In this document: one piece after another, positions 1 to 64,000 of the stretch
Layout: every line of letters begins with the position of its first letter
Position numbering within the stretch: position 1 is the stretch's first letter
NCBI GenBank assembly: GCA_030765065.1
Contig: CM060990.1
Span: forward strand, 458,264,321 to 458,328,320
Direction: 5' to 3'
Length of the DNA: 64,000 bases
From: Deroplatys truncata
Lineage: Eukaryota > Arthropoda > Insecta > Mantodea > Mantidae
Translations under genes and position numbers: made by a program
Notes under the pieces: generated by a model
Told to the model about the DNA's origin: nothing
What the model saw: the letters and a program-made list of their open reading frames with translations, nothing else
Database searches by the model: none

Positions 1-640
1 TGATTCCGATGTCCTAACAAACATCATATCCAAGACACGAAGCGTCGGCATATATTTCATAATCTAGGCACTCTCTTGGTCTCTCGTAAATAAATCCATA
101 ATTTTTTTAAATGCAGCCTGGTGCCTTTCTTTCCATTTCCAATTTTGGCCCTTTTGCAATAAATCGCGTTTTGGCGCAATTTCCGCGGCATAACACGGAA
201 TAAATTTACTTTGGAAGTTTGAAATTCCGAGTAAAGAGCGAACTTGTTTGATGTTCCTGACGGGATTTGGTACGATTCCTTTTTCGCTTATTACGTATCC
301 GAGGAACTCGACTTCCTGAACACAAAACTGCTATTTCTTTAGATTTACTGTCATGCCATTTTCGTTTAGTTTGGATACCACGTAATTTATATGTTCCAAA
401 TTGTCCTCAAAATTATGATCAACTATCAGGAAGTCATCGATGTATTGTATAAGAAACCCAACGGCTTTGTCGCCGAATATAGCGTTATTGGCTCTCAAAA
501 ACCCATCCCCCAACGTATTTAGGACGAAGACTGAGGTATTAAATTTAAACTAGAATAATAAGAACGAAGTGTATTGTTTCACATTGTCTTCTATTTCTAT
601 CTGCCAGAGTCCTAGTTGTCGATCTCTTTGGGCATCACTG
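1..640 (-). pseudogene. Ty3/gypsy-type reverse transcriptase / RNase H remnant
   Basis: Read on the minus strand this stretch carries, in order, a reverse transcriptase palm segment (LWQIEI near 600), the catalytic YIDD block with its flanking residues (about 440-450), a conserved FLGYVISEKG thumb/connection segment (about 285-320) and the start of an RNase H-like segment (YADAS near 30-45). The order matches Pol of Ty3/gypsy-class LTR retrotransposons. It is not functional: there is an in-frame stop between the YIDD segment and FLGY (about 330), another near 65, and frame changes near 550 and 60. No LTR is visible, so it is an internal fragment cut by the window edge. It is not obviously the same family as the LTR element at 26271-32064, whose RT is deleted, so the two cannot be compared directly. 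Confidence 0.85.
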
Positions 641-887
641 AGCTCATCAGGTAAGAACCTGCCAGTGTGTCTCGATGCAATTCCGTGGAGCCTGCTGGGT
701 CAAAGAATTACATCTTTCCCAGCGCAGGAATGGCGATGAGCCCGCCTTTGATCCTGCTAACCACTCTAAGGAGTAGAGCTCAGGCACGGCACTGTGAGGC
801 CACCATTCGTGAGCCGGTATCCTATTCACCTCCGTTACCTAGGTAGAAGCAACAACGCAATCCTGACGCTTGGGGCAACAGCAATAA
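641..887. other. unassigned interval before the piggyBac-like element
   Basis: No coding segment is recognisable. The stretch is richer in G+C than its surroundings and may be a repeat fragment, but I could not tie it to a family. Confidence 0.3.
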
Positions 888-890
888 CCC

Positions 891-970
891 TTTGCGACGC
901 ATAGCGTAGTAAAGCGTAGTGAAATGATAAGTGCCCTGCTGCGCATAGCGTAGTAGAACGTAGTAAATGT
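891..970. repeat. subterminal direct repeats of the piggyBac-like element
   Basis: GCATAGCGTAGTAAAGCGTAGT near 899-920 is repeated as GCATAGCGTAGTAGAACGTAGT near 943-964. The repeats lie directly inside the proposed left terminus and upstream of the transposase start. A role as transposase binding sites is inferred from the family, not shown. Confidence 0.5.
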
Positions 971-1169
971 GTTTATAGTTTCATATAGGTTCTGCTTATG
1001 CTGACCTCAGCTTTTAGGAGCTGTGTTGATGTAAACGTACTCCTGCTGCATTGTTCCAGCGATTTCGCAAGCCAGAATGTAATACCAAACCGTAAATAGC
1101 ACTGTTTACAGCAGGGTGCAGTTGTGTAAGTAAGCAGTTTCCTGTCGCATTTATAGCCATATCAGTACC

Positions 1170-2856
1170 ATGGAGGCTGTTCCAAGTACATCACGGTCTA
1201 GAAAACGTTGTAGTGAAAAGGTATTGGTAACAGACGAGGAAATACTTGCAGCAGTTTACGAGGAATTAGCTCGCGAAAGTAGCTCCGACGAATCTTGGTT
1301 CGGTGAGTTAGTGCAAGACAGTGATAAGGAACAAAGTGACAGTGAGAGTGCTGAGAGACAGGCAGTAGAACAGGGGGCTAAAGCTAGTGAAAGACAAATT
1401 AAAACAAAAGCAGTACCGGCACAGTGGACCTCTAATTTGACTTTCAATAAGTTAGAAACATTTTCATCCCCTACAGGTGCAAATCATTCTATTCCTACAG
1501 GAAGTCCAGAAATAGATTATCTTGAACTTTTTATAGATTCCAACTTTTGCGGAAAAATAGCGGAGGAAACCAACAGATATGCAGCTCAGATTCAAGCTAA
1601 AAAGGCGGATCCAAAATGGGAAGTTACAAATTCAAGGGAGATACAGGTTTATTTAGGTATTTTGATATATATGGGGATGATGCATTTACCTGAAACCAGA
1701 GATTACTTTTTGGGGGATTTTTGCATTTGTCCAATTGTAAGACAAGGAATGACGTTGCTCCGCTTTCAAAAGATATTGCAGTACCTTCACCTGAATGACG
1801 AATCTGCAAGACCACGATTGGGGGTAGATTCTTGCGATTATCTGTATAAAGTACGACCTGCTTTAGACATAATCAAAAAGTTTGCGAGTGTCTACAAATC
1901 AAATCGTGAACTTTCTGTTGACGAAGCGACGATAGGCTTCAAACGACGCGTCTTTCTAAAACAATATATGCCTGCTAAATGTACAAAATGGGGGATAAAG
2001 GCATGAGGTATTGCAGACAGTAAAAGTGAGTATTTATTGAAATGTAAAATCTATCTGGGAAAAAAGGAGGCGAGAAACAGCGATCTTCTACTTGGGGAAC
2101 AGGTTGTTTTAGACATGTGTTAAAAATATACAGGGTTTTGGCATCACGTATATTTTGATAATTGTTTTTACTTCGAGGCGGCTAATGAAATTACTTTTGG
2201 ACAGTAAAATGTATGCGTGTGGTACAACTCGTGCTGGAAGGAAAGACTGGCCAAAACAATTTTCAAAGCCAAAACAACTGAAATTGAAAAGGGGCTAATC
2301 TCGCAAACTGCAACATGAAGGCGTAACTGCGGTTGTTTGGCATGATAACAGGGACGTTCTTTATTATCTACAAACTCGTAATATGGCAGGAATTGATCTG
2401 GCAGACCAAAGGAGGGAGTATTACGGTGTCGGCCGACCCTAAAAAAGGGTGGAAATATCTGTTCAATTTTGTAGTGAATGTTGCTATCGTTAATAGTTTT
2501 ATTATATACGGCATTTCAAACAGACCTACTTCTACAGCTCATGGCAATAGGCTTCTTTACTACAGGCAAAACTTAGTGCAACAGTTAATCGCAGACTTCA
2601 CTTCACGTCGCGTAAGCGAGCGGGATTTCAGCGTAGCCTATCTTCTACTACTCCTGCACCAAGTTCTCTTCACACCCTCGTAAAAATTCAAGGCCGGGTG
2701 AAATCGTGTGCTCAGTGCATAGTGAAGAAAAGGAAAACACCATCAGGTCGTGGAATACAGTCACAACACAAGTGCAAACAGTGTGACATTGCATTGTGTA
2801 GAATTGGGTGCTTCCTCAATTATCATGAGGCAAAGGGGGTGGAAATTCAAAACTAA
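1170..2856 (+). pseudogene. piggyBac-like transposase (broken)
   Basis: A cut-and-paste transposase of the piggyBac (DDD) family. The intact first segment runs from 1170 to 2006 (278 codons). It has an acidic/serine N-terminus (ESSSDESW), then the family core with YLGILIYMG and LSVDEAT; the Asp codon near 1920 corresponds to the first catalytic residue. After a stop at 2004-2006 the reading continues with breaks: YFDNCFYF near 2150-2170 (second Asp), GIDLADQ near 2389-2410 (third Asp), then AIVNSFIIYG. A C-terminal cysteine-rich finger (CAQC, CKQC and following Cys/His) is open from about 2690 to the stop at 2854-2856. About 560 codons in total is normal for the family. All three catalytic aspartates are visible, but at least three stops or frameshifts make it non-functional. 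Confidence 0.88.
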
Positions 2857-3143
2857 TACAAGGGTGTACATACGCAACCATTAATAATCTTAAGTGTATA
2901 TATAACATTTGTATGGTGCAAGAGAATAGTCTAGCTAACATTTTATGGACATGCTGCAATATCTTCACTGCAATAATGGCAGGGATGTAAACATTTTAAG
3001 GGTGAGTACCATAATAATTTTGCAGAAATTATTGCATTTATTTTACTTAAGTATAACAGATTTTATTCCGGTTTTTAATACCCTAAAGTAACGAATTCCA
3101 TTGTCATTAATATTGCGGAGTTGTAAAGATGCATTGCAAAGGG

Positions 3144-4312
3144 GTGCATGTATATACGTGTTGTTTGTCTACAAAGGGGTTGATGTTTGCAGTTTTAAAT
3201 TATTGAAATAATATTTAATCTTATTTACTTCAAACCAATTTTAAATGAGTTATTAATTAATCAATTTCATTTAGCTACTAAAACATATAATTAGGCGTGT
3301 ATATAGGCCACTTTTAGTTTAACATCTGTAGTAGCAGCTCAGAATTTAAATGGACACAATTCTGCTTGGAGAACAACTAGCTAATACTCTATGCGCAGCA
3401 AAGGGATAACTAGATTAATTTAATCCGCATAATTCAGGCCAAATAACACGTGTTTCTTCTACGAAAATCATGGGCTGAACTAACCTCATGTTTAAGCACC
3501 GGCTTCCCAGTCAAACGTAAAGGAGCAACATGGACAATACTGATCAAGGAGGAGGAGGAGTAGCCTAATGTGCTATTTCAAACAGTATTTTGACTACACT
3601 ATAGTTAGCACCACGCTTCGCAGTGGAATTGCACTTGGAGACTAGAGATGATTGGAATGCTCTCACCTCTCAGCAGTATAACTAATTGTTCGCGGTAGTA
3701 CCTACAGAAACTCCTGTCAGTGTTACCTTCCAAACACAACGCAACACAAACAAAATAATACATCGAATTACAGGCTCGAATCTACCCCACTGCATAAGTA
3801 CACGTCGGACTTAGTTTCTTCATTCAATAACTCACTGTTTTTTCCTGGGTTTCCATATAACTATATACAAGTTTTAAGGCATTATTAGTTTATTCAATTC
3901 TATGTGCACTTTAAGATCTGTGTGGTAATAACAGCCAATTCTTCCTTTGTAGCATACCTAAGGCGATATCCAAATAGAGCACAAAGTCTTTCACGGCGGT
4001 TTTCCAAAGATTTCGTTAATTAAATGCTGCAGCACTTATAAGTATACGCAACAACTACGTAACTTGGAATCGGGCGAAATTTTTAAGAAAATTAATGATC
4101 AGGACAATTTACTTTTTTCTTCTTTCATCCCCTGTATTCATCTGTCGTTTACTGCTCACAGGTGTACCACACTGTTTATTTTCCTTCCACTGTTCTAGCC
4201 CCAAAAATCGTAAAACAAAGGTTGACATTATGAAACAAAGGTTGGCCGAATGTAGACTATTTCAAATTACTGGAATTTATCCTTGAAGAAATCATAACCT
4301 CTAGAAGTATAA
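3144..4312. other. AT-rich interval, nothing recognised
   Basis: No coding segment, structured RNA or repeat unit was recognised. Open stretches here are short and have no family resemblance. Confidence 0.4.
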
Positions 4313-4463
4313 TACAGAGAGTGCCAAAAAACTACGAAGCGGCTGCGTGGTGTTTTTCCTGTCCGCGTCCTCGGCGCTCATTGCCATCTGCCGCTATCAT
4401 AGAAAGGCGCGGATGAAACCATACAAATTTTTAAAACTACTTTTAAAGCCTTACTTACCAACT

Positions 4464-4975
4464 TTATAACAAGAGATGTTTAAACTGGCCACCATCGTTG
4501 TCCATACATTTTTGGCACCTCTTTAGGAAACTATCCATCACTCGCCATAGTTCATGTTGAGAAATGCTGGCAATTTCCTGACGGGTATTTTGTTTTAATT
4601 CTTCCAGGGTGTGTGGGTTTGTATTGTACACTTTATGTTTTAAGTTACCTCAAAGATAGAAATGCAGGGGGTTAGGTCAGGGGACCGAGGGGGCCACAAA
4701 TCTCTACTAAAAATTCTGTCCTCAAACACACTCTCAATTGCTCTCATCGAAATATTGGCCGTATAAGCTGTTGCAGAGTCTTGTTGAAAAAAGGCAAAAT
4801 CACGCTCCCTGCCTGTTAATTCTCTCTAAAAAAAGGGGGGGCCAAAATTGTATTCACATATGTACGGGCGTCAACTGTTAACTCGAAAAAAATTGGTCCT
4901 ATAACTCTTTCTCCGCTCATGACACACTATACACCAATTTTTTTCGTTATGAAGAGGTACTTCATGAACAATATT
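4464..4975 (-). pseudogene. Tc1/mariner-superfamily transposase, C-terminal half
   Basis: Reading leftward from about 4975: KIGVQCVMSGERVIGPIFFE, which in this family follows the first catalytic Asp; LTVDARTYVN; then, after frame changes, a segment with TPLHFYLRGNLKHKVY near 4640-4690, NPHTLEELKQ, QEIASISQHELWRVMDSF, and the terminal GGQFKHLLL followed by a stop at 4464-4466. The order matches DDE_3-type transposases of the group whose N-terminus is the DUF4817 helix-turn-helix. It lacks the N-terminus and first catalytic region and has several frame breaks. Confidence 0.75.
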
Positions 4976-5189
4976 ACCGGCTGCGCGGTGTTTTTCCATT
5001 GAACTGCTGCTATAAACAAGGTCACGATGCTGACTTCTTTTTTTGCCCTGCAGTGTGAAGTGCAGTATTGAGTTGACGGTGATGTGATGTAGTTCAGTTA
5101 TTAGAGTTATTTATTATTTTGTCCTGTACTTAGTCACAAAGTATATAGCTCAGTACGTGTTATGTGTTAACTTAGTCAGCTCACCAAGT

Positions 5190-5730
5190 GATAGTACGAT
5201 TTGCAGAAAGATTTCCATGTGTAAAAGTTCCAGGCCGTACAACAATTCATGAACTTTACAATAAATTTCAGGCCATAGGAAGTGTTCAGGCTAAGAAATC
5301 TAAAATATGGCGAAAGAGTTTTTTTCAAGTCAGTAGTTGAAGCAGTTGCCCGTGCATACGTGAATAACGTTTTGCCCCCTATTTTTAGAGAATTAACAGA
5401 TAGGGAGCGTGATTTCGCCTTTTTTTTCAACAAGACTCTGCAACAGCTTATGCGGCCAATATTCCGAAGAGAACAATTGAAAGTGTGTTTGAGGACAGAA
5501 TTATTAGTAGAGATTTGTGGCTCCTCGGTCCCCCGACCTAACACCCTGCGATTTCTATCTCTGGGGTAACTTAAAATAAAGTATACAAGACAAACCTACA
5601 CACCCTGGAAGAATTAAAAGTAAATATACGCCAGAAAACTGACAGCATTTCTCAACGTGAACTAGGAGTGATGGATAGTTTCCCTAAAGAGATGCCAAAA
5701 ACATATGGACAACGGGTGGCCAGTTTCAGC
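5190..5730 (+). pseudogene. same transposase family, N-terminal HTH joined to C-terminal part
   Basis: The plus strand carries FPCVKVPGRTTIHELYNKF and GSVQAKKSK (about 5205-5310), the helix-turn-helix N-terminus of the family. Next, with the first catalytic region missing, comes AYVNNVLPPIFRELTDRERDFAFF (about 5355-5430), a frame-broken second-Asp region, and then the tail with EELKVNIRQK and MDSFPKEMPK (about 5605-5705). The deletion removes roughly the first third of the catalytic core. Together with the minus-strand copy at 4464-4975 it forms the foldback element. Confidence 0.7.
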
Positions 5731-5896
5731 ATCTCCTTCCATAAAGTTGGTAAGTTTTGCCTTTAAAGGTAGTTTTAAAAAATTGTATGGTTTCATCTGC
5801 TCCTTTCTATGATAGTGGCAGACGGCAACGAGCGCCGAGGACGCGGAAAGGGAAAACACCCCGCAGCCGGTTCGTAGTCTTTTGGTTCATTCTGTA

Positions 5897-7400
5897 CTTG
5901 CCTTGTAGAATAAGGTGCTTAGTTTTGTTGAATGAATGCATCCATGTTTACTCAAACTGAGATACCAGAAACTGACTTTAGCACTTGCATGAACCTAACA
6001 TAATATACTTATCTTGATAATAGTTTTTACAGAAAGAGAATAAACAAAGAACGAAAGAACTCACTACCATAAAATAATGTGATGAGGTATTGAAATATAA
6101 ATTTTGTAACTATTATTAATGTACTCTTAAATAAATTTAAATGAAAAATATTCACATTTCTTCTGTTTTCCTTTTACTCTTTATTTTAAAATATATTGCT
6201 TTCGTAATGGAATGTTAGTTTCATTTCATTATTACATAATTAATTTATTTAAACCAAATAAACCTATCATTGGAAAAAGGGCGCATAACATATAACTAAT
6301 TTACCTATTATTCCTAAATTTGTGCAAATATCTGCATACCTGTAGCATTATAATGTAAGCAAATATTATATTTATCAAGTAAAGGAACTCAAATCATAAG
6401 TTGGAACGCAAAGAATATTGCAATACCAACATTTCTGCAAGCCATCTCAAAATACGGTTTATGTATATGTACTCTTTTTTCCGGAATCAGTATATTCTAA
6501 GATTTTCCATCTATCTATTAATAGTGAATAAACTAAACTGTCACTGTTTTTCCATCATTCTCACTGTTATTTCTTTTGACTCTTTCGCAGGTACGTGCCT
6601 CTGCTGAATATTTAATGTAGTGACACTATATTATCAAGAAAACTTGAAAACGCTTCAAAAGGGTAAGTATTATTGCAATTTCAGCTTCATACTGAACATC
6701 TCTATTACAGGAGGTGAAACAGAAATAAATGAATAAATATAATTCCATTAATACATTGGAAACGTTTTAAACACTTTTCTTCTAAATTTAATGGGTTTAT
6801 TGAAAACCACTTTGGAAAGCGGAGGAGTTTGATTACCACACACATTCCCTACAGCTGGATATGGCAATTCGCTCTTAAGAGATAAGATGACAGTTACCCC
6901 ACAGTGGAATGCGCGATCATTTTACAAAGACGGCCTCCACTGCTTTATTACTGCATAGAGGGAATTTTATGTATTTCTTTAGTGGTATTTAATTCCCTGT
7001 CCACTTCTCGTACCTTTTTACTGAAATATTCAATGAATGCCACTAAACGATTAATTGCATTGCTTCTAGCTATGAATGAAACAACGAAAGAAAGAAATCC
7101 TTTAGCTTAATAACTTAGCCACACACGCTTGAACTAAAAGCCAATAGGTACAGCATTTCTTAACAACCAGATTAAAAACTTATATAAATGCGCAGAGGTT
7201 TATCTAAGTGTTCGATATAAATACAAAAGGAAGTAGCGAATTTTTATATAAGATTTGATAGAAATAAAACAAATAAGTATTGTATTTAAATACGTAATAA
7301 AGGAGATAGCAACTAAGCACATTATGGCGGTTAGTTAATTAACAAGTTAAAAAACACACACATAAAATAAGTATGATAAAATATTTGCAGTGCCCAGACT
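5897..7400. other. AT-rich interval, nothing recognised
   Basis: No coding segment or repeat unit was recognised. It contains AT-rich, satellite-like low-complexity stretches around 6000-6400. Confidence 0.4.
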
Positions 7401-7403
7401 AGC

Positions 7404-7720
7404 ATGTGCAAGTCAAAACGGGACCATGAACAGCTCAAACAGAAAATACAGACAACCGGATTGAAGTTCCTCCTTCCTTTAGCACACCATACAGTATTGG
7501 GGAAAAAGCACAACGAAGATGTAGAACCAGAACTGCACATATACAACCTTATAGAAAGAATTAAACAACTACAAACAAATTGGTATGAACACGTTCGAAG
7601 GGTGAATAATGTATGCCCAATATCATGTTACATTTCCAACCACACAAAAAACAGTGAGCAGACCAATAAAAAGATGGATAAATGACTCTGTTCACGGTAG
7701 GGAGGGTCTATTTCCTTGAA
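7404..7720 (+). pseudogene. non-LTR retrotransposon ORF2 C-terminal tail
   Basis: The segment reads TGLKFLLPLAHHTVLGKKHNE, then NLIERIKQLQTNWYEHVRRV and, after a frame change near 7625, TVSRPIKRWINDSVHGRE. The succession 'KFLRR..GYT..DKK.NE / IYNL...I..YQ.NW.EHV.RM / GRPIKRW' is the conserved C-terminal tail of ORF2 in a widespread arthropod non-LTR retrotransposon group. Only the 3' end is present, as expected from 5' truncation during target-primed reverse transcription. A related tail lies at 58681-59020. Confidence 0.75.
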
Positions 7721-7789
7721 GGAAAATAAAAATAGTAAAACAAAAATCGAAGCGACGTTCAGTATTAGCAATTTTGTCTACTCAGCTGT

Positions 7790-7855
<66 letters not shown>

Positions 7856-7858
7856 CGC
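7790..7858. repeat. (GT)n microsatellite with GC tail
   Basis: About 29 GT units with one TTT interruption, passing into (GC)n. A short open frame across it is an artefact of the repeat. Confidence 0.98.
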
Positions 7859-8489
7859 CCGCCCGCGTGCATCCGTACTGAGGCACGCAGCCTTGTGATA
7901 GCGTGTTCACTTCACAGTAAATTACGGCTTACACATAATAGAAATGTATACGGGAGAAAGTGAAGATAAGATGTAGATTAGTTTTTGTTCTATCATGTTA
8001 GTTCAATATGGCTTACCTTAATCTTACGTGTTTGAATTATGATGCTATTAAAAATTAATACTTTTTCCGCTGAAATAAATAAGTTTCCAAGACTAATAAT
8101 TGTATACTACTTGTTCATTATTTTCAGTGAATATAATCACCAAATAATCGTACACACCTTACGAGTGTACCCGCTATGCTGTATACTGAAAGTGCTATGT
8201 GAATCCCAACAACGGAAGATGTTCATGGTGGATATAATAGAATTCATGGCACTACATGTTTCACGAGCTCAAGTAGGCTGAAGATAAAAACATTTTGATT
8301 TAAAAACTTACTGAAATAATAGACTTCTTAAGCTTTGACAATAAATGACTTATAGTACGTTCCTTATATTGCCCTGAAAAGGATCTCGCATATGCCTACT
8401 CCGAGCACTGTCTATTACACCGAGGGTTTTCCGATCTAAAACTCCCGCGTTACTTACTCATGAGTGATAGTAACATGTCCTATAATGAC
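7859..8489. other. interval without recognisable genes
   Basis: AT-rich sequence. An 80-codon open frame at 8039-8281 shows no domain or motif I recognise. Confidence 0.35.
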
Positions 8490-8720
8490 TACTAACTCTG
8501 TTATAACTGGTGTTGAAAGTGATGTCCATCTGCATTCAGATATTCCTGGCATCTTCGGATGAAATTTCTATCACAAGCATAAGTTTTTCTTGCGTAATGT
8601 TCGTAATTTCTGTTTTGTATTGTTCTTAAGTACGTCTATGTTGTGGGGATTGTTCCTATAAACTTTACGTTTACGATTTTTGCGTATATATTGTACATAA
8701 AAACTCTCTTTCAACGTGAA
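8490..8720 (-). pseudogene. Tc1/mariner-superfamily transposase C-terminal remnant
   Basis: On the minus strand, RKVYRNNPHNIDVLKNN (about 8640-8690) is followed, after frame changes, by NFIRRCQEYLNADGHHFQHQL and a stop near 8500. 'VYRNNPH.IDELK ... F..R...CI..DG.HF.H.L' is the standard C-terminal end of this transposase type. No upstream catalytic residues were found, and no terminal repeats could be paired. Confidence 0.65.
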
Positions 8721-10085
8721 TTTTTTGGTAGGCATTTCAGTGAATTAATAAGAATAATGAAATATAATTCACATCCCACACAAATGCTTCGAATAAACAT
8801 TCACTTTTGAGATGCGCAATGAACAAAGCGTAATCTTTACAACACGAAAAGATGCTCAACTTCAGTCTTTGCAGTACAAAAAGAGGGTAGCAACCAACAG
8901 TTAACATTCACAGGCTATCACTCCAGTTGTGCAGAGTGAACTGTTTGCGGTATTGAGTTACCTGAGACACCGAGATCACTGCAGTGCAAGCGAACTAGTA
9001 AACAGTATACGCGATCTGTGGCCCGGCTATAAATGAAACGCATGGTATTTACTCTCTAGAACATTAATGTATTTGTTTATTTGCACACGCATAAATTATA
9101 TAATCAATACATATTTTAGTTCCTTCTTCAGACAGAAGTCATCAATTATGGAGACTGCGCTTTGAGACGCAAAATTCTGCACTGTGTCTGCATCTTTAAT
9201 GCTGTGTCGGCAATCCATGCAGACACCAAAATATGTCTGATGCAGGATTAAACAGATCAGGATTCACAGTTTTAGTTAAAGGTTCTGCTTCTTTGCAAAA
9301 CCAATTCCCTGAATTAGTTAACCTATTTTGTTGTAGAAGCTTAGATAAATTGATGTACGAGTGACGAAAATCATGAAGTGCTACTGAGATTTATTCAGAG
9401 GAACTGTTACATATTTTATCACATGGTGTTTCATACAGTCTTTTTTGTATTCATTGTTCCCAAGAGTTTAATTGCCGGTATATCGGGCATCCGCCTTCGC
9501 TATGTCTAAAACTCACAGAGGCGTGCTCATGGCCAAAACCAGGGGGTACGTTCATTTATGTAATGGCCCTTTGGCGATTTAGTGTCAACATCCAAATTGC
9601 GCTAGTGCTGGAATTGAATATGTTCCAGGTTCAGCTTTTGAGTTAATTTATTTTCACTCTACACACTTCTGCGCAGAAAAGTGGCCCATTCTCCTAGATC
9701 GCAATACGGTTATTTCTTCCGTAGGGTTTACCATTTATCTGACACTATATTCCATCCAGCCCTAAACACTTCTATAACTGACTCGAAATACATTTTGAGA
9801 AACAAAAATGAGCTAATGAGGGATATCATAGTTGGTGTTATAAATATGGAAGTGTTAAAAAATAGCTGCAGCATTTGGCATAAATAACGAGAGGTGGGTA
9901 GCACAGTGTGATATTATTTCGAGACTCGACCTTGTGGAGGGAAGGATGTGAAATTAACTTTATCTACTACTAAAATGCACAACAGCTACTACATTTATCT
10001 CGAAAGTTTATGGACATGATTTCTATAGTTACTGCCGCTATCGAACAGGGATGTAGCGCTACATGGGCTGCTGGTATTGTGCCAT
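8721..10085. other. interval without recognisable genes
   Basis: Nothing supported. A somewhat more GC-rich patch at 8900-9040 follows the transposase remnant and could belong to the same transposon, but it has no diagnostic motif. Confidence 0.35.
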
Positions 10086-10089
10086 ATCT

Positions 10090-10705
10090 AGAAGAATCGA
10101 ATTCTCTTAGCCAAAAAATTACCTAAGAGATTAGGAGTAATAAGATGAAGGGCCTCCAGTAACTGGAGCACAGCATCGCACGTAGACCATTGTGTGCCCT
10201 TTGTGCTTCCATGATCCCTGGGAGGAAAGGATGAAGGGGAGAACCGAAGAGCGACCATATACGGATGACGATATGCGGGGTCCCTAACGATTCCAACATG
10301 ATACCAATCCTGATGCCAGCTGGACATGCCTGAGTCACCCGCTACCACCAGGGCGTCCCGGGTAAATACGAAACAGCTTCCAGGAAGGAAAGAGGCCCCA
10401 GCAGTCCCGCAAAATGTTAGAGAGAAATGTTTCCAAAGGGAAAACTCCACCGTGGTGCCAACATACCAAATGCCGTCGCCTGGTCCTACAACCCTTCAAA
10501 ATATGACGCGAAACAGATGAAAGGAAATGATAGGGACAGGAAATTCGCGGCAGAAGGGGAACCAACCCAGAATTCAGCTACGACTGGGGAAAACCACGAA
10601 AAATCCAAGGTCAGAGTGGGCGATCAACAGGAATCGAACCCGGGACCCCCCCAAATGCGAGCCCCACATTACCTCGAAGCCATCTCGCTCGGTCAAGAGA
10701 GTTTA
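10090..10705 (-). mobile_element. tRNA-headed SINE (long body)
   Basis: Read on the minus strand, 10705 downward begins with an A-box-like GAGATGGCTTCGAGG. About 40 bases on is a good B box, GGGTTCGATTCC (10633-10645). These are the internal RNA polymerase III promoter elements of a tRNA-derived head. The GC-rich body continues to about 10090 with GGTTTTCCCCAGTCGTAGC, a body motif shared by insect SINEs. The head is well supported; where the body ends is uncertain, and overlapping open frames here are incidental. Confidence 0.65.
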
Positions 10706-13700
10706 GCTGAAATGCGTTTCTTCCTTTCCACAGATCATAGAAATAGTGTAATCAAATCACAGTAATGTTACCTTCTATTTTGAGCTTCTTAAGAACACTA
10801 AGAAAATATTTTTTGTATTTCCGATTGTTGCAATTAGCCAGATTTAGAAGGTTCAGAGGATACCCAATTTGTCTTAGGAAGGCGTGATAGCCTTGGTTGA
10901 GAAGGGGAGGTAACAGCTAAGAGAGCACAAGGATCAAATGAATCTTTGGAGTAATGTGTCCTACCGTAACATTTAACCAGCATACATGCGATCTTGTTCG
11001 TGTCATATTACAAAAAACGTTAATGGCAATATTTCTTTAGAATGGTGTCTTGTTTCACAGTTACCAATGTCTTTCGTTACAGCTACTACGAGCGCGTGGT
11101 TGGTACTTGTCGCTCAGTTATCCGATCTCTCAGACTACTTAAGTGATGCGATCATCTTCAGGAAGCTATGCCGACACATCTTGATGAATTTCAAATTCAC
11201 ATAGTGAAAGTGATCACAACATAACCATATTTCGGTACAGCTTTCTTATAGTGTTGTCTCTATCTTTCACAATCTAGGCAACGAAGTAAAGATCCCCATC
11301 TCGGTTTTCATGAAGGCTTCTCTGTTGATGTTACTCCCAACCAAACACATGCATATTATCTAATTTCAATCAGCATTTGAATGCCGAACTCTACTGCATT
11401 TTGCTTTATTAGCTTTCAGGACAACTTCGAAAGAAATGCTTTTCTCAATGATTTACAGTTTCAGAATTTGTTTGATGCATATGTATTTCAGAATGCATTC
11501 GCAACGGATGTATTCAATTAATTACAGAAAATAACTATAGACCACCCTGAGACGTACAGGAAAACAAATGCTTTAAATGAGCTCATCTAATAAAAAATAC
11601 AGGCTAACTTTTTTTCATAAAATATTTTGGTTTAATTGTTTTTCGTGTTTCCTCATTTATTTCATCATTATGATGTTATCTTTAACAAAGAAACAAATTG
11701 ATCAGATGAGGCTCACCATGCTTTTCTTAGTTCAGCGAACCAAATATGTAGAAATAAAACCATAGTTTTCAAATGGGCAGTAAAATCGTTTTAAAAATGA
11801 GTTTTCTACAGCACGGGTTCATTTAGAGTGGCATTTTGTAAATCTAAGCAGTCTTGGAACCAAAAAAAAAAAAAACGTAACTGATCTCAATCGATAGTTA
11901 CTTGAATAGGTGCTTGGGGGACAGCGTCAACCAGTTGCTTATACATGTATTGCCTACATGAAATTATCAGTCCAATTGCGCCAACAATGTCACACAGTGG
12001 GCTTCTTAGCAGGTACAAACACACTGAGCATGAAAACGGGCAAACTTAAAAATAATAATATGAATTAAAAAACTCAAACATGTCAGCCACGCGTCCAAGC
12101 CAAAATTAAAGGGAAGAACCTTATTTTAGTTGCAGCCTGCAAATGATAGTAAAAAGGAATTTGGGCAGATTTTGGTTACATTTTTTTCTTTTAACAGCTT
12201 GGTTGTAGCCACTTTTAGTTATCAAACTATATATTCCCTAGAATTGGAGCAGATTGGTTCAGCTTTACAAGGAATCAAGAACGTAGACTTAATAAAAATG
12301 TAGTAGCTATAAATATTTCAGTACAGTTATATTCCTCATCTTGGAGAAATGCGTAGAGCCGTTGTTATAATGTGAACACACGTTACCTCCAGTCAACCAT
12401 AGCGAGATTCAGTAAAGCAACAAAGGTATGTGTGCTCAGCTCGCATGTGCTCCGGTTTTTTAAAACCTTGCCTTCAACGGCATGGATTTTTATGCAGCTC
12501 ATCGCTTAGCCACACATTCGAGGACTACATTCAGAGGAGGTCTGAGAACCTTTGTTGCAAGAGCTCCTGTCTGAATTATGCACCGAGTCCACAGCGCAAC
12601 CCTAGCTTTGTTTCCTGAGTGCTAGCAGTCCTTCACAATGGGTGGACATGGAGCCACTACCATCGGTGCAAAGACCCACCTCTATTGTTCAATCTAAATT
12701 GTTTCAACTACAAAGGTGATAGGTATCAGGAGTCTCTGTAAGCGCTTTCTAGTTTTTTAAGTATCCAATACAGCAAATAAAATCCTCTTAAAGCGCTATG
12801 ACGGTTTTACTATTTAACATAAAGTTGTATGACCCCATGAGTATTTAAATATTGTGGAAATCACAAAGACAGGTTTTATAGCGTTTATTTCATATTATTT
12901 ACAATGCCATAGTTTAACAACCTTCTTCAAAAGAATGTGATAAATGTAACTTCACACTACTGTATTTACCTACGCCACTAAACTTCTGCCACCATATAAT
13001 ATGCCGTCAGAAGTCTTTTCAAAATATTCAAAGAGCTACTTAGAAATCCAGCAGATGGATGCATTATGTCGCGTTTACGAGTCTATTACTGTGAATAACG
13101 GTGGTGTCTAATCAGAGCTCTGAAGGAAACTATAAAAGATGGCTCAATAGTATCACTACTCAAAATAAGTGCTCCTCATTGCAACAATCCTCTGAACATA
13201 ACCTCAATCTCTCCTCGTCTTCATCAGAGTAATTACATTTATACAACAGGGGCAGGAGGATCCTGAATATGAACCCAATGAAGATTTTAATGGCAGCATT
13301 CCTGATGGTTACTTTGAAGAAAAAAAATCGCACATTATCATATGGAATTCAATGGTGCGTCACACATGTTTAAGCATAATGTATGAATTGAATAATAAAG
13401 AAAGTTGCCGATATGTTTAGGAATAAAAATGTTTTACTGTATAATTATTGTATGTGTATAGGGTAATATTGTTAATCAAATCAAATTTGCATAAGCTTAT
13501 AAGAAATGTTGAGATTCATGAACATGAAACAAGGTCCAAAGAATGCTTACATCTGGAAAACTATAACACTAAATCGATTAATAAAGATCCATGTGTCATA
13601 GGAATAGTTCTTTATACTAATTGTTTTAGTGAATTAAAACATCACTGTGGGAATGTATGTAAAAGACTTAAGGATTACTTAATAACAAAAGTTCTTTTTA

Positions 13701-13796
13701 GTATAAATGAATTTATGTCTTGATGACCGTAAAAATGTGATTTGTTTATATAATTGTATGTGATTAATGGACTCAAACAAATTCAACATATAATTA
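10706..13796. other. 3.1-kb interval without recognisable genes
   Basis: AT-rich, with a short poly-A run near 11863. Open frames are below 95 codons and show no family resemblance. No repeat unit or RNA gene was recognised. Confidence 0.4.
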
Positions 13797-13799
13797 TTA

Positions 13800-14090
13800 C
13801 CAGTTTTCTCTTGAATGATACCGCAGGCAGACCGCCGCTTCCGGGTTCAAACCCGGCGGAGGGCGATGGATTTTTTCGGGCGTAAAAATCGTTAGCACGG
13901 CTTCCTTCGGAAGGGAAGTAAAGCCGGTGGTCCCGTGTCGTAGATTTACGGCACGTAAAAGAACCTCAAGCCTGATAAAGAGGCCTCTGAGCAAAATTAC
14001 AGGTGTTTCACGCCCAATATAGAATGGGACGCTAAGAACCATAGTAGTTAAAGAGCGTCCATAAATAAAACTCAATTTATTTATTATTAC
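13800..14090 (+). mobile_element. tRNA-derived SINE, uninterrupted copy
   Basis: A B-box-like GGGTTCAAACCC at 13845-13857 is followed by a body ending GGGACGCTAAG, AGTAGTTAAAGAGCG and TCCATAAATAAAACTC, with a TTTATTTATTATT tail. The body matches, with few changes, the sequence interrupted by the Polinton-type element: the 5' part is at 45873-46145 (minus) and the 3' tail at 32376-32400. The head here is more diverged than that of the other copy. This copy matters because it preserves the unoccupied insertion site. Confidence 0.75.
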
Positions 14091-14212
14091 CGCCGCTTCT
14101 ACGGTATGTCATACAAATTCGTTCGTGCAGTAGTGGCGGATCGGCCGGCCGTTTCTCCCGTAGATAATGCTAACGATAAAAGAATACAGTACGAATACGT
14201 TATGTTTACTTT

Positions 14213-14490
14213 TCGTTGTAAAATTTTTTCGAAATGATGCCCCTGTACGTCTAGCCATGTACTAGCCTAGCCATGTTGAACACATTTAACACTCGACGAA
14301 TTTCTGCAGCCGCACTCTGGATACTGTCTTCTAATTCGTCGAGTGTACGGGAATTTGTTGCATAAACTTTATCTTTAAGCATTCCCCACAGACAATCACA
14401 TGGGTGCAGATCTGAAGAGCGAATAGGCCAATCAGTTTTTCTGTCATCAATAACACGTAATGCGAGGGGGTAATTTTCTTGGACTTGACA
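14213..14490 (-). pseudogene. Tc1/mariner-superfamily transposase C-terminal remnant
   Basis: On the minus strand, DWPIRSSDLHPCDCLWGMLK (14375-14440) is followed by DKVYATNSRTLDELEDSI and EIRRVLNVFNMA. 'DWPPRSPDLTPCDF.LWG.LKDKVY' spans the third catalytic region of the DDE domain. The position that normally carries the acidic residue lies in this stretch as SSDLHPCD. A stop near 14257 and loss of everything upstream make it a remnant. It is a different family from the foldback elements. Confidence 0.7.
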
Positions 14491-15698
14491 GTCCCTATCT
14501 TGTGTAATGTTTCCTCGGTTAGAACTGTTGCCTTTTATCTTTCTTTATGTCTAACACTGTACGATCTATTTAATTTTTTTCCTAACAACCTATAATTTGT
14601 GGGTTCGTAAAAACGTCAACACTAGGAAATTTCTGTATAAGTCAAGTTCATATGTGACCCATTCGATCAAAGCTTAAAATCATAAAGACACGTTCTTCTG
14701 TAGTATAAACCACGATAACCAAACGCACTAAACGCAATCGACAAACAACTTCACATTACACACCATTGAAAACAACGTTAGACATTGCAAACGCCGTTAC
14801 CCTCCGTTGGCGCATGAACTCGTAGACTACCGTAGAACGGAGTCATTCAATACGATGCCTGGTACAAATCAGATCCGGTGGCTGCCAATCGCGTAAAGAT
14901 AAGCCTCGTTTTATCTAATTACATTCAGAACGGGAAGTATTCCAACAGCATTTAAAACAATTCTAGCATTCAAATTAACTGAGAGAAAGTCATCCAGTTA
15001 AATGTGTACCTATACAAAGAAATATAATACAGCTTGCATATTCTGGCAATTTTATTGTAATTTTATAATTTTTTAACACTTTTACAAATTTTTGAACCTT
15101 TTTTAGGCCGGTATTTTCAATTAAATTACATGCAATTAGTTGAACCATCTTATTGGTGTAATACCTGAAAGTTTTATTGGAATACCATTTAAACTAACAA
15201 ACAAATAAGGTCGTGAAATCGTGGATAATCGAATTTTTGCTGAATTTTCCGGTTAATGCCATTTTCTTAAAAAAAATATTCTACTGAGTTGGCTAAACTT
15301 ATATACGTAGGTAGTAAAATTAACATGTAGCTACATAGTCAACCTTATCTTAGTGCGTTGCAATAGTCCCTATAGAAAAATCACAATTTAATTTTCAAAA
15401 TATTAGCAAACTTTTCACCATTAAAGCAGTATTTTGTATACGATTAAAATTCATAAAGCTGGATTTTGTAAAGTTAAATGCTTACAATACAAGGGTAAGA
15501 ATTTCAAAGCAATCGGCTACGAGGGCCGGCATCTTTGCCTAAATTGCTGGTTTAGCGATCAGAAACGGTAAAGGCAACATGAGGTGATGCACCACCGTGA
15601 AGAAACCACATTTTCAACGAATATTAGTGATCTTTGGAATTTGCTTAGCAAAACCGGCGAATCAGATACTTGTTTGTACCTCTACCATGGACCTATTA
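14491..15698. other. AT-rich interval, nothing recognised
   Basis: No coding segment was recognised. Poly-T-rich low-complexity sequence lies around 15050-15110. Confidence 0.4.
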
Positions 15699-16322
15699 CG
15701 AATTTTCCGGACAAGGGTTACTATTTAAAACTACATTGCATGCTCTACAATTAATTTTAGTTAGTTAATTGGATTTTCTGAGCATCCGTTATGTTAATAT
15801 TTACTTGCAAATGATCCCAAATTAAAGTATGTAATTTTTATGCGGTTATTTGTTGAATATATTTATCTTATCTACTTTGACACATGTTAACATCAAGTAG
15901 AAGGAAAGTAATCATATTAAGTCACTATAGAATTCTCTAGTCATTCACTTAGTCGTGTAGCAGCAAACGAAATTAATATTTACCTAGGAAGCATCGCACC
16001 CAAACGCACCCAAACGAATTTTCCGGACAAGGGTTACTATTTAAAACTACATTGCATGCTCTACAATTAATTTTAGTTAGTTAATTGGATTTTCTGAGCA
16101 TCCGTTATGTTAATATTTACTTGCAAATGATCCCAAATTAAAGTATGTAATTTTTATGCGGTTATTTGTTGAATATATTTATCTTATCTACTTTGACACA
16201 TGTTAACATCAAGTAGAAGGAAAGTAATCATATTAAGTCACTATAGAATTCTCTAGTCATTCACTTAGTCGTGTAGCAGCAAACGAAATTAATATTTACC
16301 TAGGAAGCATCGCACCCAAACG
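15699..16322 (+). repeat. tandem duplication, period 316 bp, two copies
   Basis: CGAATTTTCCGGACAAGGG at 15699 recurs at 16015. The whole following block, through GCATCGCACCCAAACG, is repeated, and I saw no difference between the copies when reading them side by side. The junction repeats the short word CGCACCCAAACG. There is no coding content. The apparent identity suggests a recent duplication, a length polymorphism or an assembly duplication. Confidence 0.93.
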
Positions 16323-16690
16323 CCAGACGCCCCCCCCCCACACACACACATCTGTTTACTTACTCAGTCCTCTTACCCCAACTACTCCAGAGTCGAGAGT
16401 TGAGGCTGTGCTGCTCTCAGAGTCTTGTGTTGGAGACGTTTGCATTAATCTGTTCCTAAGCGTATCTCAGTGAGTAGCTGGTGGTAACATCTGCTTCCCA
16501 TACAGCGTGCTCATACTCTCTAGCACAACGTGCCTCCTTGGTTTTCCGTTCATATTTGTTTACATTTTTACTTTCAATTTTATTTAACGTCTTCCAATGT
16601 GCAGTATTTCACCTTTCTCAAGAAAAGAATGTGTAATACGAGTTGCGAAACACACATACTGGATATTTTCGCATGGATAATAATTGCATG

Positions 16691-16696
16691 ACACAC

Positions 16697-16742
<46 letters not shown>
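16691..16742. repeat. (CA)n microsatellite
   Basis: About 23 uninterrupted CA units preceded by ACACACAA. Confidence 0.98.
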
Positions 16743-16744
<2 letters not shown>

Positions 16745-16999
16745 ACTCTTTAATTACATTAAAATCACGTTGAACACAATATTATCAACTGAGCCCAGAT
16801 TTATATCCGAAATACATGTCGTTTTTATATATTTAAGGTATGCGTAAATTATATAATTTGTAAAGTCACAGTTTCACAGACAATGTGAGTTTGATAATAC
16901 AGGGTGAGCCAAAAGACTCCGAACCGCCTGCGAGATGTTTTCCCTGTCCGCGTCCTCGCGGTCGTTGCCGTCTGGCGCTATGTTGCAAAGGCGCGGATG

Positions 17000-17229
17000 A
17001 AACCATACAACATTTTTGAAACTACTTTTAAAGGTTTTACCTTCCAACTTTATGAAAGCAAATGCTGAAACTGGCCACCGTCGTTGTCCATACATTTTTG
17101 GCACCTCTTTAGGAAACTATCCATCATGGAACTTTTGGAAAGAATTTTCCTAACGATGACCGATGTCGTCTAATATTTCTTCGGTAAGAACCGAATGCCG
17201 TCTTTTAGATTTCTTAGCCTGAACACTTC
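17000..17229 (-). pseudogene. transposase HTH scrap plus C-terminal tail (left arm)
   Basis: Reading leftward: GSVQAKKSKRRHSVLTEEI (17229 to about 17170), then a jump across the catalytic core to MDSFLKRCQK-type tail sequence and KMYGQRRWPVSAFAF (about 17050-17104). The GSVQAKKSK word is shared with 5282-5310, which ties both foldback elements to one family. Confidence 0.7.
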
Positions 17230-17370
17230 CTGAAGAATTAAAAAAAAATATCCGCCAGGAAGTTTCTCAACGTGAACTATGGCGAGGGATGGATACGTTT
17301 CCTAAAGAGGTGCCAAAAGTGTATGGACAACGACGGTGGCCAGTTTCGGCATCTCCTTTCGTAAAGTTGT
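17228..17370 (+). pseudogene. transposase C-terminal tail (right arm)
   Basis: EELKKNIRQEVSQRELWRGM is followed by DTFPKEVPKVYGQRRWPVSA on the plus strand, mirroring the left arm. It contains no catalytic residues. Confidence 0.7.
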
Positions 17371-17516
17371 AAGTAAAGCCTTTAAAAGTAGTTTTAAAAA
17401 TGTTGTATGGTTTCATTCGCGCCTTTCTATGATAGCGACAGACGGCAACGAGCGCCGAGGACGCGGACAGGAAAAATACCGCGCAGGCGGTTCGGAGTCT
17501 TTTGGCTCACTCTGTA

Positions 17517-20165
17517 CGTATAAATGCAAACTTCAGGCGAAAGATGCATATTTTAAATGTTAATGCAAATTCGAACTTTTACTCTTGAGTGTGGTATTAA
17601 ATCATAATGTTCCCCTTTACCTAATCAGTAATTACTGTTACTTAATAAAACTTATCCAATCAATATATTATAAAAAAAAATGTGCGTGTATATCTATGTG
17701 TGTATGTTCCAGCATATGGAACTCCTGGAGCAATTTCAACTAAACTCGGTACACACATATAACTTACAATCTGGAAAACAATGCTGTGGGCGCTGGAAGG
17801 GGTGATATGTAGAAATAATAAAAAAACGATCGATATTAGTTTCGAATGCATAGTTTCCATCATCGTTGAGATGAATACTAACACACCTGATTCCATTTAA
17901 GCCCAAGTTCAACCCCTATCAGCATGGGGGTGAGAAGGGGTGAAAAATGTACAAAATGATCAAGAGTCCGCCTCTGCGGTGTGGGGATAGCGTATCTGCC
18001 TCACATTCAAAGGGTCCATTTAAAGCTGTACGAACTCCGGGCTCATTTGAGCATCATTTCACCCGTTTCATTCATCCATCGTCCGATGACCTATCAGGTT
18101 AAAATGCGTCAAACTTCAAGGGGGGGGAGAAACAAAGAGAGAAAAGAGAATCATCAAGAGTTGTGTCGAATCCATATTTACGGGGTAGCTAAGATGAACA
18201 GAATAATTCCTTGTAGCCAGTTTAAAGCCAGTCCATACACATCCTAGCCTAAATCCCAAAACTAGAGGAACCTTTGGTTTCACTTCGGCTCGCTAAGACC
18301 TGACTAATAGTGGCGAGGTATGAGAGCGCTTACCCATGTTGCTAAGAAACTACAAATAAAACAAATAGTTTATTTTATTTTGTTAATTTGTTTTTGCATA
18401 TTATGGTGCATATTTTTTACTTTTTTGTCACGCTTGAATGCATATTTTACTGCTTGATTATGCATATAAACCCGTGCTCTGTTTATCAACAATTTCAATA
18501 ATTTCTATGCCTTAAAATAAGCATGAAACGTATTTTAATGCTACATTTAGTATCCATTGTTCATGTGTTAATGTTTTTTATCTAATGCAAGGTTATATTG
18601 GTTGAATTTAACTGAAGCAAAGATCATAGAGGCACATGCATAGAAGATGCGTCACGACATGAACAATTCATTATCATATATAGATTTAATTACAAATTCA
18701 ATAATACGTGTAAACATTTGCCCAATTTATTGTTTATTATATGTAGGTTAACGGTACTCTATACGAAAATTGTTAATTTTCAGAAATTTCAACCACTTCA
18801 ATTTTCAGAAATTTCAACCACTTCAGCTCGAAATTTTTTCATGTATTTTTTCGACAATTTCCAGCCTAAAATTTAGTTTCATGGTGCTATAGATCTCACT
18901 TTTCGGGAAATAATATTGAAAAAATGAAAATCGAGTCTCGTATGAGGTCCTAAATCCATACCTGATATCAAGAAAATGTTCTTTAAATCTCACCGACCTT
19001 AAAAGAACGTATACTGAAAATCGTACTGGTGTGAAAGGTTCTTTTGATCATGAGGCGAGGGAAAACCAATCTGAGAAATAAAATCTGTGACGATCGTCTC
19101 AGCGATCTTTCCGTTATGACAGTGACGAGTTCAGCAGCTAGAATCATAAATATTTAGGTTACTGTAGATGAATTCTACTCCTCCTAGAACAATCAGTGGA
19201 TTAAACTTCACTGGGGTAGCGTTTTCAATGTTCATTGTTGTCTCGTTCTAGAGCAGTTCAATCAAATTAACCAGGCAGAGCAGAATTGTTTAATGATAAA
19301 TTACAACATTGAGCTATTCTAGGAATACCTCACTTTTGTACTGTATAACCACACTACTTTAGTATTAGAGTGTAGTTGTACTACTTTAATATGCTGAGAA
19401 ACGATACACCAACATTAATTTGATCAAAAGCCCCCAATGCATTGCAGTACTACAAAAACAGAAGGTAATATATGCAGTATTATAAGGTCGCTTGGTTACG
19501 TAGTACAGTGACTGAAGGTAGTATATTTTGTGCAAAAAGTAGCAGTATTTGTAAATTCTTTCCCTTCCGCTAACATCACCACCCATGTTCACCCCATATC
19601 CCCGTCTCGCAATTTGAAGGCTTCGGTGCCGCTGATAATAATCTCTTCTCTAACCGCTCTAATTTATCCTCATAGATATTCTAAAAATTGTTTACGACAT
19701 AAAAACAAAAATAAGGAGCCAAATATCAAGAAACGGCACTTGTAAACTACATGATAACGAAAACAATGAAATATAAACATGGCTTTCAGTGTGGCAGTTA
19801 GATGATAGAATTCTAATTAGCAACCTTAAAACCTATAGCACACAAACATACAGGCTAACTTTCGGGAGAAGATAGGTGAATTGTTAAGAGTGATTGCCTT
19901 TCGTTTGCGTTCGCTTGCAAAACATTGACAGTAATGCAATATCAACAATATACAGCGAACAAGACATTGTTATTTAAACATTGTCATCTTAAGTATAGGT
20001 CATAAGATCCTTATCACAATTTTAAATAGATTGACAGTTTACTGGTATGTTACATGTTATTAGCATAAACTATTATTTTTCTTCGTAATTCATGTTAAAG
20101 ACGATTTACGTACTGTGTTAATATTTACTTAAAAGAAGGGAGCAGCTTTTTTCTATATAGCTGTG
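17517..20165. other. 2.6-kb interval without recognisable genes
   Basis: AT-rich. It contains a possible SINE scrap at 17958-18110, a microsatellite-flanking repeat block around 17690-17950 and a two-copy 24-bp repeat near 18776-18825 (TTTTCAGAAATTTCAACCAC). No coding segment was recognised. Confidence 0.4.
17958..18110 (+). mobile_element. possible SINE fragment
   Basis: CCGCCTCTGCGGTGTGGGGATAGCG resembles the start and A box of a tRNA-type SINE head. About 60 bases on, ACTCCGGGCTCATTTG is a poor B-box candidate. The call rests mainly on the A-box region. Confidence 0.35.
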
Positions 20166-20169
20166 AGTT

Positions 20170-20244
20170 AAGAAAGAAAGAAAGAAACAGAGAAAGTAAG
20201 AAAGAAAGAAAGAAAGAAAGAAAAGTAAAGAAAGAAAGAAAGAA
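20170..20244. repeat. (AAAG)n microsatellite
   Basis: About 18 AAAG/GAAA units with a few interruptions. Confidence 0.97.
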
Positions 20245-21159
20245 CCGTCAAGATCATAAGTGTACACATTGCGTTACATTTCCGGTGCATGCACAAGATT
20301 TCGTAAAATGCATTATGGTACATAACAGACATTTTAGGAAATAATACTAAAAATCGAATATTTTAGGGAATCCTTATATACAGTACTCTTAAACTGCAAT
20401 GGATTTAAAACAAATTGCATCCATGATGTTCACGTAGCGTTTATTAACGTTCCTTATTTAACTTCTTCACTAATATCAAAATACCATCACCTCGTTTCAT
20501 TGTAGAATACAGCAGTGTGCAATTACATTAGAATTTTAATACTCGGTTAAAAATCGAACGCCAGCCTTCCACATCACAAGCGAGAGCACATATCATTATC
20601 CCACGCAGAAAATGCTTGGAATGTTAGTTTGACACCTTTTAGGCCACTGCCCTGGATTCCATCACGGTTCTGTTCCACTCCTAATGGTAAGAAATAAAAA
20701 TAGAAAACAGCACATATATTTCCTCCCACCGATTTTCAGTCAATTACGTATATATTTCATTGCAGTATTTCTTTTATGTAGCAAATTTTGAAAGTCTTTC
20801 CTCGGTTAGGAAGTATTCAACTGCAACCTCAGTTCGGGGGCTCTTCATGTTAACTGCCCTGAACTTTAAAATCAGTCGACAAACTTTGTTCAAACTCATG
20901 TGTATAAAATTTAAAACTGCGTATGTGCAAACTAGTTTTAATGCTTTATATGACTTTAAACTATAAAACAAAACGTTTATTTACTACTATATGTTCACCC
21001 AATTAAAGAAATGTTAAACCCTTCTTGATAATGCTGTTTTCTGCTTGATCCTTATTCTTATGTGTCTTTCAATTCTGTTGGTATTTGATAATTAGGATCT
21101 CAACATTACTTTTCAATATTGCCACTGTCATACAAAGCATAAATAATTACCTACATGGA
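20245..21159. other. interval without recognisable genes
   Basis: AT-rich. Short open frames on both strands around 20760-20970 overlap one another and show no family resemblance. Confidence 0.4.
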
Positions 21160-21169
21160 TATATGTATA

Positions 21170-21203
<34 letters not shown>
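21160..21203. repeat. (TA)n microsatellite, left flank of Tc1 element
   Basis: ATATGTATAT followed by (AT)n directly abuts the Tc1 terminal repeat. Tc1/mariner elements insert at TA. Confidence 0.95.
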
Positions 21204-22564
21204 CTGCCGTTTGTGAAAATTACAAAACCAAGAAGGAAACGCATGAATTCAATGTATTTAATACCACAGGTTAGGTACATGACAAATAACAAATGATAAA
21301 CTTTTAAAATCTATACATGACCTTTGAGCCCTAATATTCAATATTTGGTGTGGCCTCCATGCGCTGCAATTAGAGCTGCTATACGCCGTGGCATTGAATC
21401 AAAAACGTTCTGAATAAGTTCCTGAGGGATTTCCCTCCATGCAGTTTGTATTCGAATCCACAAATCCGTGACACTGGTTACTGGAGGACCGTGACGCACC
21501 AAGTGCCGACCGACCATATCCCAGACATGTTCGATGGGCAACATCAGGCGAACGTGCAGGCCAGGGAAGCAATGGTACCCGTCGCTCTTCGAAGAAGGCT
21601 TGTGCATTCCTCGCAATATGTGGCCGGGCATTGTCCTGTTGAAATGTGACCTGTGGAGATGCCTGAAGCAGGGGGAGTACCTCAGGCTTTACAACCACCG
21701 TTAGGTACCGGTTGCTGTTCGAGTGCCCTCATTTCGTAGGAGGCGAGATCGGTTGTTGTAATCAATGGAGCCCCAAACCATCACACCTGGTGTTTGTCCG
21801 CTATGCCGCTCAACAATGCAGCCCTCCAGGTTGCGCTCACCACGGTACCGCCGGACACGTATGCGGCCATCACTGCAGAACACGTTGAAGCGGGACTCTT
21901 CCTAAAAGACCACATTTTGCCACTCAGCACTCCAGTGACGGTGTTCACGTGCCCATTGCAGTCGCAGGAGATTGTGGTTTCTGGACAATGGAAGCCGACG
22001 TAATGGCATGCATGCAACCAGTCCAACCTGCAGCAGATGGCGACGAAGCGTTGATGCAGACAAGTTCACACCTGTTGCAGTGCTCCAGCGTCGAGCCAAC
22101 ACTGTGGATGAAGCTGTACGGTCCGTTATGACCATGCGGACAAGATGACGATCATCCCGTGCTGTGGCCATGTTCCGTGGTCCAGTACCCGCTCTTCGAT
22201 GCGTACGACCTTCACATATCCACTGCTTCCACACACGCATCACTGTCGTAGCAGCATGCCCTGTAGGAGCCGAAATGTCACGGTATGACAAACCCGCTTA
22301 CCGCAGACCGATCATTCTGCGCCGTTCGAACTCACATGCCGATATGGCTCCCTTTGATGTCGACGAGGTATACTGTTACATCCTTTATTGTTTCCACCTT
22401 GTTTGACAGCTCTGCACTGGCTATACTAGGCGCTCTTGGCCTACGTGTACCCCATCTCTCTGCAAACCTAATCACTTATTGCTTGCACACTCTTCTACAC
22501 TTGCACCAAGTTTGGAATTATTAGGGAAATTCTTTCTTGGTGTTGCAATTTTCACAAATGGCAG
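21204..22564 (-). mobile_element. Tc1-type DNA transposon, full length, inactive
   Basis: Terminal inverted repeats of about 35 bp: the left end reads CTGCCGTTTGTGAAAATTAC and the right end, reversed, reads CTGCCATTTGTGAAAATTGC. TA precedes the left end at 21202-21203; the right flank is TG, so that duplication has mutated. At 1361 bp it has normal length. The internal gene (minus strand) is broken. It sits inside a TA-rich microsatellite that continues on the other side at 22568. Confidence 0.9.
21338..22350 (-). pseudogene. Tc1-type transposase (DD34E family), broken
   Basis: Minus strand, about 337 codons. N-terminal helix-turn-helix: EFERRRMIGLR, then LSYRDIS (22291 downward). Second DNA-binding helices: RDDRHLVRM and STLRRHLLQVGL. 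Catalytic core: the usual FSDESRF reads F-stop-EESRF near 21900, so the first Asp codon is now Glu next to a nonsense codon. Then PGVMVWGSI, FQQDNARPH (second Asp, about 21630-21650), WPARSPD, a frameshift, and LPIEHVWDMV carrying the third acidic residue (about 21525-21560). The C-terminus is FDSMPRRIAALI ending near 21338. At least four stops or frameshifts. Confidence 0.9.
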
Positions 22565-22567
22565 TGC

Positions 22568-22618
22568 ACATATATACATATACATATATACACATATATA
22601 TATATATATATATATATC
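22568..22618. repeat. TA-rich microsatellite, right flank of Tc1 element
   Basis: CATATATACATATACATATA followed by (TA)n. It is the other half of the AT repeat into which the Tc1 element inserted. Confidence 0.93.
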
Positions 22619-22619
22619 A

Positions 22620-23440
22620 GTTAAATCGAGGGGTTCATATTGCTTTGAGGTAGATGCTTTTTAGAAAACGCAATCTCTTATACAAACACCCCACAACATA
22701 TTATATGAAATGTGTTTTAGCACTTTATTTTATAGTTTTTAAAATAGTCACGTTTATTACTATGTGATCATGAACTTAATTTTTCTACATTCAAACTTTC
22801 TATCTCTATCTGAAGCTATAAACAATAATTTTAGCTGCATTTTCATTCATTTGAAGATGGTTTTAAGTTTCCGAAAATTTTAATTTTATACCTCAATCCC
22901 TTATTTCCCGTGCTTCTGACAGTCTCATTTAGTACAGGTTATAGTGATGTGATTTCCTTCAGTGAGTGTGACGATTTCCCAACAATCGTCTTACACTTTC
23001 CATTCTTCAAATATAAATCATGTTATAGAGTATTGGATGCGAATAAGGCGAACGTGGAAAGGAGCAAATGTAATTTAATGACATGCCGCATTAAGGATGG
23101 TGAGCATGGATGGATGACTCATGCCATCAAAATGCACTATATCAGCTACTTCAAATTTTACTTTCGATGCTTGATTATTATGGAGCTGGACAACACATTT
23201 TACTACCCCAACTACTGCGGTGGAGATACGGTGTCTGCTCATAGTTTGAAGGGACTGTTTTTGAATATATTGGAGTGAGTTACCTGTAAAGGGGTTTTTC
23301 TTTCTTTCATTCTTTAACTTTCTTTACCACATACCCAATTGGTAGAGGAAGTATTGCATTCCGACATAATGTGATGTCAAGATTTAAAAGAAAATACATC
23401 TTTAAAGGCCCGCTGAATCAAAAGAAGTATTTTAGGAACA
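22620..23440. other. interval without recognised genes
   Basis: One 122-codon open frame (22910-23278, plus) is the longest here. It is cysteine- and tyrosine-rich but matches no family I know, so I do not call it a gene. Confidence 0.35.
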
Positions 23441-23441
23441 G

Positions 23442-23445
23442 GTGT

Positions 23446-23508
<63 letters not shown>
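23442..23508. repeat. (TG)n microsatellite
   Basis: About 30 TG units with CG interruptions at the start. It is followed by the block ATAACTCAAAAACC...ACTTGGTATTTAC, similar in character to sequence beside other microsatellites in the window. Confidence 0.97.
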
Positions 23509-23510
<2 letters not shown>

Positions 23511-23837
23511 CGTGAGCAGTATAACTCAAAAACCAAATTCGGATAGAGACCAAACTTGGTATTTACTGTCTGTTCGGCAACGTTTCAGCTAGGGATGGGG
23601 ATGCTTATCTCTTTGGTAAAGCTTTAGCTGGTGGGAGGGGTACACAACATACTGAACTCGTGCTGCGCGTGACGCGTACAGTGAAAATAGCCAACGCTTT
23701 CCTCTTCCACTTTCCTCGGGCGTCTTTACCCCTCAATTGTCTCAGACCAAGTAAACACTACCTCTTTCCACTAGCTAATCCTCTTACTGTTTGAAAGGGT
23801 ACCCCATCCCCTACCTAAAACGTCGCTGAACAGGCAG

Positions 23838-24775
23838 TAAGTTCAGCATCTTCCAAAGGTGCGACAAGAAGATTTTCAAGGAAATTTGGAACATTTTTCG
23901 ACATTTTTTATTCTCTCAAAAAAGATTCTGACGATTTTTATTAAAATCCCACATATTTAGGATAATTGCAAGATAAATAAAAATCTATATTTTGAATTTT
24001 TTGGGAATAACCTGTAAAGCCCTCTTCATTCGGAGGGAATTTTGTGTCATGTACAACTGGCAAACTATAAGTGATAGATAACAGAGTACTTGACAAAAAG
24101 TTATAGATCTCTTTGTAATACACAATTTATTTCAAACATGTTTTTGTACATCAGCCATTTCAAAGGTATCCTTGTTATTGGTTTGCATTTTTAAATACTT
24201 CAGTCATTTTTTTGAAGTATTGCCACTTTCAGCTGTTTCTCGCTATGTCATGGATAGACATAGAATTTTAAAGACTGTATCCAGTTAAATATTCCGTGTC
24301 GAGATTGCACCAAATAAATGCTTTGAGGCCCTCTGAACTAAACAAATCATTTTTAGCAAAAGGCTCGTGTGAGTGTATTTAAGTTCAGCATATTCCAAAA
24401 ATGTGAGAGAAAGATTTTTCAGAAAATCCTTCAAACCCAAGCTACCCTTTACGTGTTAAAATTTTGGAGTTTTTATTTTCTCAAAAATAGCTCTAATGAT
24501 TTTTATTAAAATGCCATACACTTAAGATATTTAAACGAAAATAAAATGTATATCTTGAATTTTCTGGGAATAGGGCGTGAAGTCCTCTTCATTCGGAAAA
24601 AATTGTGTATAATTTTGTATATCTGGTACATGATAAGAGACAAGAAAAAAACTTACGACACAGAAAATGCAGAAGTCTTTAGAACACAATTTATTACAAA
24701 TAACTTATTTTGTGGTATAAGCCATTTCAGAGATATCCGTTATTATTTGTTCAATATTTTCATGGAAAGAGTATA
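23838..24775 (+). repeat. diverged tandem duplication, period about 542 bp
   Basis: Words in 23841-24215 recur in the same order from 24383: GTTCAGCAT.TTCCAAA; TTATTTTCTCAAAA.A; ATTTTTATTAAAAT.CCA; TTGAATTTT.TGGGAATA; CCTCTTCATTCGGA; ACACAATTTATT; CAGCCATTTC / AAGCCATTTC. Small indels separate them. There is no coding content, and the divergence is far greater than in the 316-bp duplication at 15699. Confidence 0.8.
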
Positions 24776-25341
24776 GAATTTCAAGGTCACCTTACATCCA
24801 CTCGCCTTTAAACATCTGCTTTCGATTCGGTTTCCTCTATCCCTCTTACAAGAAATGTGTAATGAAACTCTCTCTCTCTCTCTCTGCAAAGGTTTATCTC
24901 GATTAATATGAAATAGATAGAAAACTAAGATTTCGTAAGCTATATAAAAATAATCGTTATTGGGTAGAGATTGTCATGTGAATGTACCACATAACAATAT
25001 TGTCGACCCCTTCCGTTTTCCTGAGAAGACAAATACCGGTTAATTATAAGCTTTCTGGCTTGTAAGACCGTCATACTTTCAGCGTCTGATATGAACAGCT
25101 CGGTTAACTAACTTAGAAAAAAAGCATAAAGAAACCAAACTAAATTAACATTTTGCTTAAAAGTTAGCCTTTGTATTTCATCACTACTATAAGTGTTTAA
25201 CTGCACAAATAGACATTTTATGAAGTTAAACAAATTTACTGCTCTTCAATTAGCATGCTTTTAAATTCCCTACGCTGTCTTTCTTTTTCACATTTCCGTT
25301 CCATTTTCTCCAAAACTATTCCACTGAGATAGCTGAAACTT

Positions 25342-25375
<34 letters not shown>

Positions 25376-26270
25376 TAACATGTATCTATACAGTAAACCT
25401 AATGTTAATGCATTCTATTATTTTCTATCAGGATACAAGAACTACATTGTTGCAATTGTGGCAAAAATATTTATGTGCCATGCGTAATATTTTTAAAAAT
25501 ACTTTGCATTAAATCAGAATTCATAAAGATAGGTTCATTTTGAGGTTAAGTGTAAGGCAATATTAACTAGTTTTGGTGAAAGTGAAACCAAAATGTAGAA
25601 ATTCAAACATACTCTGTGAAATCTCCCGTTGCTATTCAACAGACACCAGGATATTATTGTTAAATATTTCTCACATCGTAGTGCCCAAGATATACAAGTT
25701 TTCCCAGTTAGTAATTTTCTAGAGTTAACTTGCATTAAGAGCGATAGTCAAATATAATAGGACTGCCCATGCTGTGAAAAGATAGATAAGGAAATCCCTT
25801 AAAGTTTTAACTATAACTTTTCAATAGTAAAGTGATATAAGGTTAGATATTATTTACCAATTAGAAGGTTGCCGAAAACAGAAGGAACAGAAAGAAGAGC
25901 TATGACGTATTAATACCTGATTTCCCTTACACCTGAACAGCAGTTAATTTCAATAAGTTTAGATAGAATCTTTAAGGTTCAATTGGATATAGTGTATGAT
26001 ATTCAGCTTTAATTAACTATTCATAAACCGTAATTTAGAACATGGTTTACAGTCATTCTGATTTTATAAATACCAGCGGAAGGAGCATAGATGTCATCCT
26101 GTTGGAGGCTATTCCGTCTACAAAGACGTATGAAAAATTTCCAGTATTTTATTGTGTGAAGGCTTATTTAAACAGAAAAATAAGGAAAAGGTTTTCTGCA
26201 CTATTCCTCGCATCATAATTTAAATATGAAAACTTTAAGGCAAGTCTTATTCAAGTGTATAGTAGAACAG
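24776..26270. other. AT-rich interval before the LTR element
   Basis: It holds a short (CT)n run at 24868-24885 and a (TA)n run at 25345-25372. No genes were recognised. Confidence 0.45.
25345..25372. repeat. (TA)n microsatellite
   Basis: About 14 AT units, preceded by GCTGAAACTTTGC. Confidence 0.95.
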
Positions 26271-26992
26271 TGAAGCCGGAATTATAAAGGCAATCATTAT
26301 CATAATATTCTGAGAAGGATAGCGATATAAAATAAGTAATGATATATTTAAAATCAGTGTATGTGTAAAAAGGAGAAGCATTGGGAAAATTGTTGACTGT
26401 AAAAGCGACAGAAAGACCAAACAGGCACAGTTTAGCTAATTAGGGACCAGCCTCAGGTAGAAAGGGTAAATACCATTGAAGCAAGTTTTTCCTGGTAACC
26501 GCCGAGGACAGCTGCACTTAGCCTGGTGAAGGCCATTCTAGGCTTCAGGACGAGGTGTTGTGACGAGCGTTTGAGGGGAGAGTAGGGGAAGTAAGTAGCT
26601 TGTTTTTCCTTGTGCAGCGTGGGCAAATTCATTCTGTCCTGAGTGCTTGATGAGGGCGAGAGGACATTCTCGTCGTGTGGAGAAGAATGGTGGCGAACAT
26701 GCTAGAGGGTAGAACGCTTAGCTGTAGTTAATATTCTTCGGTCTTGGTAAAGACAAAGTATCATCGTATGCATTTACAAGTGATCGGCAAACCGCAGCAT
26801 TATTTTAAATAGTGAATAAATGTGTTCTAAGACAGCGTTCGTGTTTCTCTGTACACATTCATGCAGACCCTGAAATTAAGGTTTCATGCTGGAGCAGCCG
26901 TAGCAAAAGAAGAACCATCTAGGAGGAGAAACGCAGCAATCGTGAGGCAAAGGTATTGCTTCGTTGTTGGAGGACGTAGCGTAGCTGCGTCA
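26271..26992 (+). repeat. 5' LTR
   Basis: 722 bp, TG...CA. It contains AATAAA near 26814, a plausible poly-A signal marking the R region. Sequence right after it (TATGGCGTCCTAAGCG) is where the primer binding site should lie; I could not assign the tRNA. Confidence 0.93.
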
Positions 26993-27200
26993 TATGGCGT
27001 CCTAAGCGTGGGGCCCGAACAACGGAGAAGCTGAACGATGGAGACATCAAGGAGGCTCGAATAACGGGGAAGCTGAACAACGGAGAAATCAAGGAGACCG
27101 GAACAACGCGGAGGACAACAGGAGCAGCATCGAAGCAGCAGTTGCAGGCAGCAGATATAAAGGTACTGAGTGTACATTTATTTACGTGTTCCAGTGGTAA

Positions 27201-29084
27201 ATGCAGTTAAGGAACGGTAAAATGTTTGAGCAATCTGATGCAAACATGGAAATTCAGGACGGTGATAGTAGAACTGTGCAGGACGTGAATAGTAGTGTAA
27301 ATAAGGTAGTAGAAACAGTAGACGATAGAAATGTACAAAAACAGGTAGAACAGCCAGGAGGAAGTACGGAAACTAACAAGATGTTAAAGTTAATTATATC
27401 AATGATACAAAATGGTAATCAAAGCTTAAGAGAAGATTTAACAAGAAAAATAGAACAGGGTCAGAAAGATTTAACAGGAAAAATGGAACACGGTCAGAAA
27501 GAATTAAGAGATGAGATGAAAGCTAACCGGGGTGTAACAGAAAACTTGAGAGAAGAATTAACAGGAAAAATAGAACAGGATCAGAAAGAATTGAGGGATC
27601 AGATAAAAGCTAATAATCAAAGTTTAAGGGAGGATTTAATAAGCAACTTAACTGAAATTGGGAAGAAAATTGAGAACCAGCAGAAAGTGTTAGAAAATTT
27701 AAAGGAGGAGGCTAGAAATGAAATAGAAAACATGAGAATTGAGCTTAGGGAGAATCAAGAACAGGTTAGAGAAGAAATTAAAATTGTAAGGCAAGAGATT
27801 AGTGAAAGAGTAGAAAAACAAACCAGAAAATTGAGGGAAGAATTAAGTCAAGAATTAGTTAGAGAAAGGGAAGCTACTAGCAAAGAATTAGAAATATACA
27901 GAAACAGGTTAGAACCGTCTGAAAGAGAAAGTAGGAGACTTGCTGTAGGGGTAGATGATATAAATGATAGACTTAAGGAAGGGTTAGAAAAAGTGTGCAT
28001 ATCAGACAATATTGGTAGTTCAGCATGTAGCAATGTGCTCAGTGCAACAGTAAGGAACGATGCATAGCAGAATGCGTCAGCTGACCTTCCAATGCTGAAT
28101 TTAAGTCCAAGTACCACCAATAACAGTAGTAGTACAAATGAAAATAGAAATGGCGGCCCACCTTTTCAATGGCCTAACCATGTTCTCAGTGAAATTTCAC
28201 CACCGATTTTTGAAGACGAGGAATCAGATAATCCGAAAGCATTCATAAATAGCATGCAGGAATATTTTAATGTTAAGGGTATACCAGAGGAATACAAGAT
28301 GGCTGTAGTACGAAAATGTTTTAAAGGTAATGCTTTCAATTGGCTGGAATTATATGTAGGGCTAGATAACAATTACGGGGCCTTTAAAGAGCTATTTCTG
28401 AACAGATATTGGGGTGCAAGCAGGCAAGCGAATATACGATTAGAACTCAGTAATGGCAAGTACGATTCCCGTAAGGACCAATCTATGGTGAATTATTTCA
28501 TGGTAGTGGCAAGGAAATCTAAGATGCTAGATCCACCGATGGGAGAAAATGAATTAATAAATCTAGTAACCGCGCACTTTCCGGAGACAATACAAAACTA
28601 CATAATTATTGCAAAACCGGTTAAGATAGCAGCCATGATAGATTTGTTGATCGCTTTAGAAAGGAAGAGAAATCGAGATGGCGTCTTTAAGGATAGGATT
28701 TTCACACAGAAAGAAAGAAGTCCTACAAATTTTTTCGGGCAGGGGGCATATCCAGGAAATGATAGAAATTTTGATGTGAGCGTTAGATACCATTGTCCTG
28801 TACCGAAAAATAATTACAATGATAACAGGAGGAGAAATAACTTTGAAAATAATTATAGGGGAAGAGGCGAAAACTACCGAAGACGGAACGCACAAATAAA
28901 TTATGTGCATACTCACAGATGTAATTATGATAGAATGGAAAGGTATCCTAGAAACAGACGCTATTCTGGAGATGATTGTAGCAATAACTATGACCATAGG
29001 TATAGACCAAGTTCACCAAGACAGGAACGAAAAGTACAAGTGGGACGAATTCACCAGTTCAAGAAGATAGGATTGACGCAATAA
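27201..29084 (+). pseudogene. Gag polyprotein of the LTR element, one in-frame stop
   Basis: A single reading frame starts at ATG 27201 and runs to the stop at 29082-29084, about 627 codons, broken only by a TAG at 28065-28067. The first 288 codons are a long, charged coiled coil with repeated LREDL/KIEQ/KELRD heptads (codons about 70-250). After the TAG comes the capsid-type Gag region (PPIFEDEESDNPKAFINSM, then MVVARKSK and PETIQNY). It ends with an Arg/Asn-rich basic tail (RRRNN, YRGRGENYRRR, YPRNRRYSG) with no CCHC zinc knuckle. It would assemble the particle and bind genomic RNA. Confidence 0.85.
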
Positions 29085-29282
29085 ACTCTACAAGACAAAT
29101 AATGGGAAATAATTACCGTCATGAAACGAAAACAGGACATTCGCATAACGATATTGGGACAGGAGCAATTAGTAAAGTGTCGGAAAACTCCAAACCCAAT
29201 CAACTTCGCCTTCAGTGAAGATTGGGAACAACAATTCCTATAATGAGCGGTACACGAAAAGTAGGAATAATGGAAGGCAACT

Positions 29283-29735
29283 AATGATAGAGAAACATCA
29301 GCAGGGAGAGATAGGCCAGAAGAAAGCGAAGTCTTAACTGATCCACCAAGGATAAATATTGGCATTAATGGCAAACAATTTCGTGCAGTAATAGACACCG
29401 GCGCCAACACTACAGTTTATTCCCAAAATGTTTATGAAGAATTAATAAACAGAGGTTTAAAATTAATGTCTTTACCAGTACATGGAATATATTGTTCAGT
29501 AGCAGTGGGTAAAAGAAAAGAAAGGGTAAGATTTCAGGCTATGATGAATATTGAAATCGGAAAGCAAATTATTGAGATGTTATTTTTAATAGTACCTAGG
29601 CTTGTAACAGGCATAATAATAGGTTGTGATAGTCTATACTCATGGAACTCCATTATAGAGTTTGAAAACAAAATTTTGAAGCTCGAAACAGAACAAGACA
29701 CCATAATCGTACCATTCATTGTTGGACGACAGTAG
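29283..29735 (+). pseudogene. retroviral-type aspartic protease of the LTR element
   Basis: The frame reads through INIGINGKQFRAVIDTGANT, the active-site DTGA at 29394-29405, followed by the flap region and TGIIIGCDSL, the typical second conserved block of retropepsins. It is in the same frame as Gag but separated from it by stops between 29085 and 29280. Its end overlaps the start of the next open frame by 17 bases in a +1 register, consistent with frameshift expression in the ancestor. Confidence 0.85.
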
Positions 29736-30812
29736 TTCAGGAATAATTGCCCGGGATCAGGTAGAGGAAGAAATAAAAGGGGAAACATTCTTTGTGGAAG
29801 TTATAAACATTGGAGCTATGAAATTAGCCGAAGTAAGGTTAGAGGATTGCCATGAAATTAATGAAGAAAATATAATCTGCGGAGAACATGAGAAATTTTG
29901 TATTAATAACGGCGAAGAGAAACCCCAAGGAAATCCAAGATTAGGCTTGAATGATAAGAATGCAACTAAGTACGATAAAGTGGATGGCTGTGTCGAAATA
30001 GAAAATTTGTTGAAAAATAAGGTGAACCAGGCTTGTAGACTGAAAGAGAAACAAAAGAAGGAATTATGGGAAATTTTAATGAATAATAATAAGGAAGTGT
30101 TTTCAGAAAAGCCGGGAAGGTGCATAAATTACACCCATTCATTTGAAATGACTGATATTAAACCATATGCACATCGTAGTAAGATATTCAGGGAGACTTT
30201 AAAGAATCAGAATATAAAACTCTATCATTGTTCCTCTTATTTTCCATCTGGGAATCCCGCAGAACGCATATTGAAGGACATTGGAATCTATTTTCGTGTA
30301 CTGACTCATGATAATCACAGAAATTGGGTAAGGTATTGTATTGTGATAGAAAAGATAATAAATAACATCATCAATACGACGACAGGATTTGCACCAATAC
30401 AGCTAATGCAAGGAATTGAACCTGAACCTATTTTTAAAGAAATACCCAAAACGATTGAAGGAAACCAATCACCACCATCTGAAGAACAAAGGGCTAAAAT
30501 TGTTATTGACAGGTTAAAAGAAAAAGCAAAAAACGGAAATCTAAAGTGAAGAAGCGAAAGCATAAGTGGGAACCGAAAATAGGTGACCTTGTGCTTGCCA
30601 GAGATCACAAATAATCCAGCGCATTAAAAGTAAGAAATCATAGATTAGAGCACTTATATAAAGTCCCGGTAATTATTACTGCTAAATTTGGGGAACATAC
30701 TTTTGAATTAGTAGGTGTAAAAACTAATAAATCTATTGGTAAATGGCACAAACAACCTATGAGACCTTATAGAAAATCATTGAATGCTCCTGATAAAATA
30801 CAAAAGGTGTGA
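29719..30812 (+). pseudogene. Pol remnant: RT N-terminus fused in frame to integrase C-terminus
   Basis: Open from 29719 to 30549 (276 codons), then, after a one-base frame change near 30540, to the stop at 30810-30812 with one more stop near 30613. Residues 1 to about 156 are the linker and first RT segment, ending HSFEMTDIKPYAHRS. The sequence then passes directly into integrase, KIFRETLKNQNIKLYHCSSY and GNPAERILKDIG, which lies around and past the third catalytic residue. It ends with the basic C-terminal integrase domain (GDLVLARDHK, LYKVPVIITAKFG). Missing are the RT palm with its catalytic Asp pair, RNase H, the integrase zinc domain and its first two catalytic Asp. The deletion kept the frame. 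Confidence 0.88.
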
Positions 30813-31353
30813 ATTTTCTGAGAAACGTTAACATGAATATAGAAATGTCATTAGGTTATGAAAATTGTAAAATAAATATAAGAGAAATAGTGAAGTGAAA
30901 GTGATCAGTGAACAATGTGTAAGTGAAGTGAGAAAGAGAATAATATTCTCAAAGAAACAAAAACAAAAACAAAACAAAAACAGATACTCCAACCAGAATA
31001 ACAGGAAACAAAATATAATAATTGTTTAAATTCGAATACTGTAAGTTATTGAGTGCAAATTTTGTATAATAATGTTTAATTTAAATGATGATGTTAGTGA
31101 ATGTAAATTTTGTATAGTAATGCTTAAGGTGAATCATGTGAAGGGTAAGTCATATGTATGTCCAACATAATTGTAGAGGTAACATAATTGTAAACAGTGT
31201 AAAGAAATTTATATGTTGACGAATTGTAAAAGAATCATGAAACCAATTCAAGGTTTGCCGATCGATCACGAAATTACTGAGAGGAAATTCTTTCGGGCAT
31301 GACATATACATTGTAATATTATTGTACAATATGAAGTGTATATGGGGGGCATT

Positions 31354-32064
31354 TGAAGCCGGAATTATAAAGGCAATAATTATCATAATATTCAGAAAAG
31401 GATAGCGATATAAAATAAGTAATAATATATTTAAAATCAGTGTATGTATAAAAAGGAGAAGCATTGGGAAAATTAATGACCGTAAAAGCGACAGAAAGAC
31501 CAGACAGACACAGTTTAGCTAATTAGGGACCAGCCTCAGGTAGAAAGGGTAAATACCATTGAAACAAGTTTTACCTGGCAACCGCCGAGGACAGCTGCAC
31601 TTAGCCTGGTGAAGGCCATTCTAGGCTTCAGGACGCCGTGTTGTAACGAGCGTTTGAGGGGAGAGTAGGGGAAGTAAGTAGCTTGCTTTCCTTGTGCAGC
31701 GTGGGTAAATTCATTCTGTCCTGAGTGCTTGATGAGAGCGGGAGGACATTCTCGTCGTGTGGAGAAGAATGGTGGCGAACATGCTAGAGGGTAGAACGCT
31801 TAGCTGTAGTTAATATTCTTCGGTCTTGATAAAGACAAAGTATCATCGTATGCATTTACAAGTGATCGGCAAACCGCAGTATTATTTTAAATAGTGAATA
31901 AATGTGTTCTAAGACAGCGTTCGTGTTTCTCTGTACACACTCACGCAGACCCAGAAATTAAGGTTTCATGCTGGAGCAGCCGTGGCAAAAGAAGAACCAT
32001 CTAGGAGGAGAAACGCAGCAATCGTGAGGCAATCATTGTTGGAGGACGTAGCGTGGCTGCGTCA
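31354..32064 (+). repeat. 3' LTR
   Basis: 711 bp, colinear with 26271-26992 except for scattered substitutions and loss of 11 bases near the end (GGCAATCATTG here). Followed by ACAG, the target duplication. Confidence 0.93.
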
Positions 32065-32068
32065 ACAG

Positions 32069-32375
32069 TAACAAATTTATAATTTAGGTTATTTTCACTT
32101 TATTCCTTAAGCGCCTCGTTTCCCATAATTTACAGTTATTTATTTTGTAATTTATGCCTACGTTACGTCGGACGCCTCAATAACTGATTCCCCACCCCCC
32201 ACACAAACACATCTTTACGAGTTATAGTATCATGAGTATAAAGGTCGTTACCAGTATTAAATGTCGTCTTTTCTTTCGCTTTTACTTGGTGTTTGAATAA
32301 AAATAAGGTAGGTAGTTGCTAGCCTGGATTGTTATGTGCAAAATAAAATAATCCACTTTCTCTAAGTTATAACTA
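32069..32375. other. host spacer between LTR element and interrupted SINE
   Basis: About 300 bp with no recognisable feature. Confidence 0.5.
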
Positions 32376-32400
32376 AATTGAGTTTTATTTATGGACGCTA
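32376..32400 (-). mobile_element. SINE 3' tail, cut off by Polinton insertion
   Basis: AAATTGAGTTTTATTTATG plus GACGCT is the reverse complement of the SINE tail at about 14059-14081. The rest of this SINE copy lies on the far side of the 13.5-kb element (45873-46145). Confidence 0.85.
32395..32400. other. left 6-bp target site duplication (GACGCT)
   Basis: GACGCT directly precedes the terminal AGTAGG. The same hexamer follows the other terminus at 45873-45878, and only one copy is present in the uninterrupted SINE at 13800-14090. Confidence 0.9.
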
Positions 32401-33740
32401 GTAGGTTATTTAGGAGAGATCTGCCACACTTTTTGGGCATATATGGGAAAGGATAGGGAAAACGAGGCTGGATGGGGCGGTCCAAGGAGAAAAATGGGTT
32501 TATATGGGAGAGATAGGGAATACGAAGACCGATACTAGGCTAGACAGGGTTGAAGGACGGTAGTGCGTTTACATGGAAGAAATAGTTGAGACACGTTAGA
32601 CTAGACAGAGGTTGAGTGTAGAGTATGTGTTTATATGTATGAGAGGTATAGGAACAGGAGGAGAGGTGTTAGGCTAGACAGAGGTTGAGTACAGTATGGT
32701 TTATATGAGTGGTATAGGAAAACGAGGAGAGATATTAGACTAGACAGGGCTTGAAACGTAGTGTATGGTTTATATCAGAGGTATAGGAAAACGAGGAGAG
32801 GTATTAGGCTAGGAGAGTTTGAGTATGTGTTTATAAGGAGAGACGAGAAAACGGAGAGAGATCCTATGTTAGGACAGATAGGCGTTAAAGGTAGAATGTG
32901 CTTTATATAGATTAGATAGGAAACCAAGGAGGGATACTCAGCTAGACAGGGGCGGGAGAGGAATACGCTGTATGAGAGGTAGGGGATACGGGGAGTGGTG
33001 TTAGGATAGACAGAGGTTTAGAGTAGAGAATGCATTCATATGTATGAGGGGTATAGGAACAGGAGGAGAGGAATTAGGCTAAGGAGGTTGAGTATGCGAT
33101 TATAGGGGGAGACGAGAAAACGGAGAGATCCTCAGCTAGACAGGAGCAGGAGGTGAATGCGCTTTATGAGAGGTAGGGTTACGGAGAGAGATGCTAGACT
33201 AGACTGAGGTTTAGAGTAGAGTATGCGCTTATATGTATGAGGGGTATAGGAACAGGTGGAGAGATATTAGACTAAGGAGGTTGAGTGTGAGTTTATAAGG
33301 AGAGATGAGTAAACGCAGAGATCCTATGGTAGGATAGACAGATGTTAAAGGTAGAATGTGTTTTATATGAGAGGTATAGGAAACCAAGGAAGGGTGCTCA
33401 GCTAGACAGGGAGCAGGAGGGGAATACGCTGTATGAGAGTTAGGAATACGAGGAGAAATGCTAGGTCAGGCAGATGTTGAGGTCTATAGTATGTGTTTAT
33501 TGGGGGAAGATAGGGAAGATGCTAGGCTAGACAGGGTTGAATGAGGGTAGTGCGTTTATATGGAAGAGATAGTTGAGATACGTTAGACTAGACAGAGGCT
33601 GAGTGTAGAGTATGCGTTTATATGTATAGAGGTATAGGAGCAGGAGGAGAGGTGTTAGGCTAGACAGATATTGAAGGATTAGCAATATGAATTTATATAC
33701 AGGAGAGTTAGGGAATAGGAGGGGAGGTACTTGACTTTGA
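32401..33740. repeat. terminal field of degenerate repeats, left arm
   Basis: Recurring words TTTATATGAGAG, GGTATAGGAA, ACGAGGAGAGAT, TTAGGCTAGACAGGG and GTAGAGTATG follow one another in roughly 70-85-bp imperfect units, well over a dozen times. The mirrored field is 44530-45872. No coding content is supported. Confidence 0.8.
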
Positions 33741-33819
33741 AAGCGACCTTAGACGAGAACTTCCTGATAAGCTGTTTGTTGTCAATGCTAGGACACAAAT
33801 TCTAGACAGCTGCAGCACG

Positions 33820-34125
33820 TAGCCCAGTAAGGGAAAAAGGTGGCCCACAAAGGGAAAAAGGTGATCCGCAAAGGGAAAAAGGTAACCCAGAAAGGGAAAA
33901 AGGTGACCCGCAAAGGGAAAAAGGTGACCCAAAAGAGAAAAAAGGTGACCCGCAAAGGGAAAAAGGTGACCCATAACGGGAAAAAGGTGACCCACAAAGC
34001 GAAAAAGGTGACCCGCAAAGGTAAAAAGGTGACCCACAAAGGGAAAAAGGTGACCCATAAAGGGAAAAAGGTGACACACAAAGGGAAAAAGTGACCCATA
34101 AAGGGAAAAAGGTGACCCACTCACA
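33820..34125 (+). repeat. 21-bp tandem array, left arm (about 15 units)
   Basis: The unit is GGTGACCCACAAAGGGAAAAA with variants at the CACA/CGCA/CATA position; one unit is 20 bp. Because 21 is a multiple of three, several frames stay open: a Lys-rich KGKKVTH repeat on the plus strand and Phe/Pro/Leu-rich repeats on the minus strand. These open frames look like a consequence of the repeat rather than genes. Confidence 0.95.
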
Positions 34126-34960
34126 TTAACAGGTAAGTAATTCAGTTAGTATCTCAGGGTAGGACAGATCCCAGGAAGCGGATATAGCATAGTTCCGTAT
34201 GATGTTACAGGTAACTCAGATAGTATCGTGGGTATTTAGGATATTTCAACTATCATAGGTGTTTAGAGTCACTCAGCTAGTACCACAGGAGGCTAGATTC
34301 CAGAGACAGAGCGTATCATAGCTGTATATGATTTCACAGGCATTCAGCTAGTATCGAGAGCATTTAAGCTAATTCAGCTAGTATCACAGGAGGCTAGATT
34401 CCAGAGGCTGACTGCATGATAGCTGTGATGATTTCACAGGTAATTCAGCTAGTATCGTAGGTATTTAGGCTAATTCAGTTAGTATCACAGGAGGATAGAT
34501 TCCAGGTGTTGGGTATTGCATAGTTTCGTATTTCACAGATAGTTCAGGTAATATCATAAGTATGGGGTAATCAGCATAGTTTCACAGATATTGTTGATAA
34601 TTTCGATCTGCGATTTGTATCATAGCTATTTAAGGTAATTACAGGTGATTCAGGTTGTATCAAAGGTATTTGAGGCATTTAACAGATAATTCAACTAGTA
34701 TCATTGATATTTAGTTAAACTTGATAGTAACACAGCTGGCTGTGCTACTTTGGAGCAGGGATTCGTATCAGAGCTATTTAAGGCAATTTCACATGGTTCG
34801 GGTGGTATCACAGGTATTTAAGTCATTTTAACAGGTAATACAACTAGTATCACAGGTATTCATGGTAATATAGAGAGTAATTAGATTATAAACATTTCTC
34901 ATCCAACGTTACAACAATTTATATACTTTTTTTCTAAATCTTACAAACTTATTATATGTT
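34126..34960. repeat. second field of degenerate repeats, left arm
   Basis: Recurring words: TTCAGCTAGTATCACAGG, GGTATTTA, CACAGGTAATTCA and GGCTAGATTCCAG. They are arranged as irregular units of about 35-60 bp. The mirrored field is 43330-44115. Confidence 0.75.
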
Positions 34961-35037
34961 AAACAGTTATTGTACAATGCGGAGTGGCATAAACCGCATA
35001 TTGGTTCACAAATTGAAAAGGTTTGCGTCAACATACC

Positions 35038-35043
35038 TTTATT
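35038..35043 (-). terminator. poly-A signal candidate for left pol copy
   Basis: AATAAA on the minus strand about 205 bases past the stop codon of the left pol copy. It mirrors the candidate in the right arm. Confidence 0.4.
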
Positions 35044-35247
35044 TTAGTTCGTTGTAGGTGTCTCTCCCCTTTTGTCTAGGCTTGAGACTAGCACTAGGAT
35101 TGCTCCTAATGGTAGGGTCACCACCTTCCCTTCCATCTTCTTCTTTCTTCATCGGGCGTCTGCTAGTTGCATACACAGCACACGGATAAACTTCATTTTT
35201 AAGATTGTAGACTCACGAGAAAACCTTCATCTTCGACTTACATTCTC

Positions 35248-38164
35248 TTAAGCACTGTTTGTAATACTGTAATGTCCATACGCATAGGTAGTTATTCCAT
35301 CCTCAGCAATAACTCTTTTATCATCAAAGGGATTCAATGTAATTTTATTCACTTGCACTGTGGTAACAGCATGCTTTCGTGATAGGATTAGATTCATGGG
35401 CGTTCTGATGATTTCACAGGTTTTAAGACAGTCTAAATAGCTGTCAACCGTAACGTACTGCTTCATAGCGCTGCGTTTTATACCTTTAATGTTTTTATCA
35501 TTGAGCCGTGGATATCTAGTGCATACATCTTTGGTCGTAGTCCGACAAAGCGCTGGATGATTTTACCATTAGCCTCATCTTTAAATTTTCCCAACACCTT
35601 CTTGTTTAGAGCTGAATAACATATGTGGTTGACAGGGTAATAAGCAGTATTCAGATGCTCATGAAAACGTAACTTGTCCTGGTACACATCTTCAGTTGTT
35701 ACACGATGAATGAATGAATCAGTGTCCATATACATAAGCTTCAGGTTTTCAGCTCCATAATAAGTCAACAACACGTCGTAATGATAGTGATACATTAATG
35801 TCTTGGAGATGTCCAACACGATTCATGCCAATGTATATAGGCTTGTTGAACACAATGTCACGAGAGGCTATATGTACAGCAGCTAGATTAGCAGCATATA
35901 TTGTCCTATCAATAAACGTAGGCTTGGCGATCAACTTTTCCAGAGTCTTCTCGTTTGTTACTAGTCGTATATCCACATGGTTACGCAGATTCTCCATAGT
36001 TTTTGCAAACATGGCGTTGTTAAAGAGCTTGTAGAGATCCTTCTCGAAGTCATTTGCAGCTTGTTGTCGTAGTCTGTTGTTAAATTCCACATAAGGTTTC
36101 AACCATCGAGACTGTTGGAATTGTAGCACACGACGGATTTTTGTTAGTCGTAGTCCATGACTAAGAGCCTGCTTCAAAGCCATGTAATGCACTACATACT
36201 TCTTTCGAGGACCAAGATGGGGTATCAGTTTCTTTGTAGTTGAGTCCGTAGGTTTCATGCACTCAGGCAGGAAAGGAAGATCGTTGTGTAGATCGTGAAG
36301 TTCTGCAGGATACTCGATGTCGACTTCTAATATGTAACCATGAGAATCATCTTCTTGTAGTCTTTCTAAGTTGATGTCTTCAGTCAAAACCCACTGAAAT
36401 CCACCAAAAGGAAGGGCGTGACACATTGCCCACCCATATCGGTTATTAGCGTCCTCGTATGTGATAAATTGGGTTGGTCTCGACGGATCAAACGTCTCCA
36501 TATAAGTGTTATTAGCCTCTGCATATCGATGGGAAACTTGGCATAAACCTCCTCTTATACCTGATTCCACCATGAGTAGCTGATCATAATCTTGTAACAG
36601 CTCCAGCTTAATTCCAGTATACAGTAACATTGCATCCCATGCAAGCCCTGGAGAGGTAAAATAATGTACAGGATCAACTTTGTGTTTTGAGGGTTTGCTC
36701 TCTGAACGTTTCAAATACATCAGATAGAAGAAGCACATCTGAAGTTAAGTAGAGATCGCTGTACTCGCCTAGGTTTCTCACATTAAATAACTCCCAAACA
36801 TTTCTAGCATGATCGTAGTCAGTATCAGTAATTTCTTCTTCATTTAATCTATTGTAGAAGGAGTCCTTAGGAGGCAAGCAGGTCTGGTTCAAAACATCCC
36901 ATGACGTAACAGAATCATATGGAAATACACCCTTACGGATCATCAACTTCAATTTATCTTCTCCAAAGTACTTTAGTGTTTCAGGATATGAGGTTAGATT
37001 TTTTACCAACTTATCCAAGCTTGTACTGAGGAATCGAAAGCTATCCACAAACCGAAGCTTTATATCTCCTACATACATGGTGAATGAGATATAGCTTTCT
37101 TCAGAGTTAGGAATTACCTCCACACGTTCACTTGTACAACCCAGCTCCTTGACAATGAAATGCGAGTCATGTCCGCTAAGGTTATGCATGAAGATAGGAA
37201 CATATTTAGGTGTTTTGCATGCTAAATTGCATTCATTATGAAGACTTCCACGATATTCACCACTGATGTGATCATGATCGCGTACTTTGTAGTTTTCTCC
37301 TGTAAAGGGGTTTCCACACAAGTAGCATACTGTAGATGACTCAAAATCCTTTTGTTGCTTGTGGGTAAGTTTCAGAGGCTTGGCAGATTTGTATATGTCA
37401 TCAATCTTTGTTGCAAGAGATGTCAGATATAGCATAAACTTCTGAGCAGCATCAACACCACGATATACATAAGGTTGCTTAGGAAGACCAGTTTCGAGAT
37501 GTTCAACACTGCATGACGGCTTCACGTAAACACAGAAGCTCATTGGCGAGTGCTCTTGATAAGAGGTTGTATAGGAAGTTTCAGGATTGGGTATACACTT
37601 ATGGCATGGAGTGAGAATACTCTCAAAATCAGCATAGATGACATAAGGTACTTTCAGCATCCTCTCAACATTTTTAAACTGTACAATTGATTTATGCTTG
37701 GTAGGCATACCTACCCTTGCAACACCATGTTGAATACAGACGGCTGCAGGTTCTTGTAGTTTTTCCGGTTCACTTCGTCCATATCGATCAGCAAAGTGTG
37801 TAAAGCAGCGCTTACAGGTATAAACACGTCCATTATGGTTAGTTTTCTGACGTCGAACGAGTTTCTCAAAATTCTTTATATACGCGTAGTGATGTTTTCC
37901 ACTACTATCATTCAATAGTAGCAGGTCACAGTGTTCAGGTAGTTCAATGTCAGCAGCCTTTATCGGATACACTTCGGGCTTCTCATCCAGTCCGAAAACG
38001 TTGATAGACAGCTTGTTAAGCTTCTCAAATTTAGGTATTTGAGAAAGTGGAGTAGGGTAAGAAACACAGCTGAAGTCGTACTTATCTTGAAGTTGTTTGT
38101 ATTTGCTGACGCGTTGTGCATTCTTCTCAACGAATTTGGCCAGTATAGAATACATGAAAAATTT
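35248..38164 (-). pseudogene. polB: family B DNA polymerase, left copy, N-terminally truncated
   Basis: It reads leftward and starts abruptly at FFMYSILAKF; about 245 N-terminal codons present in the right copy are absent. In the upstream 38165-38302 the frame stays open by chance. Exonuclease motif I is YADFES (about 37622-37640). Next come CYLCGNPF...DHDHISGEYRG (a treble-clef, endonuclease VII-like motif, about 37225-37330), exo II (HNLSGHDSHF, about 37160) and exo III (YLTSDVLLL, about 36740). Polymerase motifs: A, YEDANNRYG (about 36450); B, LFNNAMFAKTMEN (about 36000-36035); C, MYMDTDSF (about 35715-35735). The stop is at 35248. Frame breaks lie near 36680, 35822 and 35490. All catalytic Asp codons are readable, but the protein is not continuous. 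Confidence 0.92.
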
Positions 38165-39348
38165 TAGGTTCTGTAATAATAATTTATAGGTTCTGTAATG
38201 AGCGATTAATGCTGTATATAATTCCCAATCAGTTGTGCTTGGTTCGAATCCCCATCTTTTAATGGCTTCCCTAATTTTCCTATATACTCTAGAATATATC
38301 ACGTATATTGATAGCGTAACTGCATACAGCTTTGTTTAACATGTCAAGCTAATATCATAAATTATTTTGTTCCTGGTGTTCTGGGTTCGAATACTGATTC
38401 AATGAAATTTACTTGCAAATTTAACAACTCGTAATTTTATTTAGATATACACGTCAAGTAAACCCTAAACAGAGTACCTAGTCCCTAAATATCGTTATAA
38501 CAAAAATCACTTTAAAGTACTCAGATCGAATCCCGAAGGGGTGATTTCGTATATCTTCAAGCCTATAACCATATCAATTTGGAGTAAAGATTAAATGGTT
38601 GATGCTGATTCGGGGAAGGTAAATTACTAAAAATACATTTATTAAAAGTATTACCGAGTTCGATTCTAGAAGCTTAGAATCTGCATAACTCTGGAAACAT
38701 TGCTATGCTCGTGATTGTAGTGAAATGTAATGGTCTTTCTGAAAGAAGATGGAAAGCAAGAATTGAAAAGGGAATGAAAACATTAAATAATACAGTATAT
38801 ACATACATTTAACTAAATAAGGGGGGAAATCTTCTACGTTATCTTTTAAGCGTTTACTTTAGGTATTGTGATAATAGAGCTGGAGTTAACCTTGGTACAA
38901 TAGGTGGTGATGGTGGTGGTGGTAGGATTTGAATTTGAAATATATGCATGAATGAGCGTGTGAGAATACTTCTTTTGCTGGTGTGACAGCATAAGCAGCT
39001 AGTTATGAGACGAGTTTAAACGTGTTTGATGCTGTCAGACATCCTGTCTCTGGGTGTGACGTCATAAACATCCTGCTTCTGGGCGTGAGTTTATATGGCT
39101 GAGGTTAATACACGTTGAGCGATCATATACAGCTGGTTATGGAGCGAGTTTATGATTGATCTAAAAGGTTCGTGCTCCCTCTATAAATATGGTGATCTAT
39201 GGCATTGGACTTCATTGTGCTAATTAGTCTTGAGGTGTTAACATCGTGTTCTCTCCAAGAATAATCAGCTTTCTAAAGTGTTATCAAGGTGAAGAGGTCT
39301 ATATTTCCCTTGAGCAGTGATTAATACGTTATTACATCAAGAATAAAG
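38165..39348. other. unique core between the arms
   Basis: Non-palindromic sequence ahead of the plus-strand pol. It contains four B-box-like words (38229, 38384, 38522, 38655), a GGT-rich run near 38905-38930, and two pairs of imperfect direct repeats at 38990-39160: CAGCTAGTTATGAGACGAGTTTA versus CAGCTGGTTATGGAGCGAGTTTA, and ATCCTGTCTCTGGGTGTGA versus ATCCTGCTTCTGGGCGTGA. The core promoter is annotated separately. Confidence 0.6.
39057..39220 (+). promoter_or_regulatory. core promoter of the plus-strand pol gene
   Basis: TATAAATA at 39183-39190 lies about 31 bases ahead of an initiator-like TTCATTG (A at 39214), the usual metazoan RNA polymerase II spacing. A perfect TGACGTCA palindrome at 39057-39064 is a CREB/ATF-type site about 125 bases further upstream. 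The leader to the ATG at 39349 would be about 135 bases. No matching promoter is present for the truncated left copy. Function is inferred from motif spacing only. Confidence 0.6.
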
Positions 39349-42300
39349 ATGAATAACTCAGCGTATAAGGATATTATTCCAAGCGCTACTGGATACGCTT
39401 GCGGAAAATGTGGGAAGAAGTTCCTCCGAGGTTATCACAAGAGAAGACACGAAATGTCTTGTAAGAAGCTCTTCAAATGTAAACATTGTAGCTTGACCTT
39501 CAATGATGGTTATAAGGGGCAGCGACACGAGGATGTATCTGAAATAAGCAGTCCTCAGAAGAAAAGAAGATTGGAGCCAACTAAACATCAGCTATTATCA
39601 ACAATGGAGGACTGTGACATGAAAGAATATGAAACTTCATTCGAAGGACGATTGAAATCGTATTTTATACGATGTGAATCACCTAAGGACCTGCATATGT
39701 ATCTGCATGAGGCAACACAACGGATTATCCAGGCTGTGCATAAAGAGCTTAGCATTCATAAGAGTGTTAAAATTAATCTGCTAGCCGAGTGCCGATTTGT
39801 AAACAGTATCGCAGAAACTCGTGACAAAACATCCAAAACACGGAATCAGCCTGTGTTTCTAGAAACGGATCTGGACTCATCGTTAAAAGCGAAATTCAAG
39901 AAATTGGTGACTGAAATGGAGGAGTCTCAGCTTAAGGGTAGCAACTGGGCTTTGCTTGCTGTGGAAGGAGTTCGCCTTCGTATCAACAAGTACAATCCGT
40001 TACGAGGAAGTAGCTACATACCACTACCGTCATCTGTTGAAGCAAGGAAAGCGTGTATAAACATTCAGAACTTTAGTGATGAGAAATTTTTCATGTATTC
40101 TATACTGGCCAAATTCGTTGAGAAGAATGCACAACGCGTCAGCAAATACAAACAACTTCAAGATAAGTACGACTTCAGCTGTGTTTCTTACCCTACTCCA
40201 CTTTCTCAAATACCTAAATTTGAGAAGCTTAACAAGCTGTCTATCAACGTTTTCGGACTGGATGAGAAGCACGAAGTATATCCGATAAAGGTTGCTGACA
40301 TTGAACTACCTGGAGACTGTGACCTGCTACTATTGAATGATATTAGTGGAAAACATCACTACGCGTATATAAAGAATTTTGAGAAACTCGTTCGACGTCA
40401 GAAAACTAACCATAATGGACGTGTTTATACCTGTAAGCGCTGCTTTACACATTTTGATGATCGATATGGACGAAGTGGACTGGAAAAACTACAAGAACAT
40501 TCAGCCGTCTGTATTCAACATGGTGTTGCAAGGGTAGGTATGCCTACCAAGCATAAATCAATTGTACAGTTTAAAAATATTGAGAGGATGCTGAAAGTAC
40601 CTTATGTCATCTATGCTGATTTTGAGAGTATTCTCACTTCATGCCATACGTGTATACCCAATCCTGAAACTTCCTATACAACCTCTTATCAAGAGCACTC
40701 GCCAATGAGCTTCCGTGTTTACGTGAAGCCGTCATGCAGTGTTGAACATCTCGAAACTGGTGTTCCTAAGCAACCCTATGTATATCGTGGTGTTGATGCT
40801 GCTCAGAAGTTTATGCTATATCTGACATCTCTTGCAACAATGATTGATGACATATACAAATCTGCCAAGCCTCTGAAACTTACCGACATGCAACAAAAGG
40901 ATTTTGAGTCATCTACAGTATGCTACTTGTGTGGAAACCCCTTTACAGGAGAAAACTACAAAGTACGCGATCATGATCACATCAGTGGTGAATATCGTGG
41001 AAGTCTTCATAATGAATGCAATTTAGCATGCAAAACACCTAAATATGTTCCTATCTTCATGCATAACCTTAGCGGATATGACTCGTATTTCATTGTCAAG
41101 GAGCTGGGTTGTACAAGTGAACGTGTGGAGGTAATTCCTAACTCTGAAGAAAGCTATATCTCATTCACCAAGTATGTAGGAGATATAAAGCTTCGGTTTG
41201 TGGATAGCTTTCGATTCCTCAGTACAAGCTTGGATAAGCTGGTAAAAATCTAACCTCATATCCTGAAATACTAAAGTACTTTGGAGAAGATAAATTGAAG
41301 TTGATGACCCGTAAGGGTGTATTTCCATATGATTTTGTTACGTCATGGGATGTTTTGAACCAGACCTGCTTGCCTCCTAAGGACTCCTTCTACAATAGAT
41401 TAAATGAAGAAGAAATTACTAATACTGACTGCGATCATGCTAGAAATGTATGGGAGTTCTTTAATGTGAGAAACCTAGATGAGTACAGCGATCTCTACTT
41501 AACTTCAGATGTGCTTCTTCTATCTGATGTATTTGAAACGTACAGAAAGCAAACTCTCAAAACACACAAAGTTGATCCTGCACATTATTTTACCTCTCCA
41601 GGGCTTACATGGGATGCAATGTTACTGTATACTGGAATTAAGCTGGAGCAGTTACAAGATTATGATCAGCTACTCATGGTGGAATCAGGTATAAGAGGAG
41701 GTTTATGCCAAGTTTCCCATCGATATGCAGAGGCTAATAACACTTATATGGAGAAGTTTGATCCGTCGAGACCAACCCAATTTATCACATACGAGGACGC
41801 TAATAACCGATATGGGTGGGCAATGTGTCACGCCCTTCCTTTTGGTGGATTTCAGTGGGTTTTGCCTGAAGAAATCAACTTAGAAAGACTACAAGAAGAT
41901 GAATCTCATGGTTACATATTAGAAGTCGACATCGAGTATCCTGCAGAACTTCACGATCTACACAACGATCTTCCTTTCCTGCCTGAAGGCATGTAACCTA
42001 AGGACTCAACTACAAAGAAACTGATACCCCATCTTGGACCTCGAAAGGAGTATGTAGTGCATTACATGGCTTTGAAGCAGGCTCTTAGTCATGGACTACG
42101 ACTAACAAAAATCCGTCGTGTGCTACAATTCCAACAGTCTCGATGGTTGAAACCTTATGTGGAATTTAACAACAGACTACGACAACAAGCTGCAAATGAC
42201 TTCGAGAAGGATCTCTACAAGCTCTTTAACAACGCCATGTTTGCAAAAACTATGGAGAACCTGCGTAACCGTGTAGATATACGACTAGTAACAAACGAGA

Positions 42301-43000
42301 AGACTCTGGAAAAGTTGATCGCCAAGCCTACGTTTATTGATAGGACAATATATGCTGCTAATCTACTGCTGTACATATGGCTTCTCGTCAGATTGTGTTC
42401 AACAAGCCTATATACATTGGCATGAGTGTGTTGGACATCTCCAAGACATTAATGTATCACTATCATTACGACGTGTTGTTGACTTATTATGGAGCTGAAA
42501 ACCTGAAGCTTATGTAAATGGACACTGATTCATTCATTCATCGTGTAACAACTGAAGATGTGTACCAGGACAAGCTACGTTTTCTTGAGCATCTGAATAC
42601 TGCTTATTACCCTGTCAACCACATGTGTTATTCAGCTCTAAACAAGAAGGTGTTGGGAAAATTTAAAGATGGGGCTAATGGTAAAATCATCCAGCGCTTT
42701 GTCGGACTACGACCAAAGATGTATGCACTAGATATCCACGGCTCAATGATAAAAAAAATTAAAGGTATAAAACGTAGCGCTATTAAGCAGTACATTACGT
42801 TTGACAGCTATACAGACTGTCTTAAAACCTGTGAAATCATCAGAACGCCCATGAATCTAATCCTATCACGAAAGCATGCTGTTACCACAGTGCAAGTGAA
42901 TAAAATTACATTGAATCCCTTTGATGATAAAAGAGTTATTGCTGAGGATGGAATAACTACCTATGCGTATGGACATTACAGTATTACAAACAGTGCTTAA
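39349..43000 (+). pseudogene. polB: family B (protein-primed type) DNA polymerase, right copy, full length but broken
   Basis: About 1,217 codons from ATG 39349 to the stop at 43000. Residues 17-60 are two Cys/His zinc fingers (CGKCGKKF..., CKHCSLTF). Next come a family-specific N-terminal region (GSNWALLAVEGVRLRI, NPLRGSSYIPLP) and a third finger (CKRCFTHF, about 362-390). Exo I is YADFES (Asp 424, Glu 426), the endonuclease VII-like CYLCGNPF...DHDH motif is about 524-560, and exo II is HNLSGYDSYF (about 570-580). Exo III is YLTSDVLLL (about 41496), motif A DANNRYG (41795), motif B FNNAMFAKTMEN (42220) and motif C MDTDSF (42518). Breaks: frameshift at about 41250, nonsense at 41994, frameshift at about 42365, nonsense directly before motif C at about 42515. 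Polymerases of this kind replicate linear, protein-capped DNA in Polintons and related viruses. Confidence 0.93.
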
Positions 43001-43033
43001 GAGAATGTAAGTCGAAGATGAAGGTTTTCTCGT

Positions 43034-43210
43034 GAGTCTACAATCTTAAAAATGAAGTTTATCCGTGTGCTGTGTATGCAACTAGCAGACGCCCGATGAA
43101 GAAAGAAGAAGATGGAAGGGAAGGTGGTAACCCTACCATTAGGAGCAATCCTAGTGCTAGTCTCAAGCCTAGACAAAAGGGGAGAGACACCTACAACGAA
43201 CTAAAATAAA
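43034..43210 (+). CDS. possible small basic ORF after pol
   Basis: An open stretch of about 58 codons lacks a clear ATG at its start; a Met sits at about the 20th codon. It includes TSRRPMKKEEDGREGG and SLKPRQKGRDTYNELK, is rich in Lys/Arg, and stops inside the AATAAA. The same frame is open in the left arm (about 35040-35215, minus) with few substitutions. It could be a small basic protein, a spliced extension of Pol, or chance. No family is recognised. Confidence 0.25.
43205..43210 (+). terminator. poly-A signal candidate for right pol copy
   Basis: AATAAA about 205 bases after the pol stop. Confidence 0.4.
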
Positions 43211-43329
43211 GGTATGTTGACGCAAACCTTTTCAATTTGTGAACCAATATGCAATTTATCCCTCTCCGCATTGTACAATAACTGTTTAACATATAATAAG
43301 TTTGTAAGATTTAGAAAAAAGTATATAAA

Positions 43330-44115
43330 TTGTTGTAACGTTGGATGAGAAATGTTTATAATCTAATTACTCTCTATATTACCATGAATACCTGTGATAC
43401 TAGTTGAGTTACCTGTTAGAATGACTTAAATACCTGTGATACCACCCGAACCATGTGAAATTGCCTTAAATAGCTCTGATACGAATCCCTGCTCCAAAGT
43501 AGCGCAGCCAGCTGTGTTACTATCAAGTTTACCTAAATATCAATGATACTAGTTGAATTATCTGTTAAATGGCTCAAATACCTTTGATACAACCGGAAAC
43601 ACCTGTAATTACCTTAAATAGTTATGATACTAATCGCAGAACGAAATTATCAACAATATCTGTGAAACTATGCTGATTACCCCATACTTATGATATTACC
43701 TGAACTATCTGTGAAATACGAAACTATGCAATACCCAACACCTGGAATCTATCCTCCTGTGACACTAACTGAATTAGCCTAAATACCTACGATACTAGCT
43801 GAATTACCTGTGAAATCATCACAGCTATCATGCTGTCAGCCTCTGAAATCTAGCCACCTGTGATACTAGCTGAATTAGCTTAAATGCTCACGATACTAGC
43901 TGAATTGCCTGTGAAATCATATACAGCTATGATACTCCCTGTCTCTGGAATCTAGCCTCCTGTGATACTAGCTGAGTGACTCTAAACACCTATGATAGTT
44001 GAAATATTCTAAATACTCACGATACTATCTGAATTAACTGTAACATCATACGGAACTTTGCTATATCCGCTTCCTGGGTTCTGTCCTACCCTGAGATACT
44101 AACTGAATTACTTAC
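43330..44115. repeat. second field of degenerate repeats, right arm
   Basis: Mirror of 34126-34960. It carries CTGTGATACTAGCTGAATTA, TAAATACCT and CTGGAATCTAGCCTCC words in irregular units. Confidence 0.75.
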
Positions 44116-44122
44116 CTGTTAG

Positions 44123-44460
44123 TGTGAGTGGGTCACTTTTTCCCTTTATGGGCTACCTTTTTTTCTTTGTGGGTCACCTTTTTCCCTTTATGGGTCACCT
44201 TTTTCCCTTTGCGGGTCACCTTTTTCCCTTTGTGGGCCACCTTTTTCCCTTTATAGGTCACCTTTTTCCGTTTGCGTGTCACCTTTTTCCCTTTTGGGTC
44301 ACCTTTTTCCCTTTGTGGGTCACCTTTTTCCGTTTGCGGGTCACCTTTCTCCCTTTGTGGGTCACCTTTTTCCCTTTGTGGGTCACCTTTTTCCCTGTGT
44401 GGGTCACCTTTTTTGCTTGAGTGGGTCACCTTTTTCCCTGACTGGGCTACGTGCTGCAGC
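44123..44460 (-). repeat. 21-bp tandem array, right arm (about 16 units)
   Basis: Mirror of 33820-34125. The order of unit variants and the unit number differ from the left arm: this array has CACACAGGG, CAAACGG and CACTCAAGC variants that the left array lacks. The array has therefore rearranged since the arms formed. Open frames across it are repeat artefacts. Confidence 0.95.
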
Positions 44461-44529
44461 TGTCTAGAATTTGTGTCCTAGCATTGACAACAAACAGCTT
44501 ATCAGGAAGTTCTCGTCTAAGGTCTCTTT

Positions 44530-45872
44530 CAAAGTCAAGCACCTCCCCTCCTATTCCCTAACTCTCCTGTATATAAATCCATATTGCTACTCCTTCAGTA
44601 TCTGTCTAGCCTAACACCTCTCCTCCTGTTTCTATACCTCTTATACATATAAACGCATACTCTACACTCAGCCTCTGTCTAGTCTAACGTGTCTCAACTA
44701 TCTCTTCCATATAAACGCACTACCCTCATTCAACCCTGTCTAGCCTAGCATCTTCCCTATCTTTCCCCAATAAACACATACTATAGACCTCAACATCTGC
44801 CTGACCTAGCATTTCTCCTCGTATTCCTAACTCTCATACAGCGTATTCCCCTCCTGCTCCCTGTCTAGCTGAGCACCCTTCCTTGGTTTCCTATACCTCT
44901 CATATAAAACACATTCTACCTTTAACATCTGTCTATCCTACCATAGGATCTCTGCGTTTACTCATCTCTCCTTATAAACGCACACTCAAACTCCTTAGTC
45001 TAATATCTCTCCACCTGTTCCTATACCCCTCATACATATAAACGTATACTCTACTCTAAACCTCAGTCTAGTCTAGCATCTCTCTCCGTAACCCTACCTC
45101 TCATAAAGCGCATTCCCCTCCTGCTCCTGTCTAGCTGAGGATCTCTCCGTTTTCTCGTCTCCCCCTATAATCGCATACTCAACCTCCTTAGCCTAATACC
45201 TCTCCTCCTGTTCCTATACCCCTCATACATATAAATGCATTCTCTACTCTAAACCTCTGTCTATCCTAACACCACTCCCCGTATCCCCTACCTCTCATAC
45301 AGCGTATTCCTCTCCCGCCCCTGTCTAGCTGAGTATCTCTCCTTGGTTTCCTATCTAATCTATATAAAGCACATTCTACCTTTAACGCCTATCTGTCCTA
45401 ACATAGGATCTCTCTCCGTTTTCTCGTCTCTCACTTATAAACACATACTCAAACTCTCCTAGCCTAATACCTCTCCTCGTTTTCCTGTTCCTCTCATATA
45501 AACCATACACTACGTTTCAAGCCCTGTCTAATCTAATATCTCTCCTCGTTTTCCTATACCACTCATATAAACCATACTCTACTCAACCTCTGTCTAGCCT
45601 AATACCTCTCCTCCTGTTCTTATACCTCTCATACATATAAACGCATACTCTACACTCAGCGTCTGTCTAGTCTAACGTATCTCAATTATCTCTTCCACAT
45701 AAAGGCACTACCCTCCTTCAACCCTGTCTTGCCTAGTATCGGTCTTCGTATTCCCTATCTCTCCCATATAAACCCATTTTCCTCCTTAAACCGCCCCATC
45801 CAGCCTCGTTTTCCCTATCCTTTCCCCATATATGCCCAAAAAGTGTGCCAGATCTCTCCTAAATAACCTACT
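44530..45872. repeat. terminal field of degenerate repeats, right arm
   Basis: Mirror of 32401-33740. It carries TCTCCTCGTTTTCCTATACC, CTCATATAAAC and CCTGTCTAGCCTAA words in 70-85-bp imperfect units, and ends at the CCTACT terminus. Confidence 0.8.
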
Positions 45873-45878
45873 GACGCT
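45873..45878. other. right 6-bp target site duplication (GACGCT)
   Basis: Second copy of GACGCT, directly after the terminal CCTACT and followed by the continuing SINE body (CTTTAACTACTATGG). Confidence 0.9.
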
Positions 45879-46145
45879 CTTTAACTACTATGGTCCTTAG
45901 CGTCCCATTCTATATTGGGCGTGCAAGATCGGTAGTTTTGCTCAGAGGCCTCTTTATCAGGCTTGAGGTTCTTTTACGTGCCGTAAATCTACGACACGCG
46001 ACCACCGACTTTACTTCCCTTACGAAGGAAGTCATGCTAAGGATTTTTACGCCCGAAAATATCCATCGTCCTCCGCCGGGTTTGAACCCGCGACCATGGG
46101 AACTAGAGACTAGCACCAATCCACTAATCCACGGAGAACGACTCA
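45873..46145 (-). mobile_element. tRNA-derived SINE, 5' part (interrupted copy)
   Basis: On the minus strand from about 46145: an A-box-like GTGGATTAGTGGATTGG, a B box GGTCGCGGGTTCAAACCC (about 46077-46094), then the body CGGAGGACGATGGATATTTT. It proceeds to AGTAGTTAAAGAGCGTC, where the Polinton-type element breaks it. The head and body pattern is a typical RNA polymerase III SINE. It pairs with the tail at 32376-32400 and with the intact copy at 13800-14090. Confidence 0.82.
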
Positions 46146-49100
46146 AGTTAAGTTATCCTTAAACTTTTAAACAAAGAAACACTCTTTCCTTTTATTTGTT
46201 TTCAATAACTGCCTTGATAAACAACTGCATCTTGTTTTACTATCAAATAGGTATAAAGTACTGTACCTATTTGCCTTTTAAATTAACTGAATAATATGCA
46301 AACGGTTAAGTTCAAACATTTAGTTTCTTTTGGTGTTTCGCTAAAAAGTAAACAAGTCTGCTTCAGTTTTAGTTGTTTTCATTAAATATTCAACATTTTG
46401 CATAAAATGCACGAGAAATGTGTCTTGGTAGTTTAATACCACCAGAAAGGTTAAAATCGTTTCTATAATGCAAGGCAATTCGCAGTGACATCGAAAACCG
46501 AGCATGTACTTCACTCTGTGGAGGATCTTACCTCGCCGTCATAAACAAATTTTTCATGATGTTTTTCAGCGTATTCGGCTAGATCTCTCTCTGGTCTAAA
46601 GTACAACTCCTATCATCCTACCAGATACACTAGCACAAGTAATCTTCAGAATACGTCTATTGTACATGTAATATGCTTTTGTTAACCGGATGTAGATAAA
46701 TAATATATTACACTGCAACTCGGGTGTAAAAATGATGAATACAAACATATCACAGAAGTACAATTGCAAAGAAAATGGAATCAATAAACTTCCTCTGAAA
46801 TCTGTAAAGTTATCTTCGATTTGCGCACAATATGCTTTTAAGTTGTTTTATTTAGGACTGCTGTTAATAATTAATGGACTTCTAGTATTGTAGGCTTCTG
46901 TGAAGGTAGTCACACATTTTCTCCTCCCCTTCATTTGCGTCTGTTGATAATGACTGAAAGTCCTATAGCACTTATATTGGCAGGTTTCCAGATAATGAAA
47001 CGGTAATTACTGTCGCTTCTTTACCTTAAAATATGAAAAAAGAAGCACAAAGATATTTTGATATATAAGACCATATATTATGATATATTGACTAAGAAAC
47101 ATAACAATAATACAACCAAAATCGTATTTCAGGCTATTAAATTGATTAATGTTTAAATTTATAGTACATGCTGCAGGTGGCTGACCATTTCTGCTTCAAT
47201 ACAGTTGCAATTACTTTCTTCGCAGTTTCCATTTTACTATACTTTCATTGCATGGCTATTGCTGAAACTGTTATTATTGTATATACTTCATAATGATGAA
47301 CAGAAACTGAATTAAGTCAAAACCTTCTTCGATTTTTTCTAAATAATTAAATTATAATATACGTTTTATTATCTTCAATTATTTTATTTACTGTTATTTA
47401 CTATTCGGAGAACAAGTTGAACATCTCAAATCTTCCCATTACATACTTACCAGCGAACCTAGTGCCTTCACTAACATTATTCTTTTTCTAACTTAAAGTG
47501 AATTTTATAGAGTGCTGTAATCAATCCATACAAAACCAGTAGAAATATTGAAACTGGTATGTTTGTACATATAAATAATACATCCTTTATAGAGGTATTT
47601 ATAGTAGGATGTAGGTTACAGTCAATAAAAAGCGATCGGAATATCTGCAGAAATAACTGTGGCTATAATTGCAACAGCCACTTGATTTTTCCTTTTTAAA
47701 GTGTACCTTCCACATCAGATTTAGCACAAAATTACCCTCTTCGATTGAATCCTTTGGTGGTAAGTATGTTCATTTGTCAAACGTTTGAGTTACGCAATTC
47801 AAATAGACACACTTGTTTGTTTACCTGTTGTACTCAGAATAATTAGGTTTCCGTCACTTACTCTTCGTACATTAGGAAGATCACTGAAGACTGTTTCATG
47901 CACCAGCTTTTAAATGCCTACATTTATATTGTAGTTCAGCTTCATAGAGTGAAAGAATTATGTGAAAGTCTTAATTATGTTTGCTTATAAATTCCATTAA
48001 CATGTAGATATTTAAGCTCTGATGTACGAATGATACTATTTATGAAAGGTAATTTCATCATTATAGTACAATAGGAAAACAATTAAATGCACCTATATGA
48101 ATTTCTGTGGCTACTAACTTTACCCAAGCATGGATACTGAACAAGGATTCATTCATGAGTCAGTTTTGTGGTAAATCTAATACAGAAATGCCTATACACA
48201 TTGAATAGAATTCAGAATCTCTGGTAATTACACCAAATGCATCAATGTTTATTTTAGTTGATAATTTAGTCGGAGTCATTGGCCATAACATCCATTATGC
48301 TTAAATAACAACTCGCATTTACACTAGCACGCTGACCAGGGCGTTGCTCTCAAAGCATCGGATGTGTACACAGTCTATTGGACTGTAGCCGACAGGAATT
48401 GTTCATCCTTGAACGGAACAAATCATACTGGATAGTTTGTACTCTTTGGAAAAATAGCCAGTCATTTTATGTTACCATCTAAGGCATGTCATTTCAAAGT
48501 AAAGGGTTTGTTTTCTCTTGAAGAGAATCCTGTTCAAAATCCACTCCCTATTTAAAAACAAAGAATTTATTAAAACCCCTTATTGTTCTGGGCAAACTCA
48601 CACATCTGGCAATCCCAAATAGTGTGCTTAAGAAATTTGGAAGGGTGAATAATTTCACAAGTGCATTAATTCCCTTTTACTGCCAGTGTAGCCTTCAAGC
48701 AACCCGTTTTAAAAATCCGAAAAATTATGATGAGCTTGAAAAACGTTTTATTAGACATTTTAAGCACCTATATCTTTAGGATAGGAATATTAGGGGTCCT
48801 TGAAAGATTTTTTTATGCTTAGATGGCGTCAAAATGCCCAACGTTTAATAAAATGTGAAAATACCAAGTGACTTTCTGGCATCGCCGTGATGAATCCTGT
48901 CTAGGAAATTCCTGTATAAACTAAAATGCAATATTTTGGGGCTGAAGCCATTCAGATAAATGTCATTTTGGTTGCATATAAATTTAGTCGGAGAGAGACT
49001 AAAGTAAGGCGCAGATATAAATCTGTAGTGTAGAAATGAAATCATACTGATGATGGCCAATTTATCATAGTTGTAATAATAATATAAATTATCATAATAT

Positions 49101-50575
49101 AAATAATAATAATAAAATAATAATACAAAGCTGTACTCAATAAAGAAACTGGATAAGCGAACTTGTACAAATTTGCCTAAGTTAAAGCCCTTCATTCAGT
49201 CCACGATGATATTCCTGCAGGAGTTGAACCTAATTCCGGAGATAAATAAGAGTTACACCGCACTGCGTTAACATCAAACGTCTATGAAATCGTTTGCGAA
49301 TGTAGATACCTCGTTCGCTGTTACCACTAGCACTTTATCTTTCACTCCTTAACTGTCACGCTCAGATAAATGAGGCGGGTTCTCCAGTGGCATCTGGAAG
49401 AACTCGTTTTCAGTGATAAGCCCAGCGCAGTGAGCAATCGCACACTGTTCACTTGACTTTCTCACAACCAACTCCACTCGATCAGCCTTTTTCTCGAGCG
49501 TCAGAACTGCAAGAGTGCGATACCACTTCCGCATTCAGCTATTACAGATAAAGTTCCTGGAATTGCGTTCGACTTTTCTTTGTCGCTATTAAAAACGCGA
49601 ATTCTTCGTAAAGGCGTTCATGACCATGAGAACTTGAGACTAATGTTTGCGTATTTCTGCATCACTTTAATTTATTCTAATTAAGGTATATGAATATTTT
49701 GATTTGCTTTTAAACCTGTCGCAAGTTTTCTGGTTTTAATTTAACCCTTTCTCTATTAACGACGGATATATCTTCTTTTGTGGTGTCATTTGCTATTAGT
49801 TGTTTCCTACAATCCCTGATTAAACTTTTTGTGTGCTTTGGAATGTACTATACCGTCTTTTTGCATGACCTTGGCCCCATTTTATTTTGGATACTGATAG
49901 CTTCTGGGTTTCTCTATTTACACAATAAAGCCCCCGTGTTTATATTGCACTTCTTAAAGGTATTGCAGCCTAGTTTAGGGTTGCCGAAACGCCTACTAGC
50001 TCGCTGAATGTTGACATACTATTATTGCAATTTACTTACTTTGAATGCAGAGGGGGAGAAATAAAACATAACCGCACAACGTAAAGTCAGCATTCAGCAG
50101 ATATGACAGGTTTTTTCGGAAAATGTGAACGAGACAAGTAATATAAACGTGGGGTCTCAAATCCCGTAGAGAGCAATGGGCTTAGGACAAACATTGCGAC
50201 GTGACTGAGTCAGCATCATGCAGTTTATAATTGCACCGCAAAGGGCTAAAATTAATTTATTATAGTAGTGCTATTCGCAGTTTAAAGAAGACCTCGAACC
50301 AGAAAACGTTTGCCAGTTTTCTCTCACTTCCGTCATAATTATATACTTTTAATCTCTATCACTGCTTCAGTTCCAATTTGTTATCTTTCTAAAAGAAATC
50401 AACTAATCTTAATTTTCATCTCAAAGCCAGACCCATCACTAAAAACTCAGCCTCTTCCATCTTTCTCTATTCCCGGCTTTTTTCTTCATCTTTGAACATT
50501 AAACATCTATCTCAATATTGTTTACCATTACCTGTTGTCTTCCTTTACCCTGAAGGTTTTTCCATTCACCATTCT
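46146..50575. other. 4.4-kb AT-rich interval, nothing recognised
   Basis: No coding family, microsatellite of note or RNA gene. An AAT/ATA-rich low-complexity run lies at 49070-49130. On the minus strand, AGGTTCAACTCCTGC near 49217-49231 resembles a B box and may be a SINE scrap. Open frames (116 codons at 48845-49195, 75 at 49780-50007) are low-complexity or hydrophobic without family resemblance. Confidence 0.4.
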
Positions 50576-50800
50576 TACCGACGTTAATGCACTGGACGTG
50601 GACAATGCCGTGGACGTTAATGCACTGATTCATGAACGGTAATTCTGCTTTTCAAATCCCGCTAGGACTGTCCTTTGTGGCTGAGGGTTTTTCCTGGGTT
50701 TTCCTCAGTCCTAGTAACAGGTAAATGTCGGTCAGATAACCTAAACTTAGGAATGGGAAAATTTCCTTTCCCATTTATCATTTCTTATCATGTTTCATAA
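50576..50800 (+). mobile_element. possible SINE with insect-type body
   Basis: CTTTTCAAATCCCGCTAGG is a B-box-like word. It is followed by GAGGGTTTTTCCTGGGTTTTCC and AGTAACAGGTAAATGTCGG, a body sequence style common to insect tRNA-SINEs. A direct repeat GGACGTTAATGCACTG occurs twice just upstream (50581-50625). No convincing A box was found. Confidence 0.45.
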
Positions 50801-51300
50801 GTCCCTGGTGTCTGTGGTGCGTATGCAATAAGAACGGACCTTAAACACTATTAAAACGAAGCACCAGTCTTTCCACTGCATTTTTTGGCAAGCTATTTCT
50901 TCTCATCATAATCCGGGCTAATTTATTTTCCGCTTACTGAACCACTTACAGCTTTATTATTTCTCTATCTGCTCTTCATTACTCATTTTGTCGGCCAATT
51001 TCACAACTTCATTCCTCCCCATATAAATATTTCTAATGTTTCTAGTATTTTTTTCTCACTTAGCTGCAACTCCAAATTTTCAAAGTAAATCATAGAAAAC
51101 GGTGTCCGTGATTTCAGTTATCTATTAAGATAGCTATAGGTAAGCAAGTGATCACTACGAAATCAATGCGAGACTATAATATTCGTAGGAGTTTCGATAT
51201 TTGCAACTGCGTTGACCTAGAAGTCACTGAGCGCATGCGCAGACACCTTGGTGCCGAGAGGCGCCATTTCGCTGACGAGCTGGCCATTCGCTTCACGGTA
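50801..51300. other. interval leading into the mariner-like remnant
   Basis: No gene. GCGCATGCGCAGACACC and the following GC-richer stretch (51220-51300) probably belong to the 5' leader of the next element. Confidence 0.35.
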
Positions 51301-51303
51301 GTC

Positions 51304-51780
51304 ATGTCGAGTGTACAGCAGAAAGCGTAGTGTGTGTTGTGTTACGCTGAGTCTTGTTTTAGGATAAAGCCATTTCCAGCGTACTTATGGATAAGATTTA
51401 ACTACAAATAACCAGTTTAAAGAAACTGGAAATATTAGCATTAAGAAATCCTCAGGCCTGCCACTCACGTCGGGAGAGAATGTGGAGCGTTTGAAAAATC
51501 ATGCTTTGCGTAGTCCTAAGAATTCCATCGCTGGAATGGATTTTTTCTTTTGGGGTTCACTTAAGAACAATGAGAATATTCTTTACAAACAAATAGTCTG
51601 GAAACTGCAATATTTAAGAGAGAGAGAGAGAATCAGAGCCAACGCAGCGATAGCGACTGTTACTCTTGATATGATTCAGCGCACCTGGAGCAAAATCGAC
51701 GATTTCGTAGATGTTTGCAACAGGGGAAGCTCATATACAAACTTTCTACTTTATGTACAAATATGTAAGAACACATGATG
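51304..51780 (+). pseudogene. mariner-like transposase with the catalytic core deleted
   Basis: MSSVQQKA (51304) is followed, past a stop, by CVLCYAES, the usual N-terminus of a widespread arthropod mariner-type transposase. After a frame-broken gap come NVERLKNHALRSPKNSI (51479-51530, end of the DNA-binding region) and immediately MDFFFWGSLKNN (51536 on), which belongs next to the third catalytic residue. ATVTLDMIQRTWSKIDDFVDV and a C-terminus follow at 51776. All three catalytic acidic residues and some 250 codons between them are missing. The element can at most be a non-autonomous relic. Confidence 0.75.
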
Positions 51781-54700
51781 TGTACTGAACAGACGTGAAC
51801 TGTTTTGTGGTGTAAACAAATAGTATACATTTAATACTGACTTAACTATTTCATTTCAAAATCACGAACACCTTTTTCGATTATCCTATTGTAGCGGGCG
51901 GGTGTGTAGCGCTTCCAAGTATACACGTGATATCTCACCTTGGTGATGAGTTCCAGGTTGAAGTTCTTTCCCTCGGCTGCTAGTCGTGAGCTGTGGATAA
52001 ATTCCTATTCCTAGCTATCTGTATCTCAGGATATTGTAGGTGAAGGCAAATAATAAGCTGAATTTCTCAACGATTTGGTTTATTCTAATACAACAAATCA
52101 TCGAAGCGGATAACAACTATTTCCCTGTGAATAATAATGAAGCAATCTATAAGCTATATTTCACATCTTCCCGCTACTTTGAATGTTGCAGTGGACCTAG
52201 CAGTCAATGTCACACGCTATCTCTCCCAACCACACGCACACACGTTACAGCACCTGCCACCAAATAGCTCACATGAGAGAATATGAAAGGGTGTTAAAAT
52301 CTGGACCGAACCTTCCTTATATACTTTGCTGCTATGACACTAACTGTTGCGCCTTTTTACCTAATCTTTATTTCGATTGGTTGTTTACTTGGCGTACTAT
52401 GAGAAAGAAATCGTTCACCTTTAGAAGTCAAGCTTCTATCTGACTCATTTGGTAAAACCCACTCTCTCTGTCTCACTCGGAACTCGGGTTTCTCTTTCTA
52501 ATTGCTGACTTCTTATTCAACTCCCTTGACGTTCCAGGAATTGTCCCCCTATCTCCGTCCTTGCTTCTCCTCTGACTTCTCTACCAGCCCGATGCAATTC
52601 TGCCTAATCCTGTACTCGTTGGCTTCTTATGCTAGTGGACCTTTTACCGTGCCGCTAGCTTGCTTCTTAGCTATACAGTGTTTCTTACATCTGTCTACAT
52701 TTTATGGTACAAGTTTTCTTAGTGTTATACTATATTATTGCATATCCCATCTTATTTATTGATTTATTATTTCCAGTTATATATAATTGCTTGCCTGTCG
52801 GGTGTATGTTCCCCTACATTGTGGAATGACGCATCTCCACAAAGTAGTTTCCTAATTTTTCTTCAGAATTTTCTTAACGGACCACCCAAGTTATATTTCT
52901 TCTCTTAAGGGGTTCCGGTGCTGTTGCTATCCTATTCGATATCTTGAGAACCACTTGTTATTATTTATGGCACATAAGGGATTTATCAAATGGTGCATCG
53001 GAAGTGTGCTGATTAACATAGTAGTTGATTTAGAACTTGTACACCTCTAATAATTATGCATATGATAAGCTTAAAGGATTACGGATGGGAGGATATAGCG
53101 GTTTCTCATACTTGACGCCTATACAGAATTTTGAATACCTATACCCGATTCTCGTTACATAAGAACTTGTAAGTGCAATAGCTTGTTTACTGAAATACTA
53201 TGGCATTATATTTTGTATTTAATGTATAAACATTTATAATAACTTTTTAATTAGTATATGCAAATTTTACCACTGTTCATGTTGTGGATTCTTTAATTGG
53301 CAGCCACTTTCTTCAACTTTAACAAAGCATATAATTTGTTGTTAATAATATAATACCTTTCTATTTACCTTCATATGTAATGATATAGGCCGGAAGTGGG
53401 TACCTTCCCATATTTTACCTGATGTGGGCTCACGTTGAAACTAGGTAAATGACTGTATATAGACCGACTATCGTAGAGCTGCTCATTCTTAAATGTCGTG
53501 GCATCAGTTTGTGACAGCGCGAGCGGAGGGAACCTCGTACATTGCTTTGTCAATGGAGGTGCTCTAAGCCTTACTGGATTTTAAACGTAACATTCATCTT
53601 TAAATTTGATGTATTTTGTGCCATACCGTCGCCCGAGAAAGCTTTTCCGCATATTTTAGTAGGTTTTACTAGTGGCCTTCACTTCGAAATAGTTCATTAT
53701 CAATACTGCATATAATCTAGCACAGTGAATGAGCGAAACTGTTGAAAGAAGCCGATCATACTATGCACTTTGTGAGCTACGCTAGTAAAGAGGATTAGCT
53801 GAATGCGACTATGCTGCCATAGACCTACATACTGGGGAAAAGCATTTTTTTAAGAAACTAAATTCTAATGCCTGCAGTTTTGATTCCATTCTGCTAGTAA
53901 TCGGAATAAGTAAATTATGTATAGCCTTGGAACGAGTCGCTTACGAAGTCAAGTGATTGCAAAACCAATTCACTGTGGTGCGTCAACTAAATCAGCTTCA
54001 ATTATACTCAGTTAAGGCTCCAGTTTGCATGAATAACTTTCCTCCTTCCCCCATTATTTTTTTTTCATTTAGATATAAGATTTGATGGATTGTTGCAGTG
54101 AATCACCCATAGGGATCGCAGTCATGAACAGGATCAAAGAATGATGAATCTAGAGTACTTTGATAACTCATACAAGACAAAATATAAAGTCTTATCTGTG
54201 CTATACTCCTTTCGTCCTTGTGTAGCTCAATAGCAGCCAGTAATGGTGCGTGGTATAGAAATGAGAAAATCAGAAGTTAAGAAATATATACAAAACATCA
54301 AAGATTTATTTAAAAGACTTGAACGTACTTCAATACCACCGAGATTATCGAGAGTAAAGTTGTATATGTGTCATTTCTAATGAGCTGTTTTGAAGTCTTT
54401 TCATGCTTTATACACGTATAACGTGAATTTTTAAAAGTGTTCCGGAAATAAATTATTGTTTACGAAAACGAAACATAGGTGTTCAAACATTCAAGTAAAC
54501 TGACCATTATTTTCTAGGAAAACACAAGAGAAACACTTCATAGATGTAATTTATTCTAACCTTGAATGCAGGTCTCATCAATAGTAGATTTAATGCCCTG
54601 CACCTCTAATATTATATTCTTAAAAATCTTTGCGTTGCTGACTTTGTCTTGTTGTTTGAGATGTAGCAATTTTCCCTCTTCTTCTTTGACTTAAAAAGTG

Positions 54701-55680
54701 TTACAGATATCCTGTGGTTGTTATACCGACTTCTTTTTTATTTCACAGATTACAATCTCTATCCGTTTCCATATTCCACAAACCACCACTTATCTACATT
54801 TATAATGCTTGTGCTTGGGGAAGCATGGTGTGCTCGATTATATGGCTCAGACTTGTTGAAGATATTCAGCCGTACTTCGTGCTCAGTAGTGCTTAGTGTG
54901 CTTACCGAATGGCTATTATGGATCACAATGCGTTCAACCGCGAAAGTTCTCATGAGCGTGCGGTGATTTGCTACCTATGTTTACAGCGTAGTGCATTGAT
55001 TACGGATGATCTGATAAATCCAGTACTAGGCAAGTAACCTATAAACCACGTACGATCATAAACAGGCTTCGGTAAGGCAAATAGGAAAGTTTAGCCCTCA
55101 AAATCTCAGATTCCTTTTGTTTTATCCATCTCCATGTGCCATAATGAAATTGATTTAACCTGCTGTCAACGTGTAACATATGTTCCTTTCTCAACAAGAA
55201 AATCTTGCCCAACAAGAGATCATTTCCACGCAACCTCATAAAAGATTAATACACGAAGACCAAGCCGTTCATTCAGTTTTCGCTCTTGTCAGTTTTGTCT
55301 TTTGTGAGCAATTGCTAAGGAGGCACTTTAAGACAGAGGAGGGGAGAGAGGTAGGAACAAACTTAAGGTAAAAGTGGCAACCGCCGGAAGTGTTCACTGT
55401 CTCTCTGTGGTTAGTGAGATGAGGTAAGACTACGGCAAGGTTATCTACTCGTGAAACTAACAATATCTTCCATGTATAGTCCATGTTATAACTAGACTGA
55501 TATCGCACCTAAGGTGTTCACAACAGTAAAGCGGGACTAACTGTTACCACGTGATTTGCTTCATGTTAAGATATTCTGATGTCTGATTGGCTAACGTTAT
55601 ATATTAATGGATTCCTGCTAAATGGAGAGGGAGTAGCAACGAACATCTGACATCCTTTATTGTGTATTATGTGTGTATCC
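51781..55680. other. 3.9-kb interval without recognisable genes
   Basis: No coding family was recognised. Modest open frames (86 codons at 52502-52762, 82 at 54718-54966) have no motif or repeat relationship I can support. Confidence 0.4.
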
Positions 55681-56162
55681 TTATATGAATCGCTATTTGT
55701 TAAAAGGGCGGAGTCCAAAAATGCAAATTTTACAGTAGAAGCTAAAAAACTTTTTCTGCAATACCATGTAAGTGGACCTTTCTTTTTGGGCTCAAAAATT
55801 TGTTTTGGCATAAGACTTTATATTGTAATGGTTTTTAAAGTGTAATATTAATTTATGCAAAAAATATGGTCTTAATTTACCTTGGGACTTTTGCCCTTTT
55901 AACAAATAATGGGGTTTGATACAAATATGTTTGCTTTAAAGGTTACATAAACCACATTTTATTCATAAAACATGATGAAATATAAAAAACATGTTACTGA
56001 ATGAAAACACAAACAATGATTATTAGGTAATTTGTAAATGAACGATCACACACAGAATTTTTGTGAACCTCTACAGAAAAAACATGGTGCAATTAATATT
56101 AATATAGTGTATGTATGAAAAATGCAAGTCTTTTATGTTGACAACTTCAGAATGTTAATTTA

Positions 56163-56801
56163 TTATTTCTTCATAAATGTATCTGTAACTGTCTTCGATG
56201 TATGGGATAAATTTTTCAAGTCGTTGACTTTTTCCTCCAATGGTAGTTTCTCTTCGGGGTATGCCATTGAATTTGAGAGCTGAATGTTGATGTGAGAATT
56301 GTGGCGAAGGATGAAGGTGTTTTCAGTTAACCCATTGATGAAATGTCTTGCAACAACTTTTCCTGGATGCTGATTATCGTACACAAAATGGTAAAGGTTA
56401 CTAATTCCAAAGTATGCTTTCTTATCTGGATCCATTTTTGAAGTTTCAACAAATACAGGATTTTCCCTATAATATTGCTGCCACCAATTCTTGAAATTGT
56501 ATATTATAGGATTGACTGTACCACCTTCGATTACTGTGAATTTAAGAGAGGCACTACTTCGAATTATCAGTTCAGTGAGTTTATGAATTGTGTAAATTCA
56601 GTAATGTTTTCGGGGGCTTCTTTTGATAATAGAAAAATCTCGGTCACGGTCTAAGTAGCTATGGCCTCTTATTGGAAATAAATGCTCAGTTTTCTTAAAT
56701 CTGTTTGTATCTATTAGACTTAATACTGAGCTGGGACAGAATTAAAATAGTGAAGAAGAAAAGAGCATACCTCATCAGGGCCCTGTTTTGCTTGGCCTTC
56801 A

Positions 56802-56840
<39 letters not shown>

Positions 56841-57945
56841 TGCTTTATTTGTTTTTATATTGTGTATTCAAAAAACATCGACAGTCAGTTGCCTGAAATA
56901 AAATAGATCCTGGACAGGGACTTTAGGCATTGGTATGTTTTGTATATAATCACAAGCAATGGAAAGAATGTTTTTACCAATTTTTTCATCTGATCTATCT
57001 TGTTGCAAGGCACTGTAAAACTTCCTACTACTTATGTGAACAGCCAGTTCAGCAGCTGCGACACGCTTTGCAGTGTCATTTGTGTGTGGGAATTTTAACT
57101 TTAATTTTAGCTCCTCGCAGACACAGCAGCAGTCTATCTGTGACTGTCGAAACTATCTTTAAAATATTTGAAATGGAAAGAATAGCTCATTTCGGTACCT
57201 GGAAATTTCTCTTTGAAGTGCTTATACATTATTTTTACATCCAAATCAGAGCTAAGATGTTTAATTGTCTTGCCACTATAATGACTCCTGAAATGAAATG
57301 ACTGGATATGTTCGTGAACCTTTATTTTAGTGTCAGGGAGTAGTGTGAGGCTGGTGTGTTTCCCACGTTTGTCCACAGGACTTTTACCTTGAAATTTGAG
57401 CACTCTCAGTCTTCAAATGTGCTTCTCCCTCAAACTAGGATAGAAAGAAACACAGTTAAACAATACATTTGTTCTTTTTGTGCCTACCATTAAGTGATAC
57501 TTCAATGAATTCTTTCTGCTTTGCTTGCCTGGATCATTTCTTGGTCTTCTTCTTTTCACATCTTCAGTGTCTATTTGACTTTGTAGAAATATATCCTGTT
57601 CATCCTTGGAAGAATAGTTGTTATAAAACTTACTGAAGACATCCAGCCGATTCTCTTCAGGGATAACATTATCAAGGTATTTGTTTTTGCACCCAGAATC
57701 AGGGTTTTATAAGTATTTGGATATAACTACATATACTTGGATATAGTAACTGAACATTGAATATTATTTGTATCTTGTATCTAATGACACTCATTCCCAA
57801 TGCCTTTAGTTGTAATAACTTTCCCAGCATGATTATCATATCCTTTACCCATTAATCTAGCCATTTTAATTATATTTCCTTTATATCCACTAGTATTAGC
57901 TTTTCTCTTTCCAATAAACTCATATTTATCTTCAGAACCACTCAT
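56163..57945 (-). pseudogene. uncharacterised transposon protein (DUF7869-like type)
   Basis: Minus strand, ATG at 57943-57945, last stop near 56160, about 590 codons with several breaks. Readable blocks in order: MSGSEDKYEFIGKRKANTS, then LMGKGYDNHAGKVITTKG (57790-57945); HIQSFHFRSHYSGKTIKHL and MYKHFKEKFPG (57180-57310); CCCVCEELKLKLK with AKRVAAAELAVHISSRKFY (57010-57125); ACDYIQNIPMPKVPVQDLFYF (56885-56950). After the TA tract come NRALMRYALF, EHLFPIRGHSYLDRDRDF (56635-56690) and FGISNLYHFV to the end. I know this succession from an arthropod/cnidarian family of unknown function (DUF7869-type). The RGHS...DRDF block could be part of an RNase H-like nuclease fold, but that is inference. 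Confidence 0.65.
56804..56837. repeat. (TA)n microsatellite inside the transposon gene
   Basis: About 17 TA units between two coding blocks of the element at 55687-58282. Confidence 0.95.
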
Positions 57946-58282
57946 CTTGAACAACAACTGTTATCTGTGAAAATGTGTTATGTGAACAAATCAACAATGA
58001 ACAGTATTGCATTATTGTGCACCATTTACTCACTTTGTTTTACTAGGTTAACCAACTTTGAATATAATCAGAAATAACATTTTTGTTAAAAGGCCAGAAG
58101 TCCAGGACATCCGCCCTTCTAACATAAACTATTACATTTTAGAGACCAGTTTAACCATTTGTACTGGAATTCTTAAAGCCATTTTAAGATAAAACGATGT
58201 GTCTATGGTAGGAGAACATTATTTAAACAAGAATAGATTTTGAAAAAAATGTGACTTCCGCCCTTTTAACAAATAGCGATTC

Positions 58283-58680
58283 AATTATGTGCATATCTAT
58301 AACCCCAACTTTAGATTTAGATGCATTAATTTTCGTAGATGACCCACTTGCACTAGCTTACTTAGAAGATGATTATAATGACCAGTATATTGCCTCAACC
58401 GGTAGCAGATAACAACTTTACAGAAACATCGACAGAGAAGCAAATATAATGGCTTTCCGTGGCGAAGAGTAAGTTCCAAGAAAAATTCTATATTAACAGC
58501 AAAATTTTAAATAGACTAAATTAATTTGAGTATCTTGGTTAAAAATAGTCTTTTCTCAAAGAATCGCATATAGCCTGGACAATTCTTAAATTTATCCATA
58601 TGAATCATAAGCAGAGTAACGAAATCATCCCCAGTCCAAAGACACGCACGTGTTCATCCATATGAAGACGTATCTTGGGC
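58283..58680. other. spacer, nothing recognised
   Basis: AT-rich interval between the TIR element and the non-LTR tail. Confidence 0.4.
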
Positions 58681-59020
58681 TATGGAAATGAAGCGTGAAC
58701 CTTACAGAAAGCAGATGAGAGTGGCATTACTGCCAATGAAATTAAGTTCATGCACCGAAGAGCAGGCTATACTAAGTGGGATAGAAAAATAAATGATATT
58801 CTTCATGTATCCGCCATAGAATAGGTCCTGGATTACATCCATCAGTATCAGAAAACTGGAGACAAAACTGGAGGTAGAATTCCCAAGTGAGTCTTCAACT
58901 ATATGCCAAATCGGAAAGCATTATTGGGTCGCCCAATGAAGAGATGGATAGAAAACTTCAGTAGAACATAATAACAGGTCCTTGAGGACTCTTACCTGTC
59001 AGGATGATGATGATAATTAT
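58681..59020 (+). pseudogene. non-LTR retrotransposon ORF2 C-terminal tail
   Basis: YGNEA-stop-TLQKADES is followed by ITANEIKFMHRRAGYTKWDR and KINDILHVS. Later, after stops, come YMPNRKALLGRPMKRWIENF and the end near 58975. The order matches the ORF2 tail of the same broad non-LTR group as 7404-7720 ('YG.E.WTL.K..ES...EI.F.RR.AGYT..DRK.N.DI ... GRP.KRW'). It ends in a GATGATGATGATAAT stretch (58995-59017), a simple-repeat 3' tail as seen in some non-LTR clades. It is strongly 5'-truncated with at least four stops. Confidence 0.78.
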
Positions 59021-59769
59021 CATGACCTCAGAATAAATTGATGCAATTTATTTTATTCCATGCCATATGCAGCATTTAATTTCATTATCTAAAATTTAAT
59101 TTTGTGTATAAACATAATGTTTATCCAACTAAATGCATATGTGCGATTTTTACTAGTGGACACTTTAGGCCCCAACGGGTACAGCATGTTATAAAAATAG
59201 CTTGGGCTTCCAAGGATTAATGTACAGTCTGCACCAGCGATAGTGGATTGATGTAAACAAAGCAAGAGGTCGGCTTATCCTTCTCAATGCCTGAGTTACG
59301 AAAGCATAATTGGTTTAGATATCACATGTTGATGCTCCAAGCGTAATGATGGACAGGTAATTTAGAAATTCATGATTTGGAGTTCAGTTTATCAGCAAAG
59401 GTACGATATGAAAAACCCTTTAAAACTATGGAGAATGAATTCCAAATCTATGTAATTTAATGTGTCTTGTATAATAAGTTGCTGTGTTACAGTATGTATA
59501 ACCCTTAGGGAACTTCAACTACTCAGACAAAGATGTATAACTACGTAAGACTAATAAAGCGAATAGTCATTAGTAGATCTCTTTGGCGCTCATTACGTTT
59601 CACTTAATAACGTATATAAATACGACATAGGAATCTTACTTAAGGCACATCAGAATTTAAATACCTTCAAACAGGGAAAGCTTATCTTTGCTACTAACGT
59701 GTGCAACGCTTTCGAGTTAAAGAACTCAATAGTAAGTAATTTTGTTCTAATGAATAAAGGAAATTAAAA

Positions 59770-59840
<71 letters not shown>

Positions 59841-62560
59841 ATAGTACTACAATATGATTATATAATATACCTTTGCAAAAGATACCCATTTTAGAGAAGT
59901 TCAATGGTGTTCAATATAAATAAAAAAAATAAAAACAAGGTGGGCTTTATTTCTCATTGTCTTGGTATTAAGAGTAAAAAGTGGGCTAAGGCATGTCTCG
60001 TTGATACCCCAAGCGCAGTGTCGGAAGTTAATTTAGAAGTGTAGGTAATGGAGACGAGTTTGTCGTTAAAGCGTGCACTGTGTTGTAGAGTAGTTGACAC
60101 TTTTCATAACTCACAACAAAATGCCGAGGATGGATCGCTACCTAACTGATTAAGTTATAGGCCTAAAACGACAAGGATGTGGAATGGGGTAAATTAAATT
60201 CTTTGTTTCCAAATGCTTGAATACTTCCAATCTGGTTTACTGTGTTTGTATAAGATCCTTCCACTTTATAACATTCACAAGAAAACTGCTTTAAATATTT
60301 CCTTTCCTAGTATAAAACATTAACAGCAATAACCCTGCAATACATGTATATTTAGCTTAATTCTAACCTCTATATATATAACATTCGAAAAACGAATTAA
60401 CAGTAATGGCATTTTCAACAACTCAGTTATTCCGAAACGTTACATACACTATTGCATATGCTCAGCTTTATAAGTGACATTGAAGCCATACAGCTCGTTC
60501 CCCTAGTTTAATTCTATCTGCATATTTCTTGCAACTTCTTGATCCGCAAACAATTATCAAAATACAAATTAAGAAGAATTTAATTGGTTTTACCAATTGG
60601 TATGGCCTTCGCTTCCGCACGCATCTAGTAATGGCATTCCGAAGCTATGCATACGTACGTCTGTTATATTAAATTTGTGGTTTTCTACTTACAAAATTAT
60701 TACGGCTGAATTTAAAATAAAGCCGAAAGTTAGACGTACGCCGTAATTTCTTGCTCGCGAGTCTCCTGTTGAAAAGTGGGCCACGCTAGGCACCCTCTTC
60801 CTTCTTCCGTCGGTCGTGTTGCTCGCTTCCAGTTGGGGACGGAGGAAACTTTAGCGATCACGCTGCTCTTCCCCATGTAGTGGCGGACAGTTCTGTCCTC
60901 TGCTCCGACGTAATTCCAGTAGCGACCTCAGGTACTTGTATAGCTGCTACGTTACCCAAGTTTAAATAATAAGCCAATAGTTCTGATCGCTAAAGATATC
61001 TCCTAGGACAAGGATCACCTCCTCTGGTCATACTCCGGACTGCCGTGGAGGGAATTGTACAAAATGGCACAAGCGGGAAATGCATATTTCGTTTATAACA
61101 ATATCAAAAGAAATACAAATCTACCGTGCATTCATGTTTTGTAATATTAGCTGACTTTTAAAGAATGTATGTTATATAAAAGCGTCTCATTCGGAAACCT
61201 CAGGCATTCAAACGAAAATTCGTTTACAAAACAATGCAATAAAACACATTGATATGACTCTACTTCTTTATCGCTTACGAAACTTCAAAATATGTAACTC
61301 GTACGTAACATCTTTACAATAATTGTGAACTTTCATTTTACTTAATACAAATCGCAAGTTAAATATTTTCAAACTACTTTTAAATATACTTAAAATTATG
61401 CATATATAAAAAGAAAGCAATGGTATTTAAATAATCCCAAATAAAATCACAATATGACTTATTACTAATACGACACTAGTTTATATATATGTACACACAC
61501 ATCATTATCTGGCTATCTGATGTTGCACGGATAGGTTTTTTTAACTCGAATGTCAAACTAATTACTTAATTTCATTTAGCTCTCCCCGTTCTTTATAAAA
61601 TTTTAGTACAATGAATCCTCCCCTTTACCACTTATATTTTTAATTTTCTACAGCCCCGGCTATTACTAATAACTTACAAAAATCCCCTGATATTCACACA
61701 AAGGGATGAGAAATATCGGCGGAACATCTGACTTCCTTCACGTCCATCGCGATAGTCTTCCAAGTTCTAGAAATGCTGCATAGCCTATAAATACCCTTTG
61801 GCGGTGGAAAAATCATCGGCCGGAATGCTCAAGTATTGTTTCTTTTTCTTTTTTTAGATAATCACAGTGTATAATTTAATTTAATACTTTCGTTTATTTA
61901 ATAAAATAAAATCGACATAATTTTCACATAATGCATAGACTCCTAACATATGTACAACAAAATATAGGTGAAGCTCATGAATATGAAGATTTCTCACTGC
62001 CAGGGTAAACATTAAAGCGCTTTGGAAGAGGCATCGAGAAAAATAATTTTCTGAGTTGATAATTATAAGTTTACCGATTTCTAGTTTTACCTGAAGACAA
62101 TTTTCTTTTTTATAAAATTATTTAACACTCCCTACTAACATTCTTGAATATAACATACGAAAGGAATCAAACAATATTATCTTACTTGAGGGTTATTAAA
62201 ACGTGTATGTTGGCACTGGTAACGCAAGTGTATCGTGCCGTTATAAGCAGATTCGATTTTCTTTTGTTTTGCTTATATATAGTACATCTGCGGTATTTGT
62301 CTTAATTTAAATGTATATTCTTAGAGGAACAGGTATTTTCTACTCCACGGCGTTTATAACTAATCAAAGCGTTCTTCGCAAGGATGTGGTTTTATATTTT
62401 AATGTGTTCGTATTTAAGTACAACAGTTTTGTAAATACTTTTTAATTGTTAATTATTTATGAAATTAAATTAGAAAGAATTTTATAGATATGTCCGTTTG
62501 AAGGAATTTGACTTTTCAGTGGTGAAGAACTATCAGAAACAGTTGAGTGACTTTTGAAAT
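59021..62560. other. 3.5-kb interval without recognisable genes
   Basis: It contains the TAG microsatellite at 59770-59840 and a GC- and CpG-richer patch at about 60740-61070, which stands out but has no codable family. Otherwise AT-rich. Confidence 0.4.
59770..59840. repeat. (TAG)n microsatellite
   Basis: About 24 AGT/TAG units without interruption. Confidence 0.98.
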
Positions 62561-62566
62561 GATCCT

Positions 62567-62645
62567 ACATACACACGCGCACACACACACATACATACAT
62601 GCATACATACATACATACATACAGACACAGACAGACAGACAGACA
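62567..62645. repeat. compound microsatellite (CA)n-(CATA)n-(CAGA)n
   Basis: ACACACGCGCACACAC passes into CATACATACATG and then ACAGACAGACAG. Open frames on both strands across it are artefacts. Confidence 0.97.
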
Positions 62646-62999
62646 TGCAAGTTTTCTCTCTTTATAATAATATATTGCGCAACAATATGCATTTTCAGGG
62701 AATTAAGGAACATTAGTGCACGTTCGATGCTGCAGTAGGGCGAATAACGACCGCAATTTTGCCCCTACTTCATACAGGCTTCTAGGAAGTGAATCCAAAT
62801 TGTACACCACTGAACAAGGAATGGAATACACTGATTCAAGTAAACCCCACCTTGCAGCTGACCGGGGGCCTTATTTGTTTACATCGGTCCTGATGGTGAT
62901 GAGCTCACTTATTACTCTACTCTTGATGTTTACTTTCCTAAGTAATAATTATATTCGGCTCATATTAGCACTTTTGACTGTTTTACCTTATGTCTATTA

Positions 63000-63217
63000 T
63001 GATGAAAAAAAATGTTGTTTGTTAACGACGCTGTCAATTGCCAGGATCACATCAGCGCCATCGGTGTGCCGGAATTTCGTCCCGCAGGAGCTATTTTACG
63101 TGCTATTAAGTCTAGTGACATGGGACTGTCTCACACTTTAAAATCATCGGTTTGGGTTTGAACCCGCGACCTTGGGATCCGTAGGCAGCACCTAACCAAC
63201 TTAGCCAACCAGACCGA
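63000..63217 (-). mobile_element. tRNA-derived SINE
   Basis: On the minus strand from 63217: CGGTCTGGTTGGCTAAGTTG and GTTAGGTGCT (A box), then GGTCGCGGGTTCAAACCC (B box, about 63148-63165). The body contains AGCACGTAAAATAGCTCC and GGCACACCGATGGCG and ends in a T-rich run near 63006. The head is of the same class as the interrupted SINE at 45873-46145, but the body differs, so it is a separate family. The apparent 141-codon frame at 62716-63141 reads through this SINE backwards and is not a gene. Confidence 0.8.
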
Positions 63218-63362
63218 CTACTTACAATGAAGCTACAAGACTGTAAAAGGACACATTATTCAATTCTCCTCATTTTACATGTCACAGCTTCAGGTCTGAC
63301 AGAGGCGGGGAACCCGTGCATTGTTTTTCAATGCAGGTTCTTTAAACTTCTCTCGGTATATA

Positions 63363-64000
63363 CAGAGTGAATCACCTAAAACTTGTACCGCAAATATTTC
63401 GGAAATGGAAAGTGCTATTGATGTGCAGTATTCACATCATTGATTGGTAGTCAGGGGTTTGTACATTTAGCCTATAAACAGATTTTAGTAATACTGCGAA
63501 AGTGTATTTTTTGAGCAAACATACAATTTTTTAATGCAACAATGCCTAGTTACATCAACAGAATAAAGGTAGAGTAAATTAGAATGTCAATGGTCTTTGT
63601 TGCAGGATTCTAGTGCAAGTGGTATACGAGAAATCGTATTTTGAAAAGTTTCCACCCCAACAATTGTTTGTCCCATTCAACCTGCTTAGTTGCTAGGTAC
63701 GATGTTGTTATGTTTGTTTGCATTGTGTTTTCTGTTCATTGATTGCATTGCGACTTTCTGGTCAGTTTGTGACAGTTCAAGCAGTAAGTCGTGAGTGGAA
63801 GATGGGGTTTACTAATGCAGAAAAAGCCGACTTGCTCATGGTGTATGGAGAGTGTAGGAAGAATGCAGTGCGTTCCTGTACGATGGGTGCGGAAACCTAT
63901 CCCAATAGACGTAACCATCTCGGCAATTATTTATCAACTTCTTCAACCAATTACGTGAACGTGGTACTGTAACACCTAGAAAACGTAACAGAAACAAACA
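63363..64000 (+). mobile_element. 5' end of a Tc1/mariner-superfamily transposon, cut by the window edge
   Basis: TA at 63361-63362 followed by CAGAGTGAATCACC, the same style of terminus as the foldback elements (CAGGGTGAGCC). About 440 bases later begins a DUF4817-type helix-turn-helix protein. The 3' part is outside the window. Confidence 0.6.
63802..64000 (+). pseudogene. DUF4817-type transposase N-terminus (partial)
   Basis: MGFTNAEKADLLMVYGECRK and SCTMGAETYPNRR are followed, in a shifted frame from about 63915, by PSRQLFINFFNQLRERGTVT and PRKRNRNK up to the window edge. This is the helix-turn-helix N-terminus that precedes the DDE domain in this transposase group. One frameshift near 63912 separates the halves. 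The rest is not visible, so activity cannot be judged beyond that break. Confidence 0.75.

What the first reader, a model, noticed from the sequence alone, without database searches (positions are those of the whole stretch)
32401..45872. Integrated inverted dimer of a Polinton-type replicon: 13.5-kb near-palindrome with two pol genes
Seen: termini AGTAGG...CCTACT, arms of about 5.8 kb in inverted orientation, each containing most of a family B polymerase gene, and a unique core of about 1.9 kb. Known: Polintons/Mavericks have 5'-AG termini, 6-bp target duplications and protein-primed PolB, but their TIRs are usually far shorter and the element carries integrase, protease, ATPase and capsid genes. 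Inference: here both ends derive from one parental terminus and the breakpoint lies inside pol. A copy-back (snap-back) replication product of a linear protein-primed DNA, like defective genomes of adenovirus-type replicons, would look like this. An integrase supplied in trans would then have inserted it with a normal 6-bp duplication. An integrated dimer of this kind would be a new type of non-autonomous Polinton.
Basis: partly seen in the sequence, partly recalled or inferred. Interest (0 to 1): 0.93.

Follow-up and report, generated by a model that had tools for sequence, protein, structure and literature searches.

The report
Integrated double-ended Polinton with duplicated polymerase
A virus-like jumping element in what is probably an insect or related genome went into the chromosome as a near mirror-image molecule made of two copies of its polymerase end, probably the trace of a replication accident expected of such linear elements.

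Summary
It is flanked by the 6-bp duplication GACGCT, and a related host repeat in the window (13842-14084) shows the uninterrupted empty site, 243 bp gapless with one GACGCT. So the whole unit went in as one integrase-type insertion. The only recognised gene is a Polinton/adintovirus-type family B polymerase, full length from core into right arm, truncated in the left arm at the arm edge. The two copies differ as neutral DNA does (dN/dS 1.15, 95% 0.65-2.48), their frame breaks lie at different places, and changes split 8:9 between arms, so the arms were alike at insertion. Most likely: an inverted-end duplication made by template switching (copy-back) in protein-primed replication, inserted by integrase supplied in trans. 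End joining of two broken molecules, or a resident family with 5.8-kb terminal repeats, is not excluded: the host genome search did not complete.

The parts
32394..32399 (.). left 6-bp target site duplication GACGCT
32400..38164 (-). left arm (5,765 bp): inverted copy of the right arm; carries a 5'-truncated pol gene
32400..35262 (.). left subterminal part without recognised gene: about 69-bp and 193-bp repeats, 21-bp minisatellite (33829-34120), 101-bp repeats; terminal 1.7 kb strongly G/A-rich on the + strand
35263..38164 (-). left pol copy, homology begins at the arm edge; reading frame changes three times with one of four queries, twice with two, once with one
38165..40083 (+). unique core: upstream region with TATA-like box at 39182-39189 and the first ~245 codons of pol
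38165..38199 (.). junction stutter: a 13-bp sequence repeated with 22-bp period, starting at the first base of the core
39349..43000 (+). right pol copy, from start codon to stop position: zinc-finger-like N-terminus, Endonuclease_7-like motif, DNA_pol_B_2; frame changes twice, plus two in-frame stops not in the left arm
40084..45872 (+). right arm (5,789 bp)
43001..45872 (.). right subterminal part, mirror of the left, including the 21-bp minisatellite 44128-44439
45873..45878 (.). right 6-bp target site duplication GACGCT
13842..14084 (-). paralogous empty site: host repeat copy continuous across the insertion point with one GACGCT

Best explanation
It is a defective, integrated derivative of a Polinton/adintovirus-type linear element in which one end was lost and replaced by an inverted copy of the polymerase end. 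Shown: two like ends in inverted orientation, a full-length and a truncated pol, an asymmetric junction, and a single insertion with 6-bp TSD and a matching empty site. Indicated by the pattern of differences: arms alike at insertion, neutral decay since. Inferred mechanism: a strand primed by terminal protein at the pol end was copied inwards through pol to the point now at 38165. The polymerase then jumped to the displaced strand behind the fork, about 1.9 kb nearer the end (40084), and copied back out to the same terminus. That gives a linear inverted dimer with a single-copy loop, the core, and two proper termini. Integrase from a complete element put it into the chromosome. Because the core keeps a promoter-like box and the pol N-terminus, where relatives are proposed to carry their terminal protein, the dimer may have been able to replicate itself before integration.
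For: Arms 97.0% alike, sharp inner edges; empty site and 6-bp TSD. Left pol homology begins at the arm edge (38164 with two of four queries, 38158 with the other two) while the right copy runs on into the core, as expected if the longer arm is parental and the shorter one is copied back. Neutral divergence: N 51 / S 12 over 942 codons, dN/dS 1.15 (0.65-2.48); a ratio of 0.3 would give so many N with P 3e-6. Derived residues 8 right, 9 left, 5 unresolved of 22. Frame changes at different places in the two arms. A 13-bp repeat begins at the first core base (0 of 20,000 shuffles) and resembles the sequence just inside the right breakpoint (edit distance 3; 147 of 5,000 shuffles and 35 of 1,598 real 40-mers do as well), as templated stuttering would leave. 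A pol relative lies on a contig with integrase and A32-type ATPase. The first ORF's model matches adintovirus, MELD virus and adenovirus polymerases among its best viral hits, with low TM-scores.
Against: No parental element was found in the searches that ran, and the own-genome search did not complete. A plain local alignment across the junction is not significant (1,016 of 3,000 shuffles and 47 of 140 other core 60-mers do as well); no base at the join is shared by both sides; 13-bp repeats of period 8-60 form 16 clusters in this window. Templated filler is also made by end joining. Equal arms at insertion would also follow from homogenised terminal repeats of a resident family. Divergence along the arms outside the 21-bp satellite is only just compatible with evenness (P 0.067, the outermost bin highest with 22 of 471). 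One residue that is the same in 27 of 27 aligned relatives is replaced beside the breakpoint in a stretch identical in both arms, so the parental polymerase may already have been impaired.
Confidence: 0.55

Rival explanations
1. Two linear molecules (or sister copies) broken 7.7 and 5.8 kb from the pol end were joined head to head by host end joining, with a short templated filler, before integrase inserted the product.
For: Same anatomy; join without shared bases and with short repeat-type filler; end joining, and arm replacement after breaks, are documented in the linear chromosome of Streptomyces (PMC5869714, passages).
Against: Needs two broken molecules and loss of both remainders; copy-back needs one event. 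Nothing in the sequence decides between them.
Confidence: 0.22
2. A resident family: the parental element already has about 5.8-kb terminal repeats with pol in them, and this is one ordinary decayed copy.
For: Arms alike at insertion is what terminal repeats of any replicating linear element would show; one pol copy runs full length.
Against: In 134 intact vertebrate Mavericks terminal repeats are 46-1,447 bp, mean 402 (PMC8097293, passages); one pol copy is truncated in mid-gene; no integrase, ATPase or capsid ORF seen among ORFs of 110 aa or more in the element. The one relative contig has pol once and no inverted repeat over 48 bp in the 15.5 of 17.4 kb examined; its ends may be missing.
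Confidence: 0.15
3. Two separate molecules each inserted their pol end at the same target in one concerted integration, and their inner ends were joined afterwards.
For: Also gives one TSD and inverted like ends.
Against: Needs a bimolecular integration complex plus repair; less economical. Not tested.
Confidence: 0.05
4. Assembly artefact (fold-back or mis-join of paralogous copies).
For: No reads were available; a 100%-identical 316-bp tandem elsewhere in the window could be a local assembly duplication.
Against: Arms differ at 171 sites plus 14 gaps, with polarised changes about equally in both; both flanks belong to one continuous host repeat and share the TSD.
Confidence: 0.03

Closest known systems
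Polintons/Mavericks and adintoviruses
   Same: 5'-AG start, 6-bp TSD, family B polymerase with a relative on a contig that also has integrase and A32-type ATPase; size within the 12.7-24.6 kb of intact vertebrate Mavericks (PMC8097293, passages) and near the 13.3-14.6 kb of Drosophila-associated adintoviruses (PMC8363768, passages)
   Different: no integrase, ATPase, protease or capsid gene recognised; inverted repeats of 5.8 kb; pol twice, once truncated
Defective adenovirus genomes with duplicated ends; snap-back/copy-back defective genomes (recalled, from no call)
   Same: both ends from one parental end, inverted, with a short unique loop
   Different: here integrated in a host chromosome with a target duplication
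Streptomyces chromosomal arm replacement (PMC5869714, passages)
   Same: linear DNA with terminal proteins; a lost end replaced by a copy of the other; loss of the terminal-protein genes decides whether linearity can be kept
   Different: bacterial chromosomes, mostly homologous recombination, not transposons
Galileo/Foldback transposons (start of an abstract in listings)
   Same: long, internally repetitive inverted ends
   Different: P-element-type transposase according to that abstract; no PolB (recalled)

Membership tests
Polinton/Maverick | 6-bp target site duplication | tested here: met
   GACGCT on both sides and empty site with one copy
Polinton/Maverick | 5'-AG...CT-3' termini with short terminal repetition | tested here: met
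   AGTAGG...CCTACT, close to but not identical with the (AGT)2 motif given in PMC8097293
[quoted passage not shown]
   PF03175 in 4 of 7 pieces, three above the curated cut-off and one just below; adintovirus, MELD virus, adenovirus and mavirus polymerases among the 13 viral fold matches at E 0.001 or better, model pTM only 0.38; no PDB fold match at that level, the best weak ones being Y-family polymerases. Family by sequence is met; protein priming itself was not tested
Polinton/Maverick | retroviral-type integrase gene | tested here: not met
   ORFs of 110 aa or more in the element are pol pieces or frames in the 21-bp minisatellite; shorter remnants not searched for
Polinton/Maverick | packaging ATPase, protease, capsid genes | tested here: not met
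   as above; so not a complete Polinton, at most a defective derivative
Polinton/Maverick | terminal repeats of hundreds of bp | tested here: not met
   about 5.8 kb, against 46-1,447 bp in intact vertebrate elements
Copy-back defective genome | both ends from one parental end, asymmetric junction, unique loop | tested here: met
   the parent itself was not seen
Copy-back defective genome | formed by template switching in replication | not testable with these tools
   junction filler suggestive only; plain alignment not significant

The most novel reading that the evidence does not exclude
The inverted dimer was a self-sufficient minimal replicon: two active termini around one complete polymerase gene with its own promoter and (putative) terminal-protein domain. 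It would have multiplied as a linear polymerase-only satellite of a Polinton, borrowing only integrase (and perhaps capsid) from its parent, and would form a family of such dimers in this host.
Probability: 0.2. Interest if true: 0.82.

Novelty: new variant of a known kind. Interest (0 to 1): 0.64.

Why it matters
Protein-primed replication of Polintons is, as far as I recall, largely inferred from their polymerase. An integrated inverted-end dimer would be physical evidence that a free linear intermediate existed, could switch template or be rejoined, and could still be inserted with ordinary ends, one end type serving for both. If more copies exist, Polintons would have an equivalent of defective interfering genomes, readable as fossils in chromosomes.

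Tried and rejected
Extra homology beyond the inner junction: a local alignment is not significant (1,016 of 3,000 shuffles; 47 of 140 other core 60-mers); the narrower motif test is only suggestive. tRNA/SINE-like origin of the core: spaced B-box-like motifs were seen, but the four segments are not convincingly related (best of six pairs: 21 of 500 shuffles as good), and ARAGORN (bacterial code) and Rfam (gathering scores) found nothing in the window. Core upstream part against the relative contig by tblastx: nothing convincing (best E 0.09). Relatives by protein pattern or terminal sequence in viral contigs and genome contigs: one distant contig only. Host identity from the neighbouring retrotransposon's gag-like ORF: one unnamed relative only. 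PDB by sequence gave zinc-finger proteins only; the PDB fold search gave no match at E 0.001 or better, its best weak hits being Y-family polymerases. NCBIfam: 0 of 4 pieces matched. My first dN/dS count (N 54, S 12, 1.22) included about 20 codons read out of frame and was replaced; an apparent left-arm stop lies in those codons and is not counted.

Paper searches (open-access library only, titles and starts of abstracts seen) listed no report that I could recognise of an integrated inverted-end Polinton dimer. I saw passages of five papers, none in full; the rest only as search listings.
Full report
What is there. The element runs from 32400 to 45872 (13,473 bp) between two copies of GACGCT. 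The two ends start with 24 identical bases. Aligning the arms gives 5,588 matches, 171 mismatches (96 transitions, 75 transversions) and 14 gaps in 36 columns; the alignment ends at 38164 and 40084, leaving a 1,919-bp core. In each arm the outer 2.9 kb holds no recognised gene and is rich in tandem repeats; the terminal 1.7 kb has a GC skew of +0.522 at the left end and -0.525 at the right end on the + strand, i.e. the same sense relative to each end.

Insertion. A self-comparison of the window found a host repeat at 13842-14084 that matches the right flank (13842-14059 to 46090-45873, 93.6%) and continues into the left flank (14054-14084 to 32399-32369); the two matches overlap by exactly six bases. 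The joined flanks with one GACGCT align to this copy over 243 bp without a gap. This is a paralogous empty site. It fixes both boundaries and shows that the palindrome entered as one unit: a duplication made later inside the chromosome would not be expected to put a complete end and a target duplication on both outer sides.

The gene. The only recognised gene is a family B DNA polymerase (PF03175 in 4 of 7 pieces, three above the curated cut-off), with zinc-finger-like N-terminus and an Endonuclease_7-like motif. The first right-arm ORF found 136 relatives, 120 listed. The closest (58%) is unnamed; named ones include Nilaparvata lugens (47%), Rhodnius prolixus (49%), aphids, odonates and spiders, but also a mussel and corals. 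The host is probably an arthropod; it was not identified. In viral contigs one 17.4-kb contig encodes a relative (32% in the best segment of this ORF, 46% for a later piece) next to an integrase core domain and a Pox_A32-type ATPase. The predicted structure of the first ORF (mean pLDDT 78.5, pTM 0.38) matches, at E 0.001 or better, 13 viral proteins, first a protein of Drosophila-associated adintovirus 2 and a MELD virus polymerase; adintovirus, adenovirus and mavirus polymerases follow, and two of the top four are labelled structural proteins of densovirus/parvovirus records. TM-scores are low, and the PDB gave no match at that level, with Y-family polymerases as best weak hits. This supports the family, not details.

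Asymmetry. The right copy starts at 39349, 167 bp after the first base of a TATAAATA box, and homology runs from the core into the arm to 42985, near the stop at 42998-43000. The left copy's homology begins at 38164, the arm edge, with two of four queries and at 38158 with the other two, although the searched stretch went on into the core. So core plus right arm read as continuous parental DNA, and the left arm is an inverted copy of its outer 5.8 kb. A published analysis proposes that the N-terminal part of polintovirus PolB may be the terminal protein (PMC4061559, passages). Only the right copy has the first ~245 residues.

History. In codons that are in frame and free of indels the two pol copies differ by 51 non-synonymous and 12 synonymous changes over 942 codons: dN/dS 1.15 (95% 0.65-2.48), as expected without selection (P 0.76), while a true ratio of 0.3 would give this with P 3e-6. 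Coding and non-coding parts differ alike (2.4% and 2.8% outside the satellite). Of 22 amino-acid differences in the first shared ORF segment, 8 look derived in the right arm, 9 in the left, 5 unresolved (16 relatives used of 120 listed). By homology the right copy changes frame twice (three of four queries; once with the fourth) and has two in-frame stops absent from the left; the left changes frame three times with one query, twice with two, once with one. The changes lie at different places in the two arms. The simplest reading is that the arms were alike, and pol open over this stretch, when the element was inserted, and that decay came later. Caveats: divergence along the arms is only just even (P 0.067, outermost bin highest), and a residue that is the same in 27 of 27 aligned relatives is replaced beside the breakpoint in a stretch identical in both arms, so the parental enzyme may not have been fully normal.

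Junction. The core's first 13 bases recur 22 bp further on (0 of 20,000 shuffles; but 16 clusters of such repeats exist in the window). The repeated unit resembles the right arm's sequence just inside the breakpoint (edit distance 3; 147 of 5,000 shuffles and 35 of 1,598 real 40-mers do as well), although a plain local alignment is not significant. No base at the join is shared by both sides. This looks like a short templated stutter before the switch, but it is weak evidence, and end joining can leave the same.

Mechanism (inference). In strand-displacement replication from a protein-primed end, the displaced strand lies free behind the fork. A nascent strand that leaves its template and lands on that strand will copy back to the end it came from, leaving a loop equal to the distance between take-off (38165) and landing (40084). 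The anatomy fits in the respects that can be checked here: like ends, one longer arm that reads as parental, loop single-copy and continuous with it. Head-to-head joining of two broken molecules fits too; I weigh copy-back higher because it needs one event and its template is at hand. The insertion step is shown by TSD and empty site; integrase in trans is inferred from the absence of an integrase ORF of 110 aa or more.

Compared with what is known. Intact vertebrate Mavericks have terminal repeats of 46-1,447 bp (mean 402), 6-bp TSDs and eight conserved genes, seven in Xenopus tropicalis (PMC8097293, passages). This element shares ends, TSD and polymerase and lacks the rest, so it is a derivative of that kind, not a complete member. 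Replacement of one end by a copy of the other is documented in Streptomyces (PMC5869714, passages), where keeping or losing the terminal-protein genes decides whether the chromosome stays linear; the dimer here keeps one full-length pol. Similar defective adenovirus genomes are recalled, not looked up. Ten paper searches listed no integrated case that I could recognise.

Limits. The host genome search did not complete (13 attempts), so parent, copy number and recurrence of the breakpoint are unknown; these decide between accident and family. No reads were available.

Noticed in passing
26271-32064: LTR retrotransposon with 94.6% identical LTRs (TG...CA, ACAG on both sides); of four of its ORFs (27201-30549) given to Pfam one matches aspartyl protease, one weakly (below cut-off) a Ty3-type capsid, none a reverse transcriptase. 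It ends about 335 bp left of the dimer; purine-rich sense strand.
   Followed up: partly
15698-16323: 316-bp unit twice, 100% identical: a very recent tandem duplication or an assembly duplication
   Followed up: no
1134-2006 and 21338-22297: transposase fragment PF13843 (piggyBac type by recall) and a Tc-type transposase fragment (PF01498 in 21902-22297; the other ORF there had no match)
   Followed up: no
4309-5897 and 16894-17517: copies of one repeat in direct and inverted orientation, 84-90% identical
   Followed up: no
40084-40090 and 38158-38164: right at the inner breakpoint both arms carry a change at a position that is the same in 27 of 27 aligned relatives; why the switch point and this site coincide is unexplained
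   Followed up: partly
33829-34120 and 44128-44439: 21-bp minisatellite in both arms that differs by about one unit between them and is the least similar part of the arms
   Followed up: no
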